Assembly: GCA_947378965.1 (NCBI GenBank)
Contig: CANCMG010000017.1
Coordinates: 1-54,967 of the forward strand
Direction: 5' to 3'
Source: Alcaligenaceae bacterium
Lineage (GTDB): Bacteria; Pseudomonadota; Gammaproteobacteria; Burkholderiales; Burkholderiaceae_B
Length of the DNA stretch: 54,967 bases
A model generated the notes under the pieces. That model saw only the letters and a list, made by a program, of their open reading frames with translations. It did no database searches and was not told the DNA's origin. Positions within the stretch are counted from its first letter, which is position 1; each line of letters begins with the position of its first letter. A program made the translations under genes and the position numbers. This document shows positions 1-54,967 of this stretch, piece by piece.

Positions 1-3000
1 GTTTCAGTCCAGGGCACGGGGCTGGGCGAGCGCGCATTGAGTGCTGGTGCCTGCCAGCCATCAACGGTGGCGCCGCTTAGGTAAGCCAGCCCCGAGCGCT
101 CACCGCCTAAGGCATCGCGCGAGGTGTGACAGGCCGAACAGTGCCCCAAACCGTTCACCAGATATTCGCCCCGCAACCACGCTGGCGAACGCTCAACTTC
201 GGTTTGTACGGGCTTGGCAGAAGGCCTGGGCGTTAAGTACAGCGCATTCCAAAAGGCCATCAGCGGACGCAAACTAAAAGGAAACGCTAGCTTAGTTTCA
301 GGGGTTGCCTGGCGCACCGGCTCTTGCGACATCAGCCATCCGTACAACGCTGCCAGATCTTCATCATTGATGCGGGTGAACGAGGTGTACGGAAACGCGG
401 GATACAAGTGATGCCCATCGCGCGAGATACCTTCACGCATGGCACGATTAAACGCTTGCTGCGACCAAAGACCAAGACCCGTTTGAGGATCTGGCGTTAA
501 GTTGGTGCTATACACCGTGCCGAAGGGAGTTTGAATCCCTAAGCCGCCAGCATTTGGTTTACCTTGTGCACTGGTGTGACAGGTGACACAGTTACCCAAG
601 GCCGCTAATTCACGACCGCGGTCAAGCGTGGCGGCTGAGTAGGTCGCGATCGGTTGGGTCACTGGAGCCAGCACAGTGCGCTGCCCGAACAGCGACCACG
701 TCGCACCAAGCAGCGTGGTGCCGAGTGCTGCCGTCAACGCAGCGGCACGCAACCACCAGGCACGCGGTCGCGGCCAGCGTGCGTCGGCGCGATCTGTCTG
801 TTGACGTGCAGGGCCTGCTAGCCGTAGGTCACTTGTTTGTGATGCCACCTGAAACTTGTCGGAGGCGTGCGCCACCAATTGAGGCTTACCAGAAGCGTGC
901 GTGGCTGAGTCGCCCTGATACATCAAAGGATTCAAAGCCGCGCGCACAACCTCAGGCGTAAAAGGAGGTTGCCTGAAACGCACGCCCGTTGCATCGAAAA
1001 TTGCATTCGCAATCGCAGCCGTGCCGGGCACCGAAGCTGACTCGCCCGCCCCAAGTGCGGGCTCATTGTGCCGAGGCATCTGCGTGACTTCGATCACAGG
1101 CACTTGCCTGAAACTCAAAATCGGATACGAACCCCATTCGCGGGTGGCGACGGTATTACGCTCACGTTCGGTTGGCACCTGTTCAAGCATGGCACGACTA
1201 GTGGTTTGCACCACGTTGCCATGGATTTGGTGTTCAACACCGGCGGGATTAATGGTTAAGCCAGCATCGTGACCGACCACCACCCGTTTAACATGCACTT
1301 CACCCGTGCGCTTGTTGACCTCAACATCGGCGATCCAAGCGGCCCACGCAGCTCCAAATCCAGGCCACTTACTGTGAACGTAGCGTGCCCAAGCGATGCC
1401 TTGTCCGTGCAAAATATCGCCCTCTGCGCCCTGCTGCTGCGGCTGCTCATGCATTTGCCAACCAGCCTTGGCTGCGGTCGCTTGCAATAATTCTCGCGCA
1501 CGCGGGTCATCGAGATAACGCAATCTGAAAGTCAGAGGATCGACCCCAGCCGCAGTCGCCAACTCATCGATATAAGATTCGTGGGCAAACGAGTTGGGCA
1601 TCGCTGACACGCCACGCAACCACGAGGCGCGCAAAATGGGCGGCATATCATTGACTGTCACGCGCAAATTTTGCAACGTATAAGGCGGACGCGCTGTGCG
1701 ATCACCCATCTCATACGCTTGCGCGTTGGGTTCAAGCGTACGCGTGAGTAACAGCGCTAGCGTGGGTGCGCCGTTTGAAGGGTAAGAGGTTGAAAAATCG
1801 TAGGCTGCAATCGAGCCGTCTGCGTGTAACCCACCGCGCACCTCCATCCATTGCGCCGCGCCTTTGGGCTCCCACAGGTTTTCTTGCTCGCGCGTCAGTT
1901 GCACACGCACCGGCGCACCGACTGCACGTGCCAGTAACACCGCATCAGCCGCCACATCATCGGCACCGTTGCGCCCATAGCACCCCGAGGCCTCCATGCG
2001 TACGATTTCAATCGCAGTGTCTTGCAACGCGGTGAGGCGCGCTAAGTCTGCACGCAATACATGAGGATTTTGCGTGCCCGCCCAAACGGTTAACACAAAA
2101 GGATCGGTCGGATCGGTTTTAAATTCGGCCACGGCACACGAGGGGCCAATCGACGCGTGCATCTGATAAGGCCAGATGTAAGTACGTGGCATCGATTGCG
2201 CGGCCTGCGCAAGCGCCTGATCCACATCGCCTTCGTCAACCAGTTGACGCGGCGTTGCTGGATTAGCACGCAACGCTTGTTCGACGTTTGACAGGTCAGG
2301 CAAACCGGCCCAGGGTTTCCAGTGAACGCGCAGTGTATTAGCAGCGAGTTCGGCAAATTCTTCACGCTCGGCCACCACACCAACAAAATCCCGAATCACA
2401 ACAACCGCGCGAATGCCCGGGATATGCGCAATCGAGGTCTCGTCAACAGACTCGAGCAAATTACCAATAAAGTCACCGTGATCGGCACCCGCATAGGGTG
2501 GACGAATCACTCGACCGTGCAACATGCCGGGCAGCCGCATGTCGTGCACGAATACCAACTCGCCCGTCGCTTTAGCCGGGATATCCACACGCGGCACGGA
2601 CTGTCCGACTGTGCGGTAGGTCGCAGGATCTTTGACCGGCGTGGCCAGTTCAAGTTTAAGGTGGATGCGCTGGCCCACGAGTAACGCCGCATAGCTCGCT
2701 GAGGTGGCGGGCACCCCCCGAGCTGCGGCCAGCTCAAGCAAATATTGTCGTGCCTGAGCCGCCGCTGCCCGCAGGGGTGCAGCGTGGTTTTGGATGGAGC
2801 CACTCGCAATGGTGGGCCCTTGATTGGGTGCCGTGCCGGTGTCGCCCAAGATCACATCAACCTGCTCAAGCGCAACGTCAAGCTCTTCGGCCACAATTTG
2901 AGCAAACGCGGTTTTGATTCCGGTGCCAAGGTCCACATGGCCATGCAAAGCAGTCACCCGGCCGTCTGCCCAAAGCGCGAGCAAAATTTCGACGCCTTCA

Positions 3001-3134
3001 GCAGGGTTGCCCGGTACAGCCGCCGGCTGACCAGGCGCAGGGGGATTAGCAGGTGGCGGATCACGCACCGCCAACAACACGCCAGTTGCGTTTAAAAAAT
3101 CTGCGCGAGTTCGCAAGGGCCTAGGGTGCGTCAT
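1..3134 (-). CDS. nicB: NicB-like molybdopterin subunit fused to c-type cytochrome domains (C-terminus outside window)
   Basis: Large subunit of a xanthine dehydrogenase-family hydroxylase, probably converting nicotinate or a related N-heterocycle to its 6-hydroxy form at the cytoplasmic membrane or periplasmic face. I translated the whole frame by hand: it is open from the ATG at 3134 to the left edge, about 1044 codons without a stop. The N-terminal half has the HGHVDLGTGIKT pattern; the GAGESASVPG motif places the probable catalytic Glu near residue 698. A hydrophobic segment lies around residues 791-815, followed by two haem motifs, CVTCH (849-853) and CSACH (999-1003). Pseudomonas NicB is a fusion of about 1180 residues with three haems, so a third CxxCH should lie outside the window. 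Its start overlaps the end of the [2Fe-2S] gene by 14 nt. The family is clear; the substrate is inferred from neighbours. Confidence 0.88.
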   Translation of the reverse strand, partial: MTHPRPLRTRADFLNATGVLLAVRDPPPANPPAPGQPAAVPGNPAEGVEILLALWADGRVTALHGHVDLGTGIKTAFAQIVAEELDVALEQVDVILGDTGTAPNQGPTIASGSIQNHAAPLRAAAAQARQYLLELAAARGVPATSASYAALLVGQRIHLKLELATPVKDPATYRTVGQSVPRVDIPAKATGELVFVHDMRLPGMLHGRVIRPPYAGADHGDFIGNLLESVDETSIAHIPGIRAVVVIRDFVGVVAEREEFAELAANTLRVHWKPWAGLPDLSNVEQALRANPATPRQLVDEGDVDQALAQAAQSMPRTYIWPYQMHASIGPSCAVAEFKTDPTDPFVLTVWAGTQNPHVLRADLARLTALQDTAIEIVRMEASGCYGRNGADDVAADAVLLARAVGAPVRVQLTREQENLWEPKGAAQWMEVRGGLHADGSIAAYDFSTSYPSNGAPTLALLLTRTLEPNAQAYEMGDRTARPPYTLQNLRVTVNDMPPILRASWLRGVSAMPNSFAHESYIDELATAAGVDPLTFRLRYLDDPRARELLQATAAKAGWQMHEQPQQQGAEGDILHGQGIAWARYVHSKWPGFGAAWAAWIADVEVNKRTGEVHVKRVVVGHDAGLTINPAGVEHQIHGNVVQTTSRAMLEQVPTERERNTVATREWGSYPILSFRQVPVIEVTQMPRHNEPALGAGESASVPGTAAIANAIFDATGVRFRQPPFTPEVVRAALNPLMYQGDSATHASGKPQLVAHASDKFQVASQTSDLRLAGPARQQTDRADARWPRPRAWWLRAAALTAALGTTLLGATWSLFGQRTVLAPVTQPIATYSAATLDRGRELAALGNCVTCHTSAQGKPNAGGLGIQTPFGTVYSTNLTPDPQTGLGLWSQQAFNRAMREGISRDGHHLYPAFPYTSFTRINDEDLAALYGWLMSQEPVRQATPETKLAFPFSLRPLMAFWNALYLTPRPSAKPVQTEVERSPAWLRGEYLVNGLGHCSACHTSRDALGGERSGLAYLSGATVDGWQAPALNARSPSPVPWTE

Positions 3135-3627
3135 GACTGACCCTATGTGGGGCTTGCATCAATACTGCCGCACGTTTAACTGCCCGAATGATTTCGACGT
3201 GAGTGCCGCAGCGACAAAAATTACCCGATAAGGCGCTACGAATTTGGTCTTCTGTTGGATCAGGTGTATGCGTCAGTAAAGACACTGTCATCACAATCAT
3301 TCCGTTCAGACAATACCCGCACTGCGCGGCTTGCTCGTCAATAAATGCCTGTTGGGCTGGATGCAACTGCGCGCCTGAGCCCAACCCTTCAAGCGTTGTA
3401 ATGGCGCGGCCTTGTACGCCTTGTGCGGGTACCACGCACGAGCGCGCAGCCATCCCATCAATGAGCACGGTGCAAGCGCCGCACTGACCCAATCCGCAAC
3501 CATATTTTGGCCCATTCAACGCAAGGTCATTACGCAACACCTGCATGAGCGACACCTCTGCCGACAGCTGTAGATCATGCTGCTGGCTATTGACAAGTAA
3601 GGTGCAAGGTGACGAAGTGTGCATCAA
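3121..3627 (-). CDS. nicA: NicA-like [2Fe-2S] subunit of the molybdenum hydroxylase
   Basis: Small iron-sulfur subunit (168 aa) that carries electrons from the molybdenum cofactor to the cytochrome domains of its partner. The plant-type ferredoxin cluster is ligated by Cys44, Cys49, Cys52 and Cys64; the second cluster by Cys103, Cys106, Cys138 and Cys140 in QCGYC and FCRC. Length and cysteine pattern match CoxS/NicA-type subunits. Translation begins at one of two adjacent Met codons five bases after the transporter ATPase gene stops, and its end overlaps the large-subunit start, so the two are probably translationally coupled. No FAD subunit gene is present, which fits the two-subunit NicAB type that donates to cytochrome c rather than NAD. 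Confidence 0.92.
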   Translation of the reverse strand: MMHTSSPCTLLVNSQQHDLQLSAEVSLMQVLRNDLALNGPKYGCGLGQCGACTVLIDGMAARSCVVPAQGVQGRAITTLEGLGSGAQLHPAQQAFIDEQAAQCGYCLNGMIVMTVSLLTHTPDPTEDQIRSALSGNFCRCGTHVEIIRAVKRAAVLMQAPHRVSHDAP

Positions 3628-3632
3628 AGACC

Positions 3633-5303
3633 TTAGACGCTTAAATAGGTTTGACGGACATGCTCATTGGCATCGAGCTCGGCCATCGTGCCACTGAAAC
3701 GGATGTGCCCTTTTTCAAGCACATAGGCGCGATCGCACACCAAGCGTGCAAAGTGCAGATTTTGTTCAGAGAGCAAAATACTGACCCCTTGCTTTTTCAA
3801 GGCCAAAATCATCTGAACCATCTGCTCAACAATCACAGGTGCGACACCTTCAGAGGGCTCATCTAGCAGCACCAAATAGGGGTTACCCATCAAGCTGCGC
3901 GCCACGGTCAGCATTTGCTGTTCACCACCACTCATCTGCCCACCCGGGCGCTTGGGCATCTCGCCAAGGTTCGGAAACAGCGTGAACAGTTGCTGCACAG
4001 TCCAGGTCGGCGCCGCCGAGCCATCAGGCCACATGCGAGGCCTTTGCCGGCCGACTTCGAGGTTCTCTAAGACGGTTAAGTCGGTAAAAATTCGCCGATC
4101 CTCAGGTACATAACCTAACCCACTTGCCGCAATTCGATGGGCCGCATCTTTTGAAATATCTCGCCCCATAAAGTGCATGTCACCCGTGCGCTTTTCAAGT
4201 AACCCCATCAACGCTTTCATGGTAGTTGACTTACCCGCCCCATTGCGCCCCATTAAGGCCACGACTTCGCCGCGTTTCACCTCAAGGTTCACGTCGTACA
4301 AAATTTGAGCGGCGCCGTACCAGGCCTTTAAGCTCTGCACAGATAACAGCGGTTCTGTCTGAGCGAGCGAACTCAGGTCTTTGTGAACATTTGCAACGAT
4401 TCTGGCCTCGAACACCTCTTTTTCAGGGTTCACCCCTTGAGTGTTGAGCAAACTTTTGTTTGACTCCTCCGACATCTGATGGTTGAACAACCCGTTGTTC
4501 GATTCCTTCGATATCTGGCCCTTGGCTGTCGCCACTGAGACTGCCGTCTTGTCTTCAAACGTCGCGCCAGAGCCAAAGTACACCTCTTGCACCTTGGCAT
4601 CTTTGCGAATGTCGTCAGCCTTGCCTTGCGCAATCAGTCTTCCGCGCGCCAAGACAATCATGCGATCGGCGTGAGCAAACACCACATCCATACTGTGCTC
4701 AGTAAACAGCACAGCGATCTGTTGCTCAAGCACTAATTTTTTTGTCAACGTCATTAACGCATTGCGCTCTTTGGGTGCCATACCTGCGGTGGGCTCATCC
4801 ATCAATAACAGTCGTGGACGATTGGCCAACGCAATCGCTAGCTCGACACGTTTCACATCGCTATAGGCCAACGCGCTACAGGGGCGGTCTGCTTGCGACG
4901 CCATCCCAACCTGCTCAAGCAACTCAAGCGCTCGGGTTCGTTCGTGTGCGCGCGCAGCTTTGAAAAACGAAAACACTTGCCCCGCATGCGAGAGCAAAGC
5001 CATCTGCACGTTTTCAATCACCGTTAACGACGCAAACGTTTCAGCGATTTGAAACGTGCGGCCTACCCCTAAACGCCAGATCTCTCGTGGCGCAAGGCCA
5101 ACTAACTCTTGCCCAGCAAACTGGATCGACCCGCGGTCAGCCTGCAATTGACCATTGACCATATTGAAGGTGGTGGATTTGCCGGCGCCATTCGGGCCAA
5201 TCAGGGCCAACAACTCACCCGCTTCGAGCTCAAACGAAATCCCATCAACGGCCTTCACCCCGCCAAAGGACTTACCTAAGTCTTTCACTATTAACAGGCT
5301 CAT
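3633..5303 (-). CDS. Fused LivG-LivF ABC transporter ATPase
   Basis: Two branched-chain amino acid type (HAAT) ATPases in one 556-aa chain, energising uptake through the fused permease encoded just upstream. The start is the Met of MSLLIVKDLGKSFGG at 5303, which overlaps the permease stop as ATGA; the frame extends further upstream but inside the permease gene. The LivG half has Walker A GPNGAGKST at residues 36-44 and Walker B LLLMDEP, but its signature reads AYSDVKR rather than a canonical LSGGQ or AYGxQR. The LivF half has Walker A GRNGAGKST, signature MSGGEQQ and LVLLDEP. Between them is a hydrophilic linker of about 70 residues with a duplicated 13-residue block. The substrate is unknown; the operon suggests an N-heterocyclic carboxylate. 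Confidence 0.9.
   Translation of the reverse strand: MSLLIVKDLGKSFGGVKAVDGISFELEAGELLALIGPNGAGKSTTFNMVNGQLQADRGSIQFAGQELVGLAPREIWRLGVGRTFQIAETFASLTVIENVQMALLSHAGQVFSFFKAARAHERTRALELLEQVGMASQADRPCSALAYSDVKRVELAIALANRPRLLLMDEPTAGMAPKERNALMTLTKKLVLEQQIAVLFTEHSMDVVFAHADRMIVLARGRLIAQGKADDIRKDAKVQEVYFGSGATFEDKTAVSVATAKGQISKESNNGLFNHQMSEESNKSLLNTQGVNPEKEVFEARIVANVHKDLSSLAQTEPLLSVQSLKAWYGAAQILYDVNLEVKRGEVVALMGRNGAGKSTTMKALMGLLEKRTGDMHFMGRDISKDAAHRIAASGLGYVPEDRRIFTDLTVLENLEVGRQRPRMWPDGSAAPTWTVQQLFTLFPNLGEMPKRPGGQMSGGEQQMLTVARSLMGNPYLVLLDEPSEGVAPVIVEQMVQMILALKKQGVSILLSEQNLHFARLVCDRAYVLEKGHIRFSGTMAELDANEHVRQTYLSV
4440..4517 (-). repeat. 39-bp x2 diverged tandem duplication in the LivG-LivF linker
   Basis: Two abutting 39-bp copies (4479-4517 then 4440-4478 in coding direction) differ at 10 of 39 positions. 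They encode QISKESNNGLFNH and QMSEESNKSLLNT. The length is a multiple of three, so the fusion frame is preserved. Confidence 0.8.
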
Positions 5304-7192
5304 GTTTGCCCCTTGCCTGTCACACGCAAACTGATGCGACGTACGGAGCCTGCAATCCCTTCGGGAAACAACAACACCAGTAACAAGATAATCCCACCTA
5401 GCATCGCGCGCCAATATTCAGTGTTGCGTGCGATGACGTCATGCAACCAGGTGAAACTCACGGCGCCCACGATCGGGCCTGCAAAAGTCTGTATGCCGCC
5501 GAGCAAGACCATCACCAAGCCATCCACCGAACGACTGACATGTAACGTCTCGGGCGAGATACTGCCCTTAGAAAAAGCGAAAAGCGCGCCGGCCACACCT
5601 GCAAAGACACCCGCGATCACAAAGGCCACCCACTGCACCCGTTTAACATTGATGCCAATGGCATCGGCACGCATCGGCGAATCTCGACCCGCGCGCATGG
5701 CGTAACCCAAAGGCGCGTACAACATACGCCGCAATAACCAAACGCTTAGGACCACGCATGAGAGTGTCAAAAAGTAATAATTTTTTTTGTCAGCCAGCCA
5801 TGTCGCTGGCCACACGCCCGTCAACCCATTGCTGCCACCGGTGAAGGCATCCCACTGAAACACCACGGCCCAAGTGATTTGCGCAAAGGCCAAGGTCAAC
5901 ATTGCCAGATAGACGCCCGATAAGCGCACACTAAACCAGCCAAATACCAACGCCCCCATGCCAGCGACAAGCGGTGCCAGCAGCAGCGCAAGCTCCATGG
6001 GCAACCCAAGCGCTTTAAACAAAAGTGCGGCACCATACGCACCCAAACCAAAATACGCCGCATGACCAAACGAATGCATGCCGGCGGGCCCCATGATGAA
6101 GTGCAAACTTGTTGCAAACAACACTGCCACCAACAAATCGATACTCAGCACTGTGAAATAAGGCGATGACGAGGTGAGCCACGGTAGCAGCACCAACAAG
6201 GCCACAGCCACTAACTGTAAGGTGGTCGCCGTGCGTGTGGGTGCGGCCAACGGTGCTTCGATGTGGCCGGCATGGCGCGAGAGCGGCTGCGGTCTACCCA
6301 ACAACCCCCAGGGGCGCAGCACCAACACCACAGCCATCACTAAAAACTCAACCACCAAAGTCAGCTTTGAAAAAGAGATTGCTGTACCAAAAATATTGAC
6401 GACACCTAACCAAATGCAAATGGCTTTTAATTCAGCTATCAACAGAGCAGCCACAAAAGCGCCGGGGATCGAGCCCATCCCGCCCACCACTACCACCACA
6501 AACGCCGCGCCAATCGTGTTGAGATCCATCTCAAGGCTTGCTGGTTCGCGCGGCAGTTGCAAGGCACCACCTAAACCCGCCAACAGCGCACCTAAGGCAA
6601 AGATGCTGGTAAACAACCACGCCTGATTGACCCCGAGCGCAGCAACCATCTCGCGATCTTGTGTGGCAGCGCGAATAAACGTGCCCCAGCGGGTACGGGT
6701 CAACAACAGCCAAAGCAAGCCCAACAGTACGGGCCCGACAACAATTAAAAATAAATCGTACGCGGGGAAACTCCGCCCTAAGATTTGCACCGCCCCCTTC
6801 AAACCGGGTGCACGTGGCCCGAGTAGCTCTTCAGGACCCCACAGCCACAACACAGCATCCTTAAACACTAAGACCAGGGCAAAGGTGGCCAACAATTGAA
6901 ACAGTTCGGGCGCACGGTAAATACGGCGCATCAGGGTGACTTCGACCACGGCTCCAAGCACGCCGACGAGCAGCGCTGCACACAGTACGGCTGGCCAAAA
7001 ACCGATCGTGTCTGCAAAGCGCGTCACTAGGGTGTAGGCGAGATAAATACCCACCATAAAAAACGAACCGTGAGCAAAGTTCACGATTCGCGTCACACCA
7101 AAAATGAGCGACAGCCCGGCTGAGACCAAAAAGAGCGATGAGGCCCCAGCCAGACCGTTGAGCAACTGAACAACAAAACCAGATAAATCCAT
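5300..7192 (-). CDS. Fused LivH-LivM ABC transporter permease
   Basis: Inner-membrane permease of a HAAT/LIV-type importer, about 630 aa. Residues about 1-290 are LivH-like (SAGLSLIFGVTRIVNFAHGS near the N-terminus; ALGVNQAWLF...GLGGAL near the EAA-type loop) and about 310-625 are LivM-like (FGHAAYFGLGAYGAA; AIGINVKRVQWVAFVIAGVFAGVAGALFA split over that loop). Many hydrophobic segments fill both halves. I chose the ATG at 7192; an in-frame TTG at 7210 would add six residues, and no strong ribosome binding site decides between them. It ends in a 4-nt overlap with the ATPase gene. Each LIV component is usually a separate gene; here both the permease pair and the ATPase pair are fused. Confidence 0.9.
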   Translation of the reverse strand: MDLSGFVVQLLNGLAGASSLFLVSAGLSLIFGVTRIVNFAHGSFFMVGIYLAYTLVTRFADTIGFWPAVLCAALLVGVLGAVVEVTLMRRIYRAPELFQLLATFALVLVFKDAVLWLWGPEELLGPRAPGLKGAVQILGRSFPAYDLFLIVVGPVLLGLLWLLLTRTRWGTFIRAATQDREMVAALGVNQAWLFTSIFALGALLAGLGGALQLPREPASLEMDLNTIGAAFVVVVVGGMGSIPGAFVAALLIAELKAICIWLGVVNIFGTAISFSKLTLVVEFLVMAVVLVLRPWGLLGRPQPLSRHAGHIEAPLAAPTRTATTLQLVAVALLVLLPWLTSSSPYFTVLSIDLLVAVLFATSLHFIMGPAGMHSFGHAAYFGLGAYGAALLFKALGLPMELALLLAPLVAGMGALVFGWFSVRLSGVYLAMLTLAFAQITWAVVFQWDAFTGGSNGLTGVWPATWLADKKNYYFLTLSCVVLSVWLLRRMLYAPLGYAMRAGRDSPMRADAIGINVKRVQWVAFVIAGVFAGVAGALFAFSKGSISPETLHVSRSVDGLVMVLLGGIQTFAGPIVGAVSFTWLHDVIARNTEYWRAMLGGIILLLVLLFPEGIAGSVRRISLRVTGKGQT

Positions 7193-7256
7193 CAATCGCC
7201 CATTCAACAATCAACGCTTAACGCTTGGCAGGCCACGGTACATTTAAAGGCGCCCA

Positions 7257-8471
7257 TTATTGCGCGGGACGCAATTTTTTAACCTCTTCGGCAGAAGGCA
7301 AGAATTTAGCGCCATCTAAGAAGCGAAAATCAACCATCACACCTTTGCCACCTTCGTTTTTAGTGCGGCCAACAAAGCTACCCATCGTCGACTGATGATC
7401 TTCGGGTCGGTAGGTGATGGGGCCGAACGGCGTCATCAGGTTCAACCCTTTAAAGGCCTCGACCAGCTTTTCAGAATCTGTGCTTTGAGCCTTTTTGATC
7501 CCTGCAGCCAGCGACATGATGGAGCTGTAACCCACCACTGAACCCAGGCGTGGATAGTCTTTGAACTTGTCTTGATAGGCTTTAAGAAAAGCGGCATGCT
7601 CTGGCGTTTTGATGCCATACCAGGGGTAACCGGTCACCAACCAGCCATCTGGGCTTTCATCTTTAAGTGGGTCAAGGTACTCGGGCTCGCCGGTTAGTAA
7701 GCTCACGACCTCACGGCCCTTAAATAAACCACGGGTGTTACCTTCGCGAACGAACTTCGACAGGTCTGCGCCGAACAACACGTTAAAAATCGCATCAGGC
7801 TTAGCATCAGCAAGCGCCTGCACCACACTGCCTGCATCGAGCTTACCTAAGGGAGGCGCCTGCTCGGCCACAAACTCAATATCGGGTTGAGCTGCCTTCA
7901 TGAGTTCTTTGAAACTAGCGATCGCCGATTGACCATATTCATAATTAGGATAAACGATCGCCCAGCGTTTTTTCTTCATCGCAACAGCGTCGGGCACAAG
8001 CATCGCCACCTGCATGTAGGTTGAGGTACGCAGACGGAACGTATAGCGATTGCCGTTTTGCCAGACAATCTTATCGGTCAAAGGCTCACTGGCTAAAAAG
8101 AAAAATTTCTTTTGCTTTGAAAAATCAGTCAGTGCCAAGCCAATATGCGACAAGAAAGACCCTGTTAACACGTCAACCTGATCACGCGATACCAGCTCTT
8201 CGGCCACCCGCACGGCGTCACCTGGGTTGGCGTTATCGTCGCGCGTAATGAGTTCAACTTTTTTACCATTCAAACCGCCGCCCGCATTGATCTGCTCAAT
8301 CGCGAGTTCCATGCCTTTTTTGTAGGGCTCAAGAAAAGCAGGCTGTGCCTTATAACTATTGATTTCGCCGATTTTGATGACGCCTTGCGCCATCAGGGCT
8401 GACGAGGCGCTCAGCAGCGTGACTGCTGCGATGCTTAGCCTTGCAAAGATACTGAGTCGGTGCTGTTTCAT
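7257..8471 (-). CDS. LIV-type ABC transporter periplasmic substrate-binding protein
   Basis: Periplasmic binding protein of 404 aa with a Sec signal peptide (basic MKQHRLSIFARLS, hydrophobic core, likely cleavage near ALMAQG). The mature part starts with IKIGEINSYKAQPAFLEPYKKGMELA and contains AIEQINAGGGLNGKKVEL, typical of the LivJ/urea-amide family (Peripla_BP_6). A good ribosome binding site, AGGAGAG, lies five bases before the ATG. It is followed by the permease after about 64 bases and sits in the catabolic operon, so it probably captures the heterocyclic acid or a related amide rather than a branched-chain amino acid. The ligand cannot be read from sequence. Confidence 0.9.
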   Translation of the reverse strand: MKQHRLSIFARLSIAAVTLLSASSALMAQGVIKIGEINSYKAQPAFLEPYKKGMELAIEQINAGGGLNGKKVELITRDDNANPGDAVRVAEELVSRDQVDVLTGSFLSHIGLALTDFSKQKKFFFLASEPLTDKIVWQNGNRYTFRLRTSTYMQVAMLVPDAVAMKKKRWAIVYPNYEYGQSAIASFKELMKAAQPDIEFVAEQAPPLGKLDAGSVVQALADAKPDAIFNVLFGADLSKFVREGNTRGLFKGREVVSLLTGEPEYLDPLKDESPDGWLVTGYPWYGIKTPEHAAFLKAYQDKFKDYPRLGSVVGYSSIMSLAAGIKKAQSTDSEKLVEAFKGLNLMTPFGPITYRPEDHQSTMGSFVGRTKNEGGKGVMVDFRFLDGAKFLPSAEEVKKLRPAQ

Positions 8472-8530
8472 CGTACTCTCCTGTTTATCGGGCGCATGCC
8501 CTGACTGTCAATGTTTCAACGTTTCAATAT

Positions 8531-9118
8531 TTAATTCAAACCATCTTTACCAATCATATTCTGATGCTGCAACCCACCCACTCGAGGGTTAGGGCGTCCG
8601 CTATCGGTGACAGCGACGCACACCACGATTTCGTTGGCGCGCGGCGCATCGGTGACACGCGCTTCGATCGCATCAAAATGACTTCGGACATAGGCTGCGT
8701 CTTTGTGTCCGAGCGGCACATCAATCGTGGCCCCCATTGCACCCATTTTTTTACTCGAAGGCACAAGCGCCGCACCCTTTTCAACCGCAACGCGCAGCGG
8801 CGCCCCTAATTTTGGATGCAAAATCGCAGCGGCGTGCTCAAGCTCACCCGCCTCGCCAACAATGGCTGCCTTGCCGTAGCTTTGGGCCTCGCCGGGCTGG
8901 ATCCCAAGAGCCTGCACGCAACGCTGCCCAAGTAAGGCACCAAGCTCTTGCCCCACAGTCATCAGTGCATCTAAATCTGCAACATACCGCCCGGCAAAGG
9001 GATTTTCGATGACCGCCATGGCCAGCGCACGCCGCGTGGGGGGCGACACAGGTTGACCGTTTTCAACCCACACCTCGTCGACTTGTACGACGATCCTACG
9101 AATTTTTGCTTGCATCAT
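8531..9118 (-). CDS. DUF1185 ('amino acid synthesis') family protein
   Basis: About 195 aa, beginning MMQAKIRRIVVQVDEVWVENG. The sequence matches the family annotated as amino acid synthesis protein (DUF1185), known from Bordetella and rhizobia; despite the name no reaction is established to my knowledge. Visible conserved stretches are NPFAGRY near residue 40, GKAAIVGEAGELEHAAAILHP in the middle, and MGATIDVPLGHKDAAYVRSHFD near residue 145. The track-length frame starts upstream at 9163 inside the preceding gene; the GAGGTG just before the twin ATG at 9118/9115 favours the shorter form. It lies between the UPF0280 and binding protein genes in the nicotinate-type operon, so a role in processing a pathway intermediate is plausible but unproven. 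Confidence 0.82.
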   Translation of the reverse strand: MMQAKIRRIVVQVDEVWVENGQPVSPPTRRALAMAVIENPFAGRYVADLDALMTVGQELGALLGQRCVQALGIQPGEAQSYGKAAIVGEAGELEHAAAILHPKLGAPLRVAVEKGAALVPSSKKMGAMGATIDVPLGHKDAAYVRSHFDAIEARVTDAPRANEIVVCVAVTDSGRPNPRVGGLQHQNMIGKDGLN

Positions 9119-9122
9119 CACC

Positions 9123-10007
9123 TCAGAACATACGCTGGATTCGGGTCGTTTCAGTACTGACAAACCACCCCTGACAACTTAAAACACAGGCACAGATTAA
9201 ACCGTTCTGCTTGAGCGTGTGCGCTTTTTTTAAGCCCGCTTCAAGCGCTTCGTGAATTTCATCTTGACTTAACTCTGGCACAGCAACCGTCACCAACTGC
9301 TGCCCTAAATCAGAATCATCTTTTAAGGCGTTAGCGGGCTCGCGCACAATACGCGCGTCAGTCACGTTAACCGCATTCGCAATCATCGTTGCTGCGGCGT
9401 CTGCCTGCGAGGCACTCGCCGCAAACACCGTCACGCTGTCGGCGATACCCAAAGAAAAACTGCGTCCGCGCCAACCACTGGTGGCGACGCCCGCGATGCC
9501 CATTCCATGCTCGACTTTAAACACAGCATCGGTTTGCACACCGGCAATGAGCTGCTGTTCATCCAAGCGCGCCACATCAGCAAAGAGCCCAATCGAAAAC
9601 GCAGTGTTTTCAGTGAGATGCAAAGCAATATCGCCACCGTTATTGATCCAGGCGCGCCTGATCCCCGGCGCTCGGTAACAGGCACTCAACTCTTGTGCGA
9701 CTGAACCGGCAACCGCAGCCATCGGCGTTAAAAACGCGTTTGCATCCGAGTCAATTAAACAGGCCTTGCACGCTTGCCACATCGACTTAGCAATCGGCCC
9801 TTTCAACCTACCCGCGCCGCGCACAGGTTGACGCAGTTCAGCCAACTCATCCACCAGCTCGGGCAAAATTTTGCCAAAGCGCTGCCAGGCCGTCTCATGC
9901 GCCTGGGCCACGCTGGCTGGGTCGCCTTCGGCGTAGGCAATGATATCGATCGGCCCATGCTGAAAATGGCGGCGTCCTTGCGACAGCTTATGCGATGTCG
10001 GCCCCAT
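9123..10007 (-). CDS. UPF0280 family protein (ApbE-like fold)
   Basis: About 294 aa from the ATG at 10007 (MGPTSHKLSQGRRHFQ); a longer frame to 10073 would overlap the preceding gene. The HGPIDIIAYAEG start region, the glycine-rich AWINNGGDIALHL, and GVATSGWRGRSFSLGIADSVTVFA are hallmarks of UPF0280, which belongs to the ApbE-like (FAD:protein FMN transferase-like) superfamily. It starts about five bases after the 6-hydroxynicotinate reductase-like gene stops. Function of the family is not established; adjacency to a probable Fe-S flavoprotein raises the possibility of flavin handling or covalent flavin attachment. That is inference only. Confidence 0.85.
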   Translation of the reverse strand: MGPTSHKLSQGRRHFQHGPIDIIAYAEGDPASVAQAHETAWQRFGKILPELVDELAELRQPVRGAGRLKGPIAKSMWQACKACLIDSDANAFLTPMAAVAGSVAQELSACYRAPGIRRAWINNGGDIALHLTENTAFSIGLFADVARLDEQQLIAGVQTDAVFKVEHGMGIAGVATSGWRGRSFSLGIADSVTVFAASASQADAAATMIANAVNVTDARIVREPANALKDDSDLGQQLVTVAVPELSQDEIHEALEAGLKKAHTLKQNGLICACVLSCQGWFVSTETTRIQRMF

Positions 10008-10012
10008 GTTCT

Positions 10013-11602
10013 TTAGCCTAGCTGAGGCGGCTGACCCAACGGCCAAGGATTTTGAGTGGGCTGCATCACCCACTTGCGCGCAGTGGGCGCACCATCGGTG
10101 TGCCAGGCACCATCGCGCAGCACCGCGTCAAGCGGTCGCACATACGCCATATGGCCGCCCAGCTTTTTAAAATCTTCTGCGCGCATACTGAATTCGAAAG
10201 GTGCGACGATCGCTGGGGTGGGCACGGTACCGAAGCTGTGATCAGGCATGCGCAGCACGTCCACCATCACAGTAATCCCACCACCGGGCCAGACGTACGC
10301 TGGCGCCCCACCACATGTCACATTCACCAAGGCTTGTTTAATCGCACGCGTGAGCAACACCGGATTGTCTGTCACACCGGCTCGCAGACTACCACCCGCA
10401 CCACCCAAGAACAGTACCGTGGTCAGTGAGGGCTCGCAGTTTTCGCCGATGCGATCGATGACTGTCTGGACCGCAGCCGGAATCTCTTGCTGCCTCGGAA
10501 TCAAATCCTCGTCGAGCACAAACCAGGCCGCGTGCTCACCCGTCGTCGAGGTCATCAGTAATCGCAAGCCAGGCCAGGCACGCTTAGTATCCCACTTTTC
10601 AATGATACTTAAGGGATCTGCAATATCAGTGCCACCCCAGCCAGTACCGGGGTTGGCCACTTGAAAATAGCGACCAGGGGTTGAGCGGCGACCCCGAATC
10701 GAAATCCCTGACGCGCGCATATTTAAACAGCAGCCCGCCTGATGCTCAGTCAAGACGCCGGTGATGTGATCATCAACGACCACGACCTCGTCGGCTAACT
10801 CAAAAAACTGTTGCGCAAAAATACCGATCGCAGCAGAGCCGCAACCGACTCGCATGCGCTGTTCGACCACGCCATTGACAATCGGCGCGCGCCCAGCCTG
10901 AATCACTAGATTGGCTCCGCCGTCGATATTCAACTCGGCCGCCTCTTTATTGCCCAGGGCCTGCATCATCTCCATGGTGACGCGACCCTCTTTTTTACTG
11001 CCTCCGGTCAAGTGATGCACGCCGCCCAAAGACAGCATTTGCGAACCGTACTCGGCGGTGGTGACGTGCCCCACGACCTCGCCCCGGCACAGCACGTTGG
11101 CTTGCTCCGGCCCAAGATAACGGTCTGTATCAATTTTGACTTTTAAACTGCAATAACTAAAGATGCCCTCAGTGACAACCGTCACCATATCAACACCGTC
11201 AATCTGCGAACCCACGATAAACGGCGCGGGCTTGTAATCTGGGTAGGTGGTGGATGACCCCACCCCAGTGATGAAAACATCGTTAGCATGCATCAAGTCG
11301 CCTGCCCAAACGCCTTCAGACGTACCAGGCGCAAAGGGCACTAACGCCGGCTCGGTTGCCTTCAAGGCACGATTCAGCACCAGCACTGGATCGACCCGAA
11401 TGAGCACGCCCTCGTGGTTGGCATAGCGGTCACAAGCACCACTGCGCCCCGCACTGATCTGGCACAAGACTGGGCACGCGTTACACTCGATTTTGGCACC
11501 GGCCACTGGGCGCACTGGCGTGGCAGGCGTGTCTGCATTGCCAGGGGCCGCTACCGCGGGCGCCCGCGCTGAAAGTCCGTCGGTTTTCGTGTGTTCAGTC
11601 AT
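10013..11602 (-). CDS. hnr: 6-hydroxynicotinate reductase-like Fe-S protein
   Basis: 529 aa. I recognise the family of Eubacterium barkeri 6-hydroxynicotinate reductase (Hnr), which reduces 6-hydroxynicotinate with ferredoxin to 1,4,5,6-tetrahydro-6-oxonicotinate. An Ala/Pro-rich tail of about 35 residues precedes a probable [4Fe-4S] site, Cys40-X2-Cys43-X3-Cys47-X9-Cys57. Other conserved-looking stretches are GVWAGDLMHANDVFITGVGSS, split by GVGSSTTYPDYKPAPF, then RVGCGSAAIGIFAQQFF, HQAGCC and FLGGAGGSLRAGV. It is the first gene of the leftward operon and is divergent from a ferredoxin-NADP reductase, a plausible source of its reducing power. No clear Shine-Dalgarno precedes the ATG at 11602. 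Family assignment is fairly confident; the exact substrate is inferred from the hydroxylase and enamidase genes beside it. Confidence 0.8.
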   Translation of the reverse strand: MTEHTKTDGLSARAPAVAAPGNADTPATPVRPVAGAKIECNACPVLCQISAGRSGACDRYANHEGVLIRVDPVLVLNRALKATEPALVPFAPGTSEGVWAGDLMHANDVFITGVGSSTTYPDYKPAPFIVGSQIDGVDMVTVVTEGIFSYCSLKVKIDTDRYLGPEQANVLCRGEVVGHVTTAEYGSQMLSLGGVHHLTGGSKKEGRVTMEMMQALGNKEAAELNIDGGANLVIQAGRAPIVNGVVEQRMRVGCGSAAIGIFAQQFFELADEVVVVDDHITGVLTEHQAGCCLNMRASGISIRGRRSTPGRYFQVANPGTGWGGTDIADPLSIIEKWDTKRAWPGLRLLMTSTTGEHAAWFVLDEDLIPRQQEIPAAVQTVIDRIGENCEPSLTTVLFLGGAGGSLRAGVTDNPVLLTRAIKQALVNVTCGGAPAYVWPGGGITVMVDVLRMPDHSFGTVPTPAIVAPFEFSMRAEDFKKLGGHMAYVRPLDAVLRDGAWHTDGAPTARKWVMQPTQNPWPLGQPPQLG

Positions 11603-11671
11603 GTAGAGTCGGGTAAGAAGCTTATCGCCTTTTAGTCGTTGCCTAAATTACACCACAGGGGTTAACATAAA

Positions 11672-11709
11672 TGTAGCATTTGCTACAATTTAGTGTTGCA
11701 TTCACTACA
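11672..11709. promoter_or_regulatory. Two tandem 16-bp operator-like palindromes in the divergent control region
   Basis: TGTAGCATTTGCTACA (11672-11687) has perfect 7-bp arms TGTAGCA/TGCTACA around TT. A second related copy, TGTTGCATTCACTACA (11694-11709), differs at three positions. Their starts are 22 bp apart, about two helical turns, so dimers would bind on the same face. They lie in the AT-rich 200-bp gap between the hnr operon and the fpr-tetR unit. A TetR-family regulator encoded two genes away is the natural candidate to bind them. A weak promoter for fpr (TTGCAT at 11696-11701, 17-bp spacer, TAATTT at 11719-11724) would overlap the second copy. Confidence 0.65.
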
Positions 11710-11802
11710 TTTAATGTTTAATTTAATGCATCCATGGCAAGCTCGCAATGTATTTGTTGAGCCTGCCCCCGACATAAAAAGATTTTGATACCTAAACCAA
11801 TC

Positions 11803-12576
11803 ATGAGCGCCTTCAACGAAGAAACCGTTTTATCCGTACACCACTGGACTGACCGCCTGTTTAGCTTCATCACTACCCGCGATCCGTCTTTACGCTTTAG
11901 CAACGGCCACTTCACAATGATCGGGCTGCGCATCAACGACAAGCCCTTGCTGCGCGCCTACAGCATCGTCAGCGCCAACTACGAAGAACACCTTGAGTTT
12001 TTAAGCATCAAAGTCGAAGACGGGCCTCTGACCTCAAAGCTGCAACACATCAAAGTGGGTGATTCAATTGTGGTAGGCCGCAAACCAACTGGCACGCTAC
12101 TGATCGATTATTTGTTGCCTGCCAAACGTTTATATATGTTCTCGTCGGGCACAGGCTTAGCGCCGTTTTTGAGCGTCATCCGCGACCCAGAAACCTACGA
12201 AAAATTTGAAGACGTGATTTTGGTCCATTCGGTGCGCGACGTCGCCGAACTCGCCTATCATGATTACCTGACTCAAGAACTCCCCAAGCACGAGTTTTTA
12301 GGTGAGATGGTGAGTAAACAGCTACGCTACTACCCGACCGTCACGCGCGAACAATACAAACAAATGGGTCGCATCACGACCTTGATTGAAAACGAAAAAC
12401 TGTTTAAAGATTTGGGTGTTCCAGCGCTTGATCGTGCGCAAGATCGCATTATGATTTGTGGCAGCCCGGGTTTGTTGCGCGATTTGAAAACCATGCTTGA
12501 GCAGCGCGGCTTTAACGAAGGCAACACCACCAAACCAGGTGACTACGTGATCGAAAGGGCCTTTGTCGAACAATGA
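11803..12576 (+). CDS. fpr: Ferredoxin--NADP(+) reductase
   Basis: 257 aa flavoprotein that exchanges electrons between NADPH and ferredoxin or flavodoxin. The FAD-binding RAYSIVSANY (near residue 52) and the NADP-binding FSSGTGLAPFLSVIRDP (near 115) with ILVHSVRD are diagnostic of bacterial subclass FNR; the C-terminus ends in the usual ...ERAFVEQ-type tail. I start at ATG 11803 (MSAFNEE); a TTG at 11785 in frame is possible, and neither has an obvious ribosome binding site. It is divergent from the Hnr-like gene and overlaps the TetR gene by ATGA. The context suggests supply of reduced ferredoxin for ring reduction, but no ferredoxin gene is in the window. Confidence 0.92.
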   Translation: MSAFNEETVLSVHHWTDRLFSFITTRDPSLRFSNGHFTMIGLRINDKPLLRAYSIVSANYEEHLEFLSIKVEDGPLTSKLQHIKVGDSIVVGRKPTGTLLIDYLLPAKRLYMFSSGTGLAPFLSVIRDPETYEKFEDVILVHSVRDVAELAYHDYLTQELPKHEFLGEMVSKQLRYYPTVTREQYKQMGRITTLIENEKLFKDLGVPALDRAQDRIMICGSPGLLRDLKTMLEQRGFNEGNTTKPGDYVIERAFVEQ

Positions 12577-13238
12577 GCACTCGCATGTCAGCCCCTCTCA
12601 AAGCGCCGCGTAAAACCGGGGTACGAGAGCGTGCGGCTGAAACTACGCGCGAAAACATTTTGCGCGCAGCGATCAAAATCTTTGCCAAACATGGTCTCGA
12701 TGGTGGCAGCATCGATCAAATCTCTAAGGCGGCCAATTCGCACGACCGCATGATTTATTACTACTTTGGTAATAAAGAGGGCCTGTTTGTGGCGGCCCTT
12801 GAAGAGATCTATCGACGTTTTAACGATGCCGAAGCGGCTCTTAAACTTGACACCGCCCAACCACTCGTAGCGCTGAAGCAAGTCGTACAGTTCATTTTGC
12901 AGTACTACAAAAAAAACCCAGAATTTGTCACCTTGTTGAATAGCGAAAATCTGCACGGCGGTAAGCATATCGCCAAATCGAGCAAAGCCCGCGAATACTC
13001 GTCACCCGCCATTGGGGTCGTGGATCAAGTGTTGGTCTGTGGTGTCGAACAAGGTGTATTTCGAAAAGATCTGTCGTCACGCGACTTGTACATGATGATT
13101 GCTGCTTTGGGTTATTTTTACCAATCAAATCGTTTTACGTTGTCTGCCTTTTTAGGCGAAAATCTAGAAGCGCCCTCGACCTTTAAGCAATGGGAAGAGT
13201 TTGTGGTGGATGCGGTACAACGAACCGTCGTGCTGTAG
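12573..13238 (+). CDS. TetR-family transcriptional regulator
   Basis: 221 aa. An N-terminal helix-turn-helix region (residues about 22-70: ENILRAAIKIFAKHGLDGGS, then SHDRMIYYYFGNKEGLFVAALE) is typical of TetR; the C-terminal TetR_C-like domain would bind the inducer. It overlaps the FNR gene by 4 nt (ATGA), so both are co-expressed. By position it is the candidate regulator of the divergent heterocycle-degradation genes through the paired palindromes at 11672-11709. Pseudomonas nicotinate genes are also controlled by a TetR protein (NicS), but I cannot claim orthology from sequence alone. Confidence 0.9.
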   Translation: MSTRMSAPLKAPRKTGVRERAAETTRENILRAAIKIFAKHGLDGGSIDQISKAANSHDRMIYYYFGNKEGLFVAALEEIYRRFNDAEAALKLDTAQPLVALKQVVQFILQYYKKNPEFVTLLNSENLHGGKHIAKSSKAREYSSPAIGVVDQVLVCGVEQGVFRKDLSSRDLYMMIAALGYFYQSNRFTLSAFLGENLEAPSTFKQWEEFVVDAVQRTVVL

Positions 13239-13289
13239 CCTTAGCAAGGGTGGCCGTCATTAAGCGCGGGTAATATGGCTATCTTCACG

Positions 13290-13381
13290 TAACGGCAAGA
13301 GCACGAAGCGGGCGATTGAATCTTCGCGAAGATCGTAACAGTAAGAGCACGAAGCAGGCGCTTGAATCTTCGCGAAGATCA
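13290..13381. repeat. Tandem pair of 46-bp elements with a perfect 14-bp palindrome
   Basis: Copies 13290-13335 and 13336-13381 abut and differ at five positions. Each ends in the palindrome ATCTTCGCGAAGAT (13320-13333 and 13366-13379) followed by C; a degenerate fragment of a third copy (ATCTTCACGTAAC) begins at 13281. The pair fills most of the gap between the TetR gene and the enamidase-like gene. It may be a REP-like element or a paired regulator site. Confidence 0.75.
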
Positions 13382-13454
13382 CAAGTTTAGGTAGAACAAT
13401 ACTCAGCACGCCGCCTCAAGCTAACAAATTAATCGATGCAGTCAGGAGAACAAC

Positions 13455-14648
13455 ATGGCAGAAGTCGTTGCAAATGAAAAATCAGGCAAAGTCGTCATCA
13501 AAAATATCGGCTTGCTGTTGTCAGGCGATCTAGACCAGCCGATTCTGTCTGCGGATACGATTGTGATCAACGACGGGTTGATCGTTGCGGTGGGTAAAGA
13601 AAAAGACTGCGACATCGCGCACGCTAAAACAATCATCGACGCGCACAACACATGCGTTGCGCCTGGGTTAATTGATAGCCATGTGCATCCTGTATTCGGC
13701 GATTGGACCCCGCGCCAAAATCAAATTGGCTGGATCGAGTCGACACTCAACGGAGGTGTCACGACGATGATTTCGGCTGGCGAGGTGCACCTACCCGGCC
13801 GCCCTAAGGATATCGTCGGGCTCAAAGCACTTGCCATCACCGCTCAGCGCGCCTTTGATAACTTTCGCCCAGGAGGCGTCAAAGTCTTAGCGGGTGCACC
13901 GGTCATCGAACAAGGCATGGTCGAACAAGATTTTAAAGAGCTAGCTGAGGCCGGCGTCAAATTGCTAGGTGAAGTCGGCCTGGGCTCCGTCAAGGCCGGC
14001 GATGAGGCCAAAAAGATGGTGGCGTGGGCACGCAAATACGGGATTCAAAGCACCATCCATACCGGTGGGCCCTCGATCCCAGGCTCGGGTCTGATCGATA
14101 AAGATGTGGTGCTCGAGGCCGATGCCGATATCATCGGTCATATCAACGGTGGCCACACGTCGCTGTCTGAAGCCCATGTTTGCGAGCTATGCGAAAAATC
14201 CTCGCGCGGCATCGAGATCGTGCACAACGGCAACGAAAAAATTGCCATTGCCGCCGCGCAGGCAGCGATGCAACTCAAGTGCCCACACCGTGTGATTCTT
14301 GGTACCGACGGGCCCGCGGGCTCGGGCGTGCAGCCCTTGGGTATCTTGCGCATGATCGCCTTGCTTTCAAGTCTGGGAAACATCCCCCCTGAACTGGTAT
14401 TTTGTTTTGCCACCGGCAATACCGCGCGCATGCGTGATTTAAACTGTGGCTTGATTGAACCTGGTCGGGCAGCCGACTTGGTCTTTATGGATCGCGCGCA
14501 ACACACCGCGGGGCGCGACCTACTCGACAGCGTCAAGCTTGGTGATATACCTGGTATTGGGATGGTGATGATTGATGGGCTCGTGCGTTGCGGGCGCAGT
14601 CGTAACACGCCGCCTGCAACCATGATCCCGAGTGTGGTTCATCACTGA
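13455..14648 (+). CDS. ena: Enamidase-like amidohydrolase
   Basis: 397 aa, amidohydrolase superfamily, closest in my recognition to Eubacterium barkeri enamidase, which opens 1,4,5,6-tetrahydro-6-oxonicotinate to 2-formylglutarate and ammonia. The N-terminal composite domain (IVINDGLIVAVG) leads into the metal-binding LIDSHVHP (His76, His78). Further candidate metal ligands are in TIHTGG (about 199), GHINGGHTSLSE (about 223-230) and GTDGPAGSGVQP (Asp about 285). The C-terminal ATGNTARMRDL...GLIEPGRAADLVFMD is typical of the superfamily. AGGAG six bases before the ATG gives a firm start. Its presence together with Hnr and Nic-type hydroxylase genes is the strongest argument for the reductive nicotinate route. 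Substrate is inferred. Confidence 0.82.
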   Translation: MAEVVANEKSGKVVIKNIGLLLSGDLDQPILSADTIVINDGLIVAVGKEKDCDIAHAKTIIDAHNTCVAPGLIDSHVHPVFGDWTPRQNQIGWIESTLNGGVTTMISAGEVHLPGRPKDIVGLKALAITAQRAFDNFRPGGVKVLAGAPVIEQGMVEQDFKELAEAGVKLLGEVGLGSVKAGDEAKKMVAWARKYGIQSTIHTGGPSIPGSGLIDKDVVLEADADIIGHINGGHTSLSEAHVCELCEKSSRGIEIVHNGNEKIAIAAAQAAMQLKCPHRVILGTDGPAGSGVQPLGILRMIALLSSLGNIPPELVFCFATGNTARMRDLNCGLIEPGRAADLVFMDRAQHTAGRDLLDSVKLGDIPGIGMVMIDGLVRCGRSRNTPPATMIPSVVHH

Positions 14649-14720
14649 ACTGACCACCTACGCTTGCGCCTGAGCAAGATCGCCTTTGTTTTAGACTCAG
14701 GGGCACCGAGTGAGACGCCA

Positions 14721-14752
14721 GAGTGGCTCGCAGCCACTCCACCGGCTGCGAG
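14721..14752 (+). promoter_or_regulatory. Two mutually exclusive hairpins upstream of the iron-type ABC operon
   Basis: GAGTGGCT (14721-14728) pairs perfectly with AGCCACTC (14732-14739) over a 3-nt loop. Alternatively CTCGCAGCC (14727-14735) pairs perfectly with GGCTGCGAG (14744-14752) over an 8-nt loop. The stems share bases, so only one can form. Neither is followed by a T-run. It may be the terminator region of the enamidase-like gene or a leader switch for the importer. Confidence 0.45.
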
Positions 14753-14818
14753 CTCTAGCGCTACGTTTGCTGAGACTGGCAACTGTTTTACACTCAGCAC
14801 GATAAAAAAGGAAAATTG

Positions 14819-16144
14819 ATGAACATCGCCTCTCGTTTGTGTGCCGTTCTGTTTACCGCGCTTGCGTCAATCACTGTCAATGCCTCAGCACAAACGGTGA
14901 CTGTCATCACTTCTTTTCCTAAAGAGCTCACTGCGGCATACAAAACCGCCTTCGAAAAAGCCCATCCAGGCGTGACACTCGAGATCCTAAATAAAAATAC
15001 CGTCGCGGGCATGGCTTATCTACGCGAACTACCCGTCGGTCAGCGACCTGAAGTTTTCTGGGTCAGTGCGCCTGATGCCTTTGAGGTGCTCGCGCGCGAA
15101 AAACTGCTCGCCTCAGTTTCCGAGCTTAAAAATCCTAAAGTCCCTGAAAAGATCGGCTCTTTCCCGATTAATGATCCGCAAGGGCTCTATCTAGGGCAAG
15201 CGCTCGCCGGTTACGGCATCATGTACAACACGCGCTACCTCAAGGCCAACAAGCTGAGTCCTCCGAGCGAATGGCAAGATCTACTCGCCCCCGCATGGTT
15301 TAACCATGTGGGCATCACCGCTCCGTCACGCTCGGGCACCATGCACCTGACTGTTGAAACGATCCTACAAAGCAATGGCTGGAACGCAGGCTGGAACACA
15401 CTGCTACGGATGTCAGGCAACAGCGCTGCAGTCACTGAGCGCTCGTTTGGTGTGCCTGATGGCGTCAGTAACGGCCAGTTTGGCGCCGGGCCCGTGATTG
15501 ATTTTTTTGGTTTGTCTGCAAAGTACTCGGGCTTTCCGGTCGAGTTTGTGTACCCCGTTGAAACCGCAATTGTGCCTGCCAATATTGCACTTGTAGCAGG
15601 TGCAAAAAATCCTGAGGCTGGTAAAACATTTATTACCTTCACCCTGAGTCAAGCGGGACAAGAAATCTTATTGCAGCCTAAAGTGTCGCGCCTACCTGTA
15701 CTCCCTTACCGCGAACTTGCGAGTAAAGTGCCCGCCAACTATCCAGACCCCAACGCCATTGCTGCGCGCAGTACCGTCAAATTTGACACCGAACTTTCGT
15801 CAGCGCGTTACGAAGTTGTACTCAAACTTTTTGATCAGACCATCACATTTAGACTCAAAGAACTGCAAGCCGCCACCAAAGCGATCTTTGAAGCCGAGCG
15901 CAAACTCAAAGGCGTCACGGCTGGGCCTCAAGCCGAACTATTGAGTCAGGCGCGAACGCTTGCCTACACGCCGCTCGTAGATGACAAACAAATCAGTGAT
16001 GTCGCCTTTTTAAAGATCTTTTCTGGCAATAAAAAGGATCCCGAAGTGAGCAAAGCCATCAGTCAATTTGAAAGCGACTGGAACGCCCGCTCAAAAGAAC
16101 GCTACGAGCGCGCGCTTGAGCTCGCGAAAAAGGCTGCACAGTAA
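14819..16144 (+). CDS. ABC transporter substrate-binding protein (iron/phosphonate-type, SBP_bac_6/8-like)
   Basis: 441-aa periplasmic binding protein with a Sec signal peptide (MNIASRLCAVLFTALASITV, cleavage near NASAQT). The mature N-terminus VTVITSFPKELTAAYKTAFEKAHP and the block PEVFWVSAPDAFEVLAREKLL fit FbpA/AfuA-like proteins. It is roughly 100 residues longer than a typical 340-aa member; the extra part, from about residue 335, looks helical and charged (RLKELQAATKAIFEAERKLK and beyond). AAGGAAA precedes the ATG; a TTG three bases upstream is in frame but unlikely. Its stop overlaps the permease start by one base (TAATG). The ligand is not determinable. Confidence 0.85.
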   Translation: MNIASRLCAVLFTALASITVNASAQTVTVITSFPKELTAAYKTAFEKAHPGVTLEILNKNTVAGMAYLRELPVGQRPEVFWVSAPDAFEVLAREKLLASVSELKNPKVPEKIGSFPINDPQGLYLGQALAGYGIMYNTRYLKANKLSPPSEWQDLLAPAWFNHVGITAPSRSGTMHLTVETILQSNGWNAGWNTLLRMSGNSAAVTERSFGVPDGVSNGQFGAGPVIDFFGLSAKYSGFPVEFVYPVETAIVPANIALVAGAKNPEAGKTFITFTLSQAGQEILLQPKVSRLPVLPYRELASKVPANYPDPNAIAARSTVKFDTELSSARYEVVLKLFDQTITFRLKELQAATKAIFEAERKLKGVTAGPQAELLSQARTLAYTPLVDDKQISDVAFLKIFSGNKKDPEVSKAISQFESDWNARSKERYERALELAKKAAQ

Positions 16145-17829
16145 TGCGACGCCTGGGCGGGCCAGCGCTTGCCGCCTTGGCGATCTTGGGCTTTCTCGGG
16201 TTATTTCTGCTTGTGCCCATTGCGATGGTATTTGTCACCGCCTTTAGCGATGCGCAAGGCCAGGCAACACTCGCGCATTTCGCGGTATTTTTTCAACAAC
16301 CCCTGATGCTCGAGTCGTTTTACAACAGCCTGTATGTAGCCCTAAGTGCCTCGCTCGCCGCCGCGCTGATTGCAGTCCCCCTTGCCTATCTCACCGTGCG
16401 CTTTCAATTTCGCGGCGCTCTGCTGATTCAAACGCTTGGCGTTTTGCCCTTAATCATGCCCCCCTTCGTCGGAGCAGTAGCCTTACAACTGATCTTCGGT
16501 CGCTCGGGCAGTGTGAATTTGCTACTTGACGATTGGTTTGGTGTGACGATCCCCTTGATGGAGGGTCTAAACGGGGTCATTTTTGTCGAAGCCTTGCACT
16601 ACTTTCCTTTTATTCTGATGAATCTGACGATATCGCTGCGCAATATCGACGGGGCCATGGAAGAGTCCGCTTTAAATTTGGGTGCCCGCGGCTGGCGCTT
16701 GTTTAGACGGATCATATTTCCACTTGCCTTGCCGGGCTTTGTCGCTGGCGTTGCCCTGGTCTTCGTCAAAGTGTTTGACGATCTGGGCACGCCCTTGGTC
16801 TTAGGCACGACAAACATGCTGGCACCGCAAGCTTACCTGCGCATGACTCAAGTCGGCACCGACGATCCAATGGGCTATGTCATTAGCGTCATGATGATTG
16901 TATTTTCAATCTTTGCGATGTGGTTATCGGCACGCGTTCTTAAAGGCCGTGATTATTCAACCTTGCAAAAAGGCGGCAGTGCCTTACAACAGCGCTCCTT
17001 AAGCACAGGCGAAAGCATCCTGGCCTATGGATGGATTGGCCTGATCATGCTGCTGGTCTTGTCACCTCACATCGGGGTCTTATTGCTTTCGTTTGCCAGC
17101 ATCTGGAGTTTTGCCCCACTGCCCGACGGCTACACCTTGGCCCACTACGCCACAGTCTTCGAACAATCACCGGGCATGATTAGCAATACACTTTTGTATT
17201 GCGGTTTAGCGGCGGGGATTGATGTGGTGCTGGGTACCAGCATTGCCTATTTAATTCTGCGCACGAAGGTCGTTGGACGCCAGTGGCTCGATTGGATGGC
17301 CTCGGCTGCGCTGGCGATTCCGGGGTTAGTGCTTGCGATTGGATATCTCAGAACGTTTCGCGGCGTCTTAGTACCTGGAACCGATCTCTTGTTTACGGCG
17401 ACTTGGTTTTTGATCATGATCGCCTACGCGATTCGACGTCTACCCTATGCGCTACGTTCTTGTATGGCTGCCTTGCAACAAGTGCATCAATCGCTTGAAG
17501 AGGCTGCCGAATCGATGGGGGCAACACGGTTGCGCACGATTCGTCGTGTGGTGATTCCGTTAATGGCGGGCGGCATGCTGGCAGGGTTTGTCACGAGCTT
17601 CATTACCGCTGCGGTTGAACTGTCTGCCACAATGATGCTAGTGACCAAAGAAAGTCAGGCACCTATGAGTTATGGTATCTATTTATATATGCAAAGCACC
17701 TCAGGTCGCGGTCCCGGTGCCGCGCTAGGCGTGCTTGCCATCCTTGCAGTTGCCCTGGGCACCTATGCCTCACACTGGCTGGTCTCGCGCCATCAGCGTC
17801 TGACCCAACTTCACCGACGCGGGGCCTAA
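16144..17829 (+). CDS. Iron-type ABC transporter permease with two BPD_transp_1 domains
   Basis: 561-aa inner-membrane permease. Two homologous halves each contain about six hydrophobic segments and an EAA-like loop: EESALNLGARGWRLFRRIIFP (near residue 177) in the first half and EEAAESMGATRLRTIRRVVIP (near 455) in the second. This duplicated FbpB/AfuB arrangement lets one gene product form the channel. It starts immediately after the binding protein and is followed by the ATPase gene seven bases later, so the three genes form one operon. Confidence 0.92.
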   Translation: MRRLGGPALAALAILGFLGLFLLVPIAMVFVTAFSDAQGQATLAHFAVFFQQPLMLESFYNSLYVALSASLAAALIAVPLAYLTVRFQFRGALLIQTLGVLPLIMPPFVGAVALQLIFGRSGSVNLLLDDWFGVTIPLMEGLNGVIFVEALHYFPFILMNLTISLRNIDGAMEESALNLGARGWRLFRRIIFPLALPGFVAGVALVFVKVFDDLGTPLVLGTTNMLAPQAYLRMTQVGTDDPMGYVISVMMIVFSIFAMWLSARVLKGRDYSTLQKGGSALQQRSLSTGESILAYGWIGLIMLLVLSPHIGVLLLSFASIWSFAPLPDGYTLAHYATVFEQSPGMISNTLLYCGLAAGIDVVLGTSIAYLILRTKVVGRQWLDWMASAALAIPGLVLAIGYLRTFRGVLVPGTDLLFTATWFLIMIAYAIRRLPYALRSCMAALQQVHQSLEEAAESMGATRLRTIRRVVIPLMAGGMLAGFVTSFITAAVELSATMMLVTKESQAPMSYGIYLYMQSTSGRGPGAALGVLAILAVALGTYASHWLVSRHQRLTQLHRRGA

Positions 17830-17836
17830 GTTCATC

Positions 17837-18952
17837 ATGAAAAAAGTCAGTGTCGATTGCCGCAATATCAGCCTGTCTTATGGGGCGACTCAAGTCTTGA
17901 AAGACATCAATCTCACCATCGAGCCAGGTGAATTTTTTGCGTTGCTCGGGCCCTCGGGCTCGGGTAAATCTACCTTACTGCGTTTAATCGCCGGCTTCAA
18001 TCAACAAAACTCAGGTGAGTTACTGGTTGACGGCAGGGATATCGGGCAAGTCCCACCCTGGCAGCGCGACATTGGCATGGTGTTTCAAAACTATGCGCTA
18101 TGGCCCCACATGACCGTTTGGGATAACGTGGCTTTTGGTCTGGTTGAACGTAAAGTGACGCGTGCAGAACTGACGCAACGCGTTCAAACTGTCTTAGAAC
18201 TAGTCGGTTTGACCGCGTATGCCAAGCGCTATCCTGGGCAACTATCAGGTGGGCAGCAACAACGCGTAGCACTTGCTCGAACCATCGTCATCGAACCAAA
18301 AGTACTTTTGCTTGATGAACCTCTTTCTAATCTGGATAAAAATCTACGGGTACAAATGCGCCAAGAGTTGTTGTCTTTGCAACGCAGGCTAGGCATCACT
18401 ACAATTTTTGTCACCCACGATCAAGAAGAGGCAATGACGACTGCAGATCGCATGGCTGTTTTACATCAAGGTGTGGTGCAACAAATTGGAACACCTGTTG
18501 ACCTCTTTGATACGCCTGCCAACCGCTTTGTGGCAGAGTTTGTCGGCAGCATGAACCGGCTACAGGCGACGGTGCAAGACGTACTTGGCGAGACTCTGGT
18601 TGTGACACTTGAAGATGGTATGACGCACGCCTTCGCCAACAGTGCGGTCGCCTCGGGGTTACGCAATGCTTTGCGCGTCGGCCTACCCGTATCGGTGTGC
18701 GCAAGACCACATCAATTGTCCTTAAGGCGTCTGTCAACTGAGCAAGCAATGGCTCGACCCTCAGCGCTCACATTAACAGGCACGGTGATCTCAAAAGAAT
18801 TTATGGGCCAGCAAACACGATATTTTGTCAATGCCGGCTCGCAACCACTTATGATTGATCAAGTCCATCAAATCGGTGACGTAACACATGCAACGGGCGC
18901 GCAGGTCTTGATCGACATCCCCACTTCAAATATTAAAATTCTGGATAGATAG
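17837..18952 (+). CDS. ABC transporter ATP-binding protein (FbpC/PotA-like)
   Basis: 371 aa. Walker A GPSGSGKST (about residues 36-44), Q-loop MVFQNYALWPHMTVWDN, signature LSGGQQQRVALAR (about 137-149), Walker B VLLLDEPLSNLDKN and the switch His in FVTHDQEEAM. The C-terminal third is a TOBE-type regulatory domain. It energises the importer encoded just upstream. Its TAG stop at 18950-18952 lies inside the first unit of the 20-bp tandem array that carries the start of the next gene. Confidence 0.95.
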   Translation: MKKVSVDCRNISLSYGATQVLKDINLTIEPGEFFALLGPSGSGKSTLLRLIAGFNQQNSGELLVDGRDIGQVPPWQRDIGMVFQNYALWPHMTVWDNVAFGLVERKVTRAELTQRVQTVLELVGLTAYAKRYPGQLSGGQQQRVALARTIVIEPKVLLLDEPLSNLDKNLRVQMRQELLSLQRRLGITTIFVTHDQEEAMTTADRMAVLHQGVVQQIGTPVDLFDTPANRFVAEFVGSMNRLQATVQDVLGETLVVTLEDGMTHAFANSAVASGLRNALRVGLPVSVCARPHQLSLRRLSTEQAMARPSALTLTGTVISKEFMGQQTRYFVNAGSQPLMIDQVHQIGDVTHATGAQVLIDIPTSNIKILDR

Positions 18953-19043
18953 CATGACCGAAAGATACATAGCATGATCGCAGGATAGATAGCATGACCG
19001 AAAGATACATAGCATGATCGAAGGATATATAGCATGACCGAAA
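18944..19043 (+). repeat. Five-copy 20-bp tandem array spanning the gene boundary and duplicating a start codon
   Basis: Units at 18944-18963, 18964-18983, 18984-19003, 19004-19023 and 19024-19043 follow the consensus GATAxATAGCATGAyCGMAR. Each contains one ATG (18954, 18974, 18994, 19014, 19034); only the last opens the phosphatase gene. The first, third and fourth upstream ATGs each open a 7-codon ORF whose TGA overlaps the next ATG as ATGA; the second opens a 4-codon ORF ending at TAG six bases before the third unit's ATG. AGGA precedes the third and fifth ATGs. Confidence 0.93.
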
Positions 19044-19684
19044 TTTGGGTAGTGAGACACGGCGAAACGCCCTGGAATGTGGTGCGTCGCGTTCAGGGCT
19101 GGGAGGATATCCCGCTAAACGAAAGAGGCATCGAACAAGCACAAGCACTGGGCAAGCATCTTGAAACGCTTAAAGCAACGGGCGATGGCGTTGACGCCAT
19201 CTATACAAGCGACCTCAAGCGCGCGCACCATACCGCCAGCATTTTGGCTGAGGCCCTTAACCTGCCCTTGAATATTGAACCTGGTGTGCGTGAGCGCCAC
19301 TTCGGTGTGTTGCAAGGGCTGATCTATGGCGAGATGGATCAACACGCGCCTGAAGCCGCAAAAGTTTGGCGCAGTCGCGACCCTGATGCTGAACTGCCCG
19401 GTGGTGAGTCGTTAGGATTTTTTCATCGGCGCGTCGTGCAAGCAATTGATGACATCGCAGCAAAACATCTTGGTCAACGCGTGATGATAGTGAGTCACGG
19501 CGGCGCCATGGATATCATTTGGCGTCACGCCACCCAGGTTAGCCTGCGCGTGCCGCGCGAAGCACCGTTGCTGAACGCCAGCTTGAATCGCTTAAGCGTT
19601 TCAAAAGACGGCTGGAAACTCATCAACTGGGGCGACGTGCGTCACCTAGAACGTGGCGCGAGTGATGACATTACATCGTCTTGA
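19034..19684 (+). CDS. Histidine phosphatase family protein (phosphoglycerate mutase-like)
   Basis: 216-aa cytosolic phosphatase of the dPGM/CobC branch. The phosphohistidine motif RHGET is at residues 9-13, with a second core His in IVSHGGAMD (about 155) and the acid residue in the GVRERHFGVLQGL block. Substrates in this family vary widely (phosphoglycerate, alpha-ribazole phosphate, nucleotides), and nothing nearby identifies one. The ATG at 19034 is preceded by GAAGGA at an 8-nt spacing and lies in the last unit of a 20-bp tandem array; mini-ORFs in that array may couple its translation to the ABC genes. The last codons and stop are themselves duplicated downstream. Confidence 0.9.
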   Translation: MTEIWVVRHGETPWNVVRRVQGWEDIPLNERGIEQAQALGKHLETLKATGDGVDAIYTSDLKRAHHTASILAEALNLPLNIEPGVRERHFGVLQGLIYGEMDQHAPEAAKVWRSRDPDAELPGGESLGFFHRRVVQAIDDIAAKHLGQRVMIVSHGGAMDIIWRHATQVSLRVPREAPLLNASLNRLSVSKDGWKLINWGDVRHLERGASDDITSS

Positions 19685-19698
19685 TATTACGTCGTCTT
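19667..19698 (+). repeat. 16-bp tandem duplication at the phosphatase stop codon
   Basis: GACATTACATCGTCTT (19667-19682) is followed directly by GATATTACGTCGTCTT (19683-19698), two mismatches. The first copy holds the final five codons and the T of the TGA stop. Confidence 0.75.
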
Positions 19699-19772
19699 GG
19701 TATTGCTGCGCTCAACACGCGTGTTTGATTCACTCGACATGAGTGGCGTTCTTTAGCGGCAACTGAATGAGC

Positions 19773-19788
19773 GAGACAATCTTGTCTC
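19773..19788. promoter_or_regulatory. Inverted repeat upstream of the small membrane protein genes
   Basis: GAGACAA (19773-19779) and TTGTCTC (19782-19788) form a perfect 7-bp inverted repeat with a 2-nt centre. An outer GCAACT/AGTTGC pair flanks it. No T-run follows. It could be an operator for the genes at 19860 onward or a transcript-end hairpin for the phosphatase gene. Confidence 0.4.
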
Positions 19789-19859
19789 ATACCCTTTGAG
19801 TTGCAATTGCGCACATGATAAAAACCTTGGCTGAATGAAAATTTTGCTAAAGGTTCGTC

Positions 19860-20294
19860 ATGACATTCGAGCATGTTGGGTGGCTAGTCATTAACATTTT
19901 GTTACCATTTTTCTTACCCCTACTCGGTATTTTGCCGTTTAAAATACTGCCACTGCCCCTCGGGGTAGAGGTTAGATTCATTGCTTTGGTAAAAGATGGG
20001 CAGTTGTGCTGGGCAGCCATCGCCATGGGGGCTTCAGCATTGTTTGAATACTTCAATGCTTCTCGTGAAAACTTTGCGGCCTTCACTTACAACGGCTCAT
20101 TGCTTTTGGGGCTGAGCCTAATAATGTTTCTTGCAGTGGTCTTAGCGGCTGGCGGGGCAGTATTCAATACAAAATATCTGAAACCACCATACTCTCTTAG
20201 ATGTTGGGTTACCCACTACAAAACATTGAGTGGCTCGTTCATTGTCAGCGTCTTGACCGCTATTCTTTCTTCCGTTTTGTATTTTGTTATTTAA
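19860..20294 (+). CDS. Hypothetical integral membrane protein
   Basis: 144 aa, not recognised. Four hydrophobic stretches are visible: about residues 5-33 (VGWLVINILLPFFLPLLGIL), 48-62, 80-100 (LLLGLSLIMFLAVVLAAGGA) and 124-144 (FIVSVLTAILSSVLYFVI, reaching the C-terminus). A weak AAAGG lies upstream of the ATG. The gene and the small ORF after it are visibly AT-richer than their surroundings, suggesting separate acquisition. No function is proposed. Confidence 0.6.
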   Translation: MTFEHVGWLVINILLPFFLPLLGILPFKILPLPLGVEVRFIALVKDGQLCWAAIAMGASALFEYFNASRENFAAFTYNGSLLLGLSLIMFLAVVLAAGGAVFNTKYLKPPYSLRCWVTHYKTLSGSFIVSVLTAILSSVLYFVI

Positions 20295-20313
20295 ATTTTT
20301 TTGAGGAAATTCA

Positions 20314-20448
20314 ATGTTGAAATACATCACCTACCGGTTCAGTGATGAAGAAAGAGCAAAAACAACGATGTTTGTGACGACGCTAATTGTCAGCGCTTTC
20401 GTCTTATTGAGTCTTATCGTTATCTTGATACTTAAACATCTCTCCTAG
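20314..20448 (+). CDS. Small single-pass membrane protein, 44 aa
   Basis: A 44-codon ORF beginning MLKYITYRFSDEERAK and continuing into a strongly hydrophobic segment (FVTTLIVSAFVLLSLIVILI) before ending KHLS. GAGGA at 20303-20307 gives a well-placed ribosome binding site. It follows the 144-aa membrane protein gene by 19 bases on the same strand, so the two may act together, for example as a small membrane complex or toxin-like pair. No homologue is recognised. Confidence 0.6.
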   Translation: MLKYITYRFSDEERAKTTMFVTTLIVSAFVLLSLIVILILKHLS

Positions 20449-20466
20449 TAAACAGCCAGATAATAC

Positions 20467-21225
20467 TCAGCCTGTTTGCCTAGGTTTGCGCGGTGCATTC
20501 ACCGCCAATCTGTCGTAAAGCCAATTGGGCAGCAGGCGCATCAGCTTTCCCACCACCCCCATCTGCCACGGGATCACCACATAAGATATTTTTTTTTGGA
20601 TCGCCGTGAGTGCTTTCGTTGCAAACACCTCTGCATCCATCAAAAAGGGCATCTGGTAAGGATTTTTTGCGGTCATCTCTGTACGAATATAACCAGGCGC
20701 AATTGTTACGACGCCAACGTTGTGCGGCTTGAGTTCTAAGCGCAAGCTTTCGCAGTAGATGGTCACCGCCGACTTTGAGGCGCTATACGCACCTGCACCC
20801 GGCAAGCCTCTTACACCCGCCACACTCGCGATGCCCACAAGCGTGCCGCTTCGACGCTTGATCATTTGCGGCACAAAGGGTTCAAACGTTGATACTGTTG
20901 CCATCACGTTAGTTTCAAAGATCGCTTTAAACACACCAAAATCATCGGTTTGCTCGGTCAGCGTGCCGGCACTGATGCCTGCGCAGGCGATGACGACATC
21001 CACCTCGCCCACCTGTTCGATAAAGTTATGTGCGGCAGCATGAAGTTCATCACGGTCCTGCACATCGACCACATACAAGTAGTGGCGACCCGGCAAACTC
21101 GCAGCGAGTTCATGCAAACGATCGCGCCGACGCGCCAACAAACCAAGCGTGTGACCTTGCGCGGCATACTGCTTAGCAAGCGCCGCGCCTAAACCACTAC
21201 TCGCACCGGTAATAAAGACCGCCAC
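20467..21225 (-). CDS. SDR family oxidoreductase
   Basis: 252-aa NAD(P)-dependent short-chain dehydrogenase. The nucleotide-binding TGASSGLGAALA is at the N-terminus (residues 6-17), NACAG-equivalent IACAGIS near 80, catalytic Ser in GIASVAG and the YSASKSA motif (Tyr about 150, Lys about 154). ARRRDRLHEL after the second strand suggests NADP preference. The start is GTG at 21225, directly following the TAA of the Bug-type gene, so translation is probably coupled. The C-terminal MGVVGKLMRLLPNWLYDRL could be membrane-associated. The substrate is unknown. Confidence 0.9.
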   Translation of the reverse strand: MAVFITGASSGLGAALAKQYAAQGHTLGLLARRRDRLHELAASLPGRHYLYVVDVQDRDELHAAAHNFIEQVGEVDVVIACAGISAGTLTEQTDDFGVFKAIFETNVMATVSTFEPFVPQMIKRRSGTLVGIASVAGVRGLPGAGAYSASKSAVTIYCESLRLELKPHNVGVVTIAPGYIRTEMTAKNPYQMPFLMDAEVFATKALTAIQKKISYVVIPWQMGVVGKLMRLLPNWLYDRLAVNAPRKPRQTG

Positions 21226-22257
21226 TTAATTGGCCTTCGCACCCGAGGCGCGTACGATTTTCTCCCACTTGGCGAGTTCGGTTTCGTTGTACTTGGCGAA
21301 GTCGGCCGGCGTTGAACCCACGGGTTCAGCACCCATACCCGCGAACTGGTCTTGCACCGACTGCAGCTTGAGGGCTTGGCTAGCCGCTTGAGACAACTGA
21401 TTGACGATGACTGCTGGCGTACCCTTGGGTGCCCAAAAGCCATACCAGGTTGCCACATCAAAGCCTGGGTAGCCCGACTCGGCGATCGTAGGCAACTCAG
21501 GCAGCGCTTGCGCGCGCTTAAGTGTTGTCACAGCAATCGCACGTAACTTACCTGCCTTGATGAACGGCATGGCCGAAGGCATTGAGTCAAACATCAGCTG
21601 CACTTGCCCACCCACTAAATCTGCCAAGGCAGGTGAACTGCCTTTGTACGGGATGTGCTGCATTTCAATGCCCGCCGCGACCTTAAACGACTCGCCCGCC
21701 AAGTGCTGTGCCGAGGCGCTGCCAGACGAAGCAAAATTAAGTTTGCCTGGATTTTTTTTGCCGTACTCGACTAAGTCTTTAATCGACTGCACGGGCAAGC
21801 TATTAGGGACGACTAACACCAGAGGCACGGCAGCCAATTGTGTGATGGGTACAAAATCTTTTAACGCATCAAAGCGCATATCTGGATACAGATGCGGATT
21901 GATCACGTGTAGCGATGCATTGGCTAAAAAGGTGTAACCATCGGGTTCAGCACGCGCCACCACTTCAGCACCGATCATGCCACTTGCGCCAGGCTTGTTA
22001 TCAACGATGATCGACTGGCCGAGTGTTTTGCTCATTTCGGCAGCCACCAAGCGGGCGGTCAAATCTGTTGGGCCACCCGGTGGGTAAGGCACGACCATCC
22101 GAATGGCTTTGTTTGGATAAGTATTAGCTTGTGCGAAGGCGACCTGCGCGCTTGTCAGATTAACAATACTCGCCATACCAACGATGCTCGCGATACTCAA
22201 CAGTCGCGAAACAAAATTTAAACTGAACAAAAACGCTGTACGTTTGAAATGACTCAT
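21226..22257 (-). CDS. Bug-family (tripartite tricarboxylate) periplasmic substrate-binding protein
   Basis: 343 aa with a long signal peptide (MSHFKRTAFLFSLNFVSRLL, cleavage near AFAQA). The mature protein starts [26 protein letters not shown] and carries the DNKPGASGMIGAEVVARAEPDGYT block diagnostic of Bug/TctC proteins. No TctA/TctB membrane genes are nearby, as is usual for orphan Bug genes in Alcaligenaceae. It is upstream of an SDR gene and downstream of a class III CoA-transferase gene on the same strand; the three may serve a shared carboxylic acid. Confidence 0.92.
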   Translation of the reverse strand: MSHFKRTAFLFSLNFVSRLLSIASIVGMASIVNLTSAQVAFAQANTYPNKAIRMVVPYPPGGPTDLTARLVAAEMSKTLGQSIIVDNKPGASGMIGAEVVARAEPDGYTFLANASLHVINPHLYPDMRFDALKDFVPITQLAAVPLVLVVPNSLPVQSIKDLVEYGKKNPGKLNFASSGSASAQHLAGESFKVAAGIEMQHIPYKGSSPALADLVGGQVQLMFDSMPSAMPFIKAGKLRAIAVTTLKRAQALPELPTIAESGYPGFDVATWYGFWAPKGTPAVIVNQLSQAASQALKLQSVQDQFAGMGAEPVGSTPADFAKYNETELAKWEKIVRASGAKAN

Positions 22258-22352
22258 GATTTAGAACCTAAATTGATAACGACTAAATTGATCACGACAA
22301 AAAATTACGCAGGTTGAATCACCGAAAGGCTATGCCTACCAAGGCCGTACGC

Positions 22353-22395
22353 CCGCGACCTTTCCTTAACCATGCATCCGCGACCTTTTTTTAAC
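22353..22395 (-). repeat. 25-bp-period direct repeat at the 3' end of the CoA-transferase gene
   Basis: CCGCGACCTTTCCTTAAC (22353-22370) and CCGCGACCTTTTTTTAAC (22378-22395) are separated by seven bases. The right-hand copy includes the TAA stop of the CoA-transferase gene. Confidence 0.65.
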
Positions 22396-23578
22396 TGAGC
22401 GCCGGCGCCTGGGTCACGACTCCGGCCTGAAGTAATTGCTGAATCGCTTCAGCACTTACACCCGCCTCGGTCAGCGCCTGGATTGAGTTTTCACCAATAC
22501 GCGGGGCGCTGGTCACTGGGCGATGCAGCGGATGCGAAGGCAAGCCAATATAAGGCAGCTTGCCGACACCCGCCTGCTCGAGTTGTTGCGCCAAGTTCAG
22601 GTGCTGGGCTTGTGGGTGCGCAAGCACTTCGGTGTAGTTGCGCACTTGCGCATGCAACACATCATGTTTTTGCAACAACGCCACCCAGTGTGCGGTCGTG
22701 TTTTGCTTGAGGATCTGCGCCATGTCAGCATGCAACATTGCACGATTATCGAAACGAATCGCGTTTTCAAGATAGCGCGGGTCGGTGATCCATTCTTCGC
22801 GACCGAGCGCTTTACACACGCGATGAAAATGCTCGGTGTTGACAGTCACTACAGAGACGGTGCCGTCTGAGGTCGCAAACACAGCGTTCGGTGCACTCAC
22901 CGCGCCAAAGGGCCGCTTGCCGGCAATGGTCTGCTCGATAAAACAAGCGCCCTGAAAAGCCGCACAGGCCTCAAACAGGCTCACTTGTACGTGGGTGCCG
23001 ACCTTGCGCGCCAAACGTTGATACAGCGCGGTGGCAGCACCTTGCGAGGCATACAAACCTGTCATCACATCGGCGGCTAACAAGCCAACGCGTCTAGGTG
23101 TGCCATGCTCGTCTTGATTTGAGAACATCAGGCCACTGTCAGCCTGCATCACTGAATCGGTTGCAGGCGCATCCGCATACGGGCCGGTTTGCCCATAGCC
23201 ACTCACCGACACGTAGACCAGGTCTGGCTTGATTTTTGACAACGCGGTGTAACCAACGCCCAAACGATCGGCGACACCGGGTCGAAAGTTTTGCACAATC
23301 ACATCGGCTTGCAAGGCGAGGTCGAACAGAATCTTTTTACCCGCTTCAGTGCGAGCATCCAAGGCCAAGGCTTGTTTACCCGCATTGAACTGAATCGCTA
23401 AGGCGCTCAAATCACCTTTACCGACACCCACAAAACGAATCCAGTCACCCGCTGGGGGCTCGACCTTTAAAACGTGCGCACCTTGTTGCCAGAGAATGTG
23501 GGCACAGTACGGCCCGGCGATGCCCTGGCTAATGTCTAAGACGCGCAGGCCAGCATAAGGTAGTGGAGTTGGTGTCAT
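22391..23578 (-). CDS. Class III CoA-transferase (CaiB/BaiF family)
   Basis: About 395 aa. The N-terminal LDISQGIAGPYCAHILWQQGA, KVEPPAGDWIR, and DVIVQNFRPGVADRLGVGY are typical of formyl-CoA/L-carnitine transferases; the Asp in ATDSVMQADSGL is the expected acyl-anhydride-forming residue. It would move CoA between carboxylic acids. I chose ATG 23578 (MTPTPLPYAGL) over an upstream GTG at 23608 because family members begin just before the AGLRVLD strand. It is followed by a Bug-type binding protein, a common Burkholderiales pairing, but the acid cannot be named. Confidence 0.88.
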   Translation of the reverse strand: MTPTPLPYAGLRVLDISQGIAGPYCAHILWQQGAHVLKVEPPAGDWIRFVGVGKGDLSALAIQFNAGKQALALDARTEAGKKILFDLALQADVIVQNFRPGVADRLGVGYTALSKIKPDLVYVSVSGYGQTGPYADAPATDSVMQADSGLMFSNQDEHGTPRRVGLLAADVMTGLYASQGAATALYQRLARKVGTHVQVSLFEACAAFQGACFIEQTIAGKRPFGAVSAPNAVFATSDGTVSVVTVNTEHFHRVCKALGREEWITDPRYLENAIRFDNRAMLHADMAQILKQNTTAHWVALLQKHDVLHAQVRNYTEVLAHPQAQHLNLAQQLEQAGVGKLPYIGLPSHPLHRPVTSAPRIGENSIQALTEAGVSAEAIQQLLQAGVVTQAPALS

Positions 23579-23624
23579 ATTCAAGGTCGCGCTTAAAAGG
23601 GATAACACCCTATCCTAGTTTTAT

Positions 23625-23653
23625 TCGGGCGCGAGAGCAAGGCTCGCACCCGA
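23625..23653 (-). terminator. Hairpin after carB
   Basis: TCGGGCGCGAG (23625-23635) and CTCGCACCCGA (23643-23653) form an 11-bp stem with one G-U wobble and a 7-nt loop, starting six bases past the carB stop. No U-tract follows on the minus strand, so it may be Rho-assisted or only an mRNA-end stabiliser. Confidence 0.55.
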
Positions 23654-23658
23654 CAAAT

Positions 23659-26600
23659 TCACTTCGCCAACGACTGATGCAGCTCTTGTAACGAATACAC
23701 CTTAATCCCAAGCCCTTCACGCAGATACTGCATGCCTTCGACGGCGGCGCGTGCACCTGCGATGGTAGTGTAGTAAGTGACCCTTGCTGCCAGCGCCTGC
23801 GTGCGAATCGCACGCGAATCGGTAATGGCGTTGCGGCGTTCTTCGACAGTGTTGATCACCAACGAAACTTCGCCGTTTTTAAGCATATCAACGATGTGCG
23901 GGCGCCCTTCGGCCACTTTGTTCACCACCATGACGGGGATACCAGCTTCTTTGATCGCGGCGGCGGTGCCGCGCGTGGCCACCACTTTAAAGCCCAGGCC
24001 ATGCAAGCCGCGAGCCACTTCAACCGCTTTAGGCTTATCTTGATTTTTAACGCTGATAAAGACGGTACCCGATTCTGGCAAGTTCACGCTTGCCGCCATT
24101 TGTGACTTCACAAAGGCCTCGCCAAAGGTCACGCCCACACCCATGACTTCGCCGGTTGATTTCATCTCTGGGCCAAGAATGGTGTCAACACCAGGAAATT
24201 TCACAAACGGAAACACAGCTTCTTTGACTGAGAAGTAATGTGGCACAACCTCTTTAGTGATGCCTTGCGCAGCCAGGGTCTTACCAGCCATGGCGCGTGC
24301 GGCGATTTTTGCCAATTGCAAGCCGGTTGCTTTAGACACGAAGGGAACCGTACGCGAAGCGCGCGGGTTCACTTCAAGCACATACACATCGCCTTTTTGT
24401 ACGGCAAACTGCACGTTCATGAGGCCCGACACGTTTAGTGCACGTGCCATCAACGCGGTTTGACGTTTGATTTCGGTGGTCATCTCAACCGACAACGAAA
24501 ACGGTGGCAAGCTACACGCCGAATCGCCAGAGTGCACACCTGCCTGCTCGATGTGTTCCATCACGCCGCCAATAAACACCTCTTGCCCATCACACAGACA
24601 ATCAACATCAATCTCGATGGCGTCGTTCAAAAAGCGATCAAGCAACACGGGCGAGTCGTTACTGACCTTCACGGCCTCGCGCATGTAACGCTCAAGGTCT
24701 GTTTGCTCGTGCACGATTTCCATGGCCCGACCACCCAGCACATAGCTTGGGCGCACCACCAACGGATAACCGATTTCTTGCGCATGGGCCAAGGCCTCGC
24801 TTTCAGTGCGTGCGGTGCGGTTAGGCGGCTGGCGCAGATTGAGCTTGGTTAATAGCTTTTGAAAACGCTCGCGGTCTTCAGCCACATCGATTGACTCGGG
24901 GCTGGTGCCAATGATGGGCACGCCGTTGGCTTCAAGCGCACGCGCGAGCTTAAGCGGCGTTTGACCACCGTACTGCACGATCATGCCCACTGGCTTTTCA
25001 ATATGCACGATTTCAAGCACGTCTTCGAGTGTGACCGGTTCAAAATACAAACGATCAGAGGTATCGTAATCGGTTGATACGGTTTCGGGGTTGCAGTTAA
25101 TCATGATGGTTTCAAAACCATCTTCGCTTAACGCTAACGCGGCATGCACGCAGCAATAATCAAACTCAATACCCTGGCCGATACGATTGGGGCCACCGCC
25201 CAGCACAATGATCTTTTTGCGATCGGTGGGTTTGGATTCGCACTCTTGCTCGTAAGTTGAATACAAATATGCCGTATTGGTCGCGAACTCTGCTGCGCAG
25301 GTATCTACACGTTTAAAGACCGGGCGCACATTGAGTTGATGGCGCAATTTACGCACTTCGCCCTCAACGGTATCCAACAAAAAAGCTAAGCGACGGTCAG
25401 AGAAACCGCGGCGCTTCAGTTGCCACAGTGTTTCGTAATCAAGGTCAGCAAGCGTACGTTGCTCAAGCGCCAACTCAATATCAACAATTTCTTTAATCTG
25501 CGCCAAAAACCAGGGGTCAATCTTGGTGAGTTGGTGCACTTCATCCATCGTGAAGCCCTGTGCAAAGGCATCGCCCACGTACCAAATACGCTCAGGGCCA
25601 GGTTCGCCCAATTCGATTTGAATCTTTTCGCGATCGGTCGTTTTCTGGTTCAAGCCATCTACACCGACCTCTAAACCGCGTAGCGCTTTTTGAAACGATT
25701 CTTGAAAGGTACGACCAATGGCCATGACTTCACCCACAGACTTCATCTGCGTGGTTAAACGCGCATCAGCCGTCGGAAATTTTTCAAACGCAAAACGCGG
25801 TACCTTGGTGACAACGTAATCAATCGTTGGCTCAAACGAAGCGGGCGTTGCACCACCCGTAATTTCGTTTTTAAGTTCGTCTAAGGTGTATCCCACGGCG
25901 AGGCGCGCGGCAACCTTAGCGATCGGAAAGCCTGTGGCTTTTGACGCCAAGGCCGATGAGCGTGAAACACGCGGATTCATCTCAATGACAATCATCCGGC
26001 CATTGAGTGGATTGACGGCGAACTGCACGTTTGAACCACCCGTATCAACGCCGATCTCGCGTAAGACCGCGATCGAGGCGTTACGCATGATTTGATATTC
26101 TTTATCGGTCAGCGTTTGAGCAGGGGCAACGGTGATCGAGTCACCGGTATGCACGCCCATCGGATCGAGGTTTTCGATTGAGCAAACGATGATGCAGTTG
26201 TCGGCGCTGTCGCGCACGACTTCCATTTCAAATTCTTTCCAGCCGAGTAAGGATTCTTCAATTAAGAGTTCGCTAGTGGGCGAAGCTTCAAGGCCACGAC
26301 GGCAAATAGTTTCGAACTCTTCGGCGTTATACGCGATACCTCCACCGCTGCCACCGAGGGTGAAGCTTGGGCGAATCACTGCTGGAAACCCTGAGGTACC
26401 TAGTTCAATGCCGATGCGACGCTGAACTTCCCAGGCCTCGTCGAGCGAGTGCGCAACGCCTGACTTGGCAGACTCAAGGCCAATCGCAGTCATGGCGACT
26501 TTAAATTTTTGACGATCTTCGGCTTTTTCAATGGCGTGCGCGTTGGCACCAATCAACTCAACGTTGTATTTTTTAAGGACGCCGTGCTTATCCAGATCAA

Positions 26601-26898
26601 GCGCGCAATTTAAGGCCGTTTGACCGCCCATTGTTGGCAGTACAGCATCAGGGCGTTCTTTTTCGATAATTTTTTCGACCACTTGCCAGGTGATAGGCTC
26701 GATGTAGGTGACATCGGCCGTTTCTGGGTCGGTCATGATCGTGGCAGGGTTGCTGTTAACCAGCACCGTGCGATAGCCCTCTGCTTTGAGGGCCTTGCAG
26801 GCCTGCGCGCCTGAATAATCAAATTCGCACGCTTGCCCAATCACAATGGGGCCAGCGCCAATAATCAGGATAGTTTTTAGATCGGTACGCTTGGGCAT
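23659..26898 (-). CDS. carB: Carbamoyl-phosphate synthase large subunit
   Basis: 1079 aa, full length. It makes carbamoyl phosphate from bicarbonate, ATP and ammonia delivered by CarA, for pyrimidine and arginine synthesis. [30 protein letters not shown] starts the first ATP-grasp half, and [21 protein letters not shown] near residue 565 starts the duplicated second half; the C-terminal MGS-like regulatory domain contains [12 protein letters not shown] and [10 protein letters not shown]. It follows carA after nine bases and ends with a strong hairpin. Confidence 0.98.
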
Positions 26899-26907
26899 GG
26901 TGACTCT

Positions 26908-28083
26908 TTATTTGTTACTGGCCATCAGGCTCATGAATTGATCGAACAAGACAACGATGTCATGTGGCCCGGGGCTCGCTTCGGGGTGCCCCTGAAAACA
27001 AAAGGCAGGGCGGTCGGTTAACTCAAACCCCTGTAAGGTGCCGTCAAACAGCGACACGTGCGTGGCGCGCGCGTTAGCAGGCAAGGTTTGAGCATCTACC
27101 GCAAAGCCATGGTTTTGCGCGGTGATAAAGACCCGGCCCGAGGCCAGATGCTGCACCGGATGGTTGGAGCCGTGATGGCCCGTTTTCATCTTGACCGTCT
27201 TGGCACCAAGGGCCAAGCCCATAATCTGATGCCCTAGGCAGATGCCGAAGGTGGGCAATTTACGCTCTAGGAAGACTTTTGTGGCTGCAATCGCGTAATC
27301 GCACGGATCTGGGTCACCGGGCCCGTTAGATAAAAATACGCCATCGGGCTTGAGCTTGAAGACTTCATCTGCGGTGGTTTGGGCCGGAACAACGGTGATA
27401 CGGCAACCGCGCTCGGCCATTAAGCGCAAGATATTGGCTTTGACGCCAAAATCGTAGGCCACCACGTGGGGCAACTGACTGTCGTTTTTGCCAAAGCCTG
27501 TCTCGAGCTGCCAAGTGGTTTCTGTCCAGCTAGCCTGTTGAGTGGCAGAGACGACTTTCGCCAAATCCTGACCTGACATCCCCGGAAACTTGACGGCCAG
27601 TGCCAAGGCTTGAGTGGCATCGTCGCCCACCAAAATACAACCACCCTGCGCACCACCCTCGCGCAAAATACGCGTGAGTTTGCGCGTGTCGATTTCGGCG
27701 ATGGCGACAATACCTTGCGATTTCAGATAATCAGGCAACGACTGGGTTGACCGAAAATTAGACAATTGCTCGGGGCAATTGCGCACAATCAAGCCTGCCG
27801 CGTGAATTTTGGTGGATTCGACGTCTTCGAGGTTAACCCCGGTATTGCCAATATGCGGATACGTTAAGGTAACGATTTGGCCGCTATAGCTAGGATCTGT
27901 CAGTATTTCTTGGTAACCTGTCATAGCCGTATTGAATACGACCTCGGCTACAGTTTGGCCCTCAGCCCCTATCGAAACACCTTTAAAGATGGTTCCGTCG
28001 GCGAGCGCTAGAATTGCAACAGCACGCTTTGACTGGGGGGCGTTTTGCTTGGCTCGTAGTTCATCAAATATATTCGGCAGCAC
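26908..28083 (-). CDS. carA: Carbamoyl-phosphate synthase small (glutaminase) subunit
   Basis: About 391 aa. The class I amidotransferase domain has the nucleophile Cys in [15 protein letters not shown] and the catalytic His/Glu in [10 protein letters not shown]; the N-terminal domain begins [18 protein letters not shown]. There is no ATG near the expected start: GTG at 28083 is preceded by GGGG six bases upstream and is my choice, while TTG at 28089 is possible. The form predicted here has an extra 20-odd residues ([20 protein letters not shown]) before the conserved core. It is divergent from transaldolase across about 50 bases. Confidence 0.95.
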
Positions 28084-28133
28084 AATCAACCCCAGCGTAA
28101 AAAATTAGTAAGCAAACCTTGGAAGTATAACTG

Positions 28134-29087
28134 ATGGCCAGCCTTCTCGAATCCCTTCGCACCCAAACCACCGTAGTTGCCGATACCGGCGACTTTGAGA
28201 GCATGCGGCGCTATTTACCCACCGATGCGACCACCAACCCCTCTTTGATTCTCAAAGCCGTGCAACAAGAGGCTTATCGCCCCATGCTCGAGCGCTGCGT
28301 CAAAGCCAACCCCAAGGCCTCAACTAGCGATCTGGTTGATCAGCTGCTTGTTTCGTTTGGGAAAGAAATCCTTAATATCGTACCTGGCCGCGTGTCGACC
28401 GAGGTGGATGCGCGCCTGTCCTTTGATACGGTTGCCACCATCGCGCGCGCCCGACAGCTGATTTTTTTGTATCAAACGGCAGGCTTTGCCCGTGACCGTA
28501 TCCTGATCAAAATTGCCGCCACCTACGAAGGCATACAGGCCGCGCGCGTTTTAGAGGCTGAAGGCATTCACTGCAACCTGACGCTACTGTTCTCGTTGGT
28601 ACAAGCCGTTGAGAGTGCTGATGCGCGCGTACAGTTAATTTCACCCTTTGTTGGCAGAATCTACGATTGGCACAAAAAACAGCAAGGCGCCGCCTGGAAC
28701 GAGACAGCCAGCAGCGGCGTCAACGACCCAGGAGTGCTCTCAGTCTCAAAAATCTACAGTTACTACAAAAATTTTGGGATCGCGACCGAAATCATGGGCG
28801 CGAGCTTTAGAAACACTGGGCAGATTTTGGCGTTGGCCGGCTGCGATTTATTGACCATCAGCCCAGATCTGTTGGCGAACCTCAGTGACACACAGGGTGA
28901 AGTCAGCCCCTGCCTCACAGCCGCCTATGCAGAAGCGAATAAGCTAGAGCGCCTCCCTTCAGGCGAGCAGGCTTTTCGCTTTTTGCTCAATGAAGACGCG
29001 ATGGCAAGTGAGAAATTATCTGAAGGGATCAGGGCGTTTGTCGCCGATGCACGCAAACTTGATGCGCTGATCGAGGCGCAGCGTTAA
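28134..29087 (+). CDS. tal: Transaldolase
   Basis: 317-aa cytosolic enzyme of the pentose phosphate pathway, TalB type. [12 protein letters not shown] near residue 33, the Schiff-base Lys in [16 protein letters not shown] (about 132) and [11 protein letters not shown] are the family signatures. GGAAG precedes the ATG by nine bases. It is divergent from carA and convergent with an ABC permease gene. Confidence 0.97.
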
Positions 29088-29122
29088 ACACCCGACAATC
29101 CTGTCGCTAGTCGTAAAAGTCA

Positions 29123-29158
29123 GGCGGGTTGCAGTCATCAAAGCTGCAATCATTCGCC
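29123..29158. terminator. Bidirectional hairpin between tal and the SsuC-like gene
   Basis: TTGCAG (29129-29134) pairs with CTGCAA (29144-29149) over a 9-nt loop, and GGCG (29123-29126) pairs with CGCC (29155-29158) outside it. It lies exactly in the convergent gap; there is no clear T-run on either side. Confidence 0.45.
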
Positions 29159-29956
29159 TCACAGCTTTTCGGTTTCGCCCGATTTTGGTTGCCAGCGCAT
29201 CAAGCGCTTTTCGATGATTCCGACGAGCGAATCTAGCACCAACGCACAAGCTGTCAAGACAAAAATACCGGCAATGACGGTGTTGACATCCAGCGTACCT
29301 TCAGCTTGCAAGATCAAATAACCGACCCCAGCTGCTGAGCCCAGATACTCACCCACCACCGCACCCACAAAGGCCAAGCCAACCGAAGTATGCAAGCTTG
29401 AAAACACCCAGCTCGTGGCGCTAGGCAAATACACTTGCCTGAGTAGCTGCTTGCGATCGGCGCCTAGCATGCGAGCATTATCAAGCAAGGTTGGGCTGAC
29501 TTCTCGCACGCCCTGGTAGACGTTAAAAAACACAATAAAAAATACTAGCGTGACGGCTAACGCAACCTTTGACCAAATCCCCAAACCAAACCACATGGCA
29601 AAAATCGGCGCCAAGATGACGCGAGGCATTGAGTTCAAGGCCTTGATGTAAGGATCAAGAATATTGCTGGCCATCGGCGACAGGCCCAACCATAGCCCCA
29701 TGCCTAAGCCCGAGGTCGTACCGATAAAGAAAGCCAACATCGTTTCGGTCAAGGTAATACCCAAATGAGAATAGATGTCGCCATTGGCAACAAACCAATC
29801 CCAAATCCTGGCCCACACGCCAAGCGGCTTACCAAAAAAGAAAGCGATTTTTGGATCAGCAGACGCTAGCTGCCAGCCACCGATAATCAAAATCAAAATA
29901 CCGATTTGCCACACACGCAACGATAACTTCGAGGTGGGTTTTAAAAAATTCAACAT
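29159..29956 (-). CDS. ABC transporter permease (SsuC/TauC-like)
   Basis: 265-aa inner-membrane permease with six hydrophobic segments. The EAA-type loop is LLDNARMLGADRKQLLRQVYLPSA at about 170-193, split by the conserved ARMLGA. The family imports sulfonates, nitrate, taurine or pyrimidine precursors; nothing specific to one of these is visible. It starts one base after the ATPase gene ends, so the two are tightly coupled. Confidence 0.92.
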   Translation of the reverse strand: MLNFLKPTSKLSLRVWQIGILILIIGGWQLASADPKIAFFFGKPLGVWARIWDWFVANGDIYSHLGITLTETMLAFFIGTTSGLGMGLWLGLSPMASNILDPYIKALNSMPRVILAPIFAMWFGLGIWSKVALAVTLVFFIVFFNVYQGVREVSPTLLDNARMLGADRKQLLRQVYLPSATSWVFSSLHTSVGLAFVGAVVGEYLGSAAGVGYLILQAEGTLDVNTVIAGIFVLTACALVLDSLVGIIEKRLMRWQPKSGETEKL

Positions 29957-29957
29957 A

Positions 29958-30809
29958 TCAAGCTCGCTTTTGCTGGGCGTAGCCCTTTAAAACCTCATCG
30001 CGCAACACAGCCCAGATCGCGCCGTGCAGTTCAATAAACCGCGGCTGCATCCGCACTTCAGCGACATCACGCGGGCGCGGCAAGTCGATCACAAACTCAC
30101 CGATCGGATGGGTACCAGGCCCAGCAGACAACACCACTACGCGATCGCTCATCGCAATCGCCTCATCTAAGTCGTGAGTGATAAATAGCACAGCTTTGCG
30201 CTTGGCCATCCATAACTCAAGCACTTCGTTTTCCATCAGCTGGCGGGTTTGAATATCAAGCGCCGAGAACGGTTCATCCATCAAGATCAAATCGGGATCG
30301 CGAATCAGTGTCTGCGCCAGCATCGTGCGCTTACGCATACCGCCTGACATTTGATGTGGGAAGCGATCTTCAAAACCGCTTAACCCCACGCGCTTCATCC
30401 ATTCGCGCCCCTGCTCACAGGCTTGTGCGCGCTCAACACCCGCAAACTCAAGGCCGGCCACCACGTTATCAAGTGCTGAGCGCCACGGCAGCAACGCTTC
30501 ACCCTGAAACATATAACCCGAGCGCTTGTTGACTCCGTTTACGGATTCGCCAAACGACTCAACCACACCACTAGAAGGCGCAAGCAAACCAGCTGCAATA
30601 TTCAACAAGGTCGATTTTCCACAACCAGTCGGACCGACAACCGACACAAACTCGCCGGGTGCAACTGAGAGCGTACTGTTGGCCACCGCCGTATAGCGTT
30701 GACTAGGATCATCGCGCGACACAAACGTACAGGTGATGTCTTTTAACAAGAGCGCAGGTGTTTGTGCCTGCGACTGACCCGTGACTGCGACTGCTTCAGT
30801 GGATACCAT
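29958..30809 (-). CDS. ABC transporter ATPase (SsuB/TauB-like)
   Basis: 283 aa. Walker A GPTGCGKST, signature MSGGMRKRTMLAQ, Walker B LILMDEPFSALD and switch His in FITHDLDEAI. I start at ATG 30809; a TTG at 30812 is adjacent. It energises the permease encoded directly downstream; the binding protein gene is about 97 bases upstream on the same strand. Confidence 0.93.
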   Translation of the reverse strand: MVSTEAVAVTGQSQAQTPALLLKDITCTFVSRDDPSQRYTAVANSTLSVAPGEFVSVVGPTGCGKSTLLNIAAGLLAPSSGVVESFGESVNGVNKRSGYMFQGEALLPWRSALDNVVAGLEFAGVERAQACEQGREWMKRVGLSGFEDRFPHQMSGGMRKRTMLAQTLIRDPDLILMDEPFSALDIQTRQLMENEVLELWMAKRKAVLFITHDLDEAIAMSDRVVVLSAGPGTHPIGEFVIDLPRPRDVAEVRMQPRFIELHGAIWAVLRDEVLKGYAQQKRA

Positions 30810-30905
30810 CAACCATACTCAATTTAAGCTTTAGTTTCAAAAGATCTATTTTGTTGATGCATGCGCCGAAACGTTGATGCTTAGGTGCATGAGTTCACGT
30901 ACAGG

Positions 30906-31952
30906 TTAGACCTTCACTTCAGGGTATTTTTCATTCGCACGGCGGGTGAAATCGTTGGTCCAGGTTTTAGCGAGATCAATTTTGGCGTCACGGATTTCTG
31001 AATTGTAGGCAGCCAGTGCTCTCAAGGCAGTAGGCGGCCCGTCTTCTGGAATCATGCCATCAGGCGAAATCGCTTCAAGACATTTTTCGACCGCCTTCGT
31101 GTAAATATCTGGTTTGCCTTGAAGGTAGCTCGCGGGCACGGCCTTCGTCACACCTGCAGGGCCTGCTTTGATAATCCACTTATCAGCGCGTACGATCGCA
31201 TTGACCATTGCTTGCACTGTCTTGGGATTAGCATCGATATAGGCTTGTGGAAGATACAGGCTTCCGGCTGGCATATTGCCGCCAAAAATTTCTTGCGTGT
31301 CTTTTAAGCGACGGGTGTCCACAATCGTCAGGATTTCATTCGCCTCTTCGAGCGTGGTAATCACGGGATCAATATTTGACAGCGCATCAATGTGGCCCTC
31401 GCGAACCGCCGAGATCGCACCTGCACCCGCGCCAACACCGATGAACGAGACATCGGTCGGCTTCAACCCATGCTTGGCTAAATAAAAGCTTGCGATCATG
31501 CTGGTCGACGAACCCGGCGCTGTCACACCGATTTTTTTACCGCGCAAATCTGCCGCCGTTTTGAAATTTGGCAGAGTCTTTTTCGAAACGCCCACCGTAA
31601 TCATGGGGCAACGCCCCTGCAAGACGATACAACGAAAAAACTGACCCTTAGACTGCAAATTAATCGTGTGCTCGTAGGCGCCGGATACCACGTCAGCACT
31701 GCCACCGACCACTGCCTGTAACGATTTTGAGCCACCGGCAAAATCAGAAATTTTGACGTCTAGACCTTCGTCTTTAAAGTAGCCCAACTGTTCAGCAATC
31801 GTGAGCGCTTGGTAATAGGTACCGACCTTACCGCCCACTGCGATATGCACACTGGCTTTTTCAAGTTTCTGAGCCAACACCAAAGACGGTGCAGCCGATA
31901 ACAGGCCGGCTGAACCGGCGAACTGAAGCAACTGACGGCGTGAAATCGACAT
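30906..31952 (-). CDS. ABC transporter substrate-binding protein (NMT1/SsuA-like)
   Basis: 348-aa periplasmic binding protein. The N-terminus SRRQLLQFAGSAGLLSAAPS looks like a Tat or Tat-like signal peptide, with cleavage near VLAQK. The mature part has the NMT1-type GYFKDEGLDVKISDFAGGSKSLQAVVGGSADV, split by a small-ligand lobe, and IGVTAPGSSTSM. It begins the three-gene importer operon reading leftward. The ligand is unknown. Confidence 0.9.
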   Translation of the reverse strand: MSISRRQLLQFAGSAGLLSAAPSLVLAQKLEKASVHIAVGGKVGTYYQALTIAEQLGYFKDEGLDVKISDFAGGSKSLQAVVGGSADVVSGAYEHTINLQSKGQFFRCIVLQGRCPMITVGVSKKTLPNFKTAADLRGKKIGVTAPGSSTSMIASFYLAKHGLKPTDVSFIGVGAGAGAISAVREGHIDALSNIDPVITTLEEANEILTIVDTRRLKDTQEIFGGNMPAGSLYLPQAYIDANPKTVQAMVNAIVRADKWIIKAGPAGVTKAVPASYLQGKPDIYTKAVEKCLEAISPDGMIPEDGPPTALRALAAYNSEIRDAKIDLAKTWTNDFTRRANEKYPEVKV

Positions 31953-32073
31953 GAGCGTCTCTCGTAAAGTTATTGGTTGAACTATTTAAACATAGCGCTG
32001 CCCGAGCGCGCCACGGAGTTTACCCGTAACCGATTCAGGTTTCAGTCGAGAACTGGGCTATGAGCCCACGTAC

Positions 32074-32096
32074 AAAACGAACCCCTTGGGGGTTTT
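32074..32096 (-). terminator. Intrinsic terminator after recR
   Basis: On the minus strand AACCCC and GGGGTT form a 6-bp stem over a short loop, preceded by AAAA and followed by CGTTTTG. It starts about 52 bases past the recR stop. The plus strand also reads GGGGGTTTTC after the stem, so it could act in both directions. A second perfect hairpin, TGGGCT-ATG-AGCCCA, lies at 32054-32068. Confidence 0.65.
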
Positions 32097-32147
32097 CTGC
32101 ATGCGAGTCGGCAAGGACCTTAGTGCGCCTTGCTGAGGTCAGACAAC

Positions 32148-32756
32148 TCAAGTGGGCTTGCGCTCAAGCAGCGCCCACGCAACGGTGCCTGCGTCAACGT
32201 ATTCAATCTCGCTACCGGCGGGCACGCCACGGGCAAGCCTGGTGACTTTGATGCCTTTGACGCGTAAAGCTTCACCAAGGTAGTGCGCCGTGGTTTCACC
32301 TTCAGCGGTGAAATTAGTCGCCAAGATCACCTCTTGTACGACCCCATTCGTTGCACGCTCAAGGACACGGTCAAAATCGAGTTCGTCTGGCCCTCTACCC
32401 TCAAGCGGCGCCAGACTGCCCATTAAAACGTAATACAAACCCTGGTAACCACGAGTGGCTTCAATCGAATTTTGATCTGCTGGCGTTTCAACGATACACA
32501 GCAGGCTCGCATCGCGCTCGGTGTGCTCGCAGGTCGCGCATACTGGCGTTTCTGTGAAGCCATTGCACAATTGACAATGTTGTAAGCGTTGCACCGCGTC
32601 GGTGAGCGCCTGGCCAAGTTGCTGCGCAGCCTTTAAGTCGTGCTGCAATAAATGATAGACCATGCGACGCGCTGTACGCTCACCCACGCCGGGTAAACGG
32701 CGCAAGGCCTCGACTAAGGCTAAGAGCGGTTGCGGCTCAGACGGCGATGTACTCAT
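32148..32756 (-). CDS. recR: Recombination mediator protein RecR
   Basis: 202 aa. RecR acts with RecO and RecF to load RecA at gaps. Visible are the helix-hairpin-helix [15 protein letters not shown], the Cys4 zinc finger [16 protein letters not shown] (about 60-75) and the Toprim domain beginning [14 protein letters not shown]. The start overlaps the ybaB stop as TAATG. Its position after dnaX and ybaB is the conserved order in proteobacteria. Confidence 0.97.
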
Positions 32757-33082
32757 TAAAAAGGAAGCTTCATCCCAGGTGGCAAAGGCATACCAGCAGT
32801 GACGCCAGCCATTTTTTCTGACGAGGTCGACTCAGCTTTACGCAGGGCGTCATTAAACGCGGCCGCAACCAAATCTTCGAGCATATCTTTATCATCGGCC
32901 AGCAAACTTGGATCAATCGTGACCCGCTTGACATCATGGCGGCAAGTCATCGTGACTTTAACCAGGTTACCGCCCGCAGCGCCTTCAACCAAAATTTCAG
33001 CCAAGGCGTCTTGCGCCTTTTTCATATTCTCTTGCATCTGCTGCGCCTGGCGCATCAAACCTGCAATCTGCCCTTTCATCAT
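32756..33082 (-). CDS. ybaB: YbaB/EbfC family nucleoid-associated protein
   Basis: 108 aa dimeric DNA-binding protein. The N-terminal coiled segment [22 protein letters not shown] and the core [24 protein letters not shown] are typical. Its ATG at 33082 (twin ATGATG) is separated from dnaX by a short-repeat tract, and its stop overlaps recR. Confidence 0.96.
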
Positions 33083-33100
33083 AGTGAGATGTCCTGAAAT

Positions 33101-33156
33101 GAATAAGTGAATAAGTGAATAAGTGAATAAGTGATTAAGTGATTAAGTGATTAAGT
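33101..33156 (-). repeat. Seven-copy 8-bp microsatellite between dnaX and ybaB
   Basis: On the plus strand GAATAAGT is repeated four times (33101-33132) and GATTAAGT three times (33133-33156) without interruption. It occupies most of the gap between the dnaX stop and the ybaB start. Confidence 0.97.
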
Positions 33157-33165
33157 GATGATGAC

Positions 33166-35175
33166 TTACAACGCAGCATGACCCGGGCGAATCGAACCAG
33201 GCACGACGTGAGCGCCAAAATCTTTCACCAGCGCCTGCACAAAGGGATCGATTGTGACCGAGTGTTCTGCCGCCTGCTGACGCGCGGCTTGTGCGGCCAG
33301 ATCGACTGCATGCGCCGACTGCCCTTGCGCGGCCCCGATCTCAAAATAAACCTGCACTACAAAACCAAAATACTCGGTTAATACAGCACGCAACCTATCA
33401 GCGTGCGCACCGGCAGACAAAGCCTTTGAAGCCACCCGCAATGTGATCGCATGCCCAGACACGGCCACCCATTCGGATTGCCGGGCCAACTGTGCGGCCA
33501 TACCAGACAGCGGAAGTTTGGCGGAAAACGCGGCCCAAGGTTCGGGCAAAATAATCGTGTCCGACACCGGAGCGGTCGGTGCCTGAACAAACTGCGCATC
33601 ATCGGCCTGATCAAAAACAGGCTCTGAACCGTAATCGATGTCGTTGCCTGAAAAATATTCTGGCTCAAGGTCTAGATAGGACGGTTCTGAATCGGCTTCT
33701 GAATCATCAGATTGTTGATTGACTGAAGGCGCTACCGTCGCAACGGCATTGAGCTGTGAGGTGCTTAGCGGCGCTGCGCTAGGCGATGTGGTGCTTGGCT
33801 GTGTGGCGTTTGGCTGTGTGGCGTTTGGCTGTGGAGTGCTTCGCTGCGCGGAGTTTGGTTGCGCCGTGCCTGGCTTTGCAGCGCTTGGCTGGGCTGTCAC
33901 CGCTGGCGAAACACTTGGTCGTGCCGCACTGATTTGCGCGGGGCCTGGCCGCATCTCTGGCGTTGCGCTGGGGGTAGGTGTGTTGGTTGATAATGTTTGT
34001 TTGGTCTGGGAAGCAGCCCCAGTTGCGACGGTTGAAGGCGTGTTTGCAGCCTGAGCAATTTGCGGAGCAGCTTGCTGTTGTGCCCCGCCCGCCGCGCCCG
34101 ACAGAGACAGCATTCGCAGGCATGCCATCACAAAGCCCGCGTACTCATCGGGCGCAATCGCTAACTCAGAGCGGCTATGCACCGCCACCGTATAAAACAA
34201 TTGCACCGCATCGGGCTGCAACGAACTGGCCAGACGCTTGATATCGACAGCCAAGGGGTCTGCATCGTCAATCGCTTGCGCAACCCTTTGCACAATTGCC
34301 ACGCGCGACAACAGGATGGCAAGGTCAGCCAACGCCGCGCGATAAGACAAGCCTCGCGTCGCGAGTTCGTCGGCGATTTCAAGCACCGCACTGGCCTCGC
34401 CCGCCTGCAAGGCGTCGAGTAAGCGCACCAAATGGCGCTGATCAATCGTGCCTAACATGCCACGCACAGATTCTTCGGTTAGATTGCCGGCGCTATACGC
34501 GATGGCCTGATCGGTCAGCGATAAGGCGTCACGCATCGAGCCCGAGGCGGCCTGCCCGAGTAAGCGTAAGGCGGGTACTTCAAAGGGGATCTCTTCTGAG
34601 CCCAACACTTGTTCGAGATGACCAACAATTGCATCGCCCGGCATCTGTTTGAGATTGAACTGCAAACAACGCGACAAGACGGTGACAGGTATTTTTTGTG
34701 GGTCAGTCGTAGCCAAAATAAACTTAACATGCGCCGGCGGCTCTTCGAGCGTTTTGAGCATCGCGTTAAACGAGTGCCCAGTCAGCATGTGCACCTCGTC
34801 GATCATGTAGACCTTAAAACGACCGACGCTTGGCGAATAGACAGCCTGCTCAAGTAACTGCGTCATTTCTTCGACACCGCGATTTGAGGCGGCATCAAGC
34901 TCTAGGTAGTCAACAAAGCGCCCTTCATCGATTTGTGTACACGCCTGACATACACCGCAAGGCGTAGCGGTAATACCGGTTTCGCAATTCAGGGCTTTAG
35001 CCAAAATACGCGACAGGGTTGTTTTACCGACCCCTCGGGTACCCGTAAATAACCAAGCATGATGCAAGCGTTGCGTGGTGAGGGCGTGCGTCAGGGCGCG
35101 GACAACGTGATCTTGACCGACCAGGGTGTCAAACGAACGTGGACGCCATTTGCGCGCAAGGACCAGATAAGTCAT
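33166..35175 (-). CDS. dnaX: DNA polymerase III subunits gamma/tau
   Basis: 669 aa, the clamp-loader ATPase. Walker A GTRGVGKT at residues 45-52, a Cys4 zinc site around CETGITATPCGVCQAC, Walker B in YMIDEVHML and the sensor LATTDPQKIPVTVLSRC. After about residue 365 comes a long Ala/Pro/Ser/Thr/Gln linker made largely of five-residue repeats, then an acidic stretch and the C-terminal tau domain that contacts the polymerase and helicase. I saw no A-rich slippery heptamer at the end of the gamma region, so a separate frameshifted gamma form is not indicated. Confidence 0.97.
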   Translation of the reverse strand: MTYLVLARKWRPRSFDTLVGQDHVVRALTHALTTQRLHHAWLFTGTRGVGKTTLSRILAKALNCETGITATPCGVCQACTQIDEGRFVDYLELDAASNRGVEEMTQLLEQAVYSPSVGRFKVYMIDEVHMLTGHSFNAMLKTLEEPPAHVKFILATTDPQKIPVTVLSRCLQFNLKQMPGDAIVGHLEQVLGSEEIPFEVPALRLLGQAASGSMRDALSLTDQAIAYSAGNLTEESVRGMLGTIDQRHLVRLLDALQAGEASAVLEIADELATRGLSYRAALADLAILLSRVAIVQRVAQAIDDADPLAVDIKRLASSLQPDAVQLFYTVAVHSRSELAIAPDEYAGFVMACLRMLSLSGAAGGAQQQAAPQIAQAANTPSTVATGAASQTKQTLSTNTPTPSATPEMRPGPAQISAARPSVSPAVTAQPSAAKPGTAQPNSAQRSTPQPNATQPNATQPSTTSPSAAPLSTSQLNAVATVAPSVNQQSDDSEADSEPSYLDLEPEYFSGNDIDYGSEPVFDQADDAQFVQAPTAPVSDTIILPEPWAAFSAKLPLSGMAAQLARQSEWVAVSGHAITLRVASKALSAGAHADRLRAVLTEYFGFVVQVYFEIGAAQGQSAHAVDLAAQAARQQAAEHSVTIDPFVQALVKDFGAHVVPGSIRPGHAAL
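33761..33895 (-). repeat. 15-bp minisatellite (about nine units) in the DnaX linker
   Basis: Units of 15 bp starting GTGCTTxGC or GCGTTTGGC run in register from 33761; two neighbouring units (33806-33820 and 33821-33833) are nearly identical. They encode a repeating five-residue pattern of the QPNAT/QPSAA type. Confidence 0.85.
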
Positions 35176-35263
35176 GAAATATGTGGATTACTGACAAAAA
35201 TTACCAACAACATCATCGAACCGCAAACAACAGCCACTGACCATCCACTAATAAGGCGAAAGA

Positions 35264-35358
35264 GGCGAGCCTGACTTCGGCACTGTTTCTGCACGACTAT
35301 GGCTGCTTCGTTCCCGACCTGACCAGATTTGCCGCCGAACCATGCGAAGGGGCCCGCC
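35264..35358 (-). ncRNA. ffs: 4.5S signal recognition particle RNA
   Basis: About 95 nt. The Ffh-binding core lies at 35301-35324: GGTCAGG, a GGAA tetraloop in CGGGAACG, and GAAGCAGCC. The ends pair as GGCGGGCC (35358-35351) with GGCTCGCC (35271-35264), eight base pairs with one G-U. The RNA scaffolds Ffh in co-translational membrane targeting. Its position directly upstream of dnaX on the same strand matches other Burkholderiales. End coordinates are inferred from the closing stem. Confidence 0.92.
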
Positions 35359-35365
35359 AGACTCC

Positions 35366-35371
35366 ATTCTA
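35366..35371 (-). promoter_or_regulatory. Probable -10 box of the SRP RNA gene
   Basis: TAGAAT on the minus strand ends seven bases before the inferred first base of the RNA at 35358. Its TAG is also the stop codon of the helicase gene. No good -35 hexamer is found at 16-18 bp. Confidence 0.55.
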
Positions 35372-38300
35372 GCAGGGCTTATCGCGCGCTAGCGGTTCAA
35401 ACTCAAACCACAGGTCATCTCTTGGAAAATAAAGCGCAGCGCGTGCCGCCTGACCGTCTAAGCCAGTGACCTGCTCGCAGTAGCCTTGCAACTGCTTTGC
35501 ATAGCGAGCCAGCATGCGCTGACCAAACGCCTCGGTCGTTTCACTCGCAAGCGGACGGCCGGTTTTGTAATCGACCACCAGCCAACCCCGCTCATCTTGA
35601 AAGGCGAGATCCAAGACTGAGACTTTGCCAGATTCGTCAAGCAAGGTCCACTCACGGCGCGCCTCGAGTTGTGAGAGCAACATTTGGCCACGCTCATGCT
35701 TGAGCATCGCGGCGAGCGTCTCTAGCACCTCGTTGGCAGCATGGGTCACCTCGGGCGCAGGTACCCCGGCTTGGATGCACTGGCGCTCGATACGTTTGCG
35801 CTGCGCATGCAAGGTCGCCTCGGACCATTGCGCACCACCGTGCTGACCCAAATGATCAAGCCAGGCATGGATCAGCGTGCCAAGCACGCGATCGTAAGAT
35901 TTTACGATGGGCCAGACGAAGGCCGCGTTAAACGACGGCACAACAACCGGCGCTGCTAAGGCACCTGTCGCATCACCCGTGGGGGTCACGACAGCCGCGA
36001 CCTCTGCGCGGCGAACTAAGGCACCGCCGCGGTGATAGGGAACTGCAGTCGACCCTTCTGCTGGGCGCGCGCTCACCGGCCCAATCGATGCCCTGTGCCA
36101 ATCAGGCCACAAGCGCCCGAGTAGACTGCCTTTGGTTGGCTCGGCGACGGCTAGCTCTTTGGTTGACACACTCAAGTCTGCCACAAGGTGCAAAACCTGT
36201 TTGGCACGCGTCGCAGCCACATACAGCAGACGATCAATTTCAAATTCGCCGCGACGCTTTTCTCGTTGTGCGAGATACTTCGCGATCGGATCTTGCTCTT
36301 TGCTTGCACGCGCCTTAATGGGCCCTAAGAGCAACTTCGAACCGACTTGCTCGAAACGTAATAAGGGCGCCTTGTCTGGCACCGGGCCACGCTGCAAACC
36401 ATACAGAATGACGGTTTCAAACTGCAGGCCTTTACACTTGTGCATCGTCATGATTTCAACTGCTCGTTCGTGCGGGTCGGGCGCGGCATACAACTTTTTC
36501 AGACGCTCTTGCAATTCGTCGATCTGAAGCGCGCCGTACGGTGCCAAACGCTCAATCAACTCAAACACACTTTCGGCATCTTGCAGATCGGCTTCGGACT
36601 CAGCTAGCGCAGGCCCCGCCAACGCACGCCACACCGCCTCAAGCCGCGCGGCAAACGGTTGCACGTCATCCTGCCTTAAGGCCTCGAGCAGTTTCGAGGC
36701 TACACCACGCAAGCGTAAAAACTCTGCTGGCGCGAGCACCTGTTGCGCCCGACACAGGCCTACCGCGTCGTTTGGCTTCAGAGCAGCACGCAAAATATCT
36801 GGCACTGGCTGGCTATGTTGACCAAACAGAGCATGCAAACTCGCTAGCGTTAAGCCGCAATAAGGCGAGCGCAACACCGAAAGCCATGCGAGGCGATCTG
36901 CGGGGTGCGTCAGCGCTCGTGCGATTTGAACCAAATCGACCACATACGGGCGCTGATGCAATGGCACTAACTCCACTGCACGACAAGCAATCCCCTCACG
37001 CTGCAGCAACTGCGTCAGATCCAACAAATGCGAACGTGCACGCACCAAAATCGCCACGGGATGCTTATGGTCGGGCTCACTGAAATCTTCAAGCGCTTGA
37101 CGCGCCAACTCGACTACGCGCTGCCTTGATGTTTGTGGTTCGTCTGGCAAGAAAGAATGACACCGCACGGCGTCAATCACCGTTTCAGCCTTGAAGGCGA
37201 TTGAAGGCGCATAGGAGATTGCACCCACCGCAGGATCATCGTCTTCAGGAAACATGGGTTTGAAGGTTGTATTGACCCAATCAACGATGTTTCTTTGCGA
37301 GCGAAAATTATCGGTCAGCTGTAAACAAGTCAGCTTTAACCCGGCTAAGCCCTGATCGCGCACCTTGATAAACAAACTCACGTCAGCCTTACGAAACCGA
37401 TAGATCGACTGCATCGGATCGCCAACCAAGAACAGGCTCCGTCCATCGCCCTGCTGCCAGCCCGAAGTGAGTTTTGTGATCAACGAGATTTGCGACAGAC
37501 TGGTATCTTGAAACTCATCAATCAGTAAGTGCTGAATACTGGCATCAAGCTTGAGCAACAGTTCACTCGGGTCATCAGTATGCCCGAGCGCCAAATCAGC
37601 ACGGCGGGCGATCTCGATAAAATCGACTTCACCTGCCTGAATAAACTGTAGCGTGAGCTGCCCGGCTGCCAATTTTAAACACTGCATCTGCGCCTGAATG
37701 ATGTCCCGTTGTTCAGGCGTAAATTGATAGTCTGGCAAATTGACTGCGCTGTGTAGACGACTGACCCACTCTGGCAGCTCGGCACCCGCAAGCTCGGTTG
37801 GACGATGATCATTCAACCACTGCAACATCTGAGCTTTAGCGGTCTTACCTTCAGCACTAGGCGGAAACCCTTGCGCAACGGTCACCGCCTTGCGTACCGG
37901 CCCATCTCCCGTCAGCAATAATGCGGCCAAGCCTTGCCAACGCTCAAGCTCGACAACACTCGCCTTGAAGGGGCTGCCGTCCCAATCAAGCAACGCAACA
38001 ATCGGGCTATTAGCCTTAGTCTGCAGAAGGTTGCTTGCCGCGAAGTGCGCGAGCGGCGCAAGTTGCTCTGCCCAGCGCTCAGGCATGACGGCTAGCAACT
38101 TTGTCAGGTCTTGCTCGACCGCCTCTAGTAAATTATCTTCAAGCGCACTGTGATCATCGCTGCGCTCAAGATGCGGCAGCCACTGATCGCGCTGGCTCAA
38201 CATATCAGCCAACGCATCGCGCGTGGCGGCTACATCCAAATCCATATGCGTCAACAACCGTTCAACCTCGGGGCACTCACCCGCCAGGTCTATCGTGGCA

Positions 38301-38770
38301 CTTGCGGCGGCGAGATAGTGCGGCCGAGCATCTTCCGCAATACCGGGCAATCCGCCCATCGATGACATCCACGGCATCGCCCGCACCAACGAGGCGCAAA
38401 ACGAATCAATCGTGCGAATCGCCAAACGCGCAGGATATTGCAAAATATTCCAGTCAAATTCTCGATCGCGTTCTAGCGCCTTGCGCGCCATGTCCCAACT
38501 GCGTCGTTCGTGCTCGGCCACGGGCGGGGTATCGCTTAGCCCTTTAGATAGCTTCTCAAGCACTCGCTCGTGCATCTCGGCTGCGGCCTTGCGTGTGAAG
38601 GTGATCGCGATAATGTCTTCAGGCCGCTTGACTGTGCTTAGCAGGGCAAGAATGCGGTCAGTCAAAAGCTCTGTCTTGCCCGAGCCTGCCGGAGCCTGCA
38701 CCAAAAACGAATGTCTCGGGTCTGTTGCCTGCAGTCTGATTGCCGCATCGCTAGGTTGCTGTTCACTCAT
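35369..38770 (-). CDS. addA: AddA-like UvrD-family helicase-nuclease
   Basis: About 1133 aa. Superfamily 1 helicase with C-terminal nuclease, acting with the AddB-like protein in double-strand break end resection. Walker A APAGSGKTELLTDR, motif Ia ITFTRKAAAEM, Walker B LLIDEFQDTS, motif III FLVGDPMQSIYRFR and motif VI LLYVAATRAKQVLHL are all visible. Near the C-terminus DLAFQDERGWLVVDYKTG is the PD-(D/E)XK nuclease core. I start at MSEQQPSD (38770), which overlaps the AddB stop as ATGAGTGA; an ATG at 38782 is possible. Confidence 0.9.
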   Translation of the reverse strand: MSEQQPSDAAIRLQATDPRHSFLVQAPAGSGKTELLTDRILALLSTVKRPEDIIAITFTRKAAAEMHERVLEKLSKGLSDTPPVAEHERRSWDMARKALERDREFDWNILQYPARLAIRTIDSFCASLVRAMPWMSSMGGLPGIAEDARPHYLAAASATIDLAGECPEVERLLTHMDLDVAATRDALADMLSQRDQWLPHLERSDDHSALEDNLLEAVEQDLTKLLAVMPERWAEQLAPLAHFAASNLLQTKANSPIVALLDWDGSPFKASVVELERWQGLAALLLTGDGPVRKAVTVAQGFPPSAEGKTAKAQMLQWLNDHRPTELAGAELPEWVSRLHSAVNLPDYQFTPEQRDIIQAQMQCLKLAAGQLTLQFIQAGEVDFIEIARRADLALGHTDDPSELLLKLDASIQHLLIDEFQDTSLSQISLITKLTSGWQQGDGRSLFLVGDPMQSIYRFRKADVSLFIKVRDQGLAGLKLTCLQLTDNFRSQRNIVDWVNTTFKPMFPEDDDPAVGAISYAPSIAFKAETVIDAVRCHSFLPDEPQTSRQRVVELARQALEDFSEPDHKHPVAILVRARSHLLDLTQLLQREGIACRAVELVPLHQRPYVVDLVQIARALTHPADRLAWLSVLRSPYCGLTLASLHALFGQHSQPVPDILRAALKPNDAVGLCRAQQVLAPAEFLRLRGVASKLLEALRQDDVQPFAARLEAVWRALAGPALAESEADLQDAESVFELIERLAPYGALQIDELQERLKKLYAAPDPHERAVEIMTMHKCKGLQFETVILYGLQRGPVPDKAPLLRFEQVGSKLLLGPIKARASKEQDPIAKYLAQREKRRGEFEIDRLLYVAATRAKQVLHLVADLSVSTKELAVAEPTKGSLLGRLWPDWHRASIGPVSARPAEGSTAVPYHRGGALVRRAEVAAVVTPTGDATGALAAPVVVPSFNAAFVWPIVKSYDRVLGTLIHAWLDHLGQHGGAQWSEATLHAQRKRIERQCIQAGVPAPEVTHAANEVLETLAAMLKHERGQMLLSQLEARREWTLLDESGKVSVLDLAFQDERGWLVVDYKTGRPLASETTEAFGQRMLARYAKQLQGYCEQVTGLDGQAARAALYFPRDDLWFEFEPLARDKPC

Positions 38771-41450
38771 CGCTAGACTCATCTTCGTACAGACGCAACA
38801 AGGGCAATACATCGCAATGCTCTAGATCTGTTTTATTCCAGGCTTGATTCAACGCGTGACCCGAAACAAACTCATCGGCCAGCGTTTCAATCGTTGTTTG
38901 AAATCTGAGCAACATTGCTGACCAGTTTTCGTCTTTAAACTTTGCTTCGTCTAAGGTCTTGGGGCCCTTTAAGCCTAGGCAATCGCGCTCAACCAAGCCC
39001 GCCACGACGGTCTCTTTTGAATGTAGCTGCACCAACACCAGTGCCGCGGTTTTCGTTGAAGTCTGTTCATCAGCGACACCGGCCTGACCTAGCATCATGG
39101 CGTACGCGGGCACCTGCAAATTTAAAGGGCGAGGGGCTTTCCAATCGTTTGATACAGTAGGCAAGGTCGCGCCTGTTTTGTAATCAATAATGACACGGTC
39201 TTTTGTTTCACCCACCACATCCAAGCGGTCAAGGCGTACCTCAAGGGTCAATCCCTTCACCGACAGTTGGCGCTTCTGTTCAACTTCGATCACCTCAAAC
39301 GGCAGTCGAGCCGCTTCAAGCGCAAGCCATTGTCTGACCACCGCGATGCCACGCTCGATTTCAAGGCGTTGCAAGGTCTCTTCGAAGGCGTGCAGCTCTT
39401 TGCCACCGACCTCGTATGCAATACGTTCAAGTTGAGACTCAAGTGTGCGTTGCACAACGGCCTCGTGCAAGGCCTCTTGATCGCGTAGCTCTTCCCAGAC
39501 CCTTTGCAACACTCCGTGTAAAAATATGCCACGCTGCATCTTGTAGGCAAGCTCTGTGTAGGCGGGCAACCCACTTACCCCTAAGCGATACCTGATAAAG
39601 GCCCACAACGGATTGCGCGCCTGAGTTTCTAGCAAACCAATTCCACCAGACATCTTTTCGCCCTCAGCCACCTTGGGCCCGCGTTCGTCTGGTAGGCGCT
39701 CAAGCGAAGGCGTCACGTGCGCAGACTTCAAAGGGGTCCAGAGATCTGGGCTCGGTTCAAGCGACACAATCAACGGCGAGGGTCGCAACGCCCGCTCGCC
39801 TTCAAATAAGGCAGAGCTCACAATAATGGTTGGGGCGGTCTGGCACAGCGCCTCAAAGATCTTCTCGGCCCACTGGCGTTCACGCTCTGGGGTGGCACGA
39901 GGCGCTTGCGCCTGACGTAACGCTTGCACTGGAATAAACGGATTAGGCTTGGCAATCGCGGGTAGCACCTCATCGGTCAAGCCTAACATCCAGATCGCAT
40001 CCCACTGACCGCCCTCTGCCTCGAGTAGCCCCAAGACATCCAGACGCGCATCGGGCGCACGCTGCGGCTGAAACAAGGTACTGCGGGCCAGTCTGCTTAA
40101 AACCTTTAACGCTTCACCCGCAGTCAGGGTGCCGAGCACTGCCGAGAGCGCCTCAAATCGTTCAAATAAATCGTCAAGCGCCTCAAGCACTTGATAAGAC
40201 GCCGAGCTTTGCTGACCGACACCGGGAAAGCCAAGCGTTGCCAGCGTTTTACGAAAAAATCTGGCCCAAAAATATGCCTGCGCCGACGAGGCGCTTGCCT
40301 GCCAGTCTTGCCAGGCACGCTGCCACGCTGGCGACAGCTGTTCGAGCCCAGAGATAGAGTGCACCCAACCTGCAACGCTCACTTGACTGACGTATTGTTG
40401 ACGCCAGCGAGCATCGATCTGGGCCCGTCTCCCCAGCTCGGCAACATGCCCTACGCAATGACCTGCAAGTAACGCCGCGCTTAACTCAACCGGCGCCGCT
40501 TGTTGTTGTTCTTTCAGCAACACAAAGGTACGCAACCACGCTAAGGCAGCACGTCCGGCCGCCCAGTCGGCCAACGGCCGCGCCACTGCAACGTTAAAGC
40601 TATATTCGGGCACGCCCTGCGCGTCACTCAACACGCGCGCCAGCACACGACGGGCGAACGGGACTTGAGAGTCGAGCGCAACGGCCACAATCGCAAAACG
40701 ACCCTCAGGATGCGCTTGAAGCTGGGCGCGCGCCCAATGTGCCGCCGTCTGCCATTCAGACTGTGCAGTCCCACACACCACACGACTGAGGGCGCCGACT
40801 TGCACCGCTGGTTCGCGTAAGACCGACAGGTGAACGCCGCGCGCCATCAGGGCTGCGCACAAGAGACCCATGCGTGGCGAAAGTTCACTAAAGCCGGCCA
40901 ATACGATATTGCCTGGCAGTGCGAGGCCTGCCTCAATATGCTGAATCAGGCGCCCCACAGCCAAGTTCGGGTCCAAGGCATCGAGCGCGTGTAATCGACT
41001 GTGATAACCATCACGCCAACGCAAAAAACTTGCATACTCTTCGGTGACAGCACAATCATCCACCAAGATGCGCCACTCGTCGATCAATTGGGCCGCTTGC
41101 ATCGCGCCCCCGGCCGCTTGTGTCACGTCGAGCAACACGCGCTCTTTTTCAAGCGTTTCAATCACCTCAGCCCATACGGTTTGCGCCGCAAAGTGATCGA
41201 GTAACAAGGTATGTTCGATGAGCCCATCTTGAAATCCAGCTCGGCCCAACTGCTGCACCAACCAGCCAGACCAAGGGGCAACCGTTGGGATTTCAGCGAC
41301 CTGTTGCGCTTGGCCCGCCTGCTGCTGGGCCAGAGATTGAATGACCCTGCGGGCCAGGCGATTATTGACGGTCAGGACAGCCGTGTCACACGCGCTTCTT
41401 TCACAAAGTTCGGCGTAATCGATGAACGGCAATTCAGACAAGTTTTGCAT
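38763..41450 (-). CDS. addB: AddB-like PD-(D/E)XK nuclease, probable DNA repair protein
   Basis: About 895 aa, matching the beta/gammaproteobacterial 'probable DNA repair protein' group (TIGR03623) that stands in for AddB. The N-terminal region VLTVNNRLARRVIQSLAQQQ is the family entry; the central part is an inactivated helicase-like fold; the C-terminal LDRLDVVGETKDRVIIDYKTG holds the nuclease Asp and Lys. I start at ATG 41450 (MQNLSELPF) rather than a TTG at 41483. It is cotranscribed with the addA-like gene. Confidence 0.88.
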   Translation of the reverse strand: MQNLSELPFIDYAELCERSACDTAVLTVNNRLARRVIQSLAQQQAGQAQQVAEIPTVAPWSGWLVQQLGRAGFQDGLIEHTLLLDHFAAQTVWAEVIETLEKERVLLDVTQAAGGAMQAAQLIDEWRILVDDCAVTEEYASFLRWRDGYHSRLHALDALDPNLAVGRLIQHIEAGLALPGNIVLAGFSELSPRMGLLCAALMARGVHLSVLREPAVQVGALSRVVCGTAQSEWQTAAHWARAQLQAHPEGRFAIVAVALDSQVPFARRVLARVLSDAQGVPEYSFNVAVARPLADWAAGRAALAWLRTFVLLKEQQQAAPVELSAALLAGHCVGHVAELGRRAQIDARWRQQYVSQVSVAGWVHSISGLEQLSPAWQRAWQDWQASASSAQAYFWARFFRKTLATLGFPGVGQQSSASYQVLEALDDLFERFEALSAVLGTLTAGEALKVLSRLARSTLFQPQRAPDARLDVLGLLEAEGGQWDAIWMLGLTDEVLPAIAKPNPFIPVQALRQAQAPRATPERERQWAEKIFEALCQTAPTIIVSSALFEGERALRPSPLIVSLEPSPDLWTPLKSAHVTPSLERLPDERGPKVAEGEKMSGGIGLLETQARNPLWAFIRYRLGVSGLPAYTELAYKMQRGIFLHGVLQRVWEELRDQEALHEAVVQRTLESQLERIAYEVGGKELHAFEETLQRLEIERGIAVVRQWLALEAARLPFEVIEVEQKRQLSVKGLTLEVRLDRLDVVGETKDRVIIDYKTGATLPTVSNDWKAPRPLNLQVPAYAMMLGQAGVADEQTSTKTAALVLVQLHSKETVVAGLVERDCLGLKGPKTLDEAKFKDENWSAMLLRFQTTIETLADEFVSGHALNQAWNKTDLEHCDVLPLLRLYEDESSDE

Positions 41451-41460
41451 ACGCGGCGGC

Positions 41461-41610
41461 CTAAAAGCCGCACATAGAAGCAATGGTTTCCCAGTTCAAA
41501 CGCATTGCAGGCGACAGATACGCCAAAAACCCGACAAACAACACACCGCCAAGCAAGGCCCCAAGCCCAACACGTATCACCAACGAAGCTTTACGCGAAC
41601 GCGGCAACAT
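41461..41610 (-). CDS. Possible small membrane protein, 49 aa
   Basis: An ORF of 49 codons on the minus strand: a basic start MLPRSRKASLVIR, a hydrophobic span VGLGALLGGVLFVGFLAYLS and the tail PAMRLNWETIASMCGF. It ends ten bases before the addB ATG. The basic-then-hydrophobic order and the lack of any other gene in the interval support it; no strong ribosome binding site is seen, and GTG at 41628 is an alternative start. No homologue recognised. Confidence 0.42.
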   Translation of the reverse strand: MLPRSRKASLVIRVGLGALLGGVLFVGFLAYLSPAMRLNWETIASMCGF

Positions 41611-41664
41611 CAACGTCGCACCAGACACGAAGCGTTAAGCGAGTGTGACCGCATCAACATGTAC

Positions 41665-42906
41665 CTAAGCAGTTTTAGCAAGCACTGACGGATTCAGTGG
41701 CGTTTCGCGCACCGGCAAATATAAAGCGGCCGCAATCAGAGACAAGGCAATGCCAAGCCACCAAACCAAATCATAGCTACCCGTCACAGCTTGTACCCGT
41801 CCGCCAATCCAGACTCCGCTGAAACTGCCAAGTTGGTGCCCCAAAAAGGTCATGCCCATCAAGGTTGCGCCGAAACGCAGACCATAAATATGGCCAATCA
41901 AGCCTTGCGTGAGAGGGACAGTACCCAGCCAAAAAATTCCCATCCACCCAGCAAAGACATAGACCACCCACGGTGAAGTTGGCATCATCAGAATCCAAAT
42001 TAAGCCAACCGAGCGCAACGCGTACAAACCAGCCAGCAGATTCTTTTTGCTATGTGTGCCACCTAACTTGCCCGCGGTGAAAGAGCCGAACACGTTGAAC
42101 AGGCCAATTAAGCCAATCGCGATTGCACCCGTACTGGCATTCAAACCTTGATCGACCACAAACGCGGGCAGATGCAAGGTGATGAACGCGGTATGAAACC
42201 CACAAACAAAGTATCCCCAAAAAATCAGATGAAAGGTGGGATGCCTGAGTGCCTGACTAATCGCCTGCAACATCGATTGCTGCGGACCGGTGTTTGGGCC
42301 GGGTGTGCCGCGCAAAAACCAAGCCAACGGTAAGGTCATGGCCAGCGTGAGCGACAGCACCCAATAGGCACCGGTCCAGTTTAGCGAGTCGATTAAGAAC
42401 TGCCCGGTGGGTACGACCAAGAATTGACCTAACGAACCGCCGGCGCTAGCGATACCCATCGCGGTGCTACGCGATGCCACTGGCACGGTGCGCGCAATCA
42501 CAGGCAAAATCACTGCAAAGGTTGTGCCCGCTTGACCCAAGCCAATCAGCAGACCAGCAGTCATGTAGAACTCGAACTCGGTACTTGAGTAACGCGTACC
42601 CAAGAGCCCTAAGGCATACAAAGCGGCACACAGCGCGATTGTTCGGCCTGCGCCTAGACGATCTGCCATCATGCCTGCACCGATCGCGCCAAAGCCCCAG
42701 GCCAAGTTTTGTATCGCAAAGGCCATCGAAAATACTTCACGACCCCAGCCACGCTCAAGCCCCATCGGCTGGATAAACAAGCCGATCGTGGCACGAACAC
42801 CCATGGCAAGCAGCACAATCAAGGTGCCGATCACAATCGTGCGTAGCGCAAGAGGATCGTCAAGTAATTGCGGTTTGGGTGTGGCGGAAGTGGGCGTCTG
42901 CGTCAT
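41665..42906 (-). CDS. MFS transporter
   Basis: 413 aa with about twelve hydrophobic segments. The loop between helices 2 and 3 reads GMMADRLGAGRTIAL, the MFS motif A form, and the second half has a matching GKLGGTHSKKNLL. The sequence resembles the oxalate/formate antiporter-like or monocarboxylate transporters common in Burkholderiales. The first 25 residues are hydrophilic. The substrate is not predictable and no neighbour points to one. Confidence 0.9.
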   Translation of the reverse strand: MTQTPTSATPKPQLLDDPLALRTIVIGTLIVLLAMGVRATIGLFIQPMGLERGWGREVFSMAFAIQNLAWGFGAIGAGMMADRLGAGRTIALCAALYALGLLGTRYSSTEFEFYMTAGLLIGLGQAGTTFAVILPVIARTVPVASRSTAMGIASAGGSLGQFLVVPTGQFLIDSLNWTGAYWVLSLTLAMTLPLAWFLRGTPGPNTGPQQSMLQAISQALRHPTFHLIFWGYFVCGFHTAFITLHLPAFVVDQGLNASTGAIAIGLIGLFNVFGSFTAGKLGGTHSKKNLLAGLYALRSVGLIWILMMPTSPWVVYVFAGWMGIFWLGTVPLTQGLIGHIYGLRFGATLMGMTFLGHQLGSFSGVWIGGRVQAVTGSYDLVWWLGIALSLIAAALYLPVRETPLNPSVLAKTA

Positions 42907-43015
42907 GTTACGAGGTGAACTATTCTATTTTTTTGGATCATGAGATGGCCTCACGATTGCTTGACACTGATCATAACGAAAAGCGCCGGTAAAAACCGTA
43001 ATTCTGCGAGAAAGT

Positions 43016-43090
43016 TGGTCCCGCCGACTGGAATCGAACCAGTGTCCCACGCTTAGGAGGCATGTGCACTATCCACTGTGCTACGGCGAG
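43016..43090 (-). tRNA. tRNA-Arg (anticodon CCU), CCA encoded
   Basis: 75 nt on the minus strand ending in ACCA. The acceptor stem pairs CTCGCCG with CGGCGGG (one T-G). The anticodon loop is CTCCTAA between CATGC and GCGTG, giving CCU, which reads AGG. The T-arm is ACTGG-TTCGATT-CCAGT. It lies downstream of xerD. No attachment-site duplication or integrase-driven island is visible beside it. Confidence 0.95.
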
Positions 43091-43232
43091 AAATCAACAG
43101 GCAAGCAAAACAAGGGAGTCGCGGTCTTGAGGGCGAACGCTAACTCTATCGCTATGTGGACTCCGGCCTCGTTGATTGAGAGAGCAGGCGTGAGTGTAAC
43201 AAGTGCCCAGACTTTAATGTCCAAAGTACCGA

Positions 43233-44132
43233 TTAGCCCCGAGGGTGATGCTGCGCGTGCAAGCTTTTAAGACGCTCGCGCGCTACATGGGTATAAATTT
43301 GCGTGGTTGAGATATCAGAATGCCCCAGCAGCATCTGCACCACGCGCAGATCTGCCCCATGATTCAGCAAATGTGTGGCGAACGCATGCCTCAAGACGTG
43401 AGGCGAGAGTGGCGCATTGACCCCCGCCAAGACTGCGTATTTCTTGATGAGCAACCAAAAGGATTGTCGCGTCATGGGCGCGGCACGCGCCGTCACAAAC
43501 ACTGCGGGAGTGGTTCTTTGCCCAAGCAACTGCGGGCGCGACTCAGCCATGTAGCGCGTAATCCAGTGCGCCGCCTCGGCGCCTAACGGTACCAAACGGT
43601 CTTTGCCACCTTTGCCCTGTACGACGCGCACTACCCCATCACTTAAACTCACTTCGAGCACCCCGACCCCGACTAGCTCTGACACCCTTAGGCCTGTGGC
43701 GTAGAGCACCTCGAGCATAGCGCGATCCCGCAGGCCCCTTGCAGTGTGCACCGGTGGCTGCTGCAGCAAAGCCTCGACCTGCGCCTCAGACAAGGTTTTA
43801 GGGACACGCAAGGGCTGACGTGCCGTGGTCAGTTGCAAACAAGGGTCATCCACCACGCGCTGATGACGCAACGCCCACAAGTAATAGCGACGCAAGGTCG
43901 CCAAGCGTCGATTCGCGGTGCTTGGCTTGGTTTGCGCATGTTTAGCCGCGAACCAGGCCTCGATATCGCCGCCCGCGGCCGCATCTAACTCAAGGCCACG
44001 CTGCTCTCTCAGCCACTCTTCAAAGCCGATTAGATCTAACCGATAGGCTGCGAGCGTATTGGCAGCCAAGCCATCTTCAAGCCAAACAGCATCAATGAAC
44101 TCACCAATCGAGGCGGATTCTGTAGAGGTCAT
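43233..44132 (-). CDS. xerD: Tyrosine recombinase XerD
   Basis: 299 aa; with XerC resolves chromosome dimers at dif. The N-terminal SAM-like domain contains LAANTLAAYRLDLIGFEEWL. Catalytic residues are in ATGLRVSELVG (Arg about 150), HVLRHAFATHLL (His and Arg), LLGHSDISTTQIYTHV (His and the nucleophile Tyr). Full length for the family; nothing suggests a phage integrase despite the tRNA beside it. Confidence 0.95.
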   Translation of the reverse strand: MTSTESASIGEFIDAVWLEDGLAANTLAAYRLDLIGFEEWLREQRGLELDAAAGGDIEAWFAAKHAQTKPSTANRRLATLRRYYLWALRHQRVVDDPCLQLTTARQPLRVPKTLSEAQVEALLQQPPVHTARGLRDRAMLEVLYATGLRVSELVGVGVLEVSLSDGVVRVVQGKGGKDRLVPLGAEAAHWITRYMAESRPQLLGQRTTPAVFVTARAAPMTRQSFWLLIKKYAVLAGVNAPLSPHVLRHAFATHLLNHGADLRVVQMLLGHSDISTTQIYTHVARERLKSLHAQHHPRG

Positions 44133-44369
44133 GTCAACGGGCCAGCAACACGCTAGTCAGAGCGGCACAGCTCGGGGGACAACGCAGGGCAGCCGACGCA
44201 AGCGCCCTCGTATCAACGTGATCATTCATTCACCAAAACCCCTTTTTTATCGCCATCAGTGCACCGTCCTGCCTCGCCAACCGAAACTTTACAACGCGTG
44301 GCCCTTTCACTTTGTACAGCAAACGCTGAATGATGGACAATGGCGAGACTCAACCCTTATAGCCACCCA

Positions 44370-45263
44370 ATGAATGTCGCACTGTTGGTCTTGCCTGATT
44401 TCTTGCTGATAGGTTTTGGCTGGCTGCTGCATCGTAAGTTCAGTTTCACCCGCGAGTTTTTTGCTAGCCTCGAAAAGCTCATCTATTACGTCTTGTTTCC
44501 TGCATTGCTATTTCAGTCGATCGTCCGCGTGCCGATCACGGTCAGTAGCGCAGCGGATCTATTTTTGGCGACTGCAAGCGTGGCAGCAATCGGCGTCGTG
44601 CTGTCGTGGCTGGCTTTGCCTTTTTTGCGGCCCACCGCTCTAGCCATGGCCTCGGGCGCCCAATGTGGCTATCGGTTCAACACATACATCGCGTTAGCGT
44701 TGGCGCCAAGCTTAGCCGGTGCGGCTGGGCAAACGACCATGGCGCTGATCATCGGGTTTGCCGTACCACTTGTGAACCTGGCTGCGGTGTACGCCCTGGC
44801 ACGTCAACAAGGCTCGGGCTTGTTCGGTGCGTTACTGCGCAACCCTTTGCTCATGTCGACTGTTGCAGCGCTTATATGTAATTTTGCAGGCTTGCAGTTG
44901 CCGCAACTTGTCGATACGCTCTTGATTCGCCTGGGCGGCGCGTCGATTGCGCTTGGCATCCTATGCGTTGGCGCAAGTTTGACCTGGCAGCCTGGTCAAA
45001 CACAGTTTTCGCTCATCGGCTGGATGCTCACCGTCAAACTGCTATTGCTGCCTGCCTGTGCATGGTTCATCGCAGATTGGCTAGGGCTTGATCCACTGAA
45101 ACGGCAGATGATTATCTTATTTGCTGCGATGCCGCCTGCAACCGGCGCTTACGTCTTGGCAGTGCGTATGGGCGGCGATGGTCGTCTGGTGAGTTTAATG
45201 ATTTCGATCGGCATTCCGCTTTCAGCCTTGACGCTTCCGCTCTGGCTGTTGTTCATCGCTTAG
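44370..45263 (+). CDS. AEC family transporter (auxin efflux carrier-like)
   Basis: About 297 aa with roughly ten hydrophobic segments. LPDFLLIGFGWLLHRKFSF at the start, YYVLFPALLFQSI near residue 45 and the central QCGYRFNTYIALAL fit the AEC/PIN-like permease family, which exports or imports small organic anions in bacteria. I start at ATG 44370 because members begin right before the first helix; ATG 44340 would add ten hydrophilic residues. The 237-bp gap to xerD holds no convincing gene. The substrate is unknown. Confidence 0.85.
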   Translation: MNVALLVLPDFLLIGFGWLLHRKFSFTREFFASLEKLIYYVLFPALLFQSIVRVPITVSSAADLFLATASVAAIGVVLSWLALPFLRPTALAMASGAQCGYRFNTYIALALAPSLAGAAGQTTMALIIGFAVPLVNLAAVYALARQQGSGLFGALLRNPLLMSTVAALICNFAGLQLPQLVDTLLIRLGGASIALGILCVGASLTWQPGQTQFSLIGWMLTVKLLLLPACAWFIADWLGLDPLKRQMIILFAAMPPATGAYVLAVRMGGDGRLVSLMISIGIPLSALTLPLWLLFIA

Positions 45264-45315
45264 CAAACGACACGTGCCTCAAACGCCTGATCTAACCGAG
45301 TCGCGTTTAATGTAT

Positions 45316-45378
45316 CTAACATTTATGATTCGTTGGATGACGATCCGTCAACCTAACTCCCCGGCTTAAACGCCGAGG
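45316..45378 (+). promoter_or_regulatory. Series of hairpins in the tsaE leader
   Basis: Three potential stem-loops follow one another: AATGT/ACATT near 45309-45323, GTTG...CAAC around GGATGACGATCC at 45332-45352, and CCCCGGC (45359-45365) with GCCGAGG (45372-45378). The last stem contains the only GAGG before tsaE, 13 bases from the ATG. Confidence 0.35.
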
Positions 45379-45391
45379 TTTCACTCGCAAA

Positions 45392-45964
45392 ATGATGACA
45401 GCCCCGCTCTCACAATTGACACTTGACTTGCCAGACGAAGCCGCCACCGAGGCGCTTGGCCAAGCCGTGGCCGTCGTGGCGGCAGAACTTAGCCTAAATG
45501 CCGCTGGCACGCTGACGCCGAGCCCAACTGCCCAAGGCAGAATTCATCTTCAAGGCGAACTCGGTGCGGGTAAAACCGCCTTGGTTCGGGCTTTTTTGCG
45601 GCACTGCAATATTTCTGGCCGAATTAAAAGTCCAAGCTACGCACTACTTGAGTCTTATGAAGTTTCTAACTTATACTTGTATCATCTTGATTTTTATAGA
45701 TTTAGCGATCCTGCCGAATGGCTAGATGCGGGGTTTCGTGATCTGTTTAAAAACAAGGCACTGCTGTTGATCGAATGGCCTGAGCGGGCCGGCGATTTGC
45801 TCAGTGCGCCAGACTTGTTAATTCAATTGGCTTACGCCGGTGCAGGTCGACAAGTCACGCTCAAAGCATTCACTGATAAAGGGATTCGATGGCTCACCGC
45901 TTTGCCTCAGACCGCGACAAGGTATCGTCGCCCGCCCGAGCGCTCAGCCGACGACGCCTCTTAG
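45392..45964 (+). CDS. tsaE: tRNA threonylcarbamoyladenosine biosynthesis ATPase TsaE
   Basis: 190 aa. Works with TsaB, TsaC and TsaD in t6A modification of ANN-decoding tRNAs. Walker A is GELGAGKTALVRA at about residue 56; SPSYALLESYE, LYHLDFYRF and LLIEWPER are the family blocks. Two adjacent ATGs (45392, 45395) are equally possible. The C-terminal 30 residues, arginine-rich, lie beyond the usual core and overlap the amiC start by 76 nt. Confidence 0.93.
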   Translation: MMTAPLSQLTLDLPDEAATEALGQAVAVVAAELSLNAAGTLTPSPTAQGRIHLQGELGAGKTALVRAFLRHCNISGRIKSPSYALLESYEVSNLYLYHLDFYRFSDPAEWLDAGFRDLFKNKALLLIEWPERAGDLLSAPDLLIQLAYAGAGRQVTLKAFTDKGIRWLTALPQTATRYRRPPERSADDAS

Positions 45965-47253
45965 GCGCTGCGTCCACCCTTTTATTGCTACCACTCATCC
46001 CGCGCGTAGCAATGGCCGCGCGCCTACTTGCCGTACGCACTTGGCCAGCAGAAGAGTACACACGCGTCACCCTCGAACTTGATAGCGAACTTAAAGCCGA
46101 ACACTTCACGCTAGACACCCCGCATCGTATGGTGGTGGATATCCAAGGTATTGACATCACACCCGGACTCAACGAGTTAGTGCGTAAAGTGCGCACGGAC
46201 GATCCCTACATCAGCAGTTTGCGTGTGGCGCAAAATCGCCCGAATGTCGTACGGATTGTGTTTGACCTTAAACAGGCGATTGCCCCGCAGGTCTTCACGC
46301 TGAAACCCGCGGGTGACTACAAGTTTAGGCTCGTGCTCGACTTTTACCCGAAGGTCGCGCAAGACCCACTCGCGGCGCTATTGAAAAATAATCCACAAAA
46401 AATCGAAGAAGATCCGCTTGCGCAGATTCTCGCCGACATCGGTCGCAACCCTAAGGGCGCGGCGATGGCGAGCCTGCCCGTGCTACCCAGTTCGATCGCT
46501 CCTCCCACCAGCGGTAACAACCTCACTCCATACAAACAAGAACGCGGTCGTCGAGTCGTAACGATTGCCTTAGATCCGGGACATGGCGGCGAAGACCCTG
46601 GCGCCATTGGCAAGGGTGGCACACGTGAAAAAGACGTCGTACTCTCGATCGCGCAGAGACTCAAAGCAAAAATTGATGCGACCCCCGGAATGCGTGCCTA
46701 CCTAACGCGCGATGGTGATTATTTCGTACCGTTACATGTCCGCGTTGAAAAAGCCCGACGCGTCAAAGCAGACCTGTTTGTCTCGATTCATGCAGACGCC
46801 TTTGTGCGACCCACTGCAGGCGGCAGTTCAGTCTATGTCTTATCGGATGGTGGCGCCTCGAGCACCGCAGCGCGCTGGCTAGCCGATAAAGAAAACGCCG
46901 CAGACTTGATCGGCGGTATTAACTTAAATGTTCAAGACCCAAGATTAGCCAAGGTTCTGCTAGATCTATCGACAACCGCTCAAATCAAAGATTCGACAAC
47001 CATTGCCAACACGATGCTCGGTGAACTCAAGAACGTTTACCGCTTGCACAAACCCCAGGTCGAACACGCTGGCTTTGCCGTCTTAAAAGCTCCAGACATA
47101 CCTTCAATCTTGGTTGAGACAGCCTTTATCAGTAACCCAGACGAAGAGCGCATGCTGCGCAATGGTGCCGATCAAGAAAAGTTTGCGGTCGCCCTGCTTG
47201 GTGGTATCTCGCGTTACTTTTCTGCCAACCCTCACTTAGCCTCAATCGGGTAA
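45889..47253 (+). CDS. amiC: N-acetylmuramoyl-L-alanine amidase AmiC
   Basis: 454-aa periplasmic amidase that splits septal peptidoglycan during cell separation. A Tat signal (LSRRRLLGAAST, residues about 19-30) precedes an AMIN domain (about 45-150) that directs it to the septum. The Amidase_3 domain begins VTIALDPGHGGEDPGAIG, with further zinc or catalytic residues in REKDVVLS, FVSIHADAF and VETAFISNPDEE. Long overlap with tsaE suggests coupled translation. The tsaE-amiC-mutL order is widely conserved. Confidence 0.95.
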   Translation: MAHRFASDRDKVSSPARALSRRRLLGAASTLLLLPLIPRVAMAARLLAVRTWPAEEYTRVTLELDSELKAEHFTLDTPHRMVVDIQGIDITPGLNELVRKVRTDDPYISSLRVAQNRPNVVRIVFDLKQAIAPQVFTLKPAGDYKFRLVLDFYPKVAQDPLAALLKNNPQKIEEDPLAQILADIGRNPKGAAMASLPVLPSSIAPPTSGNNLTPYKQERGRRVVTIALDPGHGGEDPGAIGKGGTREKDVVLSIAQRLKAKIDATPGMRAYLTRDGDYFVPLHVRVEKARRVKADLFVSIHADAFVRPTAGGSSVYVLSDGGASSTAARWLADKENAADLIGGINLNVQDPRLAKVLLDLSTTAQIKDSTTIANTMLGELKNVYRLHKPQVEHAGFAVLKAPDIPSILVETAFISNPDEERMLRNGADQEKFAVALLGGISRYFSANPHLASIG

Positions 47254-47284
47254 CACCTCGACGCCCTGAGCGCCCTGTCTGCCA

Positions 47285-47364
47285 AGGCAACAGCCGTTGA
47301 GTGATCGGTTGCCTGAATCATCACAATTCACCTGAATTCAGGTTCGCCATACGCTAGGCAACCG
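47285..47364 (+). promoter_or_regulatory. Competing stem-loops in the amiC-mutL gap
   Basis: AGGCAAC (47285-47291) and CGGTTGCCT (47306-47314) can pair; alternatively CGGTTGCCT pairs over nine bases with AGGCAACCG (47356-47364). Inside the larger loop is a perfect 14-bp palindrome ACCTGAATTCAGGT (47330-47343). Confidence 0.5.
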
Positions 47365-47375
47365 AGGAAATTGGC

Positions 47376-47492
47376 ATGTCGCAAGAGTCGGCTCACTACA
47401 CAAGCGCGCAAAGCTCTAAAATGCAAGCTTCTTTCTCATCGCGCCTGCCATGTCAACACACCGCCCGATCTGTCCCTTGCCTGATTTATTGA
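47376..47492 (+). CDS. Possible leader ORF overlapping the mutL start (38 aa)
   Basis: ATG at 47376 follows GAGGAAA (47364-47370), a better ribosome binding site than any before mutL. The 38-codon product (starting [15 protein letters not shown]) has no recognisable features and ends inside mutL in another frame. It may be a coupling or leader peptide, or chance. Confidence 0.25.
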
Positions 47493-49366
47493 TTAGCCAA
47501 ATCGCGGCGGGCGAAGTCATTGAGCGTCCGGCATCCGTCCTAAAAGAGTTAGTCGAAAATGCAGTCGACTCAGGCGCGCAGTCGATTGAAGTGCGCCTTG
47601 AAGCTGGCGGCATTCGCCGCATCGCTGTCATTGATGATGGCAGCGGCATCCGCGCCCAAGAGCTCTCACTCGCACTGACGCGCCATGCCACCAGTAAAAT
47701 TACCTCACTTGCCGAACTTGAGTCGGTGGACTCGATGGGCTTTCGCGGCGAAGCCTTGGCATCCATTGCCGCGGTCTCACAATTAACGATTACGTCGCGC
47801 ACCCGCGATGCCGCGCATGCCTTCAGCTTTGAAAGCGGCATGACCGAGCCTGTCGCGGCTGCGGGCGCCTTGGGCACCACCGTTGAGGTCAAATATTTAT
47901 TTGATGCTGTGCCCGCACGGCGCAAATTTTTACGCGCCGAAGCCACTGAGTTTGGCCATTGCATCGACGCGATTGAACGAGTGGCGCTAGCGTTTCCTGA
48001 GATTGGTTTTCGGGTGTTTCATAACGAACGGGCTGTCCGCCAATGGCTACCCGCCTCTGCCCTGCAGCGCATCAGTGATGTGCTTGGCTCTGAATTCAAC
48101 GAGCACGGCATCGAGGTCAATGCGCAAGGCGGCCCCATGTCGATCATGGGGGTGACCACACGCCCAACGGCCGCACGCGCACGTGCCGATCGACAATTTT
48201 TATTTGTCAATGGTCGTCACGTACGCGATCGCACCGTATCGCATGCTATTCGCAGCGCCTACGCCGATGTCTTGCACGGCGATCGTCAACCTGCCTTCGT
48301 GTTATTTTTGCAAATTGATCCGCTAGCGGTTGATGTCAACGTGCACCCTGCTAAACACGAGGTCAGGTTTCGCGACACGGGTGCTGTACATCGCTTCGTC
48401 GCGCAAACCATCACGCAAGCCTTAGCGGGCACTGCAGGCACCCATCAAGTTTCGCAAGGTGATCACGGCACAACGCTTGGTGCGTTTGCGATGCCACTGA
48501 ACGCCGGCGTGATGCCTAGTGGCACTTGGCCCAATGGCGCAACTCGTGAGGGCTTAGCGGCACAAGGCTTCGCGGCCACGGGTGCTAGCTCAAGCGCGGC
48601 GTTCGCGGCACCTGGAGGTGCTCAAGCCTTTACACCGCGCTGGAACCCCGGTGCCCAAGCCGCCTTCGCCCTGCGCGAGCCTACCTCCAATGGCCTTGAA
48701 CAACCCGGCGCCTGGAAAGCACTTTATCAGCCGCTTGATGACACCCACAAGACTGGCAGCAACACGACTGAAAATAACGAAACTTGGCCCTTAGGCCGTG
48801 CCTTGGCGCAAATACACGGCATTTATATCTTGTCTCAAACGTCTTCAGGGCTGGCGTTGATTGACATGCACGCCGCGCACGAGCGGGTGGTCTACGAGCA
48901 ACTCAAAACGGCTATCGACGCGCAAACCTTACCGCAACAAACGCTCTTGGTACCGGTGGTGTTTCGCGTCACCGACAAAGAACTCGCACTCGCCGAAGAA
49001 TGCGCCGAGCAACTTAGCGCACTTGGCTTTGAGCTGGCCGCCGCCGGCCCACAATCCATGACCTTGCGTTCAGTGCCGGCCATGCTTGCCCGCGGCGATC
49101 TCGAGGCCTTGGCGCGCGGTGTACTACGCGACATCGAACAGGTGGGCGCTAGTCGCTTACTGACTGAACAACGCAATACCTTACTGGCTACTATGGCGTG
49201 TCACGGCGCGGTGCGCGCCAATCGACAACTGACCCTCGAAGAAATGAACGCACTCTTGCGTCAGATGGAGCAAACCGAACGCGCAGATCAATGCAATCAC
49301 GGGCGCCCAACCTGGGTGCACTTTAGCGTGTCAGATCTCGACAAATTATTTTTACGAGGTCAATGA
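47450..49366 (+). CDS. mutL: DNA mismatch repair protein MutL
   Basis: 638 aa. GHKL ATPase motifs are plain: [47 protein letters not shown]. After about residue 330 comes a Gly/Ala-rich linker; the C-terminal dimerisation domain starts near [12 protein letters not shown] and contains DMHAAHER. The QATDENGR-type endonuclease motif of non-methyl-directed MutL, DQHA(X)2E(X)4E, is represented here by [12 protein letters not shown], so endonuclease function is possible. It overlaps miaA by ATGA. Confidence 0.96.
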
Positions 49367-50310
49367 GTTTGCCCTCTGTGGTGCCACTCATTTGCTTAGC
49401 CGGGCCAACAGCGTCTGGCAAAAGCGCGGCCGCGCGCGCGATTGCTCAGCGCTGGCCGGTTGAAATTATTAACGTTGATTCAGCAACCATCTACCGCGGC
49501 ATGGATATCGGTACGGCCAAGCCCACTGCACAAGAGCGTGCTGAAGTCACTCATCACTTACTCGACATTCTTGATCCTGCCGACAGTTATTCAGTTGCAA
49601 GCTTTCGACGCGAGACCTTGCAATGCGTGCGTGACATTCAAGCGCGCGGTCACCTGCCCCTGTTAGTGGGTGGCACGATGATGTATTTCAAAGCCCTGCG
49701 TGATGGCTTGAACGACTTGCCCGCTGCCGATCCAGAGATTCGCAAGGCACTTGAGGCCCGTGCGGCAGCCGAGGGTTGGCCGGCGATGCATGCCTGGCTA
49801 AAAACTATTGATCCAATCACCGCGCAGCGCCTGTCACCGAACGACAGTCAGCGCGTTGGCCGGGCCCTTGAAATCTGGCAAATTAGCGGGCAGCCCATGT
49901 CTGCTCTGTTAGGCGCCACACAACCGGCCGACGAACCCGTCGCGACCATCACGTTAAGCCTCGAACCACTTGAGCGCAGCCTGCTACATACGCGCATCGC
50001 CGAGCGCTTTGATCAGATGCTTGAACTCGGCCTATTCGCAGAGGTGCAAGCGCTGCATGCGCGTGGCGATTTGCATCCGGGGCTGCCTTCAGTGCGCTGT
50101 GTAGGGTATCGGCAACTGTGGTCAGTGCTCGAGGGCGAACTCGACTTAAAACTGGCTAGAGAGCAAGCCATTTCAGCCACCCGTCAATTGGCAAAGCGTC
50201 AAATTACTTGGTTGCGCAGTCAACCCGACCGGAAAATCATCGACGCCTGCTCACCGAACGCAAGCGATCAGGTGGTGCAACTGGTCGCCAAACTTACTGG
50301 TCAACCTTGA
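49363..50310 (+). CDS. miaA: tRNA dimethylallyltransferase
   Basis: 315 aa; adds dimethylallyl to A37 of tRNAs reading UNN codons. P-loop GPTASGKSA is at residues 14-22; [18 protein letters not shown] and [13 protein letters not shown] are diagnostic. The usual DSxQ/VYR motif appears as DSATIYR. It starts within mutL and its end overlaps a convergent Bug gene by 17 nt. Confidence 0.96.
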
Positions 50311-51262
50311 TACCAGCGTCTCGAATCGCCTTGCCCCAAAAGTCATAGTCTTTCGCAATCAAGGTCGCAAACTCTTGCGTCGTACCATGCAAGGGGGCAA
50401 GCCCAGCCTCATTCAATTTTTTATCAATGACGGGATCAGACATTGTTTCGATCATTGCCTTGGCAAGCGTCGCCACGACCGCCGCAGGTGTTTTTGGTGG
50501 TGCTAACACGCCTACCCAAGAGGGCGCTGAGACGTTTGTGCCTTGTTCAATGAGGGTTGGAATATCTTTGATCAGTTCAAGGCGTTCGGGCGCCACGATA
50601 CCAAAAGGGATCAGCCGATCTTTAAAGCTATGCGCCAATAACACCGGCATCAGCGTCAGATCCACCTGACCACCCACCACCGCTTGCGCGGCAGGCGCAG
50701 CTCCTTGATACGGCACGTGCAACATTTCAGTCTTGGCCACCAGATTAAACTGGGCCATCGCGATATGACCCGCGCTACCATTACCCCAACTCGAAAAACT
50801 CAGCTGCTGTTTTTTGGCCAACACTAACAGTTCGGGTAGATTTTTAGCTGGCAACCCAGGTCGCCCCATCAACACAAAGTTGACAATCGCTGTTGGGGCG
50901 ACCGGAACAAACTGTGCCGAGACAAATTTTGCGTTTGGATACAACGCTGGATAACGCGAATAGGCGTCAGTACCCGACATAATCAAGGTGTAACCATCGG
51001 GTGCGGCGTTAAAGACGATCTCAGTGCCGACGGCGCCATTTGCACCAGGTTTATTCTCGATCACAATGGGCTGCCCAAGCTTGTTGCCCAAGGCAGTGAC
51101 CATCACGCGGGCCGCGATATCAGAACCGCCGCCAGGAGGATACGGCACAACCAGCTTGATGGGTTTAGTGGGCGCCCACGCTGCGGACGTCTGTGCCAAG
51201 GCTAGCGCTGGTAATGTGCCGACTGCGAGGGCAACGCAAAATGCACGGATGGCGGAATACAT
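50294..51262 (-). CDS. Bug-family periplasmic substrate-binding protein
   Basis: 322 aa with a signal peptide ([20 protein letters not shown], cleavage near ALAQT). [22 protein letters not shown] and [24 protein letters not shown] are the family blocks. It lies three bases after purM on the same strand and would be cotranscribed with it, an odd pairing that probably reflects insertion rather than shared function. Orphan, with no TctAB genes. Ligand unknown. Confidence 0.92.
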
Positions 51263-51265
51263 TGG

Positions 51266-52312
51266 TTACACCACAACCGTTTGCGCCGTACCTTCTGCAC
51301 ATTCACGAATGTCACCCAACTGATACACCGTTTCGCCCTGTGCGCGCAACGCAGCGCTAATGGCTTGCGCATGCTCAGGTGCCACAACGGCAACCATCCC
51401 AATGCCGCAGTTAAACACGCGATACATTTCGGCATCGGCCACGCCACCCTGCTGTTGCAACCAAGAAAAGAGCTGCGGCATTTGCCAGGTATCGCGCTGC
51501 AAATGCGCTTGCAGGCCCGCCTGCAAAATACGTGGCACGTTATCGAGCAAGCCACCGCCGGTAATGTGGGCCAAACCTTTGATCTTGCCTTCAAACTGCG
51601 CTAGTACCGCGAGCACTGGCTTGACATACAAATGGGTAGGAGCCATCACAACATCACCCAAGGGCTGACCATGAAAATCTTGTTCAGGTCGCGCACCGGC
51701 GCGTTGCAAAATCTTGCGTAACAGCGAAAACCCGTTTGAGTGCGCACCACTTGAAGCCAAGCCCAACACCACGTCGCCAGGCTGAATCGATTTGCCATCG
51801 ATCAGTTTGGATTTTTCGGCGGCACCCACTGCAAAGCCCGCCAAATCGTATTCACCATCAGGATACATGCCTGGCATTTCGGCTGTTTCTCCGCCAATCA
51901 AGGCGCAACCCGATAGTTCGCAACCACGCGCGATGCCACCGACAACCTGAGCAGCCACATCGACCGACAATTTGCCACAAGCAAAATAATCCAGAAAAAA
52001 CAGGGGCTCGGCACCCTGCACCAAAATATCGTTGACACTCATGGCAACCAAGTCGATGCCGACCGTGTCATGGCGTTGCCAGTCGAAGGCGAGTTTGAGC
52101 TTTGTACCGACACCATCAGTGCCCGAGACTAAAACGGGCTCTTTATAGCGCTTGGGCACTTCAAACAACGCACCAAAGCCACCAATCCCTGCCAGAACAC
52201 CCTCGCGCATTGTGCGCGCGGCCAAGGGCTTGATGCGATCAACGAGCGCGTCTCCGGCGTCAATATCAACGCCCGCATCGCGGTAAGTGAGGGGTGCTTG
52301 TGGTTGCGTCAT
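51266..52312 (-). CDS. purM: Phosphoribosylformylglycinamidine cyclo-ligase
   Basis: 348-aa AIR synthetase, fifth step of purine synthesis. [45 protein letters not shown] and [11 protein letters not shown] are characteristic. The gene is divergent from hda; GGTATAAA about 50 bases upstream on the minus strand may be its -10 region and overlaps the candidate hda promoter. Confidence 0.97.
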
Positions 52313-52373
52313 AAGAAAAAGCCAAGGTTATGTGACAATTGCGGAGATTTCCCCGTGTTTATACCTAATTTTA

Positions 52374-52389
52374 CGATGAGTCGATGAGT
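52374..52389 (+). repeat. 8-bp x2 duplication of the hda start region
   Basis: CGATGAGT occurs at 52374-52381 and again at 52382-52389. The first ATG (52376) opens ATG-AGT-CGA-TGA, whose stop overlaps the hda ATG at 52384. Confidence 0.85.
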
Positions 52390-53100
52390 CGGCAGTTACT
52401 TCTAGAGATCATCCCCGCGCCGGGGCCCACTTTGAACAACACCGTTGTGGGGGCAAACACGGCTGCAATCGAGGCGGCAAGCGGGCTCGCGCCCGGTCGC
52501 GCCCTCTACCTCTGGGGCCCACCGGGGGCCGGACGCAGCCATGTTCTGCGTGCCATTGCCGCTGAGAAATCGTCGATTTTCTTTGATTTAGCGATATCGG
52601 CCGCTGAAATCATGGCTTGGGCGACCCGACCACTTTCGGGCTCAGACCTCAAATTGGTCTGCGTCGATGACGTCCAGGACATGGCCCCCGAACAGCAGGC
52701 CAGCGTATTTGCCCTGTACAATCGCTGGCGCGAACTGGCTGCAACAGAACACGCTTTTGCACTAGCTGTCACGGGCGACCGTGCACCCATGATGCTGTCG
52801 CTGCGCGAAGATTTACGTACGCGTTTGGGTTGGGATTTGGTCTTTCGCCTCGACCCACTGTCTGATCAAGAAAAATTCGAAGCGATACAAATTTATGCCC
52901 AGCGACAGGGCTTACCACTATCTGCAGAAGTGCTTGACTGGACATTGACCCATTATTCACGCGATATTCGTCAACTGTTTGCCCTCGTCGATGCGCTTGA
53001 TCGTTATTCGTTATCAAAGCACCGCAGCGTCACTGTGCCGCTCTTGCGCTTGATGCTTGCAGATCGCGATTTTTTGCAGTCCTCTATTCCTTTTGCCTGA
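52384..53100 (+). CDS. hda: DnaA regulatory inactivator Hda
   Basis: 238 aa; a short DnaA-like AAA+ protein that, with the sliding clamp, stimulates ATP hydrolysis by DnaA. The P-loop is LWGPPGAGRSHVLRA, with Arg in place of the usual Lys as in Escherichia coli Hda; CVDDVQDM is Walker B and the lid region carries YSRDIRQLFALVDALDRYS. The N-terminus RQLLLEIIP resembles the clamp-binding QL(S/D)LP motif of Hda. No Shine-Dalgarno is visible; a TATACC at 52360-52365 would give a very short leader. Confidence 0.93.
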   Translation: MSRQLLLEIIPAPGPTLNNTVVGANTAAIEAASGLAPGRALYLWGPPGAGRSHVLRAIAAEKSSIFFDLAISAAEIMAWATRPLSGSDLKLVCVDDVQDMAPEQQASVFALYNRWRELAATEHAFALAVTGDRAPMMLSLREDLRTRLGWDLVFRLDPLSDQEKFEAIQIYAQRQGLPLSAEVLDWTLTHYSRDIRQLFALVDALDRYSLSKHRSVTVPLLRLMLADRDFLQSSIPFA

Positions 53101-53127
53101 CCTTTACGTTGTGAATAACACCTACCT

Positions 53128-53826
53128 ATGACTAGCCAACGCCTGGCCCTCTTTGATCTGGATCACACACTGCTGCCACTCGACAGCGATCACCAGTGGG
53201 CTGAATTTCTTGCCAAATCGGGCCGCGCCGGCGACCCAGTTCAAGCACTGGCTCGCAACGAAGAGTTAATGAACCGCTATAACGCGGGCGACCTGACGGC
53301 CGAGCAGGCCGCAGAATTTATGCTCGGTTTGCTTGCGGCACACCCACCGCACCTACTGGCCGCTTGGCACGAAGAGTACATGCAACGGGTGATTCGCCCT
53401 GCCATGACGCCTCAAGCCTTGGCGATTGTGCAAAAGCATCTTGCTGCGGGCGATCTGTGTGCGATGGTCACGGCGACCAATAGTTTTGTCACGGCACCGA
53501 TCGCGCGTGCGTTTGGCGTACCCACCTTGATTGCTACCGAACCCGAGTACCTTGCCGGCCGCTACACTGGCAAAATCCACGGCACGCCTAGCTTCAAGCA
53601 TGGCAAAGTGCTGCGCGTCAATGCCTGGCTTGCCACCTTAAACCGCAGCTTGAAAGATTTTGACGAATCCTACTTCTACAGTGATTCGATCAATGACCTA
53701 CCGCTACTTGAGGTCGTGACCCACCCGATCGTCACCAACCCAAGCCCCAGTCTGCTCAAAGTTGCTCAAGAACGCAATTGGCCAGTCTTAAATATTTTCA
53801 CCTCGCTGGCCGATCATAAATCCTGA
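53128..53826 (+). CDS. HAD family hydrolase (HAD-IB, SerB-like)
   Basis: 232 aa. Motif I LFDLDHTLLPLDSD (Asp10 and Asp12 region), motif II in MVTATNSFV, Lys in FKHGKVLRV and motif III FYSDSINDLPLLE. Resembles the phosphoserine phosphatase-like hydrolases encoded between hda and pcnB in Bordetella relatives. The physiological substrate is uncertain. Its stop overlaps pcnB as TGATG. Confidence 0.92.
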   Translation: MTSQRLALFDLDHTLLPLDSDHQWAEFLAKSGRAGDPVQALARNEELMNRYNAGDLTAEQAAEFMLGLLAAHPPHLLAAWHEEYMQRVIRPAMTPQALAIVQKHLAAGDLCAMVTATNSFVTAPIARAFGVPTLIATEPEYLAGRYTGKIHGTPSFKHGKVLRVNAWLATLNRSLKDFDESYFYSDSINDLPLLEVVTHPIVTNPSPSLLKVAQERNWPVLNIFTSLADHKS

Positions 53827-54967
53827 TGATTACAGACACTCTCAAACGCTTTGTTGGCAAACTCTTTGGTCAACGTTCATCGGGCTTACAACGTATCAGC
53901 CGCGATAAACACGGCATCGATCGGCGCATCGTCTCGCGTCACGCCATCAAAGTCTGTGAGGTGCTGCAACACGAAGGCTACCAAGCCTACATTGTGGGTG
54001 GCGCCGTGCGCGACCTCATCGTAGGGCTTGAGCCCAAAGACTTTGACGTCGCCACTAACGCAACACCCGAGCAAGTGCGCCCGTTGTTTAGACGCGCGCG
54101 AATTATCGGCCGTCGCTTTCAGTTGGTACACGTTGTGTTTGGTCAAGAGATCATTGAAACCTCAACGTTTCGTGCGCCTGCCTCTGAGTCGCAAGCGACA
54201 GACGAAAACGGTCGCATCCTGCGTGACAATGAATTTGGGACTCACGCGCAAGATGCCGCACGTCGTGATTTCACAATTAACGCGCTGTATTACGACCCAA
54301 CCACCGAAGAGGTGATTGATTACCATCACGGTGTCGAAGATCTGAAACACCGCGTCGTGCGTATGATCGGCGACCCACGCACGCGCTATCGCGAAGACCC
54401 TGTGCGCATGCTGCGTGCCGTGCGCTTCGCAGTCAAACTCAGCGGAAAAATTGATCCGGCCTCTGAAGAGCCTTTGCAATCGATGGCAGGCCTGATCGAG
54501 AACGTACCTGCCTCGCGTTTGTTTGACGAGATGCTGAAATTGCTCACCTGTGGGCACGCCATGGATTGCTTGCAACGACTACGCCAAGACGGTTTGCATC
54601 AAGGCATGCTGCCCTTGCTCGATGTCGTGCTCGAGCAACCTAGCGGTGCTGCGTTTATCGAACTGGCGTTAGATCGCACCGACCATCGCGTGCGTGCCGG
54701 AAAAACTGTCAGCCCAAGCTTTTTATTCGCAGCGTTGCTGTGGCACCAAGTCGAATTGCGCTGGCAACAATTGCAAAAGCAGGGTGAAACGGGTATCCCG
54801 GCCTTAATGCAAGCCGCTGACTCTGTGCTTGATGAACAAACCGAAAAACTCGCGATTCAAAAACGCTTTAGCGCCGACATGCGCGAGATCTGGTTTATGC
54901 AGCCTCGCTTTGACCGTCGCCTGCCCAAATCAATCTGGCGCATGATCGAGCAACCTCGTTTTCGTGC
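53826..54967 (+). CDS. pcnB: Poly(A) polymerase I, 5' part
   Basis: About 380 codons, running off the right edge. PcnB adds 3' poly(A) tails that promote RNA decay. The nucleotidyltransferase core is YIVGGAVRDLIVGLEPKDFDVATNATP (residues about 54-80, with Asp pair in DFD), then RRFQLVHVVFG, RRDFTINALYY and REDPVRMLRAVRFAVKL. The N-terminal basic segment before the core fits PcnB rather than CCA-adding enzymes. The rest of the gene lies outside the window. Confidence 0.95.
   Translation, partial: MITDTLKRFVGKLFGQRSSGLQRISRDKHGIDRRIVSRHAIKVCEVLQHEGYQAYIVGGAVRDLIVGLEPKDFDVATNATPEQVRPLFRRARIIGRRFQLVHVVFGQEIIETSTFRAPASESQATDENGRILRDNEFGTHAQDAARRDFTINALYYDPTTEEVIDYHHGVEDLKHRVVRMIGDPRTRYREDPVRMLRAVRFAVKLSGKIDPASEEPLQSMAGLIENVPASRLFDEMLKLLTCGHAMDCLQRLRQDGLHQGMLPLLDVVLEQPSGAAFIELALDRTDHRVRAGKTVSPSFLFAALLWHQVELRWQQLQKQGETGIPALMQAADSVLDEQTEKLAIQKRFSADMREIWFMQPRFDRRLPKSIWRMIEQPRFR

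Follow-up and report, generated by a model that had tools for sequence, protein, structure and literature searches.

Eubacterium barkeri is an anaerobic point of reference for the reductive breakdown of nicotinate (vitamin B3), its fermentation of that compound reportedly having been described by Alhapel in 2006, and the clostridial nicotinate hydroxylase is a selenium and flavin enzyme. Pseudomonas putida takes another course: its nic cluster provides hydroxylation by NicAB, after which the oxygenases NicC and NicX act. The locus described here would have the Hnr and enamidase chemistry in common with E. barkeri (the enamidases are 48% identical) and the NicAB step in common with P. putida. 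It differs from the former in its hydroxylase, which is a haem-containing, two-subunit enzyme rather than one of the E. barkeri type, and in that none of its annotated neighbours is a gene of the E. barkeri-type 2-hydroxymethylglutarate/methyleneglutarate steps; it differs from the latter in that no NicC/NicX-type oxygenase occurs among the module genes, an absence claimed by an earlier, sequence-only reading of this DNA and found again by family assignment within the module.

A cluster of the same content is on record in Bradyrhizobiaceae SG-6C, Azorhizobium caulinodans, Bradyrhizobium japonicum and Rhodopseudomonas palustris (PMC3511419, 2012); according to the available part of that paper, SG-6C breaks down and mineralises nicotinate, and its Hnr is 42% identical to that of E. 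barkeri. The cluster of A. caulinodans ORS571 and SG-6C matches the present one in content, whereas the host here is a betaproteobacterium. The novelty implied by the sequence-only reading must be given up, since the cluster was already reported in Bradyrhizobiaceae and in the aerobic Azorhizobium, as the available text of PMC3511419 has it. Two proteins that are unnamed in the accessible account of that cluster are, we infer, UPF0280 and PF06684 proteins. Partially available sources also compare the reductive nicotinate route with other routes (PMC9304392) and treat nicotinamide degradation by an Alcaligenes (PMC6403243). No paper on the operon in betaproteobacteria was recognised in the literature searched, which covers few subscription journals.

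On the evidence of its genes, the locus is very probably a reductive nicotinate catabolic operon working by the mechanism proposed below, with a probability of about 0.87. This reading, already advanced from the sequence, has gained from the enamidase identity, the annotations of Hnr homologues, the cluster of PMC3511419, the three haem motifs of the hydroxylase kin, conservation of the operon in many Burkholderiales, the nicotinamidase-like gene of its relatives and the conservation of a putative operator. Counted against it are a poor Hnr structure model, a ferredoxin-NADP reductase (FNR) match below its cut-off, the gaps in FNR and solute-binding protein among relatives, the lack of recognised genes for later steps, the Hnr genomes in which no enamidase was found, and promoter-like sites no more frequent than chance.

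Layout and conservation of the divergent operon pair

The window, i.e. the whole 54,967-nucleotide stretch analysed, makes up the entire contig C17 of its host genome, and Pfam, NCBIfam and phmmer matches delimit within it a divergent operon pair at 3-14648. The minus strand carries, in reading order, hnr (10013-11602), a UPF0280 gene adjoining it (9123-10073), a PF06684 AA_synth gene (8531-9163, with its likely start near 9118), an ABC solute-binding protein (7257-8471; Peripla_BP_6), two fused branched-chain-type permeases (5300-7210; BPD_transp_2 in two stretches), two fused branched-chain-type ATPases resembling UrtD and UrtE (3633-5414), a nicA-like 2Fe-2S subunit (3121-3627; Fer2_2 and Fer2) and a nicB-like large subunit with molybdopterin and haem c domains (3-3134; MoCoBD_2, MoCoBD_1 and Cytochrom_C), the 3' end of which is cut by the contig edge. 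On the plus strand follow an FNR-like protein (11785-12576), a TetR-family regulator with a TetR_C_29 domain in Pfam (12573-13238) and the enamidase (13455-14648). Family matches and, for the reductase, annotated homologues place the hydroxylase, reductase, enamidase, ABC importer, FNR and TetR genes where the sequence-only reading had put them. The PF06684 gene at 8531-9163 and the UPF0280 gene at 9123-10073, both on the minus strand, are module genes that it did not list.

The truncated nicB might be taken to mark a module that has become detached or has decayed and does not function in the host genome. Contig C7 of the same genome starts with a 149-bp exact overlap to the window's contig, and C7:1-696 holds a 232-residue open frame resembling the C-terminal 233 residues of a sister large subunit, so that the cut has the appearance of an assembly break; the other genes of the module have open frames and the operator pair has been retained, which makes decay very improbable. 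Beyond the operon, the flank in one sister genome consists of the housekeeping genes rlmE-like, ftsH, folP and glmM. The presumption of a betaproteobacterial host is upheld by kinship to Zwartia hollandica (Alcaligenaceae, Burkholderiales), and the assignment of the host as an Alcaligenaceae betaproteobacterium near Zwartia is supported.

Related loci were compared as the best 80 of at least 593 relatives, all from betaproteobacteria except one uncultured bacterium, and 48 of the 80 have about 10 kb on both sides. These 48 full-flank loci all contain UPF0280, PF06684 and the permease; NicA and the ATPase are found in 47, enamidase and TetR in 46, NicB in 42, the solute-binding protein in 38 (missing from 10) and FNR in 35 (missing from 13). 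Such near-constant co-occurrence argues that the gene grouping is not due to chance, with the proviso that the loci are related and counts over the 80 are not independent events. The order varies in Paraburkholderia, where the enamidase is encoded on the same strand as hnr and neither an FNR nor a matching solute-binding protein was found. Phosphonate-type ABC genes at 14816-18952 are outside the conserved module, their solute-binding or permease gene occurring in none of the 48 full-flank relatives and in one of the 80 overall. Clusters of recurrent open reading frames, which probably include shadow frames, were used only for choosing candidates.

One gene of the relatives' loci bears on the substrate. 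Of the 80 loci, 34 have a nicotinamidase-like gene just 5' of nicA, and 26 of these belong to the 48 full-flank loci; in 33 of the 34 it lies 3' of the importer ATPase genes, the ATPase match in L093 being a distant one. These genes are 70-100% identical to a Polaromonas copy that exceeds the curated cut-off, and the presence of such a gene in the operon points to nicotinamide and nicotinate.

The divergent promoter contains two 16-bp palindromes of the form TGTAG-N6-CTACA (11672-11709), an exact one at 11672 and one with a single mismatch at 11694, 22 bp apart. The window, from which the pattern was picked, is not one of the 80 related loci, and expected counts were taken from random stretches of those same loci. 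With at most one mismatch the palindrome occurs 5' of hnr in 73 of the 80, against 2.06 expected, and is exact in 36; the pair at 22-bp spacing occurs in 58, against 1.74 expected, while other spacings from 17 to 28 are found in 0-2 loci each, except for 27, found in 10. The pair is probably a TetR operator, and the product of the neighbouring TetR gene is the obvious candidate for binding it; TetR would keep both divergent units repressed as long as no pathway ligand is present. In and around the divergent region, promoter-like sites number 3 against 2.9 expected, not above chance.

The proposed route from nicotinate to 2-formylglutarate

The ABC importer that is a feature of this type of cluster is present in the window and in the relatives' loci, and would bring in nicotinate. 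The hydroxylase genes, another such feature, appear as molybdopterin and 2Fe-2S subunits. Two CXXCH haem motifs lie in the part of NicB within the window, and full-length NicB from five relatives (four sister genomes and one Comamonadaceae plasmid) has three each, as does NicB of P. putida. Homology thus suggests that NicAB would convert nicotinate to 6-hydroxynicotinate, with electrons passing via the haems to the respiratory chain, in a family that is broad and in which no NCBIfam equivalog cut-off was reached.

Together with its constant partner UPF0280, Hnr would next reduce 6-hydroxynicotinate to 1,4,5,6-tetrahydro-6-oxonicotinate. The FNR, which matches PRK10926 with 152 bits, under the cut-off of 390, may supply the electrons for this step as reduced ferredoxin or flavodoxin. 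Neither Pfam nor NCBIfam gives a match for Hnr itself. Its homologues on 26 plasmids are 58-74% identical to it, 17 of them being annotated as 6-hydroxynicotinate reductase, and Cys40, Cys43, Cys47 and Cys57 are invariant in an alignment of 48 of the 80 loci and the window. It was matched in 31 of 101 genomes searched, the host included, two of the matches (G008 and G065) being short or weak. The structure model is poor (mean pLDDT 63.7, with residues 1-127 below 50); it gave no Foldseek match to solved folds at E <= 0.001, and the Hnr profile found nothing better than E 0.2 among PDB sequences.

As judged from sequence comparison, the enamidase is the firmest point of the pathway assignment. 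It matches the E. barkeri enamidase 2VUN at a phmmer E of 1.1e-111, with 182 identities in 380 ungapped positions, and the motifs HVH, GEVGLG, HTGG, HINGG and (T/N)D, certain residues of which we take to be metal-binding, align with those of 2VUN; rows L203, L210 and L092 were left out of the motif alignment, the last two having stop codons as cut. This strong homology suggests that the enzyme would hydrolyse the lactam and the enamine to yield 2-formylglutarate and ammonia.

The same chemistry might instead be directed at another N-heterocycle, such as a substituted nicotinate or another hydroxypyridine carboxylate. The breadth of the hydroxylase family is compatible with this, as are the partners of Hnr elsewhere, namely a Rieske-type oxygenase in Sulfitobacter and Sagittula, and hydantoinase/oxoprolinase homologues in several genomes in which an enamidase was not found; however, the nicotinamidase-like gene of the relatives' operons and the high identity of the enamidase to 2VUN speak against it, and such a substrate appears improbable, at about the level of an outside chance.

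For the fate of 2-formylglutarate, no later-step genes were recognised beside the operon, and a complete glutarate route was not established in the host genome. A family III CoA-transferase for glutarate was rejected, the best in the genome scoring 522 bits against a cut-off of 750, and the acyl-CoA dehydrogenase beside it has a closest relative other than glutaryl-CoA dehydrogenase. The second-best CoA-transferase is similar to solved enzymes of the CaiB/BaiF and succinate-hydroxymethylglutarate types; this amounts to no more than a hint, and the gene tested beside this transferase is a nucleoside permease. A methylmalonate-semialdehyde dehydrogenase above its cut-off is encoded elsewhere in the genome; no link to the operon was found.

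UPF0280, PF06684 and the enamidase-free operons

The UPF0280 protein scores 353 bits against NF003322 (cut-off 290), and we take the family to be COG2122, with its ApbE-like naming. Among 299 Pseudomonadota genomes Hnr occurs in 21 and UPF0280 in 21, and the genomes are identical; as they belong to only 9 of the 154 genera, the 21 co-occurrences are not independent events. In 79 of the 80 loci a UPF0280 gene lies 3' of hnr, on the same strand and at most 528 bases away, the exception (L027) being a contig that ends 145 bases past hnr. In the homocysteine system, the available part of PMC5764234 reports that COG2122 and DUF39 are both required for synthesis; COG2122 is thus needed there with another protein, whereas the partner here is Hnr. 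DUF39 has no match in 150 Pseudomonadota genomes, and Hnr is without any Pfam match. In view of its occurrence in identical genomes, its adjacency to hnr and the need for COG2122 alongside DUF39, UPF0280 most likely serves Hnr as a partner or in its maturation.

The PF06684 protein matches its solved relative 2qtp at E 1.2e-90 and was aligned with 25 of 144 rows; the window and the host genome have one copy, most relatives two. The family is present in 41 of the 299 Pseudomonadota genomes, among them 20 of the 21 with Hnr. Every one of the 13 genomes that have an enamidase homologue contains it; two of these, G335 and G385, lack Hnr, and there it lies directly 5' of the amidohydrolase. It also directly precedes the amidohydrolase in five of nine plasmids with distant enamidase homologues, and those five records have no hnr match. 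The association with enamidase is one-way: at E <= 1e-40 no enamidase was matched in 28 of the 41 genomes that carry PF06684. These comprise 19 of the 21 in which PF06684 occurs without Hnr, and 9 of the 10 in which Hnr was found and enamidase was not, so that the family must also work without an enamidase.

The amino-acid label of the family derives in part from branched-chain-type transporter neighbours, according to the available text of PMC2954203. The solved protein SPO0826 is the closest solved relative of the PF06684 protein here, and its branched-chain-type transporter neighbours may well be an importer like that of the nicotinate operon. The model has the family's own known fold and no informative structural neighbour. 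A role as cyclic amide hydrolase was rejected, since Foldseek returned nothing outside the family at E <= 0.001 and a cyclic amide hydrolase came up only at rank 41 with E 0.084. Context faintly suggests that the protein might act at, or right after, the enamidase step.

With up to six candidates scored per genome, no enamidase reached E <= 1e-40 in ten of the 21 genomes that have Hnr; consequently Hnr alone is no proof of the same substrate everywhere. Within the 20 kb examined, hydantoinase/oxoprolinase homologues occur in six of these ten and a nicotinamidase-like gene likewise in six, while hydantoinase/oxoprolinase homologues are found in none of five hnr regions examined from enamidase-bearing genomes (L224-L227 and L229). 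It is tentatively proposed, with the odds somewhat against all three points holding together and the one-way association of PF06684 lowering them, that Hnr requires UPF0280 as a subunit or for its maturation, that PF06684 proteins serve the catabolism of cyclic enamides or lactams, and that a second class of Hnr operon has hydantoinase/oxoprolinase in place of enamidase. If so, UPF0280 would reuse the role of COG2122 known with DUF39, and PF06684, for example as a tautomerase or 2-formylglutarate decarboxylase, would pair with enamidase-type amidohydrolases and other ring-opening enzymes, its "amino-acid synthesis" label coming from a transporter neighbour.

What appears to go beyond print is the co-occurrence of UPF0280 with Hnr, the association of PF06684 with enamidase, the enamidase-less variants and the operator-like pair, and UPF0280, PF06684 and the operons that lack enamidase are what remains of interest. 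A nicotinate route by reduction and hydrolysis, reported from one anaerobe and some alphaproteobacteria, would be present in many Burkholderiales, where the mostly constant make-up of the operon and its probable operator allow it to be recognised, and the two uncharacterised families UPF0280 and PF06684 would be tied to testable steps of one pathway.

The divergent promoter and its transporter genes

Two 16-bp palindromes at a spacing of 22 bp (window 11672-11709) lie between hnr, encoding the 6-hydroxynicotinate reductase homologue (Hnr), and the ferredoxin-NADP reductase-like (FNR) gene; the pair is kept in most relatives among the related loci and, judged from sequence, is probably a TetR operator. 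Two ABC ATPases share one frame at window 3633-5414 and are likewise fused in three sister genomes (L104, L106, L109), unlike those of Zwartia hollandica (L102), where a separate 243-residue frame is found, and of a Comamonadaceae plasmid, where two genes encode them.

PF06684 and neighbours of the amidohydrolases

The PF06684 ("AA_synth") gene is present in a single copy in the window's genome (8531-9163, minus strand); two copies occur in 71 of the 93 stretches examined, some of the remainder being cut by contig ends. In five records (L020, L121, L123, L124, L125) a PF06684 gene directly precedes a distant enamidase-like amidohydrolase; hnr was not found in these records, and in three of the five a gene for a monooxygenase or a ring-hydroxylating dioxygenase lies close by. 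The Z. hollandica enamidase is adjoined by nadC and by a gene fusion of the ribose-1,5-bisphosphokinase/thymidine-phosphorylase-like type (L024:5336-7987), and another related stretch, L039, has frames of the same clusters as these two genes.

Other settings of Hnr

The Hnr clusters of Sulfitobacter and Sagittula include a gene annotated as a ring-hydroxylating dioxygenase alpha subunit (L018:16058-17125 and L021:15565-16635). The Hnr match of genome G116 is spread over two overlapping frames (L149 and L150), a split that is a frameshift or sequencing error. Hydantoinase/oxoprolinase homologues lie near hnr in L216, L217, L218, L219, L221 and L223, from genomes in which no enamidase was detected at E <= 1e-40 among at most six candidates scored per genome; possibly these homologues are a replacement ring-opening enzyme there.
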